Shown here in pieces: positions 1-64,000 of a stretch of 64,000 nt of DNA. The notes beneath the pieces were generated by a model. It saw only the letters and a list, made by a program, of their open reading frames with translations, was not told where the DNA came from and did no database searches. The stretch is from Psococerastis gibbosa (lineage: Eukaryota > Arthropoda > Insecta > Psocodea > Psocidae). A program made the translations under genes and the position numbers. The stretch spans positions 2,300,910 to 2,364,909 of the forward strand of contig OZ020491.1 in assembly GCA_963971405.1 (NCBI GenBank). The letters run 5' to 3'. The first letter of the stretch is position 1. Every line of letters starts with the position of its first letter.

Positions 1-534
1 CATGTAAAATTGAAACTATACTTCTATCAAAATGCGTAAACGTAACATCCCACTATTTCCGGCCTATTTTGTAAAAACATTTCCTCCGGAGGAGAACCCA
101 GGATTTCAGGGGTGTTACAACCCCCTCCCCCTGAAGCCGTTTTATGCAATACTTTGCAAGTGCAGTGACCCACAGTATGCCTGAAAAGTGTCACTAGTTA
201 CCGACCACCGTTCATATTGTGAGAGTAGTGACTAAGGTGTCATTAGCATTAATAATTGTTTAGCACGACCGCGCGGTCTGCCTCGACCTCGCTGGAGCTG
301 GTCGTGCTTAAATTGGTCTAGAATGTTTTGCACCATAGCTTAATTTACAACTGAATTTATTTTATTTTTGTATCACATCCGATCCAAGTACAGATGTACC
401 TGCTGTTGTACTAGGCATTGGAACGATGGAAACCCTTTGTTTACTCCAATACTTCCATAGGTAATTTAAACACATAGTATATTAAAAATTAGTATAGGTA
501 CCGAGGTAAATAATTAATATGATATTTCCATAGC
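1..534. other. No gene seen
   Basis: AT-rich host DNA with scattered C tracts. No ORF, RNA or repeat boundary that I can support. Confidence 0.5.
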
Positions 535-1075
535 AAAGAACCGGTCCGAATCGAACATTATCATTATCAAATTTGTATAGGTACCGAGATAAATAATATG
601 ATATTTCCATAGTAAATAATTTTCCAATGGTTAAATTTCAGTTGTCTTGAAATTCCCTACCCAAAAGCACTGAATTGATCGATGGGACGCATAACCGTAA
701 CCAGGACTTTATTTTGGGGAGGACTGCGATCCTACAGTATGCAGTGAAATGTCGCATTTCTGGAAAGTTCAATTCAATTCCGGGGGGGGGGGGGGGGGGG
801 TTGCAAACATCTGGTTACGGGCCTGATGGGGCGATTGCATAGTCTAGACTCTAGAACGTGCAGATCAATGCATTACAACACAGCAATAATGATATGTAAT
901 GGAAAAAAACAATTTTTGTTACTCTAAAACTAAAAAAAATACTTTTTCATAAAAATAGAATCTTTTTTAATTTTCTACCCCCCAGAACCAAACTATCAAG
1001 GGGCAAGCGACCTATTGGATTTAGTTTTAATTAATAACGAATACAATATAGACAGGTGGCCTATTTAAATTTAGA
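535..1075 (-). repeat. Family A repeat, diverged inverted copy
   Basis: Starts AAGAACCGGTCCGA (the family's 3' end reversed), includes a poly-G tract (783-800) and CAAACTATCAAGGGGCAAGC. More worn than the copy at 1114. Confidence 0.6.
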
Positions 1076-1113
1076 AATTAGTTGGGGCCTTTTTTGAGAA
1101 AAATATTTTTTGC

Positions 1114-1993
1114 TTTCCAATTTATGCGTAGTATAAGGAAAGCTTTGTGACGGTCGAAATTTTCGATTCCGAGATTTCAACGGATTTACACGTTTTGAGG
1201 TCCCAGGAACCAAAAAAGGGGTTTTTACGAAATGTCTGTCTGTCGCTCTGTCTGTCGCTCGGTCTGTCTGTCTGTTCGTCGATTTCCGGGCAAGCTACTC
1301 GGTCGATTTTGATGAAATTCTGCAAGTAGGTTCACAAAAATCATCCTCGGGACCATTTTTTTTATTTTGGGCTATCTCGATTTGGGGGAGTTTTATATTC
1401 AAAAAACTCCAAAAAAACGTCTAGAAAAATTATTTATCCAAAACGGCTCCAACGATTTCTTTTAAATTCACATATATTGTAGTCGTTATTAATATTGACA
1501 AAATGCAGGGGGTCGCTTGCCCCTTGATAATTTGCTTCTCGGGGTAAAAAAATAAAAATAACTAAATTTTAATGAAAAATGACTAAAAAATAATTTTTAT
1601 GTGAAACCATTCCATCGATGATTTCTACCTTCAGGTATGTTTTAGGTGTTAAATTGAGTAACGAAACCGGACAGATTGCTTTCCCAAAAAACTATTTGGT
1701 TTTGTGCAAAAAAAAATGTTTTTGAAAAAATGATAGAAAATTCACGGTCAAATGCATTGCGTGCCCTGCCATTATTGCTGTGTGGTAATTTGTTGGTCTC
1801 ACCTATCTAGAATTTACCTCACCTCCAGTGACATCAGGTGGGCAACGCCCCACCACACCCCCCCCCCCCCCTCCCCGAGATATCGGAAATTTAACCATAG
1901 GGAAATGATTTACCTTGAAATTACTCATTTTCTCTAGCTACTACTTGATAAATTGGAAAGCATGTTCGAGTAAACTCGGACCGGCTCTTTGTA
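1114..1993 (+). repeat. Family A interspersed repeat
   Basis: Runs from GCTTTCCAATTTATGCG to GTAAACTCGGACCGGCTC and has a (GTCT)n tract, CTTGCCCCTTGATA, and a C-rich tract. TT abuts both ends, consistent with a 2-bp duplication. The short ORFs in it (1147, 1752) are by-products. Confidence 0.75.
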
Positions 1994-1999
1994 GTTTTT

Positions 2000-2205
2000 T
2001 TGTGTTTTTGCGGGGTAAACCCCCAAAATTAAGTTAGCCCAAAAATTAAAAAAAATAAATAGTCCCGAAATATGATTTTATAAGACCACTTTTTCGTTTC
2101 CTTCACCTTCTACCTCAAAACGTATAAGTAAATCCTTGGAAATCTCGAAATCGAAAATTTCGACCATCACGTAGCTTTCCGTACTACGTATAAACAGGAA
2201 AGAAT
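2000..2205 (-). repeat. Family A fragment, inverted
   Basis: Contains GGTAAACCCCCAAAATTAAG and the CGAAAATTTCGACCATCAC core; truncated. Confidence 0.6.
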
Positions 2206-2580
2206 AAATGCAGCTGGTGTGCTACTTTTAGCCCACAACCTTTTTAAACCGTAATCATTGATCTGCATTCACAGTACGTGCCGTAGCCTTTTTTTATCGC
2301 ATGCAGTTACATATCTTCATCAGTTACACAGCGATGGAATGATCTGTCTCGTTTCGTGGTAAGACATGGTTTGTCTGGAGGAGACATTGACCTTGACTAT
2401 CCATCAGGGTCCGAATTCAATGTCAAGGTCATATTATAATTATTGCCTATACGCTAAACTACACAAGGCTGGTTGAAATGAACAATGGGTAACTTTTTGT
2501 TACCATAAGTGACGGTCTTTTTATGAGTAATTACTCTGCTATAGTATGCACACACAATGGAAATTTGTTAATTGTTTTTT

Positions 2581-2935
2581 AGGGAGATCTACCTATTGAG
2601 AAGGCGACCAATGTTCGACTTCCGGAAAATTTCTTCACAACTTTTCATTTCATGACCCCCTAAGCCTAAAACCACCCTCCGTTCAAAATGTTATATACAG
2701 TATATATGTATATCGATTTTAGGAAACACTCTAACTTCCGTAAATATTATCAGATTTTGCTGAAACTTGGCACAAAAATTGATCATACATAATGTCTTGT
2801 TCGCGTTCGTTAACCAGCTATAGTAGATCCACTAGTTAGTTACAAGATGACGGTCGATTGAAACCTTGTATAATTCATATCTCAATTAATATTGGTCGCT
2901 ATAAGACTATGGACAAGAGACGAACTCCACAAATT
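2581..2935 (+). repeat. Family F fragment
   Basis: Includes GGCGACCAATGTTCGACTTC and CACTCTAACTTCCGTAAATA, shared with the arms of the foldback at 4466-6150. 2206-2580 holds nothing recognised. Confidence 0.65.
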
Positions 2936-3079
2936 ACTTTAGCATTAGCATTTTACATATACAAACCTTTAAAAAAAAAAAATATTCTTATGTATACAGT
3001 AGGTAGTTCTTAACTCATAGCTATTAAAAGTGTTTTGGGGTGAATTAGGTATAGGTACTGAGTGCTACCCTCGCACGGG

Positions 3080-3300
3080 GGTGCGGCCTTACGCCTGTCG
3101 CCTTCTGTATGGAATAATCCTAGGGAAGATAGAAGGACAGAGGGCTCCCGGCAGAAGGAGAATCTCCTGGTTGAAAAACCTGAGGCAGTGGTTTGGCAAA
3201 AGCACGACTTCCCTTGTCAGAGCAGCAGTCTCCCGAGTCCAAATCGCCATGTTAATCGCCAATCATAGTTAGAAGAGGCATATAAAGCAGAAGAAGAATA
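3080..3300 (+). pseudogene. LINE reverse-transcriptase tail fragment
   Basis: Reads ILGKIEGQRAPGRRRISWLK followed by VRAAVSRVQIAMLIAN, the typical C-terminal end of LINE endonuclease/reverse-transcriptase proteins (about 60 residues of the tail). A GAAGAA-rich 3' tail follows. The rest of the element is missing. Confidence 0.75.
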
Positions 3301-3324
3301 AGAAGTGTTTAATATGTTCCGCAG

Positions 3325-3665
3325 AACGCCAACGGCCTTACCATGTTGATTCCATTAGAGCAGAGCATGTTTCAAACTGCGGCAACTTGGTAGTGTGCAA
3401 AGCGTTGGCAGGGGAACCTGGTGGGACATGATAACGCGCTTAGGCAGTGAAGTCGAGTCCTGGTGACCTCCGATCTAATCGTGTGACTTTACCATGTTCC
3501 CCAAGTGGTTCGGAATCCACTATAATCAGGAGGTCCACCCTGTTAGTCAACTCCCCTTTCCCCGAGGTGATAGAGTCTGCCCTTTGGGTGCCTCAAGTTA
3601 ACAAACAGACTCACTCCCCAGGGTTGCTTAAAGCAGAAATGCTGAAAGCAGGCGTTGGAAAAAAC
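3325..3665 (+). repeat. Unclassified repeat R3
   Basis: A 340-base segment also present inverted at 22895-23225, with shared GGTGGACCTCCTG/CAGGAGGTCCACCC and GCAGAAATGCTGAAA; ends in an A-rich run. Possibly a SINE; no A or B box recognised. Confidence 0.65.
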
Positions 3666-3955
3666 AAAAAAAAAAAATGTTCCGCAGAAAAATCTTGGCT
3701 ACGAGCTCGGCATTGCTCTGATGGGTCCTTGATGGGCTAATAGCGTAAAAAAGCTATGAAAGTAGCCGTTGTTTTAAAAGGCATTATTATGACCCAATGG
3801 GTTATGTTACATAAGTACGTATATGGTATATAGTGGTAGCTGGATTGCGTTACAAGACCTCTGTGGTCACTGTATGACCTCTATCTCGCTCTCGTGCGCA
3901 ATCTCTATGAGTTTTGCCTTATTGCTTTCCTACTAGTACCGGTACGTTGTATTTA

Positions 3956-4332
3956 GGCGGGGATTCCACCGACCGGCTAGGGCTAAATTCAAAAACGGTG
4001 ACGTGGTAGCAGACATTCAAGACAGGCGGGGTTTCCACCGACCTCGCATTGCAGAATTGACGGAAATGTTTGTTTTCCTCTATGCCATAGTTAAAATTGA
4101 TCAATGATAATACAGTAAAATCACAAACAAACTAAAATTAAAAAATGGCGTCAAGGGATATGTTAGTACAAACATTTTAATAGATTTCTATAAAAAGAAA
4201 AATTCTAATTTCCGTCAATGTCATTTGCATTCTGCAATGCGAGGTCGGTGGAGACCTCGCCTAAGTCTTGAATGTCTGCTACCACGTCACCGTTTTTGTA
4301 TATAGCCCTAGCCGGTCGGTGGAATCGGCGCC
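3956..4332. mobile_element. Long-TIR MITE, PIF/Harbinger type (copy 1)
   Basis: 377 bp. Both ends read GGCG..GATTCCACCGACCGGC inwards and are flanked by TTA (3953-3955, 4333-4335). Arms include GGTGACGTGGTAGCAGACA and GAGGTCGGTGGA. TWA duplications mark PIF/Harbinger (Tourist) elements. Confidence 0.85.
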
Positions 4333-5208
4333 TTAAGGAAAGTTTTGCGATTTTCGATTTCGAGATTTCAGTAGATATACACGCTTTGATGTTACGTCTG
4401 TCTGTCTGTTCGGTAAACTATACCCGGTAGATTTTGATGAAATTTGACATGTAGGTTTACAAAAATCCCTTTCGGCTCTGGCCGATCAGGAGTAGGGAGA
4501 TTCCGCAGACCCTGCTTTTCTTCTACGCTACCTACGCTAGGTATGGAATAACAAATAAAAAATACTTTATTATTTTCACGACCACACCATCAACACACAA
4601 AGCACTCTTGTGTTCCAAATTTCGAACCACAATGCCGACTATGAAATTTTATTTATCAAATTATTTTCACTTTGACTGGATGCCATCTTAAAATGGTTGA
4701 TTTGTCGTAAAAAGTGTTGATTACCATTATCGTAGATAATAATACAGACTTTCAGTCAGATTTTAAATCATTCCTCTGCGACCAATATTAACTGAGATAT
4801 GAATTTTTCAAGGTTTCAATCGGCCCTCATCTTGAAACTAAATAGTGGATCTAGCTGGTTAACGAACTCGCTCAAGACATTTGTGTGATCAATTTTTGTG
4901 CCAAGTTTCACTAAAATCGGATAACATTTACGGAAGTTAGAGTGTTTCCTAAAATCGATATACTTACATATATATATATATATAACATTTTGAACGGAGG
5001 GTGGTTTTAGGCTCAGGGGGTCATGAAATGAAAAGTTGTGAAGAAATTTTCCGAAAGTCGAACATTGGTCGCCATCTGAATAGGTAGATGAATCTCTCTA
5101 AAATGATGTTTGGGACTATTAGGGAGATTCATCTACCTATTGAGATGGCGACCAATGTTCGACTTTCGGAAAATTTCTTCACAACTTTTCATTTCATGAC
5201 CCCTTGAG

Positions 5209-5292
5209 CCTTCCTAGTTGAGTGTAAGAGAGGGCTTTATAGCCCTAACTCCGCTAGGTTGGCTTAGTAATAAAACAAAAAAAGTCCTTATT
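5209..5292 (+). mobile_element. SINE-1, 5'-truncated
   Basis: TTCCTAGTTGAGTGTAAGAG to a TTTATTTATTTAA tail; lacks the tRNA-like head. It interrupts the phrase GAGCC...TAAAACCACCC of family F. Confidence 0.8.
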
Positions 5293-5762
5293 TATTTAAT
5301 TTAAAACCACCCTTCGTTCAAAATGTTATATATACAGTACATATGTATATCGATTTTAGAAAACACTCTAACTTTCCGTAAATATTATCCGATTTGGTTC
5401 AAACTTGGCACAAAAATTGATCATACAAATGCCTTGATCGAGTTCGCTAACCAGCTAGATCCGCTATTTAGTTATAAGATGGCGGCCGATTGAAAACTTA
5501 TATAATTCATATCTCAGTCAATATTGGTCGCAGAGGAATGAATTAAAATCTGACTGAAAGATCGTATTATTATCTACGATAATGGTAATCTACACTTTTT
5601 ACGACAAATTAACGATTTCAAGATGACGTCCAGTCAAAGTAAAAATAATTTAATAAGTAAAAGTTCATAGTCGTCATAGTTTGGAACACAAGAGTGTTTT
5701 GTGTGTTGATGTTGTGATCGGGAAAATAATCAAGTTTTTTTATTTTCTATTACACATAGCGT

Positions 5763-6083
5763 CAGGGGCGCAAAGTTGGACGGGGGGGGGGGGCACGGTC
5801 CAACTTGCCCCCCCCAGCTCCTTTTGGCTTTACCCCCCCCCCCAGCTTCGAGCATTGTAAGACGTGGTTCTTACTTCATAGTTCCCTTTGCAGCAATATG
5901 AATATAAGCATTCTTTTTTTAGCTTTGTAAAATCTACAGCTATACTTTACAACTATTAAAAAATGCGTAAAACTCTACAATTTTTCTATTATATTATCAA
6001 TTTTTTCTTCAATCCTGCCTGATGACGTCATACTTAGTTACTTAGTTTTGCCCCCGCCATCATTCTAAAACTTTACGCCTCTG
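5763..6083. mobile_element. hAT MITE with poly-G/poly-C arms
   Basis: 321 bp, ends CAGGGGCGCAAAGTT and its near complement ...CTTTACGCCTCTG. Flanks CATAGCGT/GGTAGCGT share 6 of 8 bases. Same family as 8045-8337. Confidence 0.75.
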
Positions 6084-6755
6084 GGTAGCGTAGAGGAAAA
6101 GCAGGGTCTGCGGAATCTCCCTACACCTGATCGGCCATAGCCGAAAGGGATTTTTTATTTTCACCCTAAAAAAACTCGAAAAAAACGGATAAAAAAATGT
6201 TTTCTCAAAACGACTTTCTTAAAAAAACTTTCTCAGCAGTTTCTGGGACCTCAATGTAGATCCATTGAAATCCCGAAATCGTAAATTTCGACCATCACAA
6301 AGCTTTCCTTATAATAGGTACGTACCTATAAATAGGAAAGCATAAAAACATATTATTGTCGGACTATATGCAAATTCCCAAACTCGGTTGCCATGCTGCC
6401 TTACACCGGAGCTGTGTTTCGCCGTAGATAAGATCCATTTACAAACATAATAATTAGGCTCTAAAACGCTGACCAGAAACGAGGAGCTACGTGCATGTAC
6501 CCGGAGGCTAGTATAATTTTTTCATTTGCTTCTTGCCCTTAAATTATGGACGGCAAAAACTGGATAGCCTGCCTTTGTTAAAAGATGTGCCTTTAGTCAC
6601 GTAGACCCAAGAAAATTTCTTGGAAGTCCATGAGTCCAGTTGCACATCCCACTAGAATTGTTTTCCTATTCATGCGTTAGTCTATGGAGAGCTCTGTGAT
6701 GGTCGAAATTTTCGATTTCGAGATATCAACGGATTTACATGTTTTGAGGTAACAG

Positions 6756-6924
6756 CAGCCTGATCGAGGCGATTATAATACCGGGGTTAAATAATTACCC
6801 TAGGATTATAACAGTAAACAAACAAATTTTGAATAGCACTTTCCATTATAAAATTATCTTGTTTACATTTTTAATACCAGGGGATTAAATAAATACCGGT
6901 ATTATAATCGCCTCGATCAGGCTG
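6756..6924. mobile_element. 169-bp CWG foldback MITE (copy 1)
   Basis: Ends CAGCCTGATCGAGGCGATTA and its complement, flanked by CAG on both sides (6753-6755, 6925-6927). It interrupts a family A copy (pieces at 6685-6752 and 6928-7330). Confidence 0.85.
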
Positions 6925-7472
6925 CAGGAACCAGAAAAGTAGTTTTTACGAAATTTCTGTATTAAAAATTACGACTAAAAATAGTTTTCATTAAAAAAAC
7001 GGCTCCAATGATTTATTGCTTTAAATTCCCATACATTGTAGTCGTTATCAATGTGAACAAAACACAATAGGTCGCTGGTATATGTGAATTTAGAAGAAAT
7101 TGTTGGAGCTGTTTTAAAATTTGTTTAGCCGGTTTTTGAGCTTTTGGGGATAAAACCGCCCAAAATTGCGTTAGCCCAAAATAGAAAAAGATTATCTCGA
7201 GTTATGAGTTTTGTAAATTTACATGCCAAATTTCATAAAAAATCCATCGAGTAGTTTTTCTACGAAATAACCAACCGACCAACCGTTAGACAGCTATTTG
7301 GTAAAAACCACTTTTTTGGGTTCCTGGGAGGCTGACCTTGAAGACGCCGAGCTCATTCTTAAAGGCCACAGAATACCTGGTTTACGATAAGGACATCTTA
7401 CTGACGTTTCCTCAGATAAATTTTCCCATATTGTGCTTCGAACCTCGATCTTCCGTTTCATAGTCCGAACTG

Positions 7473-7641
7473 CGGCCTGATCGAGGCGATTATAATATCG
7501 GGGTTAAATAAAGACCCTAGGATTATAACTGTAAACAAACAAATTTTGAACAGCACTTTCCATTACAAAATTATCTTGTTTACATTTTTAATACCAGGGG
7601 ATTAAATAAATACCGGTATTATAATCGCCTCGATCAGGCTG
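7473..7641. mobile_element. 169-bp CWG foldback MITE (copy 2)
   Basis: Same length and sequence class as copy 1, flanked by CTG (7470-7472, 7642-7644). Confidence 0.85.
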
Positions 7642-8044
7642 CTGGTCTACGTCGAACCAAAAGAACTGTAATAAGGAATAGTAATTACGTTGAACGCTCA
7701 TGACCTCTTCTGGGGACTTTGTCTTAGGCTTAGCCGTAATTGGTCCAGGATCCAGCCTATCTGGTCAGGAGATTCGACCAAGTCGTCGTCCTTGGATCTA
7801 CAGTTTCTATCGTACTCCTCTAGAAGTTGTACATTTAACTGACAATTTAACCACGGTGCTTCCCCTGATGGATAATTATGACCTTACCTGCAGGTTTTTG
7901 GTGTACCGGCAGTTGATTCCCCGTTTTTTTTTTTTATTAAAGTTTGCGTCAGAATTTTCCTTTAATGTGTTTTTTTTTTGTGGATGCTGTAAATTCGATG
8001 CTCCTATTCCTGCGCATTTGCGCATGGGGGCTATTTATAAGCGA

Positions 8045-8337
8045 CAAAGGCGTAAAGTTTTAGAATGATGGCGGGGGCAAAACTAGGTAGATCTTATGAC
8101 GTCATCACGCAGGATTTAAGGAAAAGTTGAAAATATAAGAGCAAAATAGTAGGGTTTTACGCATTTTAATAGTTGTAAAGTATAACTGTAAATTTTACAA
8201 AGCTAAAAAAGGAATGCTTATATTGATAATGCTGCAAACGGGACCATGAAGTATGAACCACGTCTTACAATGCTCGAGGCTGGGGGGGGGGGGGGGCAAG
8301 TCGGACCGTGCCCCCCCCCCCCAACTTTACGCCCCTG
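8045..8337. mobile_element. hAT MITE with poly-G/poly-C arms
   Basis: 293 bp from CAAAGGCGTAAAGTTTTAG to ...AACTTTACGCCCCTG, with a perfect 8-bp duplication ATAAGCGA (8037-8044, 8338-8345). Contains a G15-type run and a C12-type run around a short spacer near the right end. Confidence 0.9.
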
Positions 8338-8547
8338 ATAAGCGACAACTTTCGTATAGAATTAGCTGTTGGGACAGACTATCTGACTCGTATCTGTACT
8401 TGGTTAAGTCATGCTTTCGCCTGTTTCATTGCGTCAATGGAAAGCTTGTCTCAGTTTGTCTATTATCGCTTATAGCCGGTGTAGTTTGACAACGAGAACG
8501 TATACCAGTTTGCCAATGGCCAAAAATTCATACGGAAACAATACAAA

Positions 8548-9291
8548 GAACCGGTCCGAGTTCACTCGAACATGCTTTCCATTTATCAATAAGTAGATAG
8601 AGATAATGAGTTACTTCATAGTAAATAATTTTTCTAAAACTCCATTCTATCAAGTGTACGGCACGCAATGTATTGGAGCGTTAATTTTCTATAATTTTTT
8701 ACACAAAACCAAATACTTTTTTGGGAAAGCGACCTGTTCGGTTTTGTTACTCTATTTAACACCTAAAACGTACCTGAAGGTAGGAGTCATCGATAGATAG
8801 GTTCCGCTGAAAAATTATTTTTTAGTAATTTTTCATGAAAATTGAGTTATTTTTATTTTTTTACCCCCAGAAGCAAACTATCAAGGGGCAAGCCACCACC
8901 CGCATTTTATTAACATTAATAACGACTACAATATATGTTAATTTAAAAGAAATCGTTGGAGCCATTTTTGAGAAATAATTTTTTAGACTTTTTTTTAGTT
9001 TTTTGAAAATAAAACCCCCCACAATTGAGTTAGCCCAAAATAAAGTTCCCGAGGTATGATTTTTTAAAACCTACATGCAAAATTTCATCAAAATCGACCG
9101 TGTAGTTTGCCCGGGAATCGACTCACAGACAGACAGACAGACAGACAGAGCGACAGACAGACATTTCGTAAAAACCACTTTTTTGGGTTTCTGGGACCTC
9201 AAAACGTGTAAATCCGTTGAAATCTCGGAATCGAAAATTTCGACCATCACAAAGCTTTCCTTATACTACGTAGGCCTATAAATTGGAAAGC
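8548..9291 (-). repeat. Family A repeat inside repeat X
   Basis: 744 bp, inverted, with AA on both sides. It splits repeat X (8390-8547 and 9292-9370), which is seen uninterrupted at 44172-44410 and 12105-12380. Confidence 0.85.
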
Positions 9292-9737
9292 AATAATGTC
9301 CGAAATTCATGCGCCTATGTCTAAGTAGGATGGCCCTAAGTAGGTCTAGGCAAGAGTCCATCAGGACATTATTATTATATTATTAGCTGTTGTGATTGGT
9401 TTGTCAATTCCCAAAAAAATAGGCCCATGGTTAACTTATCAGAGAAGAGCATTAGATCAATTTTTGTTTTTTCGCGCAGAAATACAAGTTTCTATGAAAT
9501 ACAACTAGGTCCTGCGAGAAAAGTACGACAAATGCTAACAGTTCGACTTAGCCCATCATTTAGATGTAAATTGTCAACTAAAAATGCCCATATGAAAAAA
9601 AAAAATACAATTTATTGTCTTTCTGTTTGCCAGCCTAGGCTTGGTATAGTATTCGCTTAGCGCCAAGAATAATGTTTGAGCAACTTAAGTTCTTATTCTA
9701 AACCCAAATTATAAAATTACAATACTGTAGTCTATTT

Positions 9738-10063
9738 CAGGGGTTCCCAACCTTTTATTTCCGTGGACCAGTAGATTATTTTATGATTTTCCGTGGACCA
9801 CCATGGCTGTGACAGGAAAATCGTCCAATTCTAAGACTATAAGATCAAGTTGTTTATGCGTACAATTAGGCTGCGTGCTAGTATTTGACTAAATGTTTAG
9901 AACTGTTATCGGGCGGATTTTATAGTTCAGTGCCAAGACTTACTGTATTTTACTTCAAATTTCCAATATCTCAGCTGTTTTATTTTCTTATTTCTTACTT
10001 TGGTCCGTGGACCACCTGATGTATGTCTATAGACCGTCGGTGGTCCATGGACCACAGTTTGGG
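9738..10063. mobile_element. hAT-type element with damaged right end
   Basis: Starts CAGGGGTTCCCAACC; right arm ends ...GGTCCATGGACCACAGTTTGGG. Both sides carry the 8-bp duplication GTCTATTT (9730-9737, 10064-10071), but about nine terminal bases are missing at the right end. Repeated GTGGACCA motifs lie inside. Confidence 0.85.
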
Positions 10064-10071
10064 GTCTATTT

Positions 10072-11389
10072 GATAGCTATTGTCGTTCTTTCCCCCCAGA
10101 ATCTTGTTTGTTATAAATCAAAGAAAAAACGCCGTAAAGTTGTACTTCTATACCGCCATGTAGAAAAAATGGTACGCAATGCTTCTCTCTGTCTGCATTT
10201 GTTAATCATAGGCTCCACTTTTTGGAGTTGGCAGCCCAGGGAGGGTATTTTGCCACATAGTTTTTGTTTTTTTAAATTCCTATTGGAAAGTGGTCCGTTC
10301 GCCCTAAATTGGACAATGAGACATTTCCTGTAAAAACAGATTAATAATTTCCTATACTAAGAGTACCTTTGTCATAGCTTTTGGAAATATAGTGCTCCTT
10401 TTTGGAATATTGATCCGGAGTATAAACCCTGACCATAAGAAAGAAATATAGGTCTAGGGCACAAATACCAAAAAAGGGGTGCGTTCGAAGTTAGTGCGAA
10501 GAAGCGTCCACTAAGCTATCTCTTAATTTCCAAGTTACCATAGCCAGTCTCCAGCCGAAAGTGATTGCCGAATGCTTCCTTTTTTAATTGCCAATTAGGT
10601 TTTATCGTGATCTCTGAATAGCTGAATGCATAGCAGACATGTTGGATTTCTATAAGAAAAATGCTCATTAATTAATTAATTGCACTGCAATGATCAGTTG
10701 AACCCTCCAGCTCTGACGCATGCTCTATAGATGATATGACGTCATTTTCAATGCGCTTTCCGGCACGTAGGGTCTGTGGGCGTCATTGGGGGCATTTTAT
10801 GTATCCATTCATGCCTGTGAGCCATGCGAAGACAATCAAGTTGAATTTGATTCATATATACGCTGATGGCGCTAGCCCTCTTAAGACAAATACCCTTCAT
10901 ACGTATAAATAACCTTTAATCTTTTATGTACTAATGACATATGACATATATATTAGTGGCCTCCGCCCCGGGTTCGTTGGTTCTACCCTGTCTGTCTGTT
11001 CGTCGATTTGTGGATTTTGATGAAATTTGGCATGTAAGTGCATAAAAATCATGCCTCGGTATAATTATTTTTGGCTAACTCAATATTGAGGGGCAGGCGC
11101 GGATCTAGAATGAGACCAAGGAGGGGGCTAAGATTAAATTTCGATTTTTTTTTTTAAATAGGGCAGAAATATTGGGGTTTTACGCATTTTGAGGAACCTA
11201 ATAATGTACGTTGAGGTCGTTATTAACGTAAACAATAGTTAGTAGCCCCTTTTTGCAAAGTTTTTTTTTTTAAAGGTTGGTTATATCGTTGTCACTGCTG
11301 ACATTCTTATTTTTTAATTGCCTCTCAATATTTTGATTTCTACTGGCATGTCATTAAACATCTTATGTGCTAAATAGGAAGTACCGTAA
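10072..11389. other. No gene seen
   Basis: AT-rich DNA with a weak family A fragment (about 10980-11090) and a G-tract repeat piece (11095-11190). The 108-aa frame at 10007 has no recognisable product. Confidence 0.5.
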
Positions 11390-11528
11390 GGTGCTTATTT
11401 CACTGACGTCAATAGTTCACTATTGACGTGTTTGACGTGGTAGCAGATATTAAAGACAGTGTAAAAATTGTCTGCTACCACGTCAAACTCGTCAATAGTG
11501 AACTATTGACGTCGGTGGAATAAGCGCC
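11390..11528. mobile_element. 139-bp palindromic MITE, PIF/Harbinger type
   Basis: Near-complete hairpin: ends GGTGCTTATTTCACTGACG and complement, arms include GACGTGGTAGCAGA, flanked by TAA (11387-11389, 11529-11531). Confidence 0.9.
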
Positions 11529-12104
11529 TAAGTAAATGTGTATTCAAACATAAAACAATTAATACACAAGGGTAAGGTCGCCCTATGTAGACCTGTAAAA
11601 ATTTTCCCTGCCCTAAACTATAAAAATTTAAATATAAAAATAAATGAAACATATTTATTTATAGAATTAGACTACTGAAGCATGAGAAAAGTACGAGTAA
11701 TTACGAACCATACATGAGGAAGTCTATTGGCCAAGCTAATGAGTGACGTGCTATGTAATTTGCAATATTTTTTTTATCTCTGTAATAACAGCATTACAGT
11801 ATTACCCATTATCGTATTTAATTTTAATAATTGCAAAGATGGTGATTGCCCGCATGACAAGGTCTGGCCACTATACATAATACTTCCTCCGTGCTTATAG
11901 TGTTGTAAAAATAATTGTGCGCCACACCCTACTTGACAGTTCAATTACAATTGAAAATATAACTGACAAAATGCGGGTATGAGAGTATTTTAAATTAAAT
12001 GTATTTAATGCGAAATACTGTGTTTTCTATTTGTATATGACATAGATTTGCTTTAAAGGTATTTTGTATTTTATATAATAAATATTTTTTAGACGTATTT
12101 TGTG

Positions 12105-12380
12105 ACTCGTATCTGTACTTGGTTAAGTCATGCTTTCGCCTGTTTCATTGAGTCAATGGTAAGGTTATCTCAGTTTGTCCATTATCGCTTATAGCCCGTG
12201 CAGATTGACATCGAGGAGGTATACCAGTTTGCCAATGAAAAAAAATGTATATGGAAACAATACGAATAGTGTTCGAAATCCATGGGGTCGTTGGCATTGG
12301 ACAAGGGACGAATGGGCCGCTATAAGTAGGCCTGGGTTAATAATGAGTCCTTCAGGGCATTCTTATACTGTATATAAGTA
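12105..12380 (+). repeat. Repeat X, uninterrupted copy
   Basis: Runs from GTATCTGTACTTGGTTAAGT to TAAGTAGGCCTGGGTTAATA without the family A insertion. 11532-12104 is AT-rich with nothing recognised. Confidence 0.7.
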
Positions 12381-12382
12381 GG

Positions 12383-12598
12383 TCAGACATGTTGAGTAGT
12401 GGTACGGACTCCGACTTTCACCCGAAAAGTTGTTGGTTCGAGTCCTACACTTCCTACATTTTCTGGCCATGCTTCGGAGGGCATGTAAAGCAGGCGGTCC
12501 CGGGCTTTCCTAGTTGAGTGTAAGAGAGGGCTATATAGCCCTAACTCCGCTAGGTTGGCTTAGTAATAGAACAAAAAAGTCTTTATTTATTTATTTAT
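12383..12598 (+). mobile_element. SINE-1, full-length tRNA-derived SINE
   Basis: About 215 bp with Pol III boxes: A-like TGAGTAGTGG and B box GGTTCGAGTCC (12435-12445), a conserved body (GGGCTTTCCTAGTTGAGTGT, CTAACTCCGCTAGGTTGGCT) and a TTTATTTATTTA tail. Confidence 0.9.
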
Positions 12599-13560
12599 CT
12601 TATAAGTCTATGACGATTGACGAAATTAATTAATCCATTTAATTAATAATTAAATGAAATAAGATGAAAAACCCAGCTTTTGAAAAAAAAAATTTCATCT
12701 TCTCACCTGAAATATTCTTCTTCTGTGGTTACAATCATAACATAACATTACATAACTTGATCATTTCCACCAAAAGTTTTTACTATTACAATTTATCATA
12801 ACAATTAACATGCTGCAGGGTTCAACCAGTGTGCAGCTTACAATTGAAAAAAAAAGACCTAACTAACATCAAGTAATTCTTAAATCTCAACGATTGGTTG
12901 GCAACAACTCCCTGCATATCATCTAGCTCCCTCAGTCCTGCACCTTCCTCTTCCATTCTTGGCACGTTCGAGCTCCTGCGTCCTTCTTCAGTTGATCCAT
13001 GAATTATTATTACTCAATAAAAACGCAATACTTAATATGTTTTATACTGACTATGTATAAGAGTACAATAGTAATTTAGTCAGTTGAGTAGCGTGTATTT
13101 TCCCCCAATTTTTATATCGCGGCAGAACGAGGTACAAAAGCGATTAAGTAATTTTGGCAAAAATACTTGCATTTGTTTACAAATGTTTTGAAGTCTCTGC
13201 CTCATAAAGCTGGAATGGCTGGAAACAGGCATTGGTACAGATCTTGTGAGGAACTGATGTTCTCGCTGGCCTCGAGTAATAAAGGTCGGCAATGCCATTG
13301 AGCATGGGTCTGTGGGTCAGAAACGTGGACGATTATAAACGACGAAAAAGCAAATTAGCACTTACAGGTAGACATGTCTGCCTGCAGGCACATATGCAGG
13401 AGGGGGGGGGGGTTCCATACCACGCGGAAGTTTTCTTGTCTTACACTAGTGACTATATCGTCACCCTAAAGTCAGAAGGGCGTACCATCAAAAACAACCT
13501 ATCAAGATCAATACGTTCCTGTGTCTAGTTTGCTACAAGCAGTGAGATACGCCCTCCTAA
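12599..13560. other. No gene seen
   Basis: AT-rich sequence with a short G tract (13402-13411). The frames at 13080 and 13292 do not resemble known proteins. A GTCAGAAGGGCGTAC segment (13470) recurs at 14902 and inverted near 15108, an undefined repeat. Confidence 0.4.
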
Positions 13561-13943
13561 GGCGCCGATTCCACCGACCGGCTAGGGCTAAATACAAAAA
13601 CGGTAACGTGGTAACAGACATTCAAGACTTAGGCGGGGTTTCCACCGACCTCGCATTGCAGAATGCAAATGACATTGACGGAAATTAGAATTTTTCTTTT
13701 TATAGAAATCTATTAAAATGTTTGTACGTAACATATCCCATGACGCCATTTTTTTATTTTAGTTTATTTGTTTGTGATTTTACTGTATGATCATTGATCA
13801 ATTTTAACTATGGCATAGAGTAAAACAAACATTTCCGTCAATGTCATTTGCAATCTGCAATGCGAGGTCGGTGGAAACCCCGCCTAAGTCTTGAATGTCT
13901 GCTACCACGTCACCGTTTTTGTATTTAGCCCTAGCCGGTCGGT
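13561..13943. mobile_element. Long-TIR MITE, PIF/Harbinger type (copy 2), right end cut
   Basis: Close relative of copy 1. Left end GGCGCCGATTCCACCGACCG preceded by TAA; the right arm stops after CCGGTCGGT, about 13 bases short of the expected end. Confidence 0.85.
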
Positions 13944-14236
13944 TATTGTTCAAGATCGAATTTTTTCGGTTTGTTCAAAGGTTGGGCTCATGACAAGGTC
14001 ACTAAATTTGATCATAAGTCATAACTCTATTTCTGACTTTAGGATGACGATATTTCGTACAATGGACAATAGACGAATGAGGCGAACGCTTCAGGCCTCA
14101 CGCTTGACCTAACGTTCCGGAACAAGAAACCCACTATTTCGCGCCTTTTTTTTAAAAAAACCCTTAGGAAACCCCGAACTCCCCCCCGTTTGCAGTTCTA
14201 CTAATAGGTCTTCGTCTTTTATAACTATAGTTTTCT

Positions 14237-14625
14237 AGGGAGATTTCATCTACTTACTTAGGTGGCGATCAATGTTCGACTTGCGGAAAATTTTCTTTAT
14301 AACTTTTCGTTTCATAACCCCCTGAGCCTAAAACCACCCCTCGTTTAAAATTTCATGCGCCTAGATTTTAGGAGACACTGATTTAGGAGATACCGATTTA
14401 GATGAAACTTGGCACGAAAATTTATCTTGATATGCCTTGACCAAGTTTGTGAACTAACTAGATCCGCCATTTTGTTTCAAGATGGCTGCCGATCAGAAAT
14501 TTCAAAAAAATTATATCTCAGTTAATATTGGACCGAGAGAGATGAAATAAGCTGTAACTGAAAGCCTGTATTTTTATCTACGATTATGGCAATTGAAACA
14601 TTACATAAGCCAGATGTTGTAGTAC
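14237..14625 (+). repeat. Family F fragment, diverged
   Basis: Contains GGCGATCAATGTTCGACTTG and CCTGAGCCTAAAACCACCCC. A SINE-1 3' end follows at about 14728-14795. Confidence 0.6.
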
Positions 14626-14799
14626 TGTACATAGTGTATGTGACCAGCTATTAATTTGTATTTTACACTTTCGTTGCAGATGCATTGCAAGAGCCATGGA
14701 AGAATTTGCCATAGTGGTAAGTGTTTAACTCCGCTAGGGTGGCTTAGTAATAGAAGAATTATTCATTGTTTATTTATTTATTTATTATAATATCATGTC

Positions 14800-15480
14800 T
14801 TGCATATGGTTCTATTGCAACCTGTCCAATTGGAAACGAAATCGACTGAAATGGGAACACATCGAAGTATTTAGAGATCAGATCACGAATCACGATATCG
14901 AAAGTCAGAAGGGCGTACATAGAAAACAACATTTCGTTTAATATATATAGGTAACATAATTGTGTTTAAAGATGTTTTTGCTCATAACAGTCAGATACGC
15001 CCTCTTAAACGAAAATTTCGGATTAATGTTTTTCGGTATATGCATAAGTTAATGAGAAGGTCACTAAATCTGATCATAACTCAATTTCGCCAATTAAATG
15101 TTGGTTACACCCTTCTGACTTTATAGTGACGATATATCTACATACGACAATCCATTGTATATTACAGCTGTTTATGAGCATATTACTCCCCTTTGTCGTT
15201 CACCGGCGAGTTCTCCATGCTGCAACAGTCACGTGACCCCCTCCTCCCGAAGCCTACGAGGTCAGGTTTGCCGTTCGGCAGTGCGGTTAGGACCATCGTG
15301 TGGGGAGGACGCGTGTTTTTTTGTGTGGCTACTCTGAGGTGCGGCTGACGTGTTTTCTCGTGTTATGGATCCGTGCTGTGCTGCCCCCAAGTCCCCCACT
15401 GCTGAGTAATTTAAGGTTGAAGCAGCATCGTTGTCGCCGTTGGATTAAATAGACGAGCAGGTATTTATTATTATTATTTT
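14800..15480. other. No gene seen
   Basis: Contains two pieces of the undefined GTCAGAAGGGCGTAC repeat and a GC-richer stretch (15180-15420) whose frame has no recognised product; an unrecognised exon cannot be excluded. Confidence 0.4.
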
Positions 15481-15483
15481 TAA

Positions 15484-15858
15484 AAGAGGATGTGGATCGT
15501 AGAAAATTGGCACATCAAAATCTGATGTTTTTATTAAACTTTTATTTTTGATTCAATTTAGTAAGCAAGTTATTCAGGTTGTAGAAGACTATTTCGTATA
15601 CGTAATATTTTAAGGTGTTTTTAATTTTAGGTACAGCAGTTCTTGTTGTTCTTCCATGAAATTTACTTGGGACTTAATTTTCCCCTACTAAAGTTTATGG
15701 AAAAATTATGACATAAATAATTGAAAATACCCTGATTCATGATTTTTCTACTACTTAAATAGACCAAATTTTTAATACCTTACTTTTTAAAACAAATAAA
15801 AAATATTAAATATCGGATTTTGTGGTGCCAATATTGTAATATCCTCTTTATTGTTAAT
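15484..15858. mobile_element. Foldback MITE, AGAGGAT family (copy 1)
   Basis: Ends AAGAGGATGTGG and ...AATATCCTCTT are inverted, with arms containing AAAATTGGCAC / GTGCCAATATT and a shared GTTGTAGAAGACTA stretch. Related to 57498-57896; flanks are not clean TTAA here. Confidence 0.6.
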
Positions 15859-16261
15859 TTTTTTAACTTAGGATCTCCGGGCATAAATTACCCAGCGTTT
15901 TGGCTAACTGACATTGGCGGTTTAGCGGATTTTTGTCTGCGCAATGTGGAATGTTTGGAATAGCTGAGGTGTGTATATATGGTCTATAAATACAATAGTA
16001 AACATATTATCAATGTTGATGCTGACTCAATAGATCCCAGCAAGACAAATGAAAAAGTCATTTTAATAATAATAATGATAATAATACGTGTATTTAACAA
16101 AAAAAAAAAAAAAACATTTCACATTCTTCTAATAACCGGTGCCACAAAGCCAATAAAGGCGCGTTGGGATCACCGCACAATTCACTTTATTATGTTAGTT
16201 TTGAGGCGAAAGTCGAGTTAAAATTAGTTTGCACACTTGTAGTTTTGTGCTCAGATTATAC

Positions 16262-16440
16262 TCAGGACCGTAGCCAGAAATATATTTTTTTTTTTGGGGG
16301 GGGGGGGTCGATCTGACTTCACCGGAGATGACCTCAATATATTTAAAACTCCATTCTATCGAGTGTACGCTTCAAATATTTCGGCGGGGGTGGGGGGTGG
16401 GTACGGACCCCTGGACACTGTCTGACTATGCATTGAAATT
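16262..16440. repeat. G-tract repeat fragment
   Basis: Starts GGACCGTAGCCAGAAATAT with T and G runs; related to the GTAGCCAG elements at 50483 and 56113. 15859-16261 is AT-rich with a poly-A run and no gene. Confidence 0.5.
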
Positions 16441-16651
16441 AAAGATTAAAAAATTAGACACTGCACTTTGCTTAGTTCAATGCGTGCATTCATGAAGTCG
16501 ATTATCGAAGGATTACAGTGTACAATAAAGTAAATTAACGTGTATTGAAACATAAAAAAATTAATACACAATAATTGTAAGATCGCCCTCTACTGGGCAG
16601 ACCTTAAAAAAAAAGCTTGCGATAGTACTATTAAACTAAACTCACATATTA

Positions 16652-17035
16652 GGTGCCCATTCCATTGACCGGCTAGGGCTATTTCCAACAACGGTGACGT
16701 GGTAGCAGACATTCAAGACTTAGGTGGCGTTTCCATCGACCTCGCATTGCAGAATTGACGGAAATGTTTATTTTCCTCTATGCCATAGATAAAATTGATC
16801 AATGATAATACAGTAAAATCACAAACAAACAAACTAAAATTAAAAAATGGCGTCATGGAATATGTTAAGTGCAAACATTTTAATAGATTTCTATAAAAAG
16901 AAAAATTCTAATTTCCGTCAATGTCATTTGCATTCTGCAATGCGAGGTCGGTGGAAACGCCACCTAAGTCTTGAATGTCTGCTACCACGTCACCGTTTTT
17001 GGAAATAGCCCTAGCCGGTCAATGGAATGGGCACC
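16652..17035. mobile_element. Long-TIR MITE, PIF/Harbinger type (copy 3)
   Basis: 384 bp, ends GGTGCCCATTCCATTGACCG and complement; left flank TTA, right flank TTC (one mismatch). Internal sequence matches copies 1 and 2. Confidence 0.85.
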
Positions 17036-19690
17036 TTCAGAATATATCTGACATAACTAACAGCCTCTTCTATCCAAGATTGGCGATCCCCATGGTCATA
17101 ATTTGGACCTAGAAGACGGCTGCTGTGAAAACTAATCGGCAGCAACTTGGCTTCTCTATCTACTCGCCTCAAGACCTCAGCATTAGGGACAAGATCTCTT
17201 CAAGACATGCACATCGTCTGTATTCCCGCATTTCAAATGCACTGATTCCTGGTGGCACTCTAGGAGAAGTGTCTGGAGAAATATGATGATGTTGCGAAGG
17301 TGACGGTTATGTGAAATTTTCTATAAGAAGTCAATTATGGCTAGTACGGTTTTCGGTCACAAATGTACTTCAGGAAGATAAATGCAGGGCCTGGGAAGAG
17401 CGTATGAGACGGTCGCGACGGAAATGGGACGACATCGTAAACGGATGTAGGTCCTGCAGATTTGGGAGTAGAATGGATTTCTACGTAACACCGTTTCTGA
17501 CTGTTTATGGCAGTTTTCGTGTTTTCCTAAATAAGCAATAGAAGCAACAAACCAGTTCGTAGATGTGGGGAAGAGGAAACGGCCGCGAACGCCAATTTCG
17601 TCGGGGATAAGAAAAAGCGGCGTTCTATGTATAAATTTAGTGCAGAAAACGATTCAATCAGATGGGGACTAAAGGAGTTGGCATGACTCATCATGAAGAC
17701 CTAAATGAAAAGAAGGGCTCAGTTGGAGTCGAGGAAATCTAAGATACTAACATCCTGAAATAATGCTGAAGAGCTGTTCCAGGATTGTTCGTTGAAGGAA
17801 AATAGGTAGTGTGGTTCGTTATAAAATGATTTTCCTCATCCTCTATAACCTTTACCAACTTATTTGCATTACGAAACAAGTTTTTCCTCTTCCAATAAAC
17901 ACCTATATACACTGCAATTTAAAAATTAAAATGCAAAGTGTTAATAATTATTCAGACTTTTTGTTGTAACAAAAAAAACTAAAGTACTCTGAGGTATAAA
18001 GTACTCTGAAGTAGCTAATGGTAATGGTGTTCCACCAATCGTATAAAAGGAAGTTATGAACCACTACCAGTCGGTTGTTATTTTCCCAACTCTAAGTAGC
18101 GCACGAAGAAGTGAAGCGTGTTTGTTGCATATGCGTGTGCCGTAAGGCAGTTGAGGAATTTTTGATTGCTGTTATGTCCATTGTCTGTCATAGTTAGTTG
18201 AATGAATACAATCAAGTAATCAACAAGTAATCGACAAGAAAGTATAAAGTAAAATCGTCAATGCGCTGGCGGTGGAATCATGTGGGTTGAAAGTGGGCGA
18301 TAAGTATAGAATGCATCAAAAATGGCTGAAGTAGTACTGGATGAGTCGGAAGTGGATGAACTACGGTGTTGAACGCATCGAAAGTGGTTGAAGTAGTATG
18401 AGGTTCTGTAGGGACAGTTTTGGTCACTAGGTTCGCTGACGACAAACCGATATCTATATTATTCAAAATGGCCGCCGTTTGCATGTGAAAACTAAGCTCT
18501 TAGCATCTAATTAATTCTTTTAATATTTTTTATAATATTTTTACTATGCCTGGACCTTATTTCGCTGCATATAATTTAATATATATATTCTCCATGATTT
18601 ATAGAAAAATATCACTTTAAAATAATACTTAATTAAAAATAATTTTAAAATAGTATTGAGGCTTATGGAAAAATCAACGCTTTGATATCATTGCCATCTA
18701 CAAAATGACGTCACAAATGAACCTCATTGGACGATTCGGAAGTGAGTGAACTAGTATTGAACGAGTCTATACGAGGTTCGATTCGGAATTATCGGGAACT
18801 TTTGTCTTTAGAAATGGTAAAACTTCCATTACAATTTTTTTAGAAAACACCATTTCTCCTGAGTCATTGAGATGTCATGTATCATTTTATTTGATTTATT
18901 CATTTATTTGTGTGTGTGTGTGTGTGTGCTAGGGGGAGGGGGTCTATTTGTTGCAAGTTACAAGGCCGTACCTAGGAATTTTTGTGAGGGGGATGTTTCA
19001 CGGCATAGTACAATACTCGTATGAAATTCAGTAAAATTATTGCCTGTGTATTCAACAAAGGTTAAGAAACTAATACTGTACTCTGTAAACAGGTGAGGGG
19101 GGAGGGGGTTCCCCCGTGGTACATTTTTGATAAAATAAGCAGTAATGTAAATCTTTAGATTTTACCGGTAAAGATTCATATGACTGCAAGCAGGAGGGTT
19201 TACACACATTGTACTTACGCTCCAAGACTTATTAATCCCCAGAAGATTCTTATTAAAAATATGGGTACACAATTGTAGAGGTTTACGCATTTTGACAGAA
19301 AATTATTTTTGTCGAGAAGGGGGAGGTTAACATCGACTGACCCGCCCCCTCTGAGTAAGGCCTTGGACTGTAAAATCTATTAGAAAACTGGGCTGGCTAC
19401 TGTGGCGATATCATCATGCTATAAGCTATAAGCTTCCTGTAAGCTACGATAATATAGGCAAAGTCCACACGCTATTCGTTTTTCTATTTCATCAAATATG
19501 TAATATCCTTGTCCATTTGTAAAATTAAAAAATAATTGTAATATTACGATTAGCTTAATATCTAAATCGATAGATTACGGAGTTTTATTGTTCGTCATAG
19601 CTTATCTGGACATTGTGAGGATAGGTTATCTGCTGCCCTTTAGTCTGTACATTTATTACGTATTAGTCAGCTATAGCTGGTGGTGGCTGG
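17036..19690. other. No host gene seen
   Basis: Mostly unique AT-rich DNA. It includes a LINE-tail-like fragment near 17050-17160, a (TG)n run (18912-18928), and G-tract repeat pieces around 18960-19350. Frames at 17311 and 18278 have no recognisable product. Confidence 0.45.
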
Positions 19691-20720
19691 TGTTGGGTTA
19701 TGTGCTAAAAACGTTTTTAACAACTTAATTGCCATATTCAACAGAGCAGAGGTATGTTTCTAAGTATCCTATATCTAGTGTATCTCTTCAAAGTTTCACT
19801 GCTATGTTTGTAGATAGGTTGTCCATTTACTACTGTGTTGGTTTATGTGCTAAAAACCTTTTTTTTAATAACATTGCCATATTCAACAGAGCAGAGGTAT
19901 GTTTCTAAGTATCCTATATCTAGTGTATCTCTTCAAAGTTTCACTGCTATGTTTGTAGATAGGCTGTCCATTTACTACTGTGTTGGTTTATGTGCTAAAA
20001 ACCTTTTTTTTAATAACATTGCCATATTCAACAGAGCAGAGGTATGTTTCTAAGTATCCTATATCTAGTGTATCTCTTCAAAGTTTCACTGCTATGTTTG
20101 TAGATAGGTTGTCCATTTACTACTGTGTTGGTTTATGTGCTAAAGACCTTTTTTTTAATAACATTGCCATATTCAACAGAGCAGAGGTATGTTTCTAAGT
20201 ATCCTATATCTAGTGTATCTCTTCAAAGTTTCACTGCTATGTTTGTAGATAGGTTGTCCATTTACTACTGTGTTGGTTTATGTGCTAAAAACCTTTTTTT
20301 AATAACATTGCCATATTCAACAGAGCAGAGGTATGTTTTTAACTATCCTATATCTAGTGTATCTCTTCAAAGTTTCACTGCTATGTTTGTAGATAGGTTG
20401 TCAATTTACTACTGTGTTGGTTTATGTGCTAAAAACCTTTTTTTTAATAACATTGCCATATTCAACAGAGCAGAGGTATGTTTTTAACTATCCTATATCT
20501 AGTGTATCTCTTCAAAGTTTCACTGCTATGTTTGTAGATAGGTTGTCAATTTACTACTGTGTTGGTTTTTGTGCTAAAAACGTTTTTAACAACTTAATTG
20601 CTATAATTATTCAACAGAACAGAGGCATGTTTCTAAGTATCCTATACTGTATATCTAGTGTATCTCTTCAAACTTTAACTGCTGTTTGTAGATAAGTTGT
20701 CCATTTACTACAGAGCAGAG
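19691..20720 (+). repeat. 145-bp tandem array, about seven units
   Basis: Unit starts TGTTGGTTTATGTGCTAAAA at 19691, 19836, 19981, 20126, 20271, 20415 and about 20559; the last is degenerate. Central units are almost identical. The period is not a multiple of three and the overlapping ORFs (19835-20695) are by-products. Confidence 0.93.
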
Positions 20721-20799
20721 ATTTGTTTCTATCTATCCTACTACTATATCTAGAGCATCTTTTCAAAGTTCTGCTGCTTTGCTTATAGTTACTTACTTT

Positions 20800-21318
20800 A
20801 CTTTATCGGCGTCTTATCCCTCCCACGGGATCGGCGGCACGGATCTTCATCCTCCAGGTGTTCCGGTCTTGGGTATCATCCGGCGAGTGACCGAGGGTCC
20901 TGAGGTCTTCCCTCGCTTTCGTTTCAAGGAGCATCCTCGGTCGTCCTGTAGGTCTTGTGCCCTCCACCGTGTAGCCCATTACACGTTGTAGCAGGTGTTG
21001 TCTTCTCTTCTTATCGTATGGCCCCACCAAGCCAGTCTTCGTTCCCTGACTTTGTCGGTGATAGGTGCTACTTTCATCTTCGGCCGGATGTCCTCGTTTC
21101 TCCTCCTGTCCGTAAGACAGTAACGCAATATTCGCATCTCGCAGTTGCTCTTTGTCCCTCCGCAATGGCCAGCACTCCGCTCCGTAGGTCATACACGGTC
21201 TCACCACTTGCTTGTATATGCGGCCTTTGAGTTTCTTCGGCATTCTCCTATCCTTCAGGATGCCCGCCACATCTCGCCACTTGGCCCAACCTGAGGTTCC
21301 CGTGATGTTACATCTTCT
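20800..21318 (-). pseudogene. LINE reverse-transcriptase C-terminal fragment, frameshifted
   Basis: The frame 20803-21270 encodes LKDRRMPKKLKGRIYKQVVR and TYGAECWPLRRDKEQL, classic C-terminal LINE RT sequence, then loses the family pattern and regains it near VEGTRPTGRPRM...DTQDRNTWRMKIRAADP, so at least one pair of frameshifts has occurred. Only about 150 residues remain. It lies between the tandem array and a second copy of the array's left flank. Confidence 0.85.
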
Positions 21319-21663
21319 CCTGATAAGAGATCATTTTATTACATATTAGTCAGCTGTAGCTGGTGGTGACATGTGTTAATTTATGTGTTAAAAACTTTAA
21401 TTACCGTATGCTAGATGCTCTTCTTGCTTTTTTTTCTCTTAGATGACAGGTACGCGTGGGCCCTTTTGGGTTAAGGTGGATCTTCTGACAATATTTCATT
21501 ATATATGGGTAAAGCTCCCCTCTAGTATTCATGTACATATGCAACTCGCGCTTTTTCACAGCTTGAAATGACCGTAAAATAGGCCTATATAATAAACAGC
21601 TGTCGATGATATGTACAGTTAGGTGTAAGAGGCCCCTAATCTCGCTGTACCTGTATTATTATT

Positions 21664-22455
21664 GCTTTCCAATTTATACGTAGTATAAGGAAAGCTTTGT
21701 GACGGTCGAAATTTTCGATTCCGAGATTTCAACGGATTTACACGTTTTAAGGTCCCAGGAACCCAAAAAAGTGGGTTTTACGAAATGTCTGTCAGTCTGT
21801 CGTTCTGTCTGTCGTTCTGTCTGTCTGTCTGTCTGTCTGTGCGTCGATTTCCGGGCAAACTACTCGGTCGATTTTGATGAAATTCGGCATGTACTTTCAC
21901 AAAAATCATACCTCGGAACAATTTTTTTTATTTGGGGCTAACTTAATTTGGGGTGGTTTTATTTTCAAGAAACTCCAAAAAAACGTCTAAAAAAATTATT
22001 TCTCAAAAACGGCTCCAACGATTTCTTTTAAATTCACATATATTGTAGTCGTTATTAATGTTAACGAAATGCGGGGGGTCGCTTGCCCCTTGATAGGTTG
22101 CTTCTGGGGGTAAAAAATAAAGATAACTAAATTTTAATGAAAAATGACTAAAAAATAATTTTTCTGCGAAACCTTTCTATCGATGATTTCTAACTTCAGG
22201 CATGTTTTAGGTGTTAAATTGAGTAACGAAACCGGACAGGTTGCTTTCCCAGACAAGTATTTGGTTTTGTGCAAAAAAATGTTTTTTTAAAAAATGATAG
22301 AAAATTCACGCCCAAGTGCGTTGCGTGCCCTGCCAGTATTGCTGTGTGGTAATGTGTCGGTCTGACCTAACTAGAATTTACCTCACCTCCAGTGACGTCA
22401 GGTGGACAACCAATTGGAACAATTGGAAAGCATGTTCGAGTAAACTCGGACCGGT
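21664..22455 (+). repeat. Family A interspersed repeat
   Basis: From GCTTTCCAATTTATACG to AACTCGGACCGGTTC, with (GTCT)n tract and CTTGCCCCTTGATAGGTTGC. TT on both sides. Confidence 0.85.
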
Positions 22456-22894
22456 TCTTTTTTCAATAAAGTCTTTATTATTATTAATAATAATACGTCA
22501 TGAGATACCAAGCAATGGTAGATTCCCAATACCGATAGGCTACCTATTACTGACCCTAGATCTTAACCTTGTGCTAAATAATTAATTTTACCTGGACTTT
22601 AATCGTTTTATTTCAATCAAGACTAGTTTTTCCCATGCCATTATTAGACGATTCAATCGATCCGCATCATGTAAATCTTGATTTGCAATATCCCATTATC
22701 ATTCTCGAGTTTTTTATGATAATTGCAGCATGACCCGACTATATCTTTGTTCTTTGTCCAATAATAACATAGGGATTTATTGCTTTTTGATATTAGTAAT
22801 GGCTAATTTATGGTTCTACCTAGTATTTCCGTGTAGAAACAATGCAGGCAGAATTGAGGCATTTGTATCATAAATATTATGAGACAGCCGTAGG

Positions 22895-23225
22895 GGGAAA
22901 ACCTTTGTCCAACGCATGATTTCAGCATTTCTGCTTTAGGCAACCCTGTTAGCCTGGCGGGGGGAGTGAGTCTGTTTATTACCTTTAGGCACCGTAAGGG
23001 CAGATTCCTTCACCTCAGGGAGAAGGGGAGTGGACTGACAGGGTGGACCTCCTGGTTATAGTGCATTCCGAACCACTTGGGGAATATAGTAGTCGCACGA
23101 GTAATTAGGAGTTGACCAGGACTCGATATGCACAAGACTGACTGGTAGTCTCAGCGCGGTATCATGTCCCACTATGTTCCCCTGCTACGCTACCAAGTTT
23201 GCTGCAGTTTAGAACAGACTCTATT
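22895..23225 (-). repeat. Unclassified repeat R3, inverted copy
   Basis: Inverted, diverged copy of 3325-3665. 22456-22894 holds only AT-rich sequence. Confidence 0.65.
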
Positions 23226-23639
23226 CAGATGGATTTTTTGCGGGACGCGATTGTCCCATCTCTCCTATATAGAACTCTATATTGCGTTTTTGTTTGTTTG
23301 TATAAAGTGCTAACAAAGGCTTGTTTAATAACAAGGCTGTGTTGATGCCTGTCACATAGCAACACTAACTGACCTAATGCTACTTAACTACTATCTGTAG
23401 TTCATGCTGCTGCCATAAATGATAATAAAAATGATAATAAATGATAATAAAAAAAGATAATTAAAATGAGTCGCGGGCGTCTTCACCTTGACTGATTTGC
23501 ATTTGAATAAGATGCTTTTGTATATCTTCTTCTTGCTATTCATACTTCAATTCATATTCTTCGGGAACGTGTCCATCACACAAGGCCCCAACGCTAAACA
23601 AGAAATGAAACCAAAAGCCGTCGTGTATGGGTGAAAATC

Positions 23640-24440
23640 AGCAACGCCGCTCCAAAATCAGAGGCGGTCCCAGACCTCATGAAAGGGGAGGCACTTCAAG
23701 GCCGTAGCTATAGATTTGCTAAAGGGGGGGGGGGCGGTAGGTAAGCTAGCTTAAGGCCCGACGCTACCATAGTAGGGTATTCCGAGCTTAAGAAAGCAAT
23801 AAAGCAATAAACTGAATTTTGGTAAATACAACAAGTGGAAACATAGAAAGAAGAGAGCAAATTTATTTCTTATTAATTTAAAAACGACCTTTTGAAGGGA
23901 CTGAGAAAGAATGAAAGTATACGAAAATACTTTGTGGATGATGGAATTTTTCACGACGGGGGGGGGGGTCCGGACCCCTGGATCCCCCCATAAATACGGC
24001 CTTGAGGCACTTGTCAGTAGCGTAACCATAGGTTTTCGAAGGGGACGGTGTATAATTTGGCGCCCCTCCACCCATTTTCATAATAGTGTATAAAATGGGG
24101 AAAGCCGTTCTCATGGACGTACGCAGCTTTTACATTAATGACCTTAGTTTCCTCTGCGCATGAGCCAGAGGTTCGGAGGATTTTTTTTTTTTTAATAGGG
24201 CTGAAATATTGGGGTTTTACTCATTTTCAGAGCAATAAGTTTTCTCTATGTTACAGGGAATTAATTAAATTGTGCACAAGGGGGGCCAGGAATTTTTTTT
24301 AAAAAATAGGGCTAAAATAGTGTGTTTTACGAATTTTGAGTGCAGTTAACACTTGGATTTTAGAGGCAAAGAATATAACTGCCTTCTAAATGGGGGGGGG
24401 GGGGGGGACATTTGCCCGCCGTCCGCCTCTGTCCAAAATA
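23640..24440. repeat. Cluster of G/C-tract repeat fragments
   Basis: Several poly-G runs (23726, 23958, 24392) in degenerate copies containing GGCCGTAGC, CCGGACCCCTGG and AATAGGGCTGAAATATTGGG. The overlapping ORFs on both strands are repeat by-products. 23226-23639 holds nothing recognised. Confidence 0.55.
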
Positions 24441-24589
24441 TTATTATTATGATATTTATATTTGTACACGCTCAGTTTACACCTATATACAAAAAAATAA
24501 CAAAATATCAATGAAAACATGAGAATGGAAGTGCTAACAAGAAATAAATAATTTGCACCAGAGGAATTTCGTAATTCCATAAATACTAA

Positions 24590-25095
24590 GCCTTCTTCTT
24601 CTTTAAATGCCTCTTCTACTGAAGATTGCCCTCTGCATCCTTATGGCGTTGATTCTTCAGTTAGTTCCTCCGCATTTGGGGCCAGTCTCCAGGACAAAAG
24701 AGTGCCATGCACAGAAAAGACTGTGGTTTTCGCTTATATCGGCTCAAACTAAGTCCCCTATCTGTTATGACGGATCCAGCCCGTTGGGGGGGGGGGGGGG
24801 AGTTCTGGGTCAAAATACAATAGAACTAACATACTGTATGTAGTATCGATTAAATTAGAGCGTAATGAAATGCCTTGCAACAGATTTACTAAATTTTCGG
24901 GGAGGGGGCCGCTACCCCCCTGCCCCCCCTGTATCTGTCCATTGTTTTCACACTTGCTACATTTTCTAGGCATGATTTCGAGGGTATGTAAAGCAGGCGG
25001 ACCCGGGCCTTTCTTGTTGAGGGTAAGAGAGGGCTTTACAGCCCTAACTCCGCTAGGTTGGGTTAGTAATAGAACAAAACTCATTATTCATTACT
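24590..25095. repeat. LINE tail piece, G-tract MITE piece and SINE-1 3' part
   Basis: 24595-24745 is the reversed 3' part of a LINE (CTTCTTCTTTAAATGCCTCT). 24770-24945 has poly-G/poly-C arms related to the hAT MITE at 61203. 24947-25095 is a 5'-truncated SINE-1. Confidence 0.55.
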
Positions 25096-25099
25096 TTAT

Positions 25100-26462
25100 G
25101 AATTCCATTTATGCCTCTTGTTGATATTTCGTGTTCAATTGGCTTTTCTTAAAATGAGGACTATGGCGGTGTCCGAATGTCCGATCGTCATCTGCATATT
25201 ATAAAATTTAGGTACTAATTTTCGTCACCTTTGATGGTTTGGATGTGTAATATGATTTTGGTTTATTTACAATACGATAAACACTGGTGTTTATCTTTGA
25301 TTGTAGAGGCTTATCATCTTTGGGTTAAGTTATAATAATGTGGGATAAACTGTACTGTGTACTGTGTACTGTATGTATATATAATGAGATGTTATCTTAA
25401 ATACGTATAAGTCTGATGGTGTGATTATGATTTCATTGTTAATATATGGGATAGCCGGATAGTAATCATTTCATTGTTGTTCAATTCGAGATTTGTTGAT
25501 TGTTGCAAGATGAGAAATCCGACTGCGAGAGCTATGTCGATTACCAATAGATTGGTTTGACCATCGCAAAGCTTCCTTATTCTACATATTAATATGAAAG
25601 TAATTACTGGCGTAGCCAGATTTTTCTTAAGGGGGGGGGACGTAGGGTTGCCAACTTTTTTCTTGGAGATAAAGTATACCTGGATTTTGGGAAAGTAAAA
25701 AAATGATCTGAAAATTTGCTATCTTGCTATTTTTTTTTGGGGGGGGGGGGTACTGACCCCCCTTGGCTATGCCACTACGCGAGGCTGAAGACCTAGCTGC
25801 GTATTTAAAACGGACGCTTATTATCTTCTTATCTTCATAAACGCCATGATGTTTCCTCCATTGATCATAGCCCAACGCTGCCCGGTTCATTGTCCCCTTA
25901 AAAGTAACTCAGACTCAATCTTGTGTTGGACCCGCGAATAAAATGCAAGTCAACAATAGGACTATTATGACCGTAGTACAATCTCTTCCGCGTCCTTTAT
26001 AGTAAGATGTCTTATGCTGATACATGATTGGTTAAGTAACAGTGGCTGTCGTGGTTGAAGAAGTGCTATTGTCAGTGGCATTAGACTCGAGTGGGAAATC
26101 ACCAGTCATCTCACGAAGAAAGTCAGTGATGCAATTCTAGTCTAGTGCCACTTCCGCTTTCACTGCGCATGATCAATGCGGTCTGCTTAAAGCAATGACC
26201 CACTGGATGTTGGAGTGGGCTTAAGAGGGCATTTTTGTTTCAATATGGATGGCTTCCTTAGAGGTTTAGGGCACCATCGCTTGAAAAGTATTCGTAAGGA
26301 ATACTGGATGGCGCCTAACAGGGCATGGAGGTGCAGTCCCTGTGGGGGCCGTGGACACAAGATATTATGTGGGGGGCCGTGGGTGCAAACTCTCTATCTG
26401 CCAACATTGCAGCAAAAAAAAAAAAAAACGTTTAATTTCTAAACTTGACAAGACATGACAAT
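25100..26462. other. No gene seen
   Basis: AT-rich sequence with a G-tract repeat (about 25610-25790, starting GGCGTAGCCAG and ending CTTGGCTATGCCA). The 75-aa frame at 26215 precedes a poly-A run and has no known homology. Confidence 0.45.
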
Positions 26463-26573
26463 GTGTTCCGCTCTAATTATTCGATGACTGTGAGGTCCCT
26501 ACTTCTAATGATTGTTAACACAGCAGGCTATATACTGTAAGTCAAACTAACCCTTTGTTAAATAACGTCTTCT
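26463..26573 (+). repeat. SINE-2 3' fragment
   Basis: Shares CGATGACTGTGAGG and CTAACCCTTTGTTAAATA with 60920-61015 and inverted 43070-43140. A SINE-1 tail (26715-26770, AGTAATAGAACAAAAAGT, TTTATTTA) runs up to the Polinton. Confidence 0.65.
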
Positions 26574-26770
26574 TTCAAGCAATCAGAGCAGGATTTCGAG
26601 CCATGCAGGGATTGGTTGTTATTTAGAGGCGTGCTCTGATTGGTTAATGAGACGGGCCAATTCCCCGAAATTAATTTATTGGTGGAAACGAATGTCCCTT
26701 TACAAAACTGCGGATATCTATCTTAGTAATAGAACAAAAAGTTAATATTTATTTATTAATTTATTAATCA

Positions 26771-26776
26771 TGCTTA
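26771..26776. repeat. Left target-site duplication of the Polinton
   Basis: TGCTTA directly precedes the element and is repeated exactly at 42197-42202. The host site appears to have been an AT-rich SINE tail. Confidence 0.95.
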
Positions 26777-26863
26777 AGTAGTATAGAAAGGGGGTTTCTG
26801 GCGCTTACCCCACCCCCCGTCGAGCTACCCCACCCCCCGTCGTGCTACCCCTCGTGGGTGGTC

Positions 26864-26894
<31 letters not shown>

Positions 26895-27044
26895 CCACCC
26901 CCCCCGTCATGCTACCCCTCGTGGGTGGTCTAATTTTTTTTTATTAATTAATTATTATTAATTTATATTATAATTATAATTATTATTATATTATTATTAA
27001 TTATATTATAATTTATATTAATTAATATTATTAATAATTTTTTA

Positions 27045-27082
<38 letters not shown>

Positions 27083-27260
27083 GTGTTAATTGAATTAAAA
27101 CATTTCTTTCTTCTTCTTCTTTCTTCTTCGTGGGTGGTCTTTGTACCCCGCCGTGCTTATCCCGTTGTCTATCTATCTCTGTACCAGGTGGGTGGTCTAT
27201 GACGCACCCCCCCCCCCCCTCCCCGTAGTACAGCGTACATCTAGAATGTTCCAAATGTGT
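26777..27260. repeat. Terminal C-rich, poly-T and AT-rich block of the left TIR
   Basis: Begins with direct repeats of a CACCCCCCGTCG-type unit and GTGGGTGGTC (26854, 26921, 27130, 27188), followed by a poly-T run, an almost pure A/T stretch of about 110 bases (26940-27050), another poly-T run, and a TTC-rich tract. No credible ORF. The motif array is a candidate site for integrase, terminal-protein or origin function; this is inference. The mirror image is at about 41718-42196. Confidence 0.7.
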
Positions 27261-27366
27261 CGTTACAAAAGGCATCGCCTTGGGTTGAGGAGCTTAGTTG
27301 AAGCCAAACCTTCATTCAAGACTCAAGTAATACCACTTTATAAGTAAAATTGTATAATCTTACAAC
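27261..27366 (+). promoter_or_regulatory. Duplicated leader A, upstream of the 101-aa ORF
   Basis: About 105 bases starting CGTTACAAAAGGC and ending at the ATG. It is closely similar to 28713-28813 upstream of the polymerase ATG, including the inverted repeat AAGGC-ATC-GCCTT and a TTGAGGAGCTTAGTTGAA box. Two unrelated ORFs sharing a leader suggests a common promoter or 5' UTR control. Mirror copy at about 41612-41717. Confidence 0.6.
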
Positions 27367-27672
27367 ATGACATCTCTATTCAATAAAGTTAATGCCATCA
27401 ACCAAGTAGCCGGGCCTACCATATCAATGCGAAAACTAGTGATTGGAGTTAAATACCTAATATTGAAAATAGTGCAAATCGAAAAAACAGAATATGGACC
27501 AGCTGTAAAAGTCATATTGCGAGGATTGGAAAAAGAAGTCGTGGAATGTTTTGTGCCTCAACAATATCTGCCAGCCTTTCAACAAAGTGAAGTTACTCCA
27601 GGAGCTGAGATGTATCTTATCGTTTCAAGCCATCGGGGAAAAAATAGTGTCAACCTACAGATCATAGAATGA
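27367..27672 (+). CDS. Small OB-fold-like protein, left TIR copy
   Basis: 101 aa, intact, with start directly after leader A. The central part has the spacing of small OB-fold proteins: a beta-rich stretch GVKYLILKIVQIEKTEYGP, then hydrophobic strands (AVKVILRG, VVECFVPQQYLPAF) and a C-terminal strand EMYLIVSSH. A TEYG-type turn followed by a LP-containing strand is common in small proteins of animal Polintons that I judge to be single-stranded DNA binders. No catalytic residues are seen. An ssDNA-binding role in protein-primed replication would fit its place beside the polymerase gene. That role is inferred from the fold pattern only. An identical gene lies in the other TIR. Confidence 0.6.
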   Translation: MTSLFNKVNAINQVAGPTISMRKLVIGVKYLILKIVQIEKTEYGPAVKVILRGLEKEVVECFVPQQYLPAFQQSEVTPGAEMYLIVSSHRGKNSVNLQIIE

Positions 27673-27941
27673 ATATTTCATGATGTATTATTATTGTAAA
27701 CTACAGAAATAATGTAAATATATGAATAATTTCTATATATATTTTGTTCTTGTTTTATTAATTTCATAACTAGTTTTAAGCTTACAGTTAGATGATGATG
27801 AGTATTAAAAACTAATGTTTGAAAGAAACAAGCTATTGCTTCAGTCATAATCGAGTACTTGAACGGTGAAGGGTTATCATAATCATAGACTATGAAATGA
27901 TGTAAATCAAATAATTAAACGAGTACATTAGCTAATTTTAA
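27673..27941. other. AT-rich spacer in left TIR
   Basis: The 3' flank of the 101-aa ORF. It contains AATAATG/TATATA-rich sequence but no ORF or structured repeat that I can support. Mirror at 41037-41305. Confidence 0.5.
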
Positions 27942-28597
27942 TAAATCTATCCGAAGCATAGGTTTATGGGAAGTATTGATTTGGTAAATAGTTAACCGTG
28001 TGCAGGTTCAAACCTGTTGTGAATCACCAGGTGCATATAACTCTGTACAGCCGTCTAATGGTTCAGACAAACAACACATTAATAAATCTACCCCTCGCGG
28101 ACAGTCCATTGTAAGCTAATGTGATTTTTGTTTTCGTAAATCTATCCAACACTTATATTGAAGGGAAGTATTGATTTGGTAAACAGAGTGCAGGTTCAAA
28201 CCTGTTGTGAATCACCAGGTGCATATAACTCTGTACAGCCGTCTAATGGTTCAAACAAACAAGCCATTAATAAATCTACCCCTCGCTGACAGTCCATTGT
28301 AAGCTAAAGTGATTTTTGTTTTCGTAAATCTATCCAACACTTAGGTTGAAGGGAAGTATTGATTTGGTAAACAAATAACAGGGTGCAGGTTCAAACCTGT
28401 TGTGAATCACCAGGTGCATCCAACACTTAGGTTGAAGGGAAGTATTGATTTGGTAAACAGAGTGCAGGTTCAAACCTGTTGTGAATCACCAGGTGCATAT
28501 AACTCTGTACAGCCGTCTTATGGCTCAAACAAACAAGCCATTGATAAGTCTACCCCTCGCTGACAGTCCATTGTAAGCTAAAGTGATTTTTGTTTTT
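27942..28597. repeat. Subterminal tandem repeats, left TIR
   Basis: Four units (starts about 27942, 28136, 28324, 28430; full unit about 190 bases, the third cut to about 106). Each has the 14-bp inverted motif CAGGTTCAAACCTG (28003, 28191, 28386, 28465) followed by TTGTGAATCACCAGGTGCA, which holds a second small palindrome CACC-A-GGTG. GGTTCAAACC also resembles a Pol III B box, but no A box at tRNA spacing is convincing. Noncoding. Confidence 0.85.
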
Positions 28598-28624
28598 GCA
28601 TTAGTTGCAATCGATCGTTAGAAA

Positions 28625-28675
28625 ATGAATGGTGTCTTAACAACATATTATCCGCTTCGTGATGGACAATCTATC
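28625..28675 (+). pseudogene. Relic of the 233-aa gene start inside left TIR
   Basis: From the ATG, the first 16 codons match the start of the gene at 39816 with only two amino-acid changes (residues 2 and 5); similarity extends upstream over CGTTAGAAA. It then diverges into unrelated sequence and stops after 42 codons at 28753. It is a broken copy of the gene's 5' end, not an expressed gene as far as can be seen. Leader B begins just downstream. Confidence 0.8.
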
Positions 28676-28712
28676 CCTGTACCCTTACCATCTATCCTTA
28701 GTGGGTGGTCGT

Positions 28713-28813
28713 CGCTACAAAAGGCATCGCCTTGGGTTGAGGAGCTTAGTTGAAACCGAACCTTCATTCGCGTAGTACCACTTCATTGTAGTGAATTTGT
28801 GTAATCGTACAGC
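28713..28813 (+). promoter_or_regulatory. Duplicated leader B, upstream of PolB
   Basis: Similar to leader A (27261-27366), sharing the ACAAAAGGCATCGCCTTGG segment, then diverging near the ATG. A GTGGGTGGTC motif (28701) sits immediately upstream. It would serve PolB on the left and, through its mirror at about 40165-40265, the zinc-finger ORF and 233-aa gene on the right. Confidence 0.6.
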
Positions 28814-31800
28814 ATGGAATCGAAGAAAAGGAAACTGAACGCGAGGGAATATGTGTGTAGAATATGTGCTGTGAGTTTCACACTAAATTGTCATTTGAAA
28901 AGGCATGCTATAAACAAACATGGAGTTAGTATTATACCGTGCAAAAAATGTAAAGCTACATTCACATGCAGAGAGGACCTATCTCATCATATATTGCAGC
29001 GGCATACATCAGCTAATCGCGGGAAGGAAACTGAACAAATCACCCCAAAACTGACATCTGCTGGGAATGGAGAGGACTGCAAGGCATGCGGGGGCAAAAT
29101 CAACAACTCCAGTCCACTTACAGTTCTGTGTAAAGAATGTTCATCTATCTTTTCGTGTAAGTATGAGAATCCTGTATCTGTTAAAACCCTTGAGTGTAAA
29201 TATATTTGTGAATTCTGTTCGGTCCCTTTTGCTCGGAAGTATAGTTTGAAAGTCCACATATTAAGCATACATATTATTAATTGTTTGAATTGCAAGAAAT
29301 TGTTTATGAGGGAAGATTTTACTAATCATAAGAATAATTGCACAATTATGAGCGGGGGAGCACTATCCAACGAGGAGAACTTTTTATGCAAAACATCTAT
29401 AGCTCTAGATGGTGTAGTAAAACAATACAATTATAAAAACATAACCATACATGATCCCGTTGTATATTTAAATAATATGGAAGGTGAGGTTGATTCTATT
29501 ACAACTGAAAACATTAAACTTTTTAATGCAATTAAATGGTATGTAGCCTTACACATTAAATTTGAACGCGGACCCGACAATAATAAAAACTATACTGAAG
29601 CATGGTTTCATGCTAAAAACGAACAACTTTTCCTCACTGATGACTCCACAATAAAATATCAACAAATGATTGAACAAATTTTAGTAAAAATAGATAAATT
29701 TCAAGCAATGGGAAGCGGGTGGGTGTTGAAATCTTTAAAACGTTTTGTTATTTTTATTGCTGAATATAATCCATGCAGTGGTAGTAGTTACATCCCTTTA
29801 CCCAAAAAAATCTATAACACTAAAGCAGTAATCAATATTAAAAATGACGATCTCAAATGTTTTATATGGTCAATTTTAGCATACTTACATCCAGTAAGTC
29901 GGGATGCTCAGCGGGTTTATAATTATAAAAAGTATGAAAAAGAGTTAGATATGAGTGGTATAACTTACCCAGTATCTTTGCAAGTCATTTCAAAATTTGA
30001 AAAAAATAATAATATTGGAGTAAATGTGTTTGGTTATGATCACAGACTGTACCCATTATATTTATCACAAAGTCACCATTATAATAAGCAGGTGGATCTG
30101 CTTTACATAACGGAAGACGAAAATTCACATTATTGTCTTATTAAAAATTTCAACAAACTTAATTTCTCAATCACTAAACATAAGGAACAAAAGTTTTATT
30201 GTCGTTGGTGCATACACGCCTTTAGTAGTGCTGAACGCTTACATGAACATAAGCCACTCTGCTCAAGACATGATCCTCAAAAAACCACATTTCCAATTAA
30301 GGAGAAAAGCACTATGAAATTTGATAAGGCACAATATATGATCCCTGTAGCATATAGAATATATGCCGATTTCGAGAGCATTCTCAGTCCCGTTGAAGGG
30401 ACTATTTGTAACACTGAAAAATTATCTGCACATATACCATCAGGGTTTTGTTATGTTGTTGTAGATATCAATGGGAATAAGTTTAAAGAACCGGTAGTTT
30501 ACAGGGGAGCCAATGCTGTTGATGTGTTTTTGAAATCGTTATTAAATGTTAAGGATGAAATTTTAAACATTTATAAAAATATTAAAGCAGTAATTATGAC
30601 TGATAAGGATAGAGAAAATTTTAAAAACTCTGTCATTTGTAATGTTTGTCAAAAACCACTAGGAAATGATCGTGTAATAGACCACTGTCATATAACGGGA
30701 AAATATAGACAAGCATTACATAATGTTTGTAATATGAGCAATTTTCGAACTCCAAAACATATCCCCGTTTTTATGCATAACTTAAAACGTTATGATGGTC
30801 ATCTTATCATGGAAGGGGTTGGGAAACTAAAAAATATGAAAATTACTTGTATAGCTAAAACTATGGAGGAATATATAGCCTTTAGTATTGGAGAGTTACG
30901 CTTTTTAGACACTTATCAATTTATGGCCTCCTCTTTAGATTCATTAGTTAAAAATCTTGTTGATGCGGATAAAAATAAATTTAAAATTATGAAAACATGT
31001 TTTGTGGGTGAAAAATTAGACTTGATGTTGAGGAAGGGTGTCTTCCCCTATGAATATATAACGCACGAATCAAAATTTAATGAGGAACACTTACCTCCAA
31101 TTGATGCATTTTTTAGTCAATTAACTCAAGAGGGGATTTCACAAGAAAAATATGAACATGCTCAAAAGGTGTGGAATGCTTTTAGTATAAAGAATTTAGG
31201 AGAATACCAAGACTTGTATGTATTAACAGACACCCTTCTCCTTTGCGATGTTTTTGAAGCCTTTAGAGCCTTATGTTTTGAAAACGATAACCTCGAAATT
31301 TGTCACATGTACACAGCACCAGGGCTAGCTCTTCAGAGCTGTCTGAAAATGACAGGAGTAGAACTTGAGCTATTGAGCGAACCTGATATGTATTTGTTTT
31401 GTGAGGCTGGGATTCGCGGGGGTATAAGTATGATTTCAAAAAGATTTGCGGAAAGCAACAATAAATACTTAAAAAAATTTGACTCAGATAAGCCATCCAA
31501 ATTTATAGTATATTGGGATTGCACTAACTTATACGGACATGCGATGCGTCAATTTTTACCTATTAGTGGGTTTCGCTGGATGGAGGAGGAAGAAATCAAA
31601 AACTTTAATGTAATGCTCGCACCTGATGAGGGCGATGATGGGTTCATATTACAGGTGGACATGGAATATCCACAAAAATTACATGATTTACATAATGAAT
31701 ACCCACTAGCAGCTGAACATTGTGTTGTAACATCAGACATGATTTCCCCCTATTGTAAGGAATTTCTCGCTGAAAATGATATATCTTTAACATCCAACAT

Positions 31801-32794
31801 CTCAAAGCTTATTCCCAACTTAAACGATAAACACAACTATATAATACATTATCGAAATTTGAAGCAATGTTTAGAATTGGGATTAAAATTAAAATGTATA
31901 CATAAAATTTTAGCTTTTAAGCAAAGCGCTTGGATGCGACCCTTTATCGATTTTAACACAGAAAAACGGAAATTAGCTTGTAATGATTTCGAGAAGGATT
32001 TTTATAAATTGAAAATTAATAGTATGTATGGGAAGACAATGGAGAATGTTAGAAATCACGCAAAATTAGAGTTAGTTAACACTGCCAAACGAGCTCGTAA
32101 ACTTATCTCATCCCCTGCATTTAAAGATTTTAAGATTTTTTCCAACGATTTAATAGCAGTCCGGTCAAAAAAAACTAATATTTTGCTAAACAAGCCAATA
32201 TTTATTGGCCTAACCGTTCTCGAACTATCCAAGGTAGTTATGTATGAATTTCATTATAACTTTGTAAAACAAATGTATGGTGATAAAGCTGCACTGATTT
32301 TAACAGATACAGATTCGCTCGTTTATGAGGTTGAGAGTGATGATTTGTACACTGATTTAAAACCATATCCCCATTTATTTGATAACTCAGTATATCCTCC
32401 GAACCATCTCTTATACAATATTGAAAATAAAAAGAAAGTGGGAACGTTCAAAGATGAAAATGCTCAATCTCACATTTTACAATGTGTTGCTTTACGCCCA
32501 AAATTGTATTCCCTTTTAGAGGAGGGAAAGGAGAAGAAAGTGGGCAAAGGTATAGTTCGTTCAACCCTTAAACATCATATTAACCATCAAGACTATTACA
32601 ATACCTTATTTAAGCCTTGCATAGCAAAAGACTCACGTAAACCAATGTTCCGTATTCAAAGTAGAGATCATAAGCTTTTTACAATTAAACAGCAAAAAGT
32701 CACTCTTAGTCCTTATGATGATAAACGGTATGTGTGTCGTAATGGAATTGATAGTTTAGCTCATGGTCATTATCGCATTATAGATATGTCTTAG
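28814..32794 (+). CDS. PolB: Protein-primed DNA polymerase B
   Basis: 1326 aa, replicates the element. N-terminal C2H2 fingers (C15/C18/H31/H36 and C43/C46/H59/H64) are followed by further Cys-rich segments to about residue 170. A finger near 460-490 precedes the exonuclease domain. Exo I has D519 and E521 (YADFES), Exo II N656/D661 (HNLKRYD), Exo III Y802/D806. Between Exo I and II is a zinc/HNH-like segment, C609-x2-C612, DHCHITGKYR at 623-632, HNVCN at 636-640. Polymerase motifs: A with D902 (DCTNLYG), B with K1067...N1069-S-M-Y1072-G, C with D1165-T-D1167-S. All catalytic residues are present. Length is typical of Polinton PolB. The first 112 codons lie in the TIR. The stop is followed by a tandem copy of the gene's 3' end. 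Confidence 0.97.
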   Translation: MESKKRKLNAREYVCRICAVSFTLNCHLKRHAINKHGVSIIPCKKCKATFTCREDLSHHILQRHTSANRGKETEQITPKLTSAGNGEDCKACGGKINNSSPLTVLCKECSSIFSCKYENPVSVKTLECKYICEFCSVPFARKYSLKVHILSIHIINCLNCKKLFMREDFTNHKNNCTIMSGGALSNEENFLCKTSIALDGVVKQYNYKNITIHDPVVYLNNMEGEVDSITTENIKLFNAIKWYVALHIKFERGPDNNKNYTEAWFHAKNEQLFLTDDSTIKYQQMIEQILVKIDKFQAMGSGWVLKSLKRFVIFIAEYNPCSGSSYIPLPKKIYNTKAVINIKNDDLKCFIWSILAYLHPVSRDAQRVYNYKKYEKELDMSGITYPVSLQVISKFEKNNNIGVNVFGYDHRLYPLYLSQSHHYNKQVDLLYITEDENSHYCLIKNFNKLNFSITKHKEQKFYCRWCIHAFSSAERLHEHKPLCSRHDPQKTTFPIKEKSTMKFDKAQYMIPVAYRIYADFESILSPVEGTICNTEKLSAHIPSGFCYVVVDINGNKFKEPVVYRGANAVDVFLKSLLNVKDEILNIYKNIKAVIMTDKDRENFKNSVICNVCQKPLGNDRVIDHCHITGKYRQALHNVCNMSNFRTPKHIPVFMHNLKRYDGHLIMEGVGKLKNMKITCIAKTMEEYIAFSIGELRFLDTYQFMASSLDSLVKNLVDADKNKFKIMKTCFVGEKLDLMLRKGVFPYEYITHESKFNEEHLPPIDAFFSQLTQEGISQEKYEHAQKVWNAFSIKNLGEYQDLYVLTDTLLLCDVFEAFRALCFENDNLEICHMYTAPGLALQSCLKMTGVELELLSEPDMYLFCEAGIRGGISMISKRFAESNNKYLKKFDSDKPSKFIVYWDCTNLYGHAMRQFLPISGFRWMEEEEIKNFNVMLAPDEGDDGFILQVDMEYPQKLHDLHNEYPLAAEHCVVTSDMISPYCKEFLAENDISLTSNISKLIPNLNDKHNYIIHYRNLKQCLELGLKLKCIHKILAFKQSAWMRPFIDFNTEKRKLACNDFEKDFYKLKINSMYGKTMENVRNHAKLELVNTAKRARKLISSPAFKDFKIFSNDLIAVRSKKTNILLNKPIFIGLTVLELSKVVMYEFHYNFVKQMYGDKAALILTDTDSLVYEVESDDLYTDLKPYPHLFDNSVYPPNHLLYNIENKKKVGTFKDENAQSHILQCVALRPKLYSLLEEGKEKKVGKGIVRSTLKHHINHQDYYNTLFKPCIAKDSRKPMFRIQSRDHKLFTIKQQKVTLSPYDDKRYVCRNGIDSLAHGHYRIIDMS

Positions 32795-33032
32795 GTTTAA
32801 AAGTTTGTTTTAAGTGATTGTATGTAAAGACATTGATTTCTTTTAAAATATGTGTATTATAAAATTTGTATATCATAAAATGGTTTACATTCGTTTAGCT
32901 CATGGTCATTATTGTATTATAGATAAGTCTTAGGCTTAAAAGCTTGTTTTAAGTGATTATATGAAAAGACATTGATTTCTTTTAAAATATGTGTATTATA
33001 AAATTATTATATCATAAAATGGTTTACATTCA
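32755..33032. repeat. 139-bp tandem duplication of the PolB 3' end
   Basis: 32755-32893 and 32894-33032 are near-identical direct copies covering the last 13 PolB codons, its stop and the 3' flank. The second copy still encodes the C-terminal residues up to its own TAG but is outside the ORF. It forms the gap between the convergent PolB and major capsid genes, so it may contain duplicated transcript-end signals. Confidence 0.9.
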
Positions 33033-33033
33033 T

Positions 33034-34248
33034 TTACAATAGTTGATGTACAATACCAGTTAAAGGTACATATTCATATAAGCAGTCGCTGATGAGTAGA
33101 CAGTAGGCATTCATTTTATTAGGGAAATTAGTTTGGCCATGAATTTCCAAACGTATGTCAACACCACCTGTTTTAATGAGCTCATTCTGTCGCGAGCAGT
33201 CAATAATCCAAATCGGGTATGAATTTAGAAATTCACTACGGGAAACGTTTGGGGCTGCTTCATCCTGCATGTAGTAGTGTTTCCGGAAATTGAGAAAATT
33301 TTCATACAACACAGCGACAGCCTTTTTGTTGAAGTTCGCCTGTAGCGGATGGTATGGATAGCATTCTGAGCCGAGGAATAGTTGCATTTGTTGTATAGCA
33401 CATTGATCGAAGGCACTAGCGTCTTTCGTAATATCATCCGCTCGGGCAGCTTGGAAGCCAATAATAGCAAACCGTGGTTTTTCACTTGAAGAAATCATGC
33501 GCACAGGCCAATTAATTGATGATGTTGATGAGGGAATGTTTGGATATTCATACAGTTGCCATGTTCGAAAGCCAATAGGCAACCGCACGTTTTCCCTTAG
33601 TACACTCAGCAATTCAAGACGTTGGCTATCACTCACACTTACGAAAGGTATTTCCCACAGCACAGTAGTTAGTTTCAATGTTAAGTCTTTAGTGTTTGAA
33701 AGATCCCGCATGGCATTCAGATTGCTGCGTGATCGCACTAACACAAGTTCTTGTTTAACGTTGAGTAGAACTCGTCGAAAATCCTCGCAAAATCCAAACA
33801 GCATTTTCAATGGCACGCAAAAATTAAAGTTCCTCTCTGTTTTATTGGCATCGGTATAAAATGAGCTGTTTGTAAGGCGTTGTGCATCTTGAGCGGTGAA
33901 TGATACTAACCCTTTAAGCTGAGTAGCAATACCAGGGTTTCGCACATGATCAACAGTTATCCCATTGAGTTCATAGCGTATTTCAGAGAATAAGTGTGCC
34001 ATAGCATTAGCGCTAAGCCCGTCTTCATCTTCATAAGCAATTGTTGTCACACCTTTTTCTAGCACCCCTTCAATATACAGTCGGCTTTCACATGGTAGAG
34101 TAAGTATATCTTGTTGATGGATTGGTATGCGAATTTCATCATTATTATTTAGACTACTTGATGAATAGGGTGCAATCTTATGGTATTCATAACGCGTTAA
34201 ACTCTCATCCACGAGAATGGACTCCTTCACGTTTAGTATTGATGTCAT
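33034..34248 (-). CDS. MCP: Major capsid protein, double jelly-roll type
   Basis: 404 aa. The sequence is beta-rich throughout, with features I recognise from Polinton capsid proteins: early PIHQQDILTLPCESRLYIEG strand pattern, a central CVPLKMLFGFCEDFRRVLLN segment joining the two halves, PVRMISSSEKPRF at the start of the second half, and a C-terminal SYPIWIIDCSRQNE stretch. It would form the pseudo-hexameric capsomers. It is shorter than vertebrate Polinton MCPs (often above 550 aa), as is usual in invertebrate elements. Last gene of the leftward block; its start is overlapped by the 57-aa ORF. The frame is intact. Assignment rests on pattern and context; a structure prediction would test it. 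Confidence 0.85.
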   Translation of the reverse strand: MTSILNVKESILVDESLTRYEYHKIAPYSSSSLNNNDEIRIPIHQQDILTLPCESRLYIEGVLEKGVTTIAYEDEDGLSANAMAHLFSEIRYELNGITVDHVRNPGIATQLKGLVSFTAQDAQRLTNSSFYTDANKTERNFNFCVPLKMLFGFCEDFRRVLLNVKQELVLVRSRSNLNAMRDLSNTKDLTLKLTTVLWEIPFVSVSDSQRLELLSVLRENVRLPIGFRTWQLYEYPNIPSSTSSINWPVRMISSSEKPRFAIIGFQAARADDITKDASAFDQCAIQQMQLFLGSECYPYHPLQANFNKKAVAVLYENFLNFRKHYYMQDEAAPNVSRSEFLNSYPIWIIDCSRQNELIKTGGVDIRLEIHGQTNFPNKMNAYCLLISDCLYEYVPLTGIVHQLL

Positions 34249-34378
34249 CGTGGATTTTAAAACCTATTGATTGTAAATATTGCTTGTTCTCGTTAGTGAG
34301 CCGAATATAACGTGCTTGCGTGGAAGTCCGATGTGGAATGATGTATGGTGCATACCGCTGTGCAATATATACTCTCAT
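34205..34378 (-). CDS. 57-aa ORF between capsid genes
   Basis: The ATG overlaps the stop of the minor capsid gene as ATGA, and the ORF ends 44 bases inside the start of the major capsid gene. It encodes a basic, Tyr/Gln-rich peptide starting MRVYIAQRYAPY with a LTNENKQYLQSIGFK segment near the middle, a phrase like those in small ORFs next to capsid genes of other invertebrate Polintons (from memory, unverified). The overlap arrangement suggests coupled translation. No domain is recognised. It could be a small virion or assembly factor; this is inference. Confidence 0.6.
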   Translation of the reverse strand: MRVYIAQRYAPYIIPHRTSTQARYIRLTNENKQYLQSIGFKIHDDINTKREGVHSRG

Positions 34379-35085
34379 TGTCGTTTACGTAAATGAAGAC
34401 GTAAAGTAATAGTTTCTCCTCGGAAATTAACCGTCTCGTTGTCTTGATCGACAATGTCTAACGTTAGACTTGTAAGTACATTCGTATTTATAGCATGGTA
34501 GATGATTGTATTTGGTGCTTCAACAATCCGATAGCCAGGTGGTACATTAGGATAAAATTCATGAACGGCATGTGATGGTCTACCATTCAAATATGATCCA
34601 CTTGTAATATTACAATTAATTCGAATTGCATTGACTTTGGATATTTTAATGCTATGTGGTGATTCATATCTTTCCCCAGGGAAAAATGTCATCACATCAT
34701 AACCAAAGCCTAGCAGGTATCCTAGTTCTTCATTTACTTCAATTTCAAAGTCTTCATGTATTATCATAACTTCCGAATGTAGGGTGTTCCGATTTGCGCG
34801 TATCCGTATGATTTCAGAACCCCACACTTGATTAATATACTTGACTACATCTAACAATTCGTAGGATCCAGTTGGTATTTCAATTATTCTAGTCTTCGGA
34901 GGAATTGAATTGTTTACAATTTTAACGACACCATTTGAGAGATTAGGAATTGAATTGTATGTTTCGAGGTCAAGCAAGCCGATTTCCCATGCACCCTCAA
35001 GTACAATCGGTGGGAAGTAGTTGCTACTTAGCAATGAGTCGTTACCGCTCAATGTCAATGCTAGCGACATAATGCAATAAATCAA
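34375..35085 (-). CDS. mCP: Minor capsid (penton) protein, single jelly-roll type
   Basis: 236 aa from the first ATG; an ATG five codons in (35070) starting MSLALTLSG is the more likely start. The N-terminal stretch FPPIVLEGAWEIGLLDL and the C-terminal pairs of beta strands ending in TITLRLHLRKR match the layout of Polinton minor capsid proteins, which form the fivefold vertices. It lies 13 bases after the protease gene and overlaps the 57-aa ORF by 4 bases. Intact. Confidence 0.85.
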   Translation of the reverse strand: MIYCIMSLALTLSGNDSLLSSNYFPPIVLEGAWEIGLLDLETYNSIPNLSNGVVKIVNNSIPPKTRIIEIPTGSYELLDVVKYINQVWGSEIIRIRANRNTLHSEVMIIHEDFEIEVNEELGYLLGFGYDVMTFFPGERYESPHSIKISKVNAIRINCNITSGSYLNGRPSHAVHEFYPNVPPGYRIVEAPNTIIYHAINTNVLTSLTLDIVDQDNETVNFRGETITLRLHLRKRQ

Positions 35086-35098
35086 ACATATTCATAAC

Positions 35099-35479
35099 TT
35101 ATATAACTTTTAATAGTATGGAAAATGGATCTTTCATGTAGAGAAATTTTAAACATAACTGCCCACAATTTGATGTTGAATAGGTTTGATACGATTGATG
35201 GTTGTAGTATATTGTACAGTTGTGGAAATATTGTTTCAATTCCAATGGTGGTTGTAAGTCCCCGAAGCTATCGAAGTATATAACTCGGTTTCTAATCTTG
35301 CGGTAAGCAACCCAATGTGTACCAGGTCCTATAGCATCATCTAAATTAATTATTCCAGCTTCATTATGTTTCCATGGTATGCGAGGCAATGCATTTCGCA
35401 TGAACACACCACGAAAATGAGGAACGTTAGCGGTGAATTTTATAAGTTCCACATTAGTCATTGGACGGTTCCGAGGCAT
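35099..35479 (-). CDS. PRO: Adenain-like cysteine protease
   Basis: 126 aa, C5/Ulp1-type maturation protease. The catalytic triad is visible in order: H55 in GTHWVAY, D70 in YFDSFG, and C105 in SNCGQLCL. The N-terminal part (MTNVELIKFTANVPHFRGVF) matches the substrate-binding lead-in of the family. In Polintons and adenoviruses this enzyme cleaves capsid precursors. It starts 5 bases after the stop of the PLA2 gene and 13 bases before the minor capsid ORF, consistent with a single transcription unit. Shorter than adenovirus protease (about 200 aa) but normal for Polintons. Confidence 0.93.
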   Translation of the reverse strand: MPRNRPMTNVELIKFTANVPHFRGVFMRNALPRIPWKHNEAGIINLDDAIGPGTHWVAYRKIRNRVIYFDSFGDLQPPLELKQYFHNCTIYYNHQSYQTYSTSNCGQLCLKFLYMKDPFSILLKVI

Positions 35480-35484
35480 GCAAC

Positions 35485-36210
35485 TTAGTTTTTTGAATAA
35501 GGATGCAAGTAGAGTCCACTCCCCTTCTTATGTGGCGCTAAATACAAGCCTTTCCCAATAGCTATAGATTCCATAGTTTGATTATGACGTTTCATTTCTT
35601 CATACTTTTTCTGTGCACTATGGACTTTATTAACAGCTGATGTAATTCCTGCAGCACCGCCAGAGAGAGCGCCTAGTGCAGAAAGCCCCGCAAATATCGG
35701 GATAAGTGGTAATATACCACCTGTCTTGGCAATAGGTATGATTCGGGGAAGTTTCACCTTATTTCCCTTTGATTTCTTCACAGATTTATAAGCAATCTTG
35801 ATTGTATCCGCCACAGTGGGTGGTTTTGCAAGCTTTATCGCTTTCTTCGCTGAAGTCAATAGTGATCTGAAGGATACTTTCCGCTTCAGCCCAAATCCCA
35901 GCTTTCGTTTAACTTTCATTGCAGCTGTCACACCTAAAGCGACAATTTTTTCCCCTATAGATGAATCTTTTGCCTTAACACGTTGCCACGCTTGATCTGC
36001 TAATTTTATATCCGCTACGTGTCGATTAGTTATATCTGATGACTGCGAATAAGCTATATCGTGTTCACGGCAAGCTTGATCAAGTTTGTTTCTCCCTCGA
36101 TCTCCTCGAATTAATCGTTTTTCTAACTTGGTGCCTGGTCCGCAGAATTGATAGCCGGGGATATGTGCTTCAAATGGTAACTTATTAATTATGCTGTTCA
36201 CCATAGACAT
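35485..36210 (-). CDS. PLA2-domain virion protein with hydrophobic C-terminal part
   Basis: 241 aa from the ATG at 36210; the open frame runs to 36300, but the extension would overlap the ATPase start region and lacks conserved sequence. Residues about 17-60 hold a parvovirus-VP1u-type phospholipase A2 core: the calcium loop FCGPGT and the catalytic REHDIAY with adjacent His-Asp. Next comes a Lys-rich basic region, then a hydrophobic Ala/Gly segment (IFAGLSALGALSGGAAGI), a predicted helix, and a C-terminus with two GLYL-type motifs (KGLYLAPHKK, SGLYLHPYS). Basic, hydrophobic and GLYL features recall adenovirus pVI/pX-like minor core proteins. Likely role: breaching membranes during entry. First gene of the leftward block. 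Confidence 0.85.
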   Translation of the reverse strand: MSMVNSIINKLPFEAHIPGYQFCGPGTKLEKRLIRGDRGRNKLDQACREHDIAYSQSSDITNRHVADIKLADQAWQRVKAKDSSIGEKIVALGVTAAMKVKRKLGFGLKRKVSFRSLLTSAKKAIKLAKPPTVADTIKIAYKSVKKSKGNKVKLPRIIPIAKTGGILPLIPIFAGLSALGALSGGAAGITSAVNKVHSAQKKYEEMKRHNQTMESIAIGKGLYLAPHKKGSGLYLHPYSKN

Positions 36211-36276
36211 TCTCAAATGTGAATGAGTAAAATACATATATACAGTGGTATTTATAACTTTTTTATCAGTCATATA
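36211..36276. promoter_or_regulatory. Divergent promoter region
   Basis: 66 AT-rich bases between the divergent starts of the PLA2-domain gene (-) and the packaging ATPase (+). Both blocks must begin here, so a bidirectional promoter is inferred; a TATA-like ATACATATATA lies at about 36233. Confidence 0.5.
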
Positions 36277-36972
36277 ATGAAGCTCGTACCACAGAGACAC
36301 AAGTTCAGTGTGATTCTAAGTCAAGAAGATGAAGATGTACGGAATAATAGAAAGCATGGACCTTTACTCCCCGGATCGATTCGTGGTGCAATCTGCGGCC
36401 CATCAGGTTGTGGTAAAACAAGCCTACTATGCAGTATGGTATATCATCCGTTTGGGCTACGATTTGAAAATGTATACTTATTCTGCAAAACATTGTTTCA
36501 ACATAAATACCAGCAGCTTGAGACAAATGTAAATTCTATTCGTGGGATGACTTTTACGGGGTCAAGCGATTCGGTTACACCACTCTCTGACATCAAACCT
36601 AACTCTGTGCTAATATTCGACGATGTTTCATGTGAATCACAAACGGAAATTCGAAATGTCTACTGTATGGGTCGTCATAAAGGGATTGATTGCTTCTATC
36701 TCACTCAGACCTATACCTCTATTCCAAAACATTTGTTGCGAGACAATTTGAATTTTATCGTGCTATTCAAACAGGATTTACTTAATATAAAGAATGTGTA
36801 TAGAGACCATGTTGCGGGGGATATGGATTTAGCGACATTCATGAAACTCTGCGCCGAAGCATGGAAAGAGTCACATGCATTCCTAGTTATTGCAAAAGAT
36901 TTTGGATTAAACGATGGACGATATCGGCAGGGATTCGATCACTACTTCAAAGATATAAATAACTCTGCTTAA
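36277..36972 (+). CDS. ATP: Genome-packaging ATPase, FtsK/HerA type
   Basis: 231 aa starting MKLVPQRHKF; the open frame extends upstream to 36223, but that start would lie in the divergent promoter. Walker A is GPSGCGKT (residues 41-48) and Walker B is VLIFDDV with D115/D116. The sequence after Walker B (CMGRHKGIDCFYLTQTYTSI) fits the sensor region of the A32-like packaging ATPases of Polintons and large DNA viruses. The protein would drive DNA into the capsid. It opens the rightward block; the next gene begins 47 bases downstream. Confidence 0.93.
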   Translation: MKLVPQRHKFSVILSQEDEDVRNNRKHGPLLPGSIRGAICGPSGCGKTSLLCSMVYHPFGLRFENVYLFCKTLFQHKYQQLETNVNSIRGMTFTGSSDSVTPLSDIKPNSVLIFDDVSCESQTEIRNVYCMGRHKGIDCFYLTQTYTSIPKHLLRDNLNFIVLFKQDLLNIKNVYRDHVAGDMDLATFMKLCAEAWKESHAFLVIAKDFGLNDGRYRQGFDHYFKDINNSA

Positions 36973-37019
36973 CACTCAACTCATCATTATTCATTCAACT
37001 GTGACTCGGTGAGGTAGAT

Positions 37020-37718
37020 ATGGATACTAAAGTTATCAAGAATATTGTCAACATACACAAAGCTCTGCAGCAAAAGTACCTTAATCTTAAACGTGATCTA
37101 CACAATGAGGCTGCTCAGCAAGAGCGAAAGTTAAAACCGGTCTCGAAACCACTACAAGAATTAATTGAGTTGAACAAACAGACAGCACCAGAAAAAACAA
37201 TAAATAAACCCGGAGTTAGCAAATATTTAGACTTATTTATACCTGATCATTATAATAGGAAAACCATTGATACATACTATGGACTAACACGAAGTAATGA
37301 AGGTATATTTAGGCTGGGTTCATACCCTGTACATTTCAATGATGAAGATGATTCAATCACAATCGAAGATAAAACATGGCAAGGTACATTGGGCTTATAT
37401 GAATTATTAACCTTGAACAAGCCTGAAAACTATACTCCGGAAGATTTACAAGCTTATAAAGATATGCTGGAAAGAACTGGAGCTCATTTAACCACTAGTG
37501 GTCGTCTGAGGGGCAGTCAACGTTATAAATATCAAAAGATTATTAAACAGCTATTTGGGATAAAATCTGGTGGTGAATACCGGTATTGGAACGATCCAAA
37601 TGAACTGGTAGAACGATTACGCTTACTTAATGCATCACATGCTGCAGGACATACAAGTCATCAAAACGAAATCATTGATATTATAAGCGAATTGCGAGAA
37701 GCAAATATTATTCAATGA
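37020..37718 (+). CDS. DUF8207-like Polinton protein
   Basis: 232 aa, function unknown. The N-terminal 60 residues are charged and helical (likely coiled coil). The core at about 85-165 (YYGLTRSNEGIFRLGSYPV, then TWQGTLGLYELLTLNKPENY, then a LQAYKDMLERTGAH helix) matches what I recall as domain DUF8207, found next to Polinton integrases. The C-terminus is a Leu-rich helix. The stop overlaps the integrase start as ATGA, so translation is probably coupled. It may be a virion or core protein; no catalytic motif is seen. Confidence 0.75.
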   Translation: MDTKVIKNIVNIHKALQQKYLNLKRDLHNEAAQQERKLKPVSKPLQELIELNKQTAPEKTINKPGVSKYLDLFIPDHYNRKTIDTYYGLTRSNEGIFRLGSYPVHFNDEDDSITIEDKTWQGTLGLYELLTLNKPENYTPEDLQAYKDMLERTGAHLTTSGRLRGSQRYKYQKIIKQLFGIKSGGEYRYWNDPNELVERLRLLNASHAAGHTSHQNEIIDIISELREANIIQ

Positions 37719-38629
37719 AGCAAGCTTTGGTTGATGAAATTCATCGGCCTGCTCGACGGAATTATCCTCGACGTCATGTGACTCTTAAAGGAATGCATGA
37801 TTTATGGCAAGCAGATCTAGTGGAAATGATTCCATATTCAAGGATTAATAAAGGATATAAATATATTCTAACAGTGATAAATGCATTCACAAAATTCGGT
37901 TATGCAGAAGCAGTAAAAACTAAATCTATGAAAAATGTTACTGAAGCTTTCATAAAAATTCTCAATAGAGCTCCACAAGCTCCTGCTCACCTCCAGTCAG
38001 ATATGGGACTAGAATTTTTCAACATGCGAATGAAAAGTCTTCTAAAACAATATAGCATTAATCATTATGCTACGTATTCTACACTGAAAGCTTCAATTAT
38101 TGAACGCTGGAATCGCACTCTGAAAAATCGAATGTGGAAGGAATTCAGCTTGCAGGGAAATTATAAGTGGTTGCATTTACTACCTCGTCTAGTGCAACAA
38201 TATAACACTACCAAGCATAGGACAATTAACATGTGTCCTGCTGATGTGCGAGAAGAACATGAAGCAAAATTATTATCCATGTATAATGCTGTTGATGTGA
38301 AAGGTACTATCAAACAGAAATTTCAAGAGGGTGATCCTGTCAGAATCAGCAAGCAAAAAGCCTTATTTGAGAAGGGTTACCAACCGAACTGGTCTACAGA
38401 AGTATTTCGCGTGCGTCTAGTACAACCTACTCGACCTACCACCTATCTCCTTGAGGCTATGGATGGCGAACCCATCTTGGGCTCATGGTATATGGAAGAG
38501 TTGCAGAAAACCAAGCATCCAGATGTATATTTGGTGGAGAAAGTTTTGAAAAAGTCAAAGGATAAATTATATGTGAAATGGCTTGGTTTCCCGAAACCTA
38601 CATGGATTAATAAAACTGATATTTTATAA
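37715..38629 (+). CDS. INT: Retroviral-like integrase with chromodomain
   Basis: 304 aa, joins element ends to host DNA and makes the 6-bp duplication. The catalytic acids are D34 (WQADLVEM), D96 (LQSDMGLEF) and E130 (SIIERWNRTL), a D-x61-D-x33-E layout of the rve fold. An N-terminal zinc-binding HHCC module is not obvious. After an SH3-like part (FQEGDPVRISKQK) the C-terminus is a chromodomain-like segment, YLVEKVLKKSKDKLYVKWLG with WINKTDIL, short of the usual last helix. Chromodomains can direct integration to marked chromatin. Overlaps the upstream gene by 4 bases; convergent with the 167-aa gene 13 bases away. Confidence 0.95.
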   Translation: MKQALVDEIHRPARRNYPRRHVTLKGMHDLWQADLVEMIPYSRINKGYKYILTVINAFTKFGYAEAVKTKSMKNVTEAFIKILNRAPQAPAHLQSDMGLEFFNMRMKSLLKQYSINHYATYSTLKASIIERWNRTLKNRMWKEFSLQGNYKWLHLLPRLVQQYNTTKHRTINMCPADVREEHEAKLLSMYNAVDVKGTIKQKFQEGDPVRISKQKALFEKGYQPNWSTEVFRVRLVQPTRPTTYLLEAMDGEPILGSWYMEELQKTKHPDVYLVEKVLKKSKDKLYVKWLGFPKPTWINKTDIL

Positions 38630-38642
38630 ATATAACTTTATT

Positions 38643-39146
38643 TTAATCAACCTCATCATGATCAATGAAACAATAGACATCTTGAAACCATTTCTGTAGT
38701 TTCTTCAAATTTATCAACGCGCAGTTTCCCGTGTGAATGCATTGTTTAGCTTCTACAGGTGGTAACTTCTGAAAACTTGCCAGAACCACAGAGTCCAAGT
38801 CATATACAACACGTTCTAGTATTCCTGCAAGCCATACTTGCTTCTCTCCTCCTTTAGTAGCAATTCTAGTATACTGATTAGCAAACTCAAGTAAAATGTT
38901 CTTTAGCCAAATGTAGTTCACGTTCCCCTCTTCCCAACGAAGTTTATGGAGATTATTTGTGCTCCATGTGTTGCTGCTTTTTACTTGAGCTGTAAGATTG
39001 GCGAATGGAAAGGGTGGACGGAAAAACCAATGCTCATACTGGTCATCGTATGCAGGGCCCATAGCCAATTCTTTGATGATGAAATTGTTTCCATTATCTT
39101 TGAAACCTTGAAACTCAACTATTCCCAGCGGTTTCATCATGTTCAA
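38643..39146 (-). CDS. Conserved Polinton protein, possibly RNase H-fold nuclease-like
   Basis: 167 aa. The N-terminal IVEFQGFKDNGNNFIIKELA has the strand-turn-strand look of the first exonuclease strands of RNase H-fold enzymes, with an acidic residue in the first strand. Further conserved-looking parts are HWFFRPPFPFANL, WSTNNLHKLRWEEGNVNY and KGGEKQVWLAGILERV. I know proteins with this set of phrases from invertebrate mobile elements but not a proven function. It overlaps the 233-aa gene by 32 bases in another frame, so the two may be coupled or one gene joined by frameshifting. Confidence 0.6.
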   Translation of the reverse strand: MNMMKPLGIVEFQGFKDNGNNFIIKELAMGPAYDDQYEHWFFRPPFPFANLTAQVKSSNTWSTNNLHKLRWEEGNVNYIWLKNILLEFANQYTRIATKGGEKQVWLAGILERVVYDLDSVVLASFQKLPPVEAKQCIHTGNCALINLKKLQKWFQDVYCFIDHDEVD

Positions 39147-39816
39147 CAGTCTGGTTCATACTGACTTGAGGTCGCTCCAACCAGTGCTTAAGTATCACAG
39201 AGCACAATTCATTTTCATAGATGGTTATAATTTCTAAATATATACGATTTGATTGATTTCGATACTTCTTCGACACTAGTTTACAACGAACATCCTCGAT
39301 AGTTGCTACTATTGGAGTTGGTGATTGCACAAACTGTAAAAAAGCTTCCATTGAAACGTCATCTGTTTCCAAGTCCATGTATACGTCTTTCAAGATATTT
39401 TTTAAGTGGAAGTTAGCCTGCATCTTCTTCTCCTCCAACTCACAGCATACAATATGAAGAATAGCTTTCAATGCTTGTATGTTCTCAATATTTACTCTAG
39501 ATAGCTTAATGTGTGATGATGGAGACTTCATTTCCAATTCATTATCATTCGTTAACATCATCGTCAGGTTTGATTTGATGAAATTAGGTGTCCATAGTAT
39601 ATTTCCGTTGTAGCACACTGTTTTCTTACGGAGATATAATCGAAATAATGGTAATGTTGCACACCAGAACTCCCATTCAATCATATTGAATACAATTTCC
39701 TGATCTTTATCAACAACTACGACGTATACTTCGAATTCTGATGTTTTGAATTGTAATCCAACAATAACACTTTGTCCATCACGAAGCGGATAATATGTGG
39801 TAAAGACACCCTTCAT
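39115..39816 (-). CDS. Unrecognised 233-aa Polinton protein
   Basis: Acidic to neutral protein starting MKGVFTTYYPLRDGQS, with beta-rich N-terminal third and helical middle (NIENIQALKAILHIVCCELEE). No domain or catalytic motif is recognised. It is the first single-copy gene inside the right TIR; its ATG lies 3 bases after the stop of the TIR zinc-finger ORF, so it probably uses the TIR leader as promoter. A diverged copy of its first 16 codons is embedded in both TIRs. Downstream it overlaps the 167-aa gene by 32 bases. Confidence 0.7.
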   Translation of the reverse strand: MKGVFTTYYPLRDGQSVIVGLQFKTSEFEVYVVVVDKDQEIVFNMIEWEFWCATLPLFRLYLRKKTVCYNGNILWTPNFIKSNLTMMLTNDNELEMKSPSSHIKLSRVNIENIQALKAILHIVCCELEEKKMQANFHLKNILKDVYMDLETDDVSMEAFLQFVQSPTPIVATIEDVRCKLVSKKYRNQSNRIYLEIITIYENELCSVILKHWLERPQVSMNQTVEHDETAGNS

Positions 39817-39819
39817 TTT

Positions 39820-40164
39820 CTAACGACCGATAGATGAACATTCTTTACACAGAACTGTAAGTGGACTGGAGTTGTTGATTTTGCCCCCGCATGCCTTGCA
39901 GTCCTCTCCATTCCCAGCAGATGTCAGTTTTGGGGTGATTTGTTCAGTTTCCTTCCCGCGATTAGCTGATGTATGCCGCTGCAATATATGATGAGATAGG
40001 TCCTCTCTGCATGTGAATGTAGCTTTACATTTTTTGCACGGTATAATACTAACTCCATGTTTGTTTATAGCATGCCTTTTCAAATGACAATTTAGTGTGA
40101 AACTCACAGCACATATTCTACACACATATTCCCTCGCGTTCAGTTTCCTTTTCTTCGATTCCAT
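39820..40164 (-). CDS. TIR copy of PolB N-terminus: stand-alone zinc-finger ORF
   Basis: 114 codons: residues 1-112 equal those of PolB (both C2H2 fingers and the CKACGG/CKEC cysteine cluster), then the TIR ends and Gly-Arg-stop follow. It is preceded by the mirror copy of leader B. The stop lies 3 bases before the ATG of the 233-aa gene. It could be a by-product of TIR expansion or make a small zinc-finger protein sharing the polymerase's DNA-binding end. Expression is unproven. Confidence 0.6.
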   Translation of the reverse strand: MESKKRKLNAREYVCRICAVSFTLNCHLKRHAINKHGVSIIPCKKCKATFTCREDLSHHILQRHTSANRGKETEQITPKLTSAGNGEDCKACGGKINNSSPLTVLCKECSSIGR

Positions 40165-40302
40165 GCTGTACGATTACACAAATTCACTACAATGAAGTGG
40201 TACTACGCGAATGAAGGTTCGGTTTCAACTAAGCTCCTCAACCCAAGGCGATGCCTTTTGTAGCGACGACCACCCACTAAGGATAGATGGTAAGGGTACA
40301 GG

Positions 40303-40353
40303 GATAGATTGTCCATCACGAAGCGGATAATATGTTGTTAAGACACCATTCAT
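40303..40353 (-). pseudogene. Relic of the 233-aa gene start inside right TIR
   Basis: Mirror of 28625-28675. It lies about 0.5 kb outside the intact gene start at 39816 and in the same orientation, so the right end carries both the intact start and a diverged duplicate. Confidence 0.8.
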
Positions 40354-40380
40354 TTTCTAACGATCGATTGCAACTAATGC

Positions 40381-41036
40381 AAAAACAAAAATCACTTTAG
40401 CTTACAATGGACTGTCAGCGAGGGGTAGACTTATCAATGGCTTGTTTGTTTGAGCCATAAGACGGCTGTACAGAGTTATATGCACCTGGTGATTCACAAC
40501 AGGTTTGAACCTGCACTCTGTTTACCAAATCAATACTTCCCTTCAACCTAAGTGTTGGATGCACCTGGTGATTCACAACAGGTTTGAACCTGCACCCTGT
40601 TATTTGTTTACCAAATCAATACTTCCCTTCAACCTAAGTGTTGGATAGATTTACGAAAACAAAAATCACTTTAGCTTACAATGGACTGTCAGCGAGGGGT
40701 AGATTTATTAATGGCTTGTTTGTTTGAACCATTAGACGGCTGTACAGAGTTATATGCACCTGGTGATTCACAACAGGTTTGAACCTGCACTCTGTTTACC
40801 AAATCAATACTTCCCTTCAATATAAGTGTTGGATAGATTTACGAAAACAAAAATCACATTAGCTTACAATGGACTGTCCGCGAGGGGTAGATTTATTAAT
40901 GTGTTGTTTGTCTGAACCATTAGACGGCTGTACAGAGTTATATGCACCTGGTGATTCACAACAGGTTTGAACCTGCACACGGTTAACTATTTACCAAATC
41001 AATACTTCCCATAAACCTATGCTTCGGATAGATTTA
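40381..41036. repeat. Subterminal tandem repeats, right TIR
   Basis: Exact mirror of 27942-28597 as far as read, with the same four units and the same shortened unit. This shows the array was copied between the ends as a block. Confidence 0.85.
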
Positions 41037-41305
41037 TTAAAATTAGCTAATGTACTCGTTTAATTATTTGATTTACATCATTTCATAGTCTATGATTATG
41101 ATAACCCTTCACCGTTCAAGTACTCGATTATGACTGAAGCAATAGCTTGTTTCTTTCAAACATTAGTTTTTAATACTCATCATCATCTAACTGTAAGCTT
41201 AAAACTAGTTATGAAATTAATAAAACAAGAACAAAATATATATAGAAATTATTCATATATTTACATTATTTCTGTAGTTTACAATAATAATACATCATGA
41301 AATAT

Positions 41306-41611
41306 TCATTCTATGATCTGTAGGTTGACACTATTTTTTCCCCGATGGCTTGAAACGATAAGATACATCTCAGCTCCTGGAGTAACTTCACTTTGTTGAA
41401 AGGCTGGCAGATATTGTTGAGGCACAAAACATTCCACGACTTCTTTTTCCAATCCTCGCAATATGACTTTTACAGCTGGTCCATATTCTGTTTTTTCGAT
41501 TTGCACTATTTTCAATATTAGGTATTTAACTCCAATCACTAGTTTTCGCATTGATATGGTAGGCCCGGCTACTTGGTTGATGGCATTAACTTTATTGAAT
41601 AGAGATGTCAT
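41306..41611 (-). CDS. Small OB-fold-like protein, right TIR copy
   Basis: Encodes the same 101 residues as 27367-27672. It is transcribed inwards from the right end, preceded by the mirror copy of leader A. Two identical intact copies per element mean doubled dosage, and sequence kept uniform by TIR conversion or recent origin. Function as for the left copy: probable OB-fold nucleic-acid binding, by inference. Confidence 0.6.
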   Translation of the reverse strand: MTSLFNKVNAINQVAGPTISMRKLVIGVKYLILKIVQIEKTEYGPAVKVILRGLEKEVVECFVPQQYLPAFQQSEVTPGAEMYLIVSSHRGKNSVNLQIIE

Positions 41612-41892
41612 GTTGTAAGATTATACAATTTTACTTATAAAGTGGTATTACTTGAGTCTTGAATGAAGGTTTGGCTTCAACTAAGCTCCTCAACCCAAGG
41701 CGATGCCTTTTGTAACGACACATTTGGAACATTCTAGATGTACGCTGTACTACGGGGAGGGGGGGGGGTGCGTCATAGACCACCCACCTGGTACAGAGAT
41801 AGATAGACAACGGGATAAGCACGGCGGGGTACAAAGACCACCCACGAAGAAGAAAGAAGAAGAAGAAAGAAATGTTTTAATTCAATTAACAC

Positions 41893-41929
<37 letters not shown>

Positions 41930-42196
41930 TAAAAAATTATTAATAATATTAATTAATATAAATTATAATATAATTAATAATAATATAATAATAATTATAA
42001 TTATAATATAAATTAATAATAATTAATTAATAAAAAAAAAATTAGACCACCCACGAGGGGTAGCATGACGGGGGGGTGGAAAAAAAAAAAAAAAAAAAAA
42101 AAAAAATCAGACCACCCACGAGGGGTAGCACGACGGGGGGTGGGGTAGCTCGACGGGGGGTGGGGTAAGCGCCAGAAACCCCCTTTCTATACTACT

Positions 42197-42202
42197 TGCT
42201 TA
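42197..42202. repeat. Right target-site duplication of the Polinton
   Basis: TGCTTA directly follows the element, identical to 26771-26776. The exact match argues for a recent insertion. Confidence 0.95.
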
Positions 42203-42215
42203 ATAAGGTTATCAG

Positions 42216-42373
42216 CAGTCTGATCGAGGCGTTTATAATACCGGGGTTAAATAAATACCCTAGGATTATAAATGTAGACAAACAAATTTTGAATAGCACT
42301 TTCCATTATAAAATTATCTTGTTTACCAGTGGATTAAATAAATACCGGTATTTTAAACGCCCCGATCAGGCTG
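42216..42373. mobile_element. CWG foldback MITE (copy 3)
   Basis: 158 bp, ends CAGTCTGATCGAGG and complement. Left flank CAG, right flank CTG, so the duplication is not exact. A reversed partial copy follows at about 42376-42450. Confidence 0.75.
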
Positions 42374-42693
42374 CTGGTAAAGATAATTTTAAAACGGAAA
42401 GTGCTATTCAAAATGGTTTTGTTTAATTTTTTAACCCCAGGAATAAGTTAATACTAAATGGCATATTAGGCCGGTAGGAGCGGAAACATTTGTTGCTGGC
42501 ACTTGCAACCACTTGAGGCTGTCTGTTTATTTAGTCACAGTGTTGACTTGAACCATCGAACAATAAACAAGGATGAGTCAACATTGACAAATGACTCTGA
42601 AATTTACCGGCCGCCTCAGACAATGTTTACATTTTGTTCATTATGATGTAGCCTTATGTATTTTATTTTTTATTGGTTTGGGGTACATTTGTC

Positions 42694-42906
42694 AGGACAT
42701 GTAGAGTAGTGGAACGGACTCCAACTTTCACCCGAGAGGTTGTCGGTTCGAGTCCCACACTTGCTACATTTTCTGGCCATGCCTTGGAGGGCATGTAAAG
42801 CAGGCGGTCCCGGGCTTTCCTAGTTGAGTGTAAGAGAGGGCTTATAGCCCTAACTCCGCTAGGTTAGCTTAGTAATAGAACAACAAAAGTCGATATTTAT
42901 TTATTT
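42694..42906 (+). mobile_element. SINE-1, full-length tRNA-derived SINE
   Basis: A box TAGAGTAGTGG (42702-42712) and B box GGTTCGAGTCC (42745-42755), followed by the conserved body and a TATTTATTTATTTG tail. Confidence 0.92.
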
Positions 42907-43067
42907 GCATTTTTGCACTTAAGGTTACATACTATATACTTATTCAGTATATATAGCCGTATATTATACCGTATATACAATAACATGTGCCAAGTGCGAC
43001 AGATCATAGCTATTATAAATTTATAATAATTTTTTTTCTAAACTTAATCTATTGGTAAAGGTTAATT

Positions 43068-43355
43068 ATTTAACAAAGGGTTAGTTTGACCTGTCGCGTT
43101 AATAGTGATTAGGGGCAGGGGCCTCACAGTCATCGAAAAATTAGGGCGGAGCCATTGTCAGGGGCGACGTTTCGGGAATGGGTACCACTCCCATCATCAG
43201 GCTAAGGACTGATGGGTTCTGGACGATTGACACATTGCTCTTGTATTCTACTCTGAAATTATTGACTAAATCCGATCCCATTGTGGATTCGAACTACCGT
43301 TCTCCCGATTGAAATGCACGCTCTCTAACCACTAGACCGCAGCCCTCGTCAACTT
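43068..43355 (-). mobile_element. SINE-2, tRNA-derived SINE
   Basis: Read on the minus strand it starts GGGCTGCGGTCTAGTGGTTA (A-box region) with B box AGTTCGAATCC, then a body containing GGCTCCGCCCTAA and a TAACCCTTTGTTAAAT end. Related copies are at 60782-61030, 26463 and 52333. Confidence 0.85.
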
Positions 43356-43399
43356 AGATGCCAACTTAGATCTACCAAACAGTTTGGAAACGTTTTTAG

Positions 43400-43960
43400 A
43401 GGTTTGTAATTTTGCTTGTAAAAGCCATGGCTTGGTATTTGGTTTGTTTTCAAGTGAAACTACAAACCAAACGAAGCATTTGCTTAAGCTTGAGTCCATT
43501 ACTGATAGCCTGCTATGGAAAACCTCGGAGAAGAAGGTATGTTAGGTACTACTGGATTATCGCAGGAGGCCAAGGTAATACGATAGATCTGCCCGTTGCG
43601 AAATAGGTGCGACCTTGCACCAGCTTGCCCGGATCTCTGCGACCTTATGCCTGTCTTATTACCGAACTTTCTGAATAATCTTCTAAGGTGATACGCGAGG
43701 AACCAAAGCATATGAAAGGCCCAGTCTCCCATTCATTTGCACAGAACCATATACGAGGTTTCTTAAAAAAGGTAAGGTGACATCAAATGTCTCAACCTTT
43801 GTCTTTGTAAATTTTTTCTCTTCCGAAAACTAAAAAGAACCATGAAAGAACGGCGATATGCAGAAGAAACCCGCATCGCCAGATGAGCGCGGGGCCGAAC
43901 GAAAAACTTATTATCAAAAGTACTTTGAGGTTGACAAAAAGCGTTCTTCTTCTTCTTCTG
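43400..43960. other. No gene seen
   Basis: Frames here (43412, 43499, 43792) have no recognisable product. Confidence 0.4.
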
Positions 43961-44160
43961 TCTCTACAGCCTTTGATGAGCTTTGGCCTTCTCGACAACA
44001 CTACTGTAATCATCTCGGTTTTGTACAACGCTCCGCCATCTACGGACTCCCAACTCGCGAAGGTCAATTTCCAATTCATCCTTCCAGCGTTTTCGAGAAC
44101 GTCCCGCCAGTCGTCTTCCTGTCATGCTTGCATTGTACATCTTGTTCGACATGCGGTCGT
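43926..44160 (-). pseudogene. LINE reverse-transcriptase tail fragment
   Basis: Minus-strand frame encodes TGRRLAGRSRKRWKDELEID followed by LRELGVRRWRSVVQNRDDYSSVVEKAK, the terminal 50-60 residues of a LINE RT. Confidence 0.85.
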
Positions 44161-44171
44161 CAGAGGCTCGA

Positions 44172-44410
44172 ATCTGTACATGGTTAAGTCATGCTTTCAC
44201 TTGTTTCATTGCCTCCATGGTAAGCTTGTCTCAGCTTGTCCATTATCGCTTGTAGCCGGTATAGGTTGACATCGAGAACGTATACCAGTTTGCCAATGGC
44301 CAAAATTCATACAGAAACAATACAAATAATGTCCGAAATCCATTTGGTCGTTGGCATTGGATAAGGGACCTATGAGCCACTATAAGTAGGCCTGGGTCCA
44401 TATAAAGTCC
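44172..44410 (+). repeat. Repeat X, uninterrupted copy (empty site for family A)
   Basis: Contains AATACAAATAATGTCCGAAA without insertion, against split copies at 8547/9292 and 58103/58966. Confidence 0.85.
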
Positions 44411-44818
44411 TAAAGGAAAAAAAAATACTTTGCGGTCGTGTGACATTCTTGCGACACGTCCCAGCCATCTTATGCGTAACAGAAAGAGTTTTATTATATC
44501 TGAGAGAGATTGCGATTACGTACTTTGAAGAGAACGACGTACTGTAGATATTTATTAATAAGAAGGTGCTGAGGAAAAACATACTAAGTCACCTTAATTT
44601 GTGAACAAGGCTCATAAGAGTTTTTAATGGAACCTGTTACATCATCTTTGTGGTTCATCTCCAGATATTATACAATATTTTTGTATCTCCTCTAAAACTG
44701 CGTCATCAGTAGTCAGCAGTAGTTACCGAACACTCGGGCATGACCATTATGTTTCGGTGCCTATGTGTTCCCTTTTTGGCACAAGATATGACTTGGCGAA
44801 TTTATAATCTCACCCTTA

Positions 44819-45257
44819 GGCGCCCATTCCACATACGTACAACGTCAATGAAAATTATGAAATTGAAAGACATTTCAATTTCTCATTGATGGGGGCCATT
44901 CCATATGTTTTTTCAAAAATTGACAATTTTTAATTGAAGCGTATGCGCCAAAATTTTGAAATTTGTTTGCATTTGTTTCTTGAAATTGTATTTGTTTTCT
45001 TCGTCCCCTTATTATTTAAACCTTATTATAATTTTTACACAGAAATGCTTTCTTTTTAGAGAAATCAATTTAAATAGTTGTACTTGTCATATCCCATGAC
45101 GCCATTTCTTAATTTTAGATTGTTTGTTTCATTGTTTGTGAGTTTACTCTATGATCAATTGATCATTGATCAATTTTAACAATGGCATAGAGTAAAATTG
45201 AAATGTCCTTCAATTTCATAATTTTCATTGACGTTGTACGTATGTGGAATGGGCGCC
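44819..45257. mobile_element. Long-TIR MITE, PIF/Harbinger type (family 2)
   Basis: 439 bp, ends GGCGCCCATTCCACATACG and complement, arms with CGTCAATGAAAATTATGAAA, flanked by TTA (44816-44818, 45258-45260). Confidence 0.88.
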
Positions 45258-45328
45258 TTATTAAGGTGCGGTAAACTTCGTGCCTAGCCGCATGTAAACA
45301 CAAGGCGGACCGCCAGCCTATGTTTATT

Positions 45329-45530
45329 CTTCTTCTTTAAATGCCGCTTCTGTCGATAATTGGCGATCATAATGGCAATTGATGTCATGATGATTTGGAA
45401 TTGTAATGCAGTGGTTTCCCATTGTCTTCTGCATCCTTATGCCGTTGACTCTTCATTGAGTTCCTCTGTCTTCGAGGCTAGTATCCCAACACTCTTCGCT
45501 TAACCCGGCTCAAACTAGCTCCCTATCACT
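45329..45530 (-). repeat. LINE 3' fragment
   Basis: CTTCTTCTTTAAATGCCGCT to GGCTCAAACTAGCTCCCTA, the same reversed LINE 3' region as 24595 and 49105. 45531-46022 contains a poly-G run and no recognised gene; the 158-aa minus frame (45643-46119) has no known homology and its start overlaps the SINE-1 at 46023. Confidence 0.6.
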
Positions 45531-46022
45531 CTGCTTACTGACACCCTAGTATAACTGACACGCTATTAGATGTGGGGGGGGGGGGGGGGCTCGTTAGTCT
45601 TTTAAAGACGCTGATGTGTCCCATACTTCCATCAATTAACTGTTAGGGATGCACGCGGGGCAGCACGGTACTAGTCTTCATTAACCGGAAAAACGTCTCG
45701 CCGTCTTGTGAACAATAAGAGAAGTATAAAAAATAAATAAAAATAAAGAACAAATAAAAAGAGTGAGATTTTCTGAGCTGGTACAATAGCCTAGCAGACG
45801 AGAACGAGAGACCTGTGTGGCTATAATTGTTATTAAGTTTATATTGATTTATTAATTTAGTGATATCAAGGTGCTGTAGCCTGTAGGAATTCCCGTGGGT
45901 ACTTGCGAATGAACGCTGGAGTGGACGAGGTAAAAGTGCGGGACGCGGAACGCCGTCCTTACGCCCGGTTTCACAAGGTCGATTGGAACGCCAGCGATCC
46001 ACACAGAAATTGGTCATATTGG

Positions 46023-46229
46023 TCCGGACATGTAGAGTACAGACTCCAACTTTCCCCGGAAAGGTTGTTGGTTCGAGACCCACGTTTGCTACATTTTCAG
46101 GCCATGCTTTGGCGGGCATGTAAAGTGGGCGGTCCTAGTTGAGTATAAGAGTTGGTTTTATAGACCTGATTCCGCTAGTTTGTCTTAGTAATAGAACAAC
46201 AATTCAATATTTATTTATACTTTATTTAT
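46023..46229 (+). mobile_element. SINE-1, full-length tRNA-derived SINE
   Basis: TGTAGAGTAC at the A box (a short deletion) and GGTTCGAGACC at the B box (46070-46080), body and TTTATTTATAC tail. Confidence 0.88.
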
Positions 46230-46442
46230 GAACAAATAGGCTGATGCTAAACCATTGGGCCTAGAGCGGGCATGGGCAAACTTTTTAAGCGGAGGGCTAG
46301 ATGAAATAACTGTCAAATAATTATCAAGGTGGGCCGAAGAAAATTGTTCCAAACAGATTTTTTATAAATTATAAACATTATTTTTTATTTTGAGATCTCT
46401 CACAACTTATACGCTACAGCCTACAATATTAAAAACAAACTT

Positions 46443-47281
46443 AGAAGAACCGGTCCGAGTTTACTCGAACATGCTTTCCAATTTATCAATTAGTCAATTA
46501 GTAGGGAGAGAAATGAATAATTTCATGGTAAATAATTTTCCTACGGTTAAATTTCGGATATCTCGGGGGGGGGGGGGGGTCCACCTGACGTCACTGGTGG
46601 TGAGGTAACCTCAGTATATATACACATTACAACACAGTAATAATGGCAGGGCAGGCAATGCATTTCAGCGTGTAGTTTCTATCATTTTTTCAAAAAAATT
46701 TTTTGTGCAAAAGCAAATAGGTTTTTGGGAAAGCCAACTGTCCGGTTTCGTTACTCAACTTAACACCTAAAACAAGCCTGAAGGTAGAAATCATCGATAG
46801 AAGAGTTTCGCAGAAATATTATTTTTTAGTAATTTTTCATTAAAATTAAGTTATTTTTATTTTTTTACCCCCAGAAGCAAACTATCAAGGGTTAAGCGGC
46901 CCCCCGCATTTTATCAACATTAAGAACGACTAGAATATATGTGAATTTAAAAGAAATCGTTGGAGCCGTTTTTGAGAAATAATTTTTTTAGACTTTTTTT
47001 GGAGTTCTTTTGAGAATAAAACCCCCCAAATTGAGTTAGCCCAAAATAAATAAAAAAAATGGTCTCGAGGTATGATTTTTGTGAACCTACATGCCGAATT
47101 TCATCAAAATCGACCGAGTAGTTTGCCCGGAAATCGATGCACAGACAGACAGACAGACATTTCGTAAAAACCACTTTTTTGGGTTCCTGGGACCTGAAAA
47201 CGTGTAAATCCGTTGAAATCTCGGAATCAAAAATTTCGACCATCACAAAGCTTTCCTTATACTACGTATAAATTGGAAAGC
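46443..47281 (-). repeat. Family A interspersed repeat
   Basis: Inverted copy from GAACCGGTCCGAG to AATTGGAAAGC with AA on both sides. 46262-46380 upstream looks like the end of another hAT (GGGCATGGGCAAACTTTTTA). Confidence 0.85.
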
Positions 47282-47709
47282 AAAAACATTATATTACAAC
47301 AATTATACAATATGTATTAGGTATGCTGTATTAGGCGTGTGCCATTCGCGTGCCGAATGCGTGCAGAGATTTTACAGATAAAGTAGAACTACTTCTAATT
47401 TGACTAGAATGAGTTCTCAGTACATGGAACAATAATCAAGATATGCTAATTTTCATGAATACACTGTTTGTACATTCAGAATCAGGCTTGGATACCTTAT
47501 TACACCTATAATAATGCACGCACTGTCTTCTGTTTTTGGTCCAATTTTAATTTTGGATTAATAAAAACTTCCTTTAGTGCGTTTTGTGAACGGTGATTTA
47601 ATCATTTTAAATCGTCAAATGAGACACGATGAGTGGAAATTGGGTGGCTGTTGTCATAAAACGTTGCCACTTGCTATATATAGATGATTCACATTACTTA
47701 ATGTCCTTA

Positions 47710-48228
47710 GGCGGCTATTCCACCGACGTGGATTTTGAATGTGAATGTGTCGTGACGTGGTAGCAGACATCACAGAGACTTATTAAGGGCAAACCGGAGT
47801 CGCCGATATTCCATTTCTGTGCAAACTTCAATTTTTCATGAAATATGGAATGCAGAACAATGAAAAAATGCTGAATCGCAAGAAGAATTTTTACTCCTAA
47901 TTTTGATACATAGTATGTTGATCAATACTGATCGGCTATAGTTAGTGAACTTGATACGCAAAAAATAACTGTCACTCAGGAGTTCAAGTTGAAGGAGTTC
48001 AGCAACTGTAACGAATTGGGGTTAGTTAAGGCCACGTACTATGTATATCAAAATTAGGAGAAAAAATTCTTCTTGCGATTCAGAATTTTTCATTGTTCTG
48101 CGTTCCATATCACATGAGAAATTGAAGTTTGAACAGAAAATGGAATATGGGCGACTCCGCTTGCCCCTTGAAGATGTCTGCTTCCACGTCATGACACATT
48201 CAAAATCCACGTCGGTGGAATAGCCGCC
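47710..48228. mobile_element. 519-bp foldback MITE, PIF/Harbinger type (family 3)
   Basis: Ends GGCGGCTATTCCACCGACGT and complement, flanked by TTA (47707-47709, 48229-48231). Almost the whole length folds back (for example TTTTGATAC...GTATATCAAAA). Confidence 0.9.
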
Positions 48229-49624
48229 TTATACTCGTACATCATCACCACATCCCTTGGTCTTGTTACGGTTAATCCCTCAGTAAACTCCTGTATGTCG
48301 TAGGGGTAGGTCATGCTACTGCTGTATGACTCGCCCGCTCTAGTTGTTTTACTATCTAAGGCCCGGTACACACGGACTATTTTCGCAGTCGCGATTTGCC
48401 GACGTCTTTTTCATTGTACTAGTAACCATAGGGCTAGCAGAAGATTTCTTGTCAATTTATCGACGATTAACGATTTCGAAAGCTAGCGTGAAGCAGACCG
48501 CAAAAAAGTGCACGGTTTTCCCCATGACAAGCCGCATCTTAGAAATCATCTGAATTAGACTCTATGATTTTGCCTACAGTGAAAAGACGCCGGCTAATTG
48601 CTACAGCGAAAACCGTCCGTCTGTACTGAAATGTACTAGAAATTTAAGGCCACGACACTGTGTTTCTTACAAAACAAGCATTAAGCCTGTTGCTTAAGCC
48701 AAAGAAACACAGCCTTTCATCATTTTTAATTCTTTTAATCCCGTGTGTACCGAAATGTACTAGCAATTTAAAGCCACGCATTTGTTACAAAACAAGCATT
48801 GAAGAACCAGTAGAATCCGGGCTGATGAAAGCGAACTTCCAAACGTTTCGTCAACATCTGCGGTCGACATCTTCAGTGGAACTGCATAGACTTCTAAGAT
48901 TGTATCTCGGACGCTCAGCAGCGACTCAGGTTCTTCATTCGACTCCGACCGTGAAAGCCTTTGCTGTTACAAAACAAGCATTGTGTAGCCTGTATATGGC
49001 TGAAGTCAAAGAAACACAGTTTTTCATGACTTTTATGCCAGACATGGACGCCGAGCTCTCTCCAATCACGCTCAACATCGTCCTGCCATCGTAGCCTCAG
49101 TCTTTCTCTTTATATGCCTCTTCTAGCAAAGATAGGCGATCATCATGGCAATGTAGACCTTTGAGTCTGCTGCTCTGAAAAGGAAAGTCGTGCTCTTGCC
49201 AAATTTTTCAACAAGGAAGTTCTTCAGCCGGGAGCCATCATTCCTTCTAACTCCCATTGGATTATAACATGCAAAAGGCGATATTTTTCGTTCTTCATCT
49301 CATGGACAAAGTAAATTAGTCTTGTTTGACCCCACCCGTTCTCTGCAAGGCTGGTTGGCATCAGAAACATAACTATGGCATCGGTGCCTCCACTCCCCTT
49401 GATCCTGGCACGCCCTCTTCTGTTCCACGTACAATATGTATTGGCCCCTACATCCTCCATCACTTGCTGCAGATATTTTTTTCTCGGTTGACGTCTTCTA
49501 TGATTCCTTGTATGATGCAGCTCCACCCTAATTTAGCCAAACATAAACAATTGGTCTCTAAATTAGTGTTACAACTCTTGGAGGAACCTTTTTCATTGAA
49601 GTGGGTCATTTTTTTCTGTTTCAG
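48229..49624. other. Upstream region of ABCD; no gene recognised
   Basis: Contains direct repeats of GAAATGTACTAG...TTACAAAACAAGCATT (48628, 48750, third partial 48966) and a reversed LINE 3' fragment at 49105-49225. The frames at 48660 and 49326 have no recognisable product. The ABCD promoter or first noncoding exon may lie here. Confidence 0.45.
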
Positions 49625-49671
49625 GAACGTGGTCGGGTGTAGATGAGGTGATAATGTGAGTGGTGGTAAAA

Positions 49672-49784
49672 ATGCCTGCGGTTGTGTCCAAGTATTTGCA
49701 TGACGTCACTGCCAAGTACCCCGCTCTCACGCACCACGTGTCAAAAAAGGTCGCCGGAGCTGCCGTCTTAGCCATAGTCCTCAG
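49672..49784 (+). CDS. ABCD: ABCD peroxisomal transporter, coding exon 1
   Basis: Encodes MPAVVSKYLHDVTAKYP... and the start of a membrane segment (VAGAAVLAIVL). A polypyrimidine tract and CAG at 49609-49624 form a good acceptor, so the exon probably begins at 49625 and a noncoding upstream exon is likely; in-frame stops precede the ATG. Donor CAG|GTACGT. The exon ends in phase 2 and joins exon 2 to give Arg. Length and hydrophobic start resemble human ABCD1/ABCD2 (ALDP, ALDRP), half-transporters carrying very-long-chain acyl-CoA into peroxisomes. Assignment rests mainly on exons 3-4. Confidence 0.8.
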
Positions 49785-50219
49785 GTACGTTAAACCCGTA
49801 ATGATTACTCTACTAAATAAATAAAGGAATAATAGCGCACCGCTATGCATTGTATGTATGGAGGGCATGCCTTCATGCGAAGCGCCAGACGCGAAAAGGG
49901 CTAAGAGTCTGCTGGAATTGGATAGAACACGCGAGCGTCGCAGCTCACTGGTCACGGGAATTCAGACATCACCTCTGGTGTGCAAGTGGACAAACTGTGC
50001 GGATATGGAAGCCGAAAGTGGATGGCACATTCTCGCTGAGTACCATGTCATCTGGCGCTCCAGACTTGAACATCTAGGGTGCGCTGTTGCTAATGAGGGT
50101 AGGGCTCTAGTAGTCCTACCTGATGCCATAACGAGTTTCCCAGAAGCTTTAGAACTGGGCCCAAATTGTGGCTTCCAAATTCATACACACATGGAGGGAT
50201 GGACGTTGATCCAAGCTAT

Positions 50220-50322
50220 GGAGATCAGAATCAGTGAATATGATGTGTGGATATGCAGGCGAAGGCTGCAGATATCTTGGAGAGATTGTGTCCCTAATAC
50301 CGAGGTTCTGGTCTCCTGAGAA
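50220..50322 (+). pseudogene. LINE reverse-transcriptase fragment in ABCD intron 1
   Basis: Reads DVWICRRRLQISWRDCVPN, the conserved W.YRR.L.ISW.D.V.N block of LINE RT proteins. It is the end of a 153-aa open frame starting at 49858 whose first part is not recognised. Confidence 0.7.
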
Positions 50323-50482
50323 TCTTCCCTGAAATCTTCAGTAGCTTTGGTAGTAACACCGTATTAAGACGGTTATTCTTTTCCGTTCGTGCTATGCCTG
50401 CAGGTATCTTTCGGTTGTAACCGAAATTAGGGAACCATGAAAAGTCTGAACTTGAAGGGGATCTGTGCCTTGCCGGGGCATC

Positions 50483-50735
50483 AAGCATGTAGCCAGGATT
50501 TTATTAAGGAGGGGGCTAACTACCAAGGGGTATTGAATAGTCCCAGTAAAATGGCGGGTCCACCCCCCCCCCCCGGAAATTTTTAAGAATTTACATGCAA
50601 AAACACACAGTTTTAGTGTTTTTAGAGGGAGAAAAAAATTACAGGTGATACATCAAACTGAACAATGAAATTTTTTACATTTCGGGGGGGAGGGGGGCTT
50701 CAGCCCCCAAAGCCCCCTCCCTGGCTACGTGCCTG
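50483..50735. mobile_element. Mutator-like MITE in ABCD intron 1
   Basis: About 253 bp with ends AAGCATGTAGCCAGG and complement of CAGGCACGTAGCCAGG, C and G tracts inside, and a 9-bp duplication CGGGGCATC (50474-50482, 50736-50744). A 9-bp duplication suggests the Mutator superfamily. Confidence 0.7.
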
Positions 50736-50810
50736 CGGGGCATCGAGTTCCAACCTCCCGCAAGCCCGCCCAGTCCAGACGTGACCCGTTCCTCTGTGTC
50801 ATGCTCTTCG

Positions 50811-50880
50811 ATGGGCGGGCTTGTGGTCTGTGGTAACGCCCGGCAAGACATAAATCGTGAGTTCGAATCCCGCCAAGTCC
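50811..50880 (+). repeat. tRNA-like fragment
   Basis: GTGGTCTGTGGTAACGC resembles an A box and GAGTTCGAATCCCGCC a B box at tRNA spacing, but the cloverleaf stems do not pair well. Probably a tRNA pseudogene or SINE head. Confidence 0.4.
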
Positions 50881-50964
50881 AGATTTTTCATGTTTCTCTA
50901 ATTTCTGCTATAACAAGGAGGTTGCTTCTTCATCCTAAGTAAATTTAATGACTGTATCATGTGT

Positions 50965-51973
50965 CAGAGGTTCTCAAACTTTTTTCGTCGCGGACCCCTA
51001 AATGTTATAAAATTGTATCGCGACCCACTAAATTCTACATTGCAATTTTTACTTCGATTTCCTTCCTAAAATACTTGAGTCACTGCTTTATTTATTTATT
51101 TTATTCTGCTGCCACCTAAAAATGAACACCTCGGCCAATTCATTCTCCCATTGATCTAGCGATCTATTCTATATTTAATATCGTTGGTTCTCGCCAATCT
51201 TTAAAAAAATTATATGACTTAAATTGAAAAAAAAACTTGTCATTCAATTCAATTCTATCTAGTGTATAACTGTAGAGGTGGGGAGTTACTTCTGCCACTG
51301 TGATTTATCACCGTGACTACGATGGTCACTGCAACCACCCGTTCCTACCCAAAAAAAAAATACTGGTGATTTGTGTCACTGTCTCACTGTCACCGATTTA
51401 GGCTATATTTTAAATAGCTTTGTTTCTAATACTCTGATTGTCGCATGCAAGAGCAAGTAACTTGCTCAGGTTTAGCCTATGCACTAGGCATTCTCAAGCG
51501 AAATTCCCCGAAATGCTTTCCGATCGTCTCACGTAAGCTAAACATAAGGTATGCCCGAGGCTGTCACCGTGACTGCTCCATAACTGGCTAGCTTTTAGTT
51601 TATATACTATGTCTATATTACTACTTTTTAAATTTCTTAGCATAACTAAACAAAAGAATAACCGGCTTTAATTGTTAAGCGAAACGAATAAGTCTATGTA
51701 ACTTGTATAAATCACTGTCAAGTAAGAGAAGTGACAGTGACTTTTGATTACTCATACCAAGATGTACCAAGATTACTTAGAGAGCACGAACAAAAGCAGT
51801 CACTACAGTGACAGAAATCACCAGTATTTGTATCAGTGACTGTCGAGTCACTGTCACCGGTCACTGTTGCTCCTGGAAATATCTGTCACGGCCCACCTCT
51901 ACATAACTGGCAGACGTGACCACGCTGTGACCCACTTGGAAAATTTTCCCGACCCACACTTTGGGAACCCCTG
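50965..51973. mobile_element. hAT element in ABCD intron 1 (outer)
   Basis: Ends CAGAGGTTCTCAAACTTT and ...ACTTTGGGAACCCCTG; flanks TCATGTGT/TCATATAC match at 5 of 8, all differences transitions. About 370 bp once the nested element is removed. Ends 72 bases before exon 2. Confidence 0.8.
51273..51901. mobile_element. hAT MITE nested in the outer hAT
   Basis: 629 bp, ends TAGAGGTGGG and CCCACCTCTA, duplication TATAACTG/CATAACTG (51265-51272, 51902-51909; 7 of 8). Arms are rich in GTCACTGTCACCG-type sequence. Confidence 0.85.
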
Positions 51974-52045
51974 TCATATACCATAGTATAATACTACAAA
52001 TAAAAATGTATAATCTTTCTAACGTATTTATTTATTGCCTTTTAG

Positions 52046-52295
52046 GTATGGGTACCCATACCTGCGTTCGAAGATTCGATCTCACCCCGGTACAACAGCA
52101 GAAGAATTCGTGTCTAGCGATGAAGAAGTCATCAACAACAATCCAACGAAGAAGAAGAGGAAGAAGCTGGTGCCGAAGAGTACCAAGTTAATTCTAAAAC
52201 TCGTAGAATTCCTTCTCCCCGGTGTAAACAAAAATTTCGCCACTGATCTATGGCGACTATTGCGGCTTATGGTTCCGGGCATCTTGACGCCCGAG
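52046..52295 (+). CDS. ABCD: ABCD peroxisomal transporter, coding exon 2
   Basis: 83 codons plus a split codon, acceptor CTTTTAG, donor GAG|GTAAG, ending in phase 0. It begins YGYPYLRSK, continues the first membrane region, then an acidic/basic linker (SSDEEV...KKKRKK) and LPGVNKNFATDLWRLLRLMVP. The last segment matches the PGVN..F...L region of ABCD1/2, the part of ALD proteins that binds PEX19 and sends them to peroxisomes. The linker is species-specific. It lies 72 bases after an hAT insertion. Confidence 0.9.
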
Positions 52296-52332
52296 GTAAG
52301 AAAATTGTATTACATTGCCTGTTGTGTTAGTA

Positions 52333-52560
52333 GTCATTAGAAACAGGGGTCTCACAGTCATCGAACAAGTAGAGTGGAGGCCAAAGGGACGGCGCATCGA
52401 AAGTGGGTGCTACTCGCATTATCGTCACCTTCCCTTGAGAACGGGCTCCGCCCTACTTGTTCGATGGCTGTGAGGCCCCTGTTTCTAATCTAATGACTAC
52501 TAACACAAGAGGCAATGTAAGTCCAACTAACCCTTTGTTTAATAATATTGCGGCTTTGCC
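52333..52560. repeat. SINE-2 fragments forming a hairpin, ABCD intron 2
   Basis: AACAGGGGTCTCACAGTCATCG is mirrored by CGATGGCTGTGAGGCCCCTGTTT about 100 bases on. 52561-53140 contains no recognised feature. Confidence 0.6.
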
Positions 52561-53149
52561 ATTAGCCTTTTCCAATATAGTATACAATTAAACAGTGAAA
52601 ACATATACCATTACTTACTGTATTTTCCTAAACCAGTAGCCTGTACAAGGTTGAAAGGATATAAAGCAGGATGTCAGTACATAGGCATATTCCACATTTA
52701 TTAAAATTTATTCCTGGGAAAAGCCATAAAAACCGGACAATGATAAAAAATCTGTCACTTTTAGGGCCTTCCGTTGCAGTTTTATTAAGACAAATTATTT
52801 TATGGATTAGCCTGCTCACGCTGCCTTCAATGGCCGTCACCTTTGCTCCCTTTTTTATGCACAGCATTGTTAATTTTCGCTTTTTTTGCATCACCATCTT
52901 TGTTCTCTGGGCTATTTAAACAACCATTTGAGCACATTCATTTGTTTTTTGTTGTTGTTGGCCTTATGGCCGTGACTTTTATGACGCACACGTAGCTGAA
53001 GTATGATGATTAGGACGATAATTGGGCTAGGATGGACGTGTTTGGTTATGAAGATGGTGGTTTGGAGGTTGGCGGAATGGGTTTATCGAATGTGAAGGTT
53101 GTAGGTTCGGAGCCGGGCTTCTGAAATATACATACTGTACCTTTTTTTA

Positions 53150-53345
53150 TGTAAATATACCGTATATATATGTCGACTTCGATGACCAGATGGTAGCGTG
53201 TTTATACTTGTGCGAGTCTCTACACTCCATGCGATCGGAGACGAATCGTAACTCAACACGGGTACTAACCTATAAAGGTGACTGAAGAGGTCAATCGGAT
53301 GGATTCATTGAATTGATTGTATGCGATTAATCTTTAAAAAGAAGG
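53150..53345 (+). repeat. LINE 3' UTR-like repeat
   Basis: Shares GTGCGAGTCTCTACAC and CAATCGGATGGATTCATTGA with inverted sequences at 55505-55690 and 63715-63830. Confidence 0.55.
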
Positions 53346-53439
53346 TGGATTCATTGTTCTTGACATGTGGCTGAACTTTGAAGGTTTCAACAAGAAGAAG
53401 TTTGTTTCCATATGTCTTAAACTCACCTTGTTTCCTCAG

Positions 53440-53657
53440 GTGGGGCTTCTGACCGTCCACACATCAGCTCTGGTGGCTCGGACGTTCATGAGTATTTTCG
53501 TGGCGTCCATGGAGGGCACCATGGTAAAACATATCGTCCGCAAAGATGTCCGCAATTTCTCCATCATGCTGCTGAAGTGGCTAGCAGTTGCGGTACCTGC
53601 CACATTCATCAACTCGCTGATCCGGTACCTGGAGAAGCAGATTTCCCTAGCTTTTAG
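53440..53657 (+). CDS. ABCD: ABCD peroxisomal transporter, coding exon 3
   Basis: Starts [16 protein letters not shown] and includes [38 protein letters not shown] and ISLAFR. This matches residues about 90-165 of human ABCD1 almost segment by segment, covering TM1-TM2 of the ABC membrane domain. Acceptor CCTCAG, donor TTTTAG|GTAAG, phase 2 exit. The ATFINS..RYLE signature is specific to the ABCD family. The split Arg codon is completed by exon 4. Confidence 0.95.
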
Positions 53658-54889
53658 GTAAGTATTACGCCGTACATGTACCTAGGTGCAACCAAGGGTC
53701 ACGTGGTTTTAGTCAGCTTCAAAATATATACATAAATGCGTCAATATATAATGTAAATTTGAACTAGCTTTGCTCCTGGGTGTAGGTGGTGCGTGAATTC
53801 AAAGAACATGAATGTATACGATGCGAGAAGGACCATTCTTCAAATAATGACCACAACGTGAAAGCATGTCGTGCCGCCATGTTCGTTTAGGGAAAAAAAG
53901 ACACATTATATGTTGACCTCTAACAATACTGGAAAAAGCTTTCGACAGTGAAGTTTTTTTCAGCTTCTCTTAGAAGACAGCTTTTTTGGCATGATGGACA
54001 CACAACCATTTCCATTCTATTGGTTTTACCGATTTAGTTCGATTAATCGTAATGCAAAACTGCTATTGGACAACGGGGTTGCACAGGGACCGTCTAAAAC
54101 AGTTTACTTGCCTTTCTACCACTTTCGGCCGATCTTATCAAGGAACTGGGCCACCGTTGTTAGAAGTAGAACATCCCAGTCCAGTTCCTGTAGTAGGTCT
54201 ATATATGAAATGTAGAAGACAGGTGCCCCCTTTGGGTACAGGGGTCAGGGTGGATCTTCTTACAATATATCAATAAGTATGGGGAAAATCTAATTCGGCT
54301 CTCTTCTCTGCAACATAGCTTCAAATGAATGCTGAATACCTAAACTGACTACCACTTTTAGAACCTTCCTCCCTCCCCTTTGCCACAGAAAAATTCCAAG
54401 ATATTCTTTCTCTGGGCCTTTGCTATTATCATATGCAGGCAGGAACACTGTAAATCTGCAGTGTCTGAGTGTTTCTGTACAAAATACTTGCAACCAAATA
54501 TATACAAACGAACCAGTTTTTTTGGTGTCTAGCGTCATACTTCAATCAATACTCAAGGTTGGCAAAAACCAGAAATGCAGGTGCAAATTACCGAGTCATA
54601 GCCTTGCAAGGCTGCGTACCTACTTGTTGTTATGGGTCGGTCTAGACTCTAGAGTTCTGTAAAGGAGAGATAATTGAGTTGCCTATTAGCAAAAGCAATC
54701 CTGTCCACCTAGGTGGATTTTTCAGAAACCGCAAAAAACTGCTGGGCCGCAACGCCATTAGGTATAACATTACAGTTTTTAAAGCTAATTTTAACAGTAT
54801 TAGAATTGCTTTTGCGTCTCAATATCTGATTCATCGGATAGAGTATTGAAAAATAAAAAAAATGGCGCGAATGTCTCAAAACTGAAAAT
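53658..54889. other. Start of ABCD intron 3; no gene seen
   Basis: No exon, RNA or clear repeat; the small frames on both strands do not look coding. Confidence 0.5.
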
Positions 54890-55505
54890 TTTTATTTTTA
54901 TTTTGGGCTATCTCAATTTGGGGGGTTTTATTCTCAAAAAACTCCCAAAAAACGTCTAAAAAAATTATTTCTCAAAAACGGCCCCAACGATTTCTTTTGA
55001 ATTCACTTATATTGTAGTCGTTATTAATTTTAACAAAATGCCGGGGGTCGCTTGCCCCCTGATAGTTTGCTTCTGGGGGTAAAAAAATTAAAAATAACTA
55101 AATTTTAATGAAAAATGACTAAAAAATAATTTTTCTGCGAAACCTTTCTATCGATGATTTCTACCTTCAGGCATGTTTTAGGTGTTAAATTGAGTAACGA
55201 AACCGGACAGGTTGCTTTCCCAAAAAACTATTTGGTTTTCTGCAAAAAAATGTTTTTGAAAAAATGAAAATTCACGCTAAAATGCATTGCGTGCCCTGGC
55301 ATTATTGCTGTGTGGTAATGTAATGTAATGTCTGACCTATCTAGAATTTACTTCACCTCCAGTGACGTCAGGTGGACAACCCCCCCCCCCCTCAGATGTC
55401 CGAAATTTAACAATAGGAAAATTATTCACCATGAAATTACTCATTTTCTCTATCTACTAATTGATAAATTGGAAAGCATGTTCGAGTAAACTCGGACCGG
55501 TTCTT
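54890..55505 (+). repeat. Family A repeat, 5'-truncated
   Basis: Begins within TTTTGGGCTATCTCAATTTG and ends AACTCGGACCGGTTC; followed by the inverted LINE 3' repeat (55505-55690). Confidence 0.8.
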
Positions 55506-56112
55506 TTAATTTATAAGAAAGGTTAATTCGCGTACAAATAATTTAATAAATGCATTCGATTAGCCTCTTCAATTGTCTCACTAAGTAACCTAATAGGTGC
55601 TTGTGTCAAGTTACTACATGTCTCCGACCGCAAGGTGTATAGAGACTCGCACAAGTACAAGCACACTACCACCTTGCCACCGAAGTAGCTTAGACCCGGT
55701 CACACCACCGCTGGAAAAAATAAATTAAACAAATAAAATGCACCCGGTTTTGTTACATCGTCAGGCTAAACAAATACAAAGTAGCTTCAGTCTTGGTGCT
55801 ATTATTATTGATAGCCTAAGCGATTTTTAATGGTAAGTCTGGGATATAAGGTCTGCTAGTAATTCTTTTGTGTTTTATGGGAAAATGGTGGAATTGGTAC
55901 TTTGCGACTTCCTTTAGATAATGTCAACCATGTGAAACGTGTTATATACATCGTGAGAGTTTCCCGAAGCGGCTGCGTTTCCGTTTTTTCAGTAGTACGC
56001 ATGTAAATGCTTATTACTGCAGCCGCAGGGACTACTATATTATTAGGCTGCATTTCCATAGTACAGTAAGCCTATGAGATGTATAAAAGGGGTTACTTCC
56101 TTGCCTAAGAGG

Positions 56113-56655
56113 CAGTGGCGTAGCCAAATTTTTTTTTTCTTGGGGGGTCCAGTTTTCATGCAACACCAATACATAAAGTTTGCCTGTTTACGATAGGTTT
56201 TCGAATGGGGTTGTGTTTCATTTGGCGCCCCGCCCGTATTTTCGTAAAATAGTAGAAAAATAGGAAAGCCGTCCTCACGGATATACGTAAGGGCCCCCGG
56301 GGAAATTATTTTGAAAAAGAGTAGGCCCAAAATAGTGGAATTTACGCACTTTGAAAGCAGTTATGCTCATATTTTACATATGAAGAATATTACAGCTATC
56401 AAGGGGGGGGGGGGGGGCCGGGGGCTACCGTGGGGAATATTTTTTAAAAGATAGGCCTGAAATAGTTTGTCGGCAAAATTTTTTTTTGATTTTGCAGACG
56501 ATAACATTATTAACCAAACTGGAAACAGGGGGGCCGGGGTCTCCCCGGGGTTTTTTTGAATAAATATCTGAAAAATTTTCTGTTGCGCTAAATTTGGGGG
56601 AGGGGGCTCCGGACCCCGCTGACCCCCCCCCCCTCTCCCCTTCGCTACGCCACTG
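56113..56655. mobile_element. hAT-type G-tract element in ABCD intron 3
   Basis: 543 bp, ends CAGTGGCGTAGCCA and ...CGCTACGCCACTG, duplication CTAAGAGG/TTAAGAGG (7 of 8). Several poly-G and poly-C runs. It abuts the end of an AGAGGAT foldback piece (56656-56695). Confidence 0.8.
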
Positions 56656-56734
56656 TTAAGAGGATATGCTACGTAGAAAATTGGCAGCGTAGATTTCTTC
56701 AAAAAAATAATTTTTTGCACAAAGCCTCAAATAT

Positions 56735-57016
56735 TTTTTGGGGGAAAGTTACTCAATTTAACACCTAAAACATGCCTGAAGGTAGAAATCATCGATAGAA
56801 AGGTTTCACAGAAAAATTATTTTTTAGTCATTTTTCATTAAAATTGAGTTACTTTTATTTTTTTACCCCCAGAAGCAAACTACCAAACAGACATTCCGTA
56901 AAAACAATTTTTTTGGAGTTCCTGGGACCTCAAAACGTTTAAATCCGTTGAAATCTCGGAATCGAAAATTTGGACCATCACAAAGCTTTCCTTATACTAC
57001 GTATAAATTGGAAAGC
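56735..57016 (-). repeat. Family A fragment, inverted
   Basis: CATGCCTGAAGGTAGAAATC to AATTGGAAAGC, with the middle deleted. Confidence 0.75.
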
Positions 57017-57497
57017 AGCAGAAATAGCAAAATATCCAAGGTTTCATAATCAATACGAGTAATTACTTTGTAATAAAGTGTTGTTGACAACCTTAATTTA
57101 CGGATTTAACCTTAGTATTTCTGCGAGTCATTAGAAAACAGGTTTGTTAATATGATGTAATGGCTGACATTGAGTCGACAGCTGAGGTTCCCTTTTTTAG
57201 CCTTTTCAATTATATTAATTTCCGGAGCAAATACTTAATATGTACCTACATCCCGTATTATTATTATAACTGGCAGTTTCAAAACAGGTTTCTGACCATT
57301 GATTTTAGAGGTGTACTGGATGACTTTGACGCTCTACAGGCACAGTCTCACTGGCTCACATGATTCTGATCTCTTGTTACAAACCTGAAAATTTGTAGGG
57401 CAGCAAGTTTTTGTCACCTGCCCAGTATGGAAGGTCGTAGAAGACAGTGAGGGTCATTGACGTCCAACTCCGCTTATATGTGGCGGAAAGATGTACC

Positions 57498-57896
57498 TTA
57501 AGAGGATATGCTACGTAGAAACTGAGGACCCCAAAATTTGTTGTTTTTATTGGCTTTTTATTTTTTTATTTAATTAACAAAACAAGTCATTAAAGATTTG
57601 GCTCATGGAAGTTGTAGAAGACTGCTTCATGCATCATATAATAGGAAATATTAAATTTTTGGTACCTTTCTTTCATAAATACAAGAACAGACAGGTAATG
57701 ACTAAAATTTCGCGTATTCTGGGAATTTAGGAAGAACTACAAAACCGAAAAGTAAAAATACCGATTATATGATGCACGAAGTAGTCTTCTACAACTTACA
57801 TGAGCCAAATTTTAATAACTTGCAGAGTTAATGAAATAAAAAATGAAAATAATTTAATTTTGGGGTGCCAATTTTCTAGGTGACATATCCTCTTAA
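57498..57896. mobile_element. TTAA foldback MITE (AGAGGAT family, copy 2)
   Basis: 399 bp palindromic element; ends TTAAGAGGATATG and CATATCCTCTTAA. Arms share GTTGTAGAAGACT and ATCATATAATAGG with their complements. TTAA at both edges fits piggyBac or Kolobok type targets. Confidence 0.75.
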
Positions 57897-58103
57897 ACTC
57901 TATATTATTATTTGTTTACTTTTCTAATTAAACGTTATTATAAAGAAAGCTATGTGATGGTCGAAATTTTCGATTTCGAGATTTCAGTGGATTTACACGT
58001 TTTGAGGAACCCATTGTAATTGTAATTGTCATTTTTGAATGACTTTTTATGGACCCAGGCCTACTTCAAGGCCCCAACGACCACTTGGATTTCAGACATT
58101 ATT

Positions 58104-58965
58104 GCTTTCCAATTTATACGTATTATAAGGAAAGCTTTGTGACGGTCGAAATTTTCGATTCCGATATTTCAACAGATTTACCCGTTTTGAGGTCCCAGGA
58201 ACCCAAAGAAGTGGTTTTTACGAAATGTCTGTCTGTCGCTCTGTCTGGCTGTCTGTTCGTCGATTTCCGGGCAAACGACTCAGTCGATTTTGATGAAATT
58301 CTGCATGTAGGTTCACAAAAATCATACCTCGGGACCATTTTTATTTTATTTTGGGCTATCTCAATTTGGGGGGGTTTTATATTAAAAAAACTCCAAAAAA
58401 ACGTCTAAAAAAATTATTTATCTAAAACGGCTCCAACGATTTCTTTTAAATTCAGATATATTGTAGTCGTTATTAATGTTGACAAAATGCAGGGGGTCGC
58501 TTGCCCCTTGATAGTTTGCTTCTCGGGGTAAAAAAATAAAAATAACTAAATTTTAAGGAAAAATGACTAAAAAATAATTTTTCTGTGAAACCATTCCATC
58601 GATGATTTCTACCTTCAGGCATGTTTTAGGTGTTAAATTGAGTAACGAAACCGGACAGGTTGCTTTCCTAGAAAAGTATTTGGTTTTGTAAAAAAAAATG
58701 AAAGAAAATTCACGCTCAAATGCATTGCGTGCCCTGCCATTACTGCTGTGTGGTAATTTGTTGGTCTGACCTATTTAGAATTTACCTCACCTCCAGTGAC
58801 ATCAGGTGGGCAACCCCCCCACCACACACACACCCCCCCCCCCCCCCCCCCGGAGATATCGGAAATTTAACCATAGGAAAATGATTTACCATGAAATTAT
58901 ACTCATTTTCTCTAGCTACTACTTGATAAATTGGAAAGCATGTTCGAGTAAACTCGGACCGGTTC
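58104..58965 (+). repeat. Family A repeat, full length, inside repeat X
   Basis: 862 bp, from GCTTTCCAATTTATACG to CTCGGACCGGTTC, TT on both sides. It splits repeat X (58040-58103, 58966-59105); compared with 44172-44410, exactly two bases are duplicated. Confidence 0.9.
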
Positions 58966-59105
58966 TTTGTATTGTTTCCGCATGAAATTTTGTCCATTCG
59001 CCATTACCATAGCGACTGGCTACTAGCGATAATGGACAAGCTGAGGCAAGCTGACCATTGACGCAATGAAACAGGCGAAAGCATGACTTAACCAAGTACA
59101 GATAC

Positions 59106-59393
59106 TAGTCTTGAGGAACCCAAAAGGGTGGTACTAACAAAATCTCTGTCCACTAGGTTGGCTTAGTTACAGAACAAAAATTCAATATTTATTTATTTAT
59201 TTATTTAATGACCGTGGATATGATAGACAATATTAATACCTGTCCGATTAGACAAACACTAGTTAGCCTGATGGGATTTGGCCAGTGTTTGGGGCGGTTA
59301 CCGTTAGCTACGCGGACGAATAATACGCGATATGTACAGCATCCCATTGTCTTAATTTAATTATAATTTATTATTAATATTTTTGCATTGCAG
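59106..59393. other. Intron sequence before exon 4
   Basis: Contains a SINE-1 3' end (59150-59206) and otherwise nothing but the exon 4 acceptor. Confidence 0.5.
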
Positions 59394-59632
59394 AACAAGA
59401 CTCGTGGAGCATGCGCACAAACTGTACCTAAGTGACCAGATTTACTATCGAGTCAGCAATCTGGACGGGCGCATTGAAAACGCCGACCACCGGCTCACCG
59501 ATGACATTTCGACGTTTACCGAAAGTGTCGCCCATTTGTATAGCCATATCACGAAACCTCTGCTGGACTGTGTTCTCATTACTGTCGCACTCGCGCAAAG
59601 TAGTCGCAAAATGGGAGTCTCCAGTGTGCCTG
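59394..59632 (+). CDS. ABCD: ABCD peroxisomal transporter, coding exon 4
   Basis: Reads [38 protein letters not shown] and [15 protein letters not shown], the best conserved part of the membrane domain before TM3-TM4 in ABCD1/2. The DGR..N.D..LT.D motif is the family's intracellular loop. Acceptor GCATTGCAG, donor CTG|GTAAG, phase 1 exit. The preceding intron is 5.7 kb. No further exon is visible to 64000, so the EAA-like motif, the rest of the membrane domain and the ATPase domain lie beyond the window. Confidence 0.95.
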
Positions 59633-59697
59633 GTAAGTAGTCTATTTATTCAATGTCTTTGGTGTTGCTTGAGATAGCCTGAGAAGCCATCTAACTT

Positions 59698-59725
59698 GTC
59701 CTAGACTAGACTAGACTAGACTAGA
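59698..59725. repeat. (AGACT)n microsatellite
   Basis: About five units of CTAGA/AGACT; a (TTA)n run follows at 59815-59845. Confidence 0.9.
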
Positions 59726-59842
59726 CGTTCTCATCAAACATTCATCATTGTCGCCCAGAGTTGCTCTGCGAGCACATGTTTTTCATCGTATTTATGTAAC
59801 AAAAATACAGACCTTTTATTATTATCATTATTATTATTATTA

Positions 59843-60262
59843 TTAAGATGGACGCCATCTTGAAATCGTTGATTTCTCGTAAAAAGGGCTGATGACCATT
59901 ATCGTAGAAAATAATAAGGGCTTTCAGTCAGATTTTAATTCATTCCTCTCAGACCAATATTAACAGAGATATGAATTTTATGAGGTTTCCATCGGCCACC
60001 ATCTTGGAACAAAATGTTGGATCCAATTGGTTAACGAACTCGATCAAGGCATTTGTATGATCAATTCTTGTGTCAAGTTTCATCAAAATCGGATTATATC
60101 TACGGAAGTTAGAGTGTTTTCTAAAATCGATATACTCGTACGTACATAAAAACTTACATACGTATACATATACGGTATATATTATAACATTTTGAACGGA
60201 GGGTGGTTTTAGGCTCAGGGGGTCATGAAATAAAATGAACAACTTTTCCGGAAGTCGACTGT
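59843..60262 (-). repeat. Family F fragment, inverted
   Basis: Carries GTTAGAGTGTTTTCTAAAAT and GGTGGTTTTAGGCTCAGGGG. 60263-60780 holds nothing recognised. Confidence 0.75.
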
Positions 60263-60781
60263 GAGGGTATCTTTAATATTTTTTCTCGGTCCTGTACGAC
60301 AACGTCCATCTCAGCTATTATGTAACCGTTACACTTAGGCTTTATGGTCGGCCAACACATGAGAGCTACTGAGCAACAGTTGAACCTGTTCGGGCCCTTC
60401 TCCATTATCTTTTATACACGTGTTACAACAACCATTATCTGACTATTACGACATATCTCGTTTTTTCCACTGGCCCCTTTGTCCCCCTTCTATAATTTAG
60501 TTAATTAGGTTTGGACACTGATATGTCGTCCACTTTCAAACTATAGTCCAACGTACTGGACATTATTTCACTAGCCACTTCTTGTCGGCTTACATGGTCA
60601 AGCAGGCACTGTTTAACAGAGGGACTTACATTGTCTGTTGACAATAGTCATTAGAGGCTCGGGTCTCATAGAAAACTGATCCCATTAGTCAGCCAGCATG
60701 ACATTAGACCCGATATTTGCCATTGGTTAGGGAAAAAGCGAGGTTCAAGTAGAAGTTTCAAGCTAGTATACTCTGGCAAGG

Positions 60782-61030
60782 GCGAGGGGCGAGTGGTTAG
60801 AGAGCTTGCATTCCAATCGGGAGAACGGTAGTGGCAATGAGTCAATCGGCCAAATCAGGACTTGGCCTGATGGGAGTGGTAGCCACTCCCGAAACGTCAC
60901 CCCCTTCCCCTGACTGTGGGCTCCGCCCTAATTGTTCGATGACTATGAGGCCCATGCATCTAATGACTATTAACACAACAGGCAATGTAAGTCCAGCTAA
61001 CCCTTTGTTATATAGTATGACACCGCAGCC
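60782..61030 (+). mobile_element. SINE-2 copy
   Basis: GAGTGGTTAGAGAGCTTGCA (A-box region), a damaged B box, GAACGGTAGT, GGCTCCGCCCTAATTGTTCG, and a TAACCCTTTGTT end. Confidence 0.8.
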
Positions 61031-61202
61031 ATTTACCTCTACCAATATACTGGTTTATAGTGCGAAGAGTCATGGGCAAAATTAAGGAAAACACATTATT
61101 TTCACACAGTTTTTTGATGTAAGCGTTTTGATGTATATTATAGGTATGCTTCGAACTGTATTTGATTTTTGATTAAGAAATATTCTACTCAAGTTATGGA
61201 TT

Positions 61203-61352
61203 CAGGGACGGATCCAGCCCATTTTTGGGTGGATAATAAAATAAACACATTTAGTATCGATTAAATTAATAATTAATTAAATAATTAATTTTCTTGCAAC
61301 AGGCTTCATAAATTTGGGGGGGGGGGGGACTACCCCTCTCTATCCGTCCCTG
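61203..61352. mobile_element. 150-bp hAT MITE
   Basis: Ends CAGGGACGGATCCAG and ...CCGTCCCTG, duplication TATGGATT/GATGGATT (7 of 8), with a poly-G run near the right end. Confidence 0.85.
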
Positions 61353-61844
61353 GATGGATTCACTACGGGTTTTTTTACTCCGAGCTGTTATGAAGATCGA
61401 ATTTTGAATAACTTGCAGAAGAACTATTTTTTCATGTAAAGTTTTCCCCCTATTAACCTAGCCTACAACTGATTATAGTGGAATATATAAATAATAACCT
61501 GGAGTTCTATATAGGAGCGATAGGACATTTGCTTCCCGCAAAAAATATATTTCTGAATTTCTGGGGCCCCCTCCCACGTTTCCTATGACCAGTCATTGAA
61601 AAGACTCAGCAGCAGCTCTATTACGGCGATTTGGGATTAACGTAACACCGGGGTTTATTTTTTAATACCGCATTAGTAAGGTGTCACGCGACGGTGTTAA
61701 AATATGCGCGGGAAATTCAAGTTAATAAATTATTGGAATACAAGAGAATGGCTGCACAGTTGACACTAAACCCAACCTCCCAGACTTAGGATTACAGGAG
61801 CACGCCACTGTTCCAGCCACGATTTTAGGGAGTTTCATATACCT

Positions 61845-61891
61845 TCGTAGTAAATGTGGTATTGACTATTGACGTAGGTGGAATATGCGCC
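61845..61891. repeat. Solo right end of a PIF/Harbinger MITE
   Basis: Ends GACGTAGGTGGAATATGCGCC, matching the right end of 11390-11528; no left partner seen. 61353-61844 is AT-rich without a gene. Confidence 0.6.
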
Positions 61892-61892
61892 T

Positions 61893-62615
61893 TTTGAGAT
61901 GGCGACAAATGTTCGACTTTCGGAAAATTTCTTGACAACTTTGCGCAGCGGCGATATCGTAATCAATGAGGTTTTACCGAGGTGCGATTATTGCTAGTTG
62001 AAAACTTATACCAATACCCCCCCCCCCCCCCCCCGCCTTGAGCTTGTGAATTACCAAGCCCAATGGCAATTTGTTGTTCATGACCCCCTGAGCTTAAAAC
62101 CACCCTCCGTTCAAAAGGTTATATATATACTGTATGCATATCGATTTTAGGGAACACTCTAACTCCCGTAAATATTATCCGATTTTGAAGAAACTTGGCT
62201 TTGAACTTTGATCATACAAATGTCTTGATCGAGTTTGTCAACCAGCTAGATCCACTGTTTAGTTACAAGATGGCGGCCGATTGAAACTTTATATAATTCA
62301 TATCTCAGTTAATATTGGTCGCAGAGGAATGAATTAAAATCTGACTGAAAATCTACGATAATGGCAATCAACACTTTTTACGACAAATCAACCATTTTAA
62401 GATCGCGTCCAGTCAAAGTGAAAATAATTTGATAAGTAAAGTTCATAGTCGGCATTGTGGTTCGAAATTTGGAACACAAGAGTGTTTTGTGTGTTGGTGT
62501 TGTGGTCGGGAAAATAATGAAGTATTGTTTATTTGTTATTACATACATAGCGTAGAGGAAAAGCAGGGTCTGCGGAATCTCCCTACTCCTGATCCGCCGA
62601 AGCCGAAATGGATTT
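61893..62615 (+). repeat. Family F arm with an inserted piece
   Basis: Starts GAGATGGCGACAAATGTTCG, is interrupted by about 150 bases with a poly-C run (62018-62034), resumes with CATGACCCCCTGAGCTTAAA and ends at CCGAAGCCGAAATGG, the foldback terminus. Confidence 0.7.
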
Positions 62616-63700
62616 TTTTTTTTTGCGTTGGCGGGCTCGAATGTCCCATCTCTTCTCTTATGCAGAACTCAAGTTAGGATCATGAAACATGGCGCCGGCC
62701 GCCGGGAACTGAAAAGTTGTCTGACCCCCGGATGGTCTATGCTCCATTTTACACGGTTATGACTTAACTCTCCCTTTCCGCAGCTCCTGAGTCAACATCA
62801 ACATCATTATTGTTGGGGATTGTTTATTATTGGCGTATTATGCAGTCCGTAAAAGTTCCCGCCCTGAGCCTGATTGGATTGTAAATCGTGAACTGTTTGT
62901 TTATTTATACAGCTATGCAAGTCACTTTATGTTACCCCGCATTATTCGAGTGCCGGATTACGTATAGTCCCGGAGTCACTAAAAATTCTTCCGTACCTCC
63001 TATTGGTCAGTTTTGGGGGTGGTGTCTGCATGCACCCCCCCCCCCCCATATGAAAAAAAACGTAAGATGAAATTAACTACTTAACTACTGTGAGTTGCTT
63101 TCGCGCATAACTTTCCAGATCTAATACAATCTTAGACCATATAGTACTCTAGACACGACATTCTAAATGCCCTGTAGGGGAAAGTTGGGCACCAACATTG
63201 TGTTTATCTTTTGCCAATGGATGACGTCACAGCCCAGATGTTGCCAGGTAACCTGGTCACCGAGTGACTAGTTTATTTTTTGAATAAATAACGGACTGAT
63301 TGTTAAAAGTTTCTAATTGATTGTTTGAATGCTAAATAAGTTTTACCAAAGTTAAAAAATGTTCTCTCACTCCAATTAATTAATTAACAAACAAAATTTT
63401 AAGATAATTAGTTTGCGCCTTTGAAAGCAGCTGCTTTTGGGCTTTTGCCAGTGTGTGACGTCATGTTATGCTGGTCCCTCGGAAATTCTAACATGGCGTG
63501 TCGAGTATGATAATATGGTCTAAGAATTCAATAGATGTTCTATATATTTGTTGTTGAAGAAAACAGAATATAAAATTACAATTTACAATTTGGACCCTTT
63601 AGTGATGGGTCCTGAAAAAAAAAGCTTATTGTGTGGGCTTTTATGAAATAAGTTTTTCACTATAAAATACAATTTACAATAGATAAATAAATGACCTGGA
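62616..63700. other. No gene seen
   Basis: AT-rich intron sequence; a poly-C run at 63036-63048. No ABCD exon was found. Confidence 0.45.
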
Positions 63701-64000
63701 ATATATATATATTTTTTTAATAAGAGGTTAATTGCATACAAACAATTTAATGAATGTATCCGATTGACCCCTTCTTCGCCTCTGTAGGTTATTAGCCGTG
63801 TTGAGTTATGACAAGTCTCCGATCGCCTAACCATCAGCATCTAACGTCGATGCCCGGGTGTGATAAGTGTGCTTCTTCCACTCCTTCCTGTACATCCACT
63901 TGGGATCACTCAGTTCTCCAGTTCCAGGCGCACTTCTCTGATATCGTTTTCAAACTGGTTTCTGAATCTCTTTCTAGGTCTTCGGCTTCCTCGCCTTCGG
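63701..64000 (-). pseudogene. LINE 3' end with RT tail, cut by window edge
   Basis: Minus strand from the edge reads RRPRKRFRNQFENDIREVRLELEN, the end of a LINE RT, then a 3' UTR shared with 55505-55690 and 53150-53345. The upstream part is outside the window. Confidence 0.7.

What the first reader, a model, noticed from the sequence alone, without database searches (positions are those of the whole stretch)
26777..42196. Complete, apparently intact Polinton with capsid module
Exact 6-bp TGCTTA duplications, matched ends and uninterrupted frames for PolB, integrase, ATPase, protease and both capsid genes, all with catalytic residues. Polintons with a full morphogenesis module are candidate endogenous viruses, and this copy shows no decay.
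Basis: partly seen in the sequence, partly recalled or inferred. Interest (0 to 1): 0.85.

Follow-up and report, generated by a model that had tools for sequence, protein, structure and literature searches.

The report
Recently multiplied intact Polinton (adintovirus-like)
This is a complete virus-like jumping element of the Polinton kind whose genes are open, one of more than eighty almost identical copies that seem to have spread through this eukaryotic genome very recently, and its right end appears to have been remade by copying its own left end.

Summary
Window 26777-42196 is a 15,420-bp Polinton with AGT...ACT ends, a perfect 6-bp TGCTTA duplication and open frames for PolB, integrase, ATPase, protease, a PLA2-like protein, MCP and penton. 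It is not alone: the 409-Mb home genome holds 83 MCP copies at 99-100% aa identity (82 without a stop), 84 integrase copies (80 without a stop) and a sister family at 93%. Of 19 other copies with both ends in hand (from 20 I chose), 18 have perfect 6-bp TSDs. Coding differences shared between copies are mostly silent (8 of 10 outside MCP, P about 8e-4). One correction: "matched ends, no decay" hides a rearrangement whose junction occurs once in the genome: the right TIR was replaced, across a 3-bp microhomology, by a 2.37-kb copy of the left arm without substitutions, adding about 0.5 kb and a truncated second PolB start. A larger mirror-arm derivative occurs elsewhere, others are candidates. 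The element itself is an ordinary, adintovirus-like Polinton; the recent burst and the arm copying are the interesting parts. Virions are not shown.

The parts
26771..26776 (.). left target-site duplication TGCTTA
   Evidence: read
42197..42202 (.). right target-site duplication TGCTTA
   Evidence: read
26777..29149 (+). left terminal inverted repeat as it stands in this copy; the part shared with the canonical right TIR ends near 28669 (inferred)
39829..42196 (-). right terminal inverted repeat, a copy of the left arm; junction at 39829-39831 with GAT microhomology; canonical copies lack about 537 bp here
27367..27672 (+). 101-aa open frame inside the left TIR, function unknown (mirror copy 41306-41611, minus strand)
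   Evidence: single-sequence model too poor to use
27942..28419 (.). 188-bp tandem repeats in the TIR (mirror at 40559-41036); copy number differs between right-end pieces
28814..32794 (+). DNA polymerase B of the protein-primed type (by homology), 1326 aa, N-terminal C2H2-like fingers and an endonuclease VII-like stretch (residues 606-641)
   Evidence: 35 of 35 scored genome copies open (320 candidates)
32754..33031 (.). 139-bp tandem duplication at the PolB 3' end, second unit beyond the stop codon
33034..34248 (-). major capsid protein (double jelly roll)
   Evidence: PF21738 9.1e-91; 1262 homologues
34375..35070 (-). minor capsid (penton) protein
35099..35479 (-). maturation protease, adenain-like, 126 aa
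   Evidence: weak Peptidase_C5 hit below cut-off, translation
35485..36273 (-). PLA2-like protein
   Evidence: PF08398 5.7e-14
36223..36972 (+). A32-type packaging ATPase
   Evidence: PF04665 4.3e-9
37020..37718 (+). open frame of unknown function, 232 aa
   Evidence: no family hit above cut-off
37715..38629 (+). rve integrase (D, D-33-E)
   Evidence: PF00665 1.4e-10
38643..39140 (-). open frame of unknown function, 165 aa
   Evidence: no family hit above cut-off
39115..39816 (-). open frame of unknown function, 233 aa, start codon at the canonical TIR boundary (the 'rightmost gene')
39820..40164 (-). truncated second PolB N-terminus (114 aa), product of the right-arm extension

Best explanation
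It is a recently inserted copy of an adintovirus-like Polinton. Inferred from the family: the element is copied by its own protein-primed PolB as linear DNA and inserted by its integrase with a 6-bp duplication. Supported here: it belongs to a burst of more than eighty near-identical copies, and the older, shared differences between copies are mainly silent, so its genes were in use while the lineages spread. Inferred for this copy: before it inserted, copying of the right arm broke off just outside the 39115-39816 gene, switched at a 3-bp GAT match onto the left arm and ran on to the left terminus, so that this copy carries two near-perfect 2.37-kb ends.
For: TSD and ends; gene set. Copies: 83 MCP at 99-100%, 87 exact integrase 40-mers with 0 in the control, 84 integrase proteins at 98-100%, 89 near-full-length copies of the rightmost gene at 96-100%. 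72 of 83 MCP copies have integrase tag and rightmost gene on the expected side, 57 at exactly the same MCP-integrase spacing. TSD perfect in 18 of 19 other copies with both ends. About 860 bp identical in 20 of 20 copies. Selection: shared coding changes outside MCP 8 silent of 10, P 8e-4 against 0.27 expected; all coding changes 16 silent of 23, P 2.9e-5. Arm copy: junction once in the genome, GAT microhomology, 0 substitutions over 2.37 kb, and the canonical sequence instead in 19 of 20 other right-end pieces, the 20th being truncated before it.
Against: No RNA, protein or particle evidence. The unique junction could be an assembly fault in this one copy. Some copies carry stops (1 of 83 MCP, 4 of 84 integrase, 3 of 89 rightmost gene) or are truncated. 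Copies were picked by identity and by me, which favours open and identical frames. On four contigs only 10 of 36 family-A MCP copies lie between two exact 38-bp termini, so ends vary or are missing in the others. Private changes are 5 silent to 5 replacing; the difference between shared and private is not significant (Fisher P 0.35).
Confidence: 0.8

Rival explanations
1. The copies spread only inside the nucleus as a transposon; capsid genes ride along and no virions are made. (This competes with the virus reading, not with the identity of the element.)
For: MCP copies sit on ten large contigs and one small one of a single genome, and no particle evidence exists. 20 of 30 element-sized terminus pairs on four contigs hold no family-A MCP in the scored list.
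Against: Shared changes in penton, protease and PLA2 genes are 6 silent of 6 (from 8 loci picked by MCP identity), and almost all scored MCP frames are open (82 of 83); idle capsid genes should decay.
Confidence: 0.35
2. The extended right TIR of this copy is an assembly artefact (left-arm reads used to fill the right arm).
For: Junction seen once; both TIRs differ only in gap columns; many near-identical copies make mis-assembly likelier.
Against: A 3-bp microhomology junction and different flanks with a matching TSD on both sides; another element with a mirrored arm is bounded by exact inverted termini.
Confidence: 0.2
3. Old, resident family kept uniform by gene conversion rather than a recent burst.
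For: Sub-lineages share blocks of differences, and TIR sequence is exchanged between arms.
Against: 18 of 19 TSDs are still perfect, which conversion inside the element cannot keep; private changes are about 1e-4 per base.
Confidence: 0.07

Closest known systems
Polinton/Maverick elements
   Same: 6-bp TSD, TIRs, PolB, rve integrase, ATPase, protease, MCP and penton; intact vertebrate ones are 12.7-24.6 kb with 6-bp TSDs (PMC8097293, passages seen)
   Different: TIR of 2.37 kb in this copy exceeds the 46-1,447 bp reported for intact vertebrate elements; more copies with open MCP and integrase than the vertebrate maximum of 38 intact per genome (same passages; their criterion covers all genes, mine does not); right arm rearranged. 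Whether other Polintons carry the PLA2-like gene was not checked (one search gave listings only)
Adintoviruses (Megastigmus wasp adintovirus, Parasteatoda house spider adintovirus)
   Same: Penton 44% identical to the former, PolB 47% to the latter
Mavirus virophage
   Same: Penton fold
   Different: 14% identity over the aligned penton; no giant-virus link tested

Membership tests
Polinton/Maverick | 6-bp TSD and long TIRs | tested here: met
   18 of 19 other copies with both ends
[quoted passage not shown]
   homologous over residues 500-1326 to adintovirus and animal PolB; no Pfam DNA_pol_B hit; protein priming itself not testable
Polinton/Maverick | retroviral-type integrase | tested here: met
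   PF00665 1.4e-10, above cut-off
Polinton/Maverick | A32-type ATPase | tested here: met
   PF04665 4.3e-9, above cut-off
Polinton/Maverick | adenain-like protease | tested here: inconclusive
   Peptidase_C5 E 0.0047, below cut-off; residues H, D, C present by eye against a recalled motif
Polinton/Maverick | DJR MCP and jelly-roll penton | tested here: met
Adintoviruses (definition in PMC11071296, passages seen) | PolB with N-terminal OTU-like domain | tested here: inconclusive
   conserved stretch with C349 and W352 nearly invariant; fold not modelled
Adintoviruses (definition in PMC11071296, passages seen) | hexon recognisable by BLASTp to adintovirus hexons | not tested
   no protein named as an adintovirus hexon among the 120 listed of 1262 hits, most of them unnamed
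Adintoviruses (definition in PMC11071296, passages seen) | integrase with C-terminal chromodomain | tested here: inconclusive
   no chromodomain hit at E<=1 in Pfam; the C-terminus looks chromodomain-like by eye
Virus | particles, infection | not testable with these tools
   none

The most novel reading that the evidence does not exclude
The burst went through free, linear, protein-primed genomes, probably packaged in virions. Template switching between their two arms leaves a footprint seen as TIR extensions and mirror-arm derivatives, a parallel to terminal duplications of adenoviruses and poxviruses (recalled) that I did not see described for Polintons in my searches (listings only).
Probability: 0.3. 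Interest if true: 0.8.

Novelty: new member of a known kind. Interest (0 to 1): 0.5.

Why it matters
Whether Polintons of animals still live as viruses is open. A genome with more than eighty near-identical copies, nearly all scored ones with open capsid and integrase genes, perfect TSDs in the copies checked and mainly silent shared changes is a place where that can be tested directly (transcripts, packaged DNA). The arm-copy junctions would give sequence-level evidence on how the element replicates.

Tried and rejected
Lone intact copy: rejected, more than eighty copies. TIR reaching into PolB as the normal state: rejected, 19 of 20 right-end pieces lack the extension (the 20th, L100, is truncated before it), and its junction occurs once. 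Taking all copies to be of one length: wrong; end pieces at fixed offsets gave both exact ends for 1 of 40 places only, this copy itself, so longer pieces of 20 chosen copies were fetched. RNA element in the TIR repeats: no Rfam hit at E<=1. Relatives in IMG/VR: none confirmed for MCP alone or as an alignment. Model of the TIR frame: pLDDT 45, not used. Four inverted PolB pairs as mirror elements: one (C1:158539/172761) is two neighbours, since a terminus lies between them; one (L130) has about 1.2 kb of other DNA between the arms; the other two are unproven; so 'mirror' is claimed firmly only for C1:5631079-5643164. Host name: not sought. Empty site by joined flanks: not answered and not asked again. 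Penton search of the genome: not answered.
Full report
What is there. The window holds a 15,420-bp element at 26777-42196 between two TGCTTA copies (26771-26776, 42197-42202), read. Its ends are AGTAGTATAGAAAGGGG and the exact inverse. The repeat finder gives inverted arms that add up to about 2.37 kb, including one exact stretch of 1,940 nt. A global comparison of 26777-29149 with 39829-42196 gives 0 substitutions and 7 gap columns.

Genes. Open frames are, family hits. MCP: PF21738, 9.1e-91. Integrase: PF00665, 1.4e-10, with the second D and the E 33 residues apart. ATPase: PF04665, 4.3e-9. PLA2-like: PF08398, 5.7e-14. Protease: PF00770 only at 0.0047, below the cut-off. PolB has no polymerase hit in Pfam; residues 500-1326 match 4,522 proteins (only the 7,985 candidates sharing most words were scored), the 120 listed ones at 42-51% identity over 79-100% of the stretch, among them PolB of Parasteatoda house spider adintovirus at 47%. 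An alignment with 13 relatives keeps D519-F520-E521, Y907-G908 and D1165-T1166-D1167-S1168 invariant; reading these as exonuclease and palm motifs is recalled. An endonuclease VII-like stretch (Pfam E 1.8e-4, below the cut-off; PHROG 2.6e-7) has C609, C612, H624, H626 and N640 invariant in that alignment. Penton: 336 homologues, one named penton of Megastigmus wasp adintovirus at 44%; its model from 36 sequences has pLDDT 92 and matches the mavirus penton (E 1.8e-10) and adenovirus penton bases. Without a family hit above cut-off: 37020-37718, 38643-39140, 39115-39816, the TIR frame 27367-27672, and 33497-33859, which overlaps MCP and is probably not a gene (Pfam only). No homologue search in the protein database was made for these.

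Copies in the home genome. The window lies at G000:C19:2300910-2364909 of a 409.2-Mb assembly in 68 contigs. A 501-bp piece gave 40 scored places of 137 candidates, all printed as 100%, one with a slightly lower score. The MCP protein gave 102 scored of 875 candidates: 83 at 99-100% identity, of which 82 have no stop and one has a TAG, and 19 at 93%, which I call family B. The integrase protein gave 126 scored of 843: 84 at 98-100% (80 without a stop, 4 with one) and 42 of family B at 93-94% without stops (rows counted by hand). PolB gave 35 scored of 1,320, all full length and open. The rightmost gene gave 150 scored of 366: 89 near-full-length family A at 96-100% (3 with a TAA), 3 partial family A, and 58 family B at 77-79%, partial ones and one with a TAA included. 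An integrase 40-mer occurs 87 times and the 38-bp terminus 199 times, reversed controls 0. Of the 83 MCP copies 72 have both the integrase tag and the rightmost gene on the expected side, 57 at the identical MCP-integrase spacing; 11 integrase tags have no MCP within 8 kb. Protein and DNA counts are lower bounds, as the tool scores only the best candidates. On contigs C1, C2, C3 and C12 the 87 listed termini form 30 inward-facing pairs under 25 kb; 10 hold a family-A MCP and measure 14.4-15.4 kb, 20 hold none in the scored list and measure 6.9-21.5 kb. Only 10 of the 36 family-A MCP copies on these contigs lie in such a pair, so in the others at least one end departs from the 38-mer or is missing, and the 199 termini are not all of this family.

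Independent insertions. End pieces at fixed offsets found both exact ends in 1 of 40 places, this copy, because copies differ in length. I then chose 20 of the 39 others, mostly those whose left end had been found, and fetched longer pieces. Both ends were found in 19, allowing up to 3 differences in the end string; 18 of 19 have perfect 6-bp TSDs, all different from TGCTTA; one does not, its right flank running into Ns; in one copy the right end was not found. In copy C19b the flanks joined at one TSD read TGCTTTACATGCCCTC, which by eye is the reverse complement of an unoccupied repeat in this window at 42756-42843: a paralogous empty site.

Age and selection. About 860 bp from 28640 are identical in 20 of 20 copies. 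Over 101,682 compared bases (one short overlap counted twice) I count 11 substitutions private to one copy, 1.1e-4 per base. With a recalled insect rate of 2.8e-9 per generation this is about 39,000 generations (19,000-69,000), a rough figure; the copies were picked by identity in small pieces, so it may be too low for the family as a whole. Among coding changes shared by copies or separating this copy from all eight others compared, 11 are silent and 2 replacing; without MCP, which was the selection criterion for 8 loci, 8 of 10 are silent, against 0.27 expected, P 8e-4; private coding changes are 5 and 5. Penton, protease and PLA2 shared changes are 6 silent of 6, all seen in those 8 loci. 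The shared-private contrast itself is not significant (P 0.35). I read this as genes that were needed while the lineages spread, with little time since.

The right arm. In 19 of 20 other right-end pieces the sequence upstream of the rightmost gene is the same canonical one, which this copy lacks; the 20th (L100) breaks off before it. In this copy the canonical text runs to 39831 and then continues as the inverse of the left arm from 29149 outward; GAT is shared by both. The junction occurs once in the genome. In the other 19 copies with both ends the best local match between left and right TIR shows 1 to 86 mismatches in 18 and none in C19b (a local method, and the repeat array can be aligned out of register), so the perfect identity here fits a one-step copy of the whole arm. 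Consequences by inspection: the right TIR grows by about 0.5 kb, gains a 114-aa truncated PolB start (39820-40164) and parts the rightmost gene from its usual upstream sequence.

Mirror derivatives. The rightmost gene occurs in nine inward-facing pairs within 16 kb (2 in family A, 7 in family B) among 12 near pairs, against 0.22 expected by chance under even scatter; the other 3 are one outward-facing and two direct. PolB forms four pairs, all inward-facing. One is a single element with exact termini: C1:5631079-5643164, rightmost gene at both ends, integrase 40-mer once, though no full integrase of it is in the scored list. Two family-B pairs also carry the integrase at both ends (C2:38102698/38109876 and C1:43547395/43555017); their termini were not seen. 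One PolB pair turned out to be two neighbours, and one (L130) has about 1.2 kb of other DNA between the arms. So arm exchange is likely recurrent, but most cases are unproven.

Known or new. By its set of features this is a Polinton. Penton and PolB are close to two named adintoviruses. Intact vertebrate Mavericks reach 38 copies in one genome (PMC8097293, passages seen); here the count of open MCP and integrase frames is about double, though I did not test every gene in every copy. I saw no paper on a comparable near-identical set in an insect or on mirror-arm Polintons in eight searches (listings, and passages of PMC6035795 and PMC12220804; passages of PMC11071308 and of PMC11071296). Most subscription papers are not held, and the founding adintovirus paper was not available. 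The host was not identified; named MCP and penton relatives are insect or wasp-virus proteins.

Noticed in passing
61937-62084, plus strand: U4 spliceosomal RNA gene (Rfam RF00015, 84 bits), so the host is a eukaryote.
   Followed up: no
C1:156488-170857 and C2:21401643-21410604 of G000: Elements with the same termini and a PolB 100% identical in protein, but no family A or B MCP, integrase or rightmost gene in the scored lists: deleted or with another right half.
   Followed up: partly
G000, family B (for example C2:28940451-28941674): Sister Polinton family, MCP and integrase 93% identical, rightmost gene 78%, near-uniform in score; no stops in 19 MCP and 42 integrase rows, one stop among 58 rows of the rightmost gene. 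Possibly a second recent burst.
   Followed up: partly
19690-20711: Host tandem array of a 145-bp unit, about 7 copies.
   Followed up: no
24949-25077 and 42756-42883: Two copies of a dispersed host repeat flank the element; an unoccupied copy matches the target site of another Polinton copy.
   Followed up: partly
other copies, genes equivalent to 35485-36273, 36223-36972 and 38643-39140: Single copies elsewhere carry small insertions or deletions in the PLA2-like gene, its overlap with the ATPase, or the 38643-39140 gene; described only.
   Followed up: no
20803-21330, minus strand: Open frame resembling, by eye, a non-LTR reverse transcriptase remnant; not searched.
   Followed up: no
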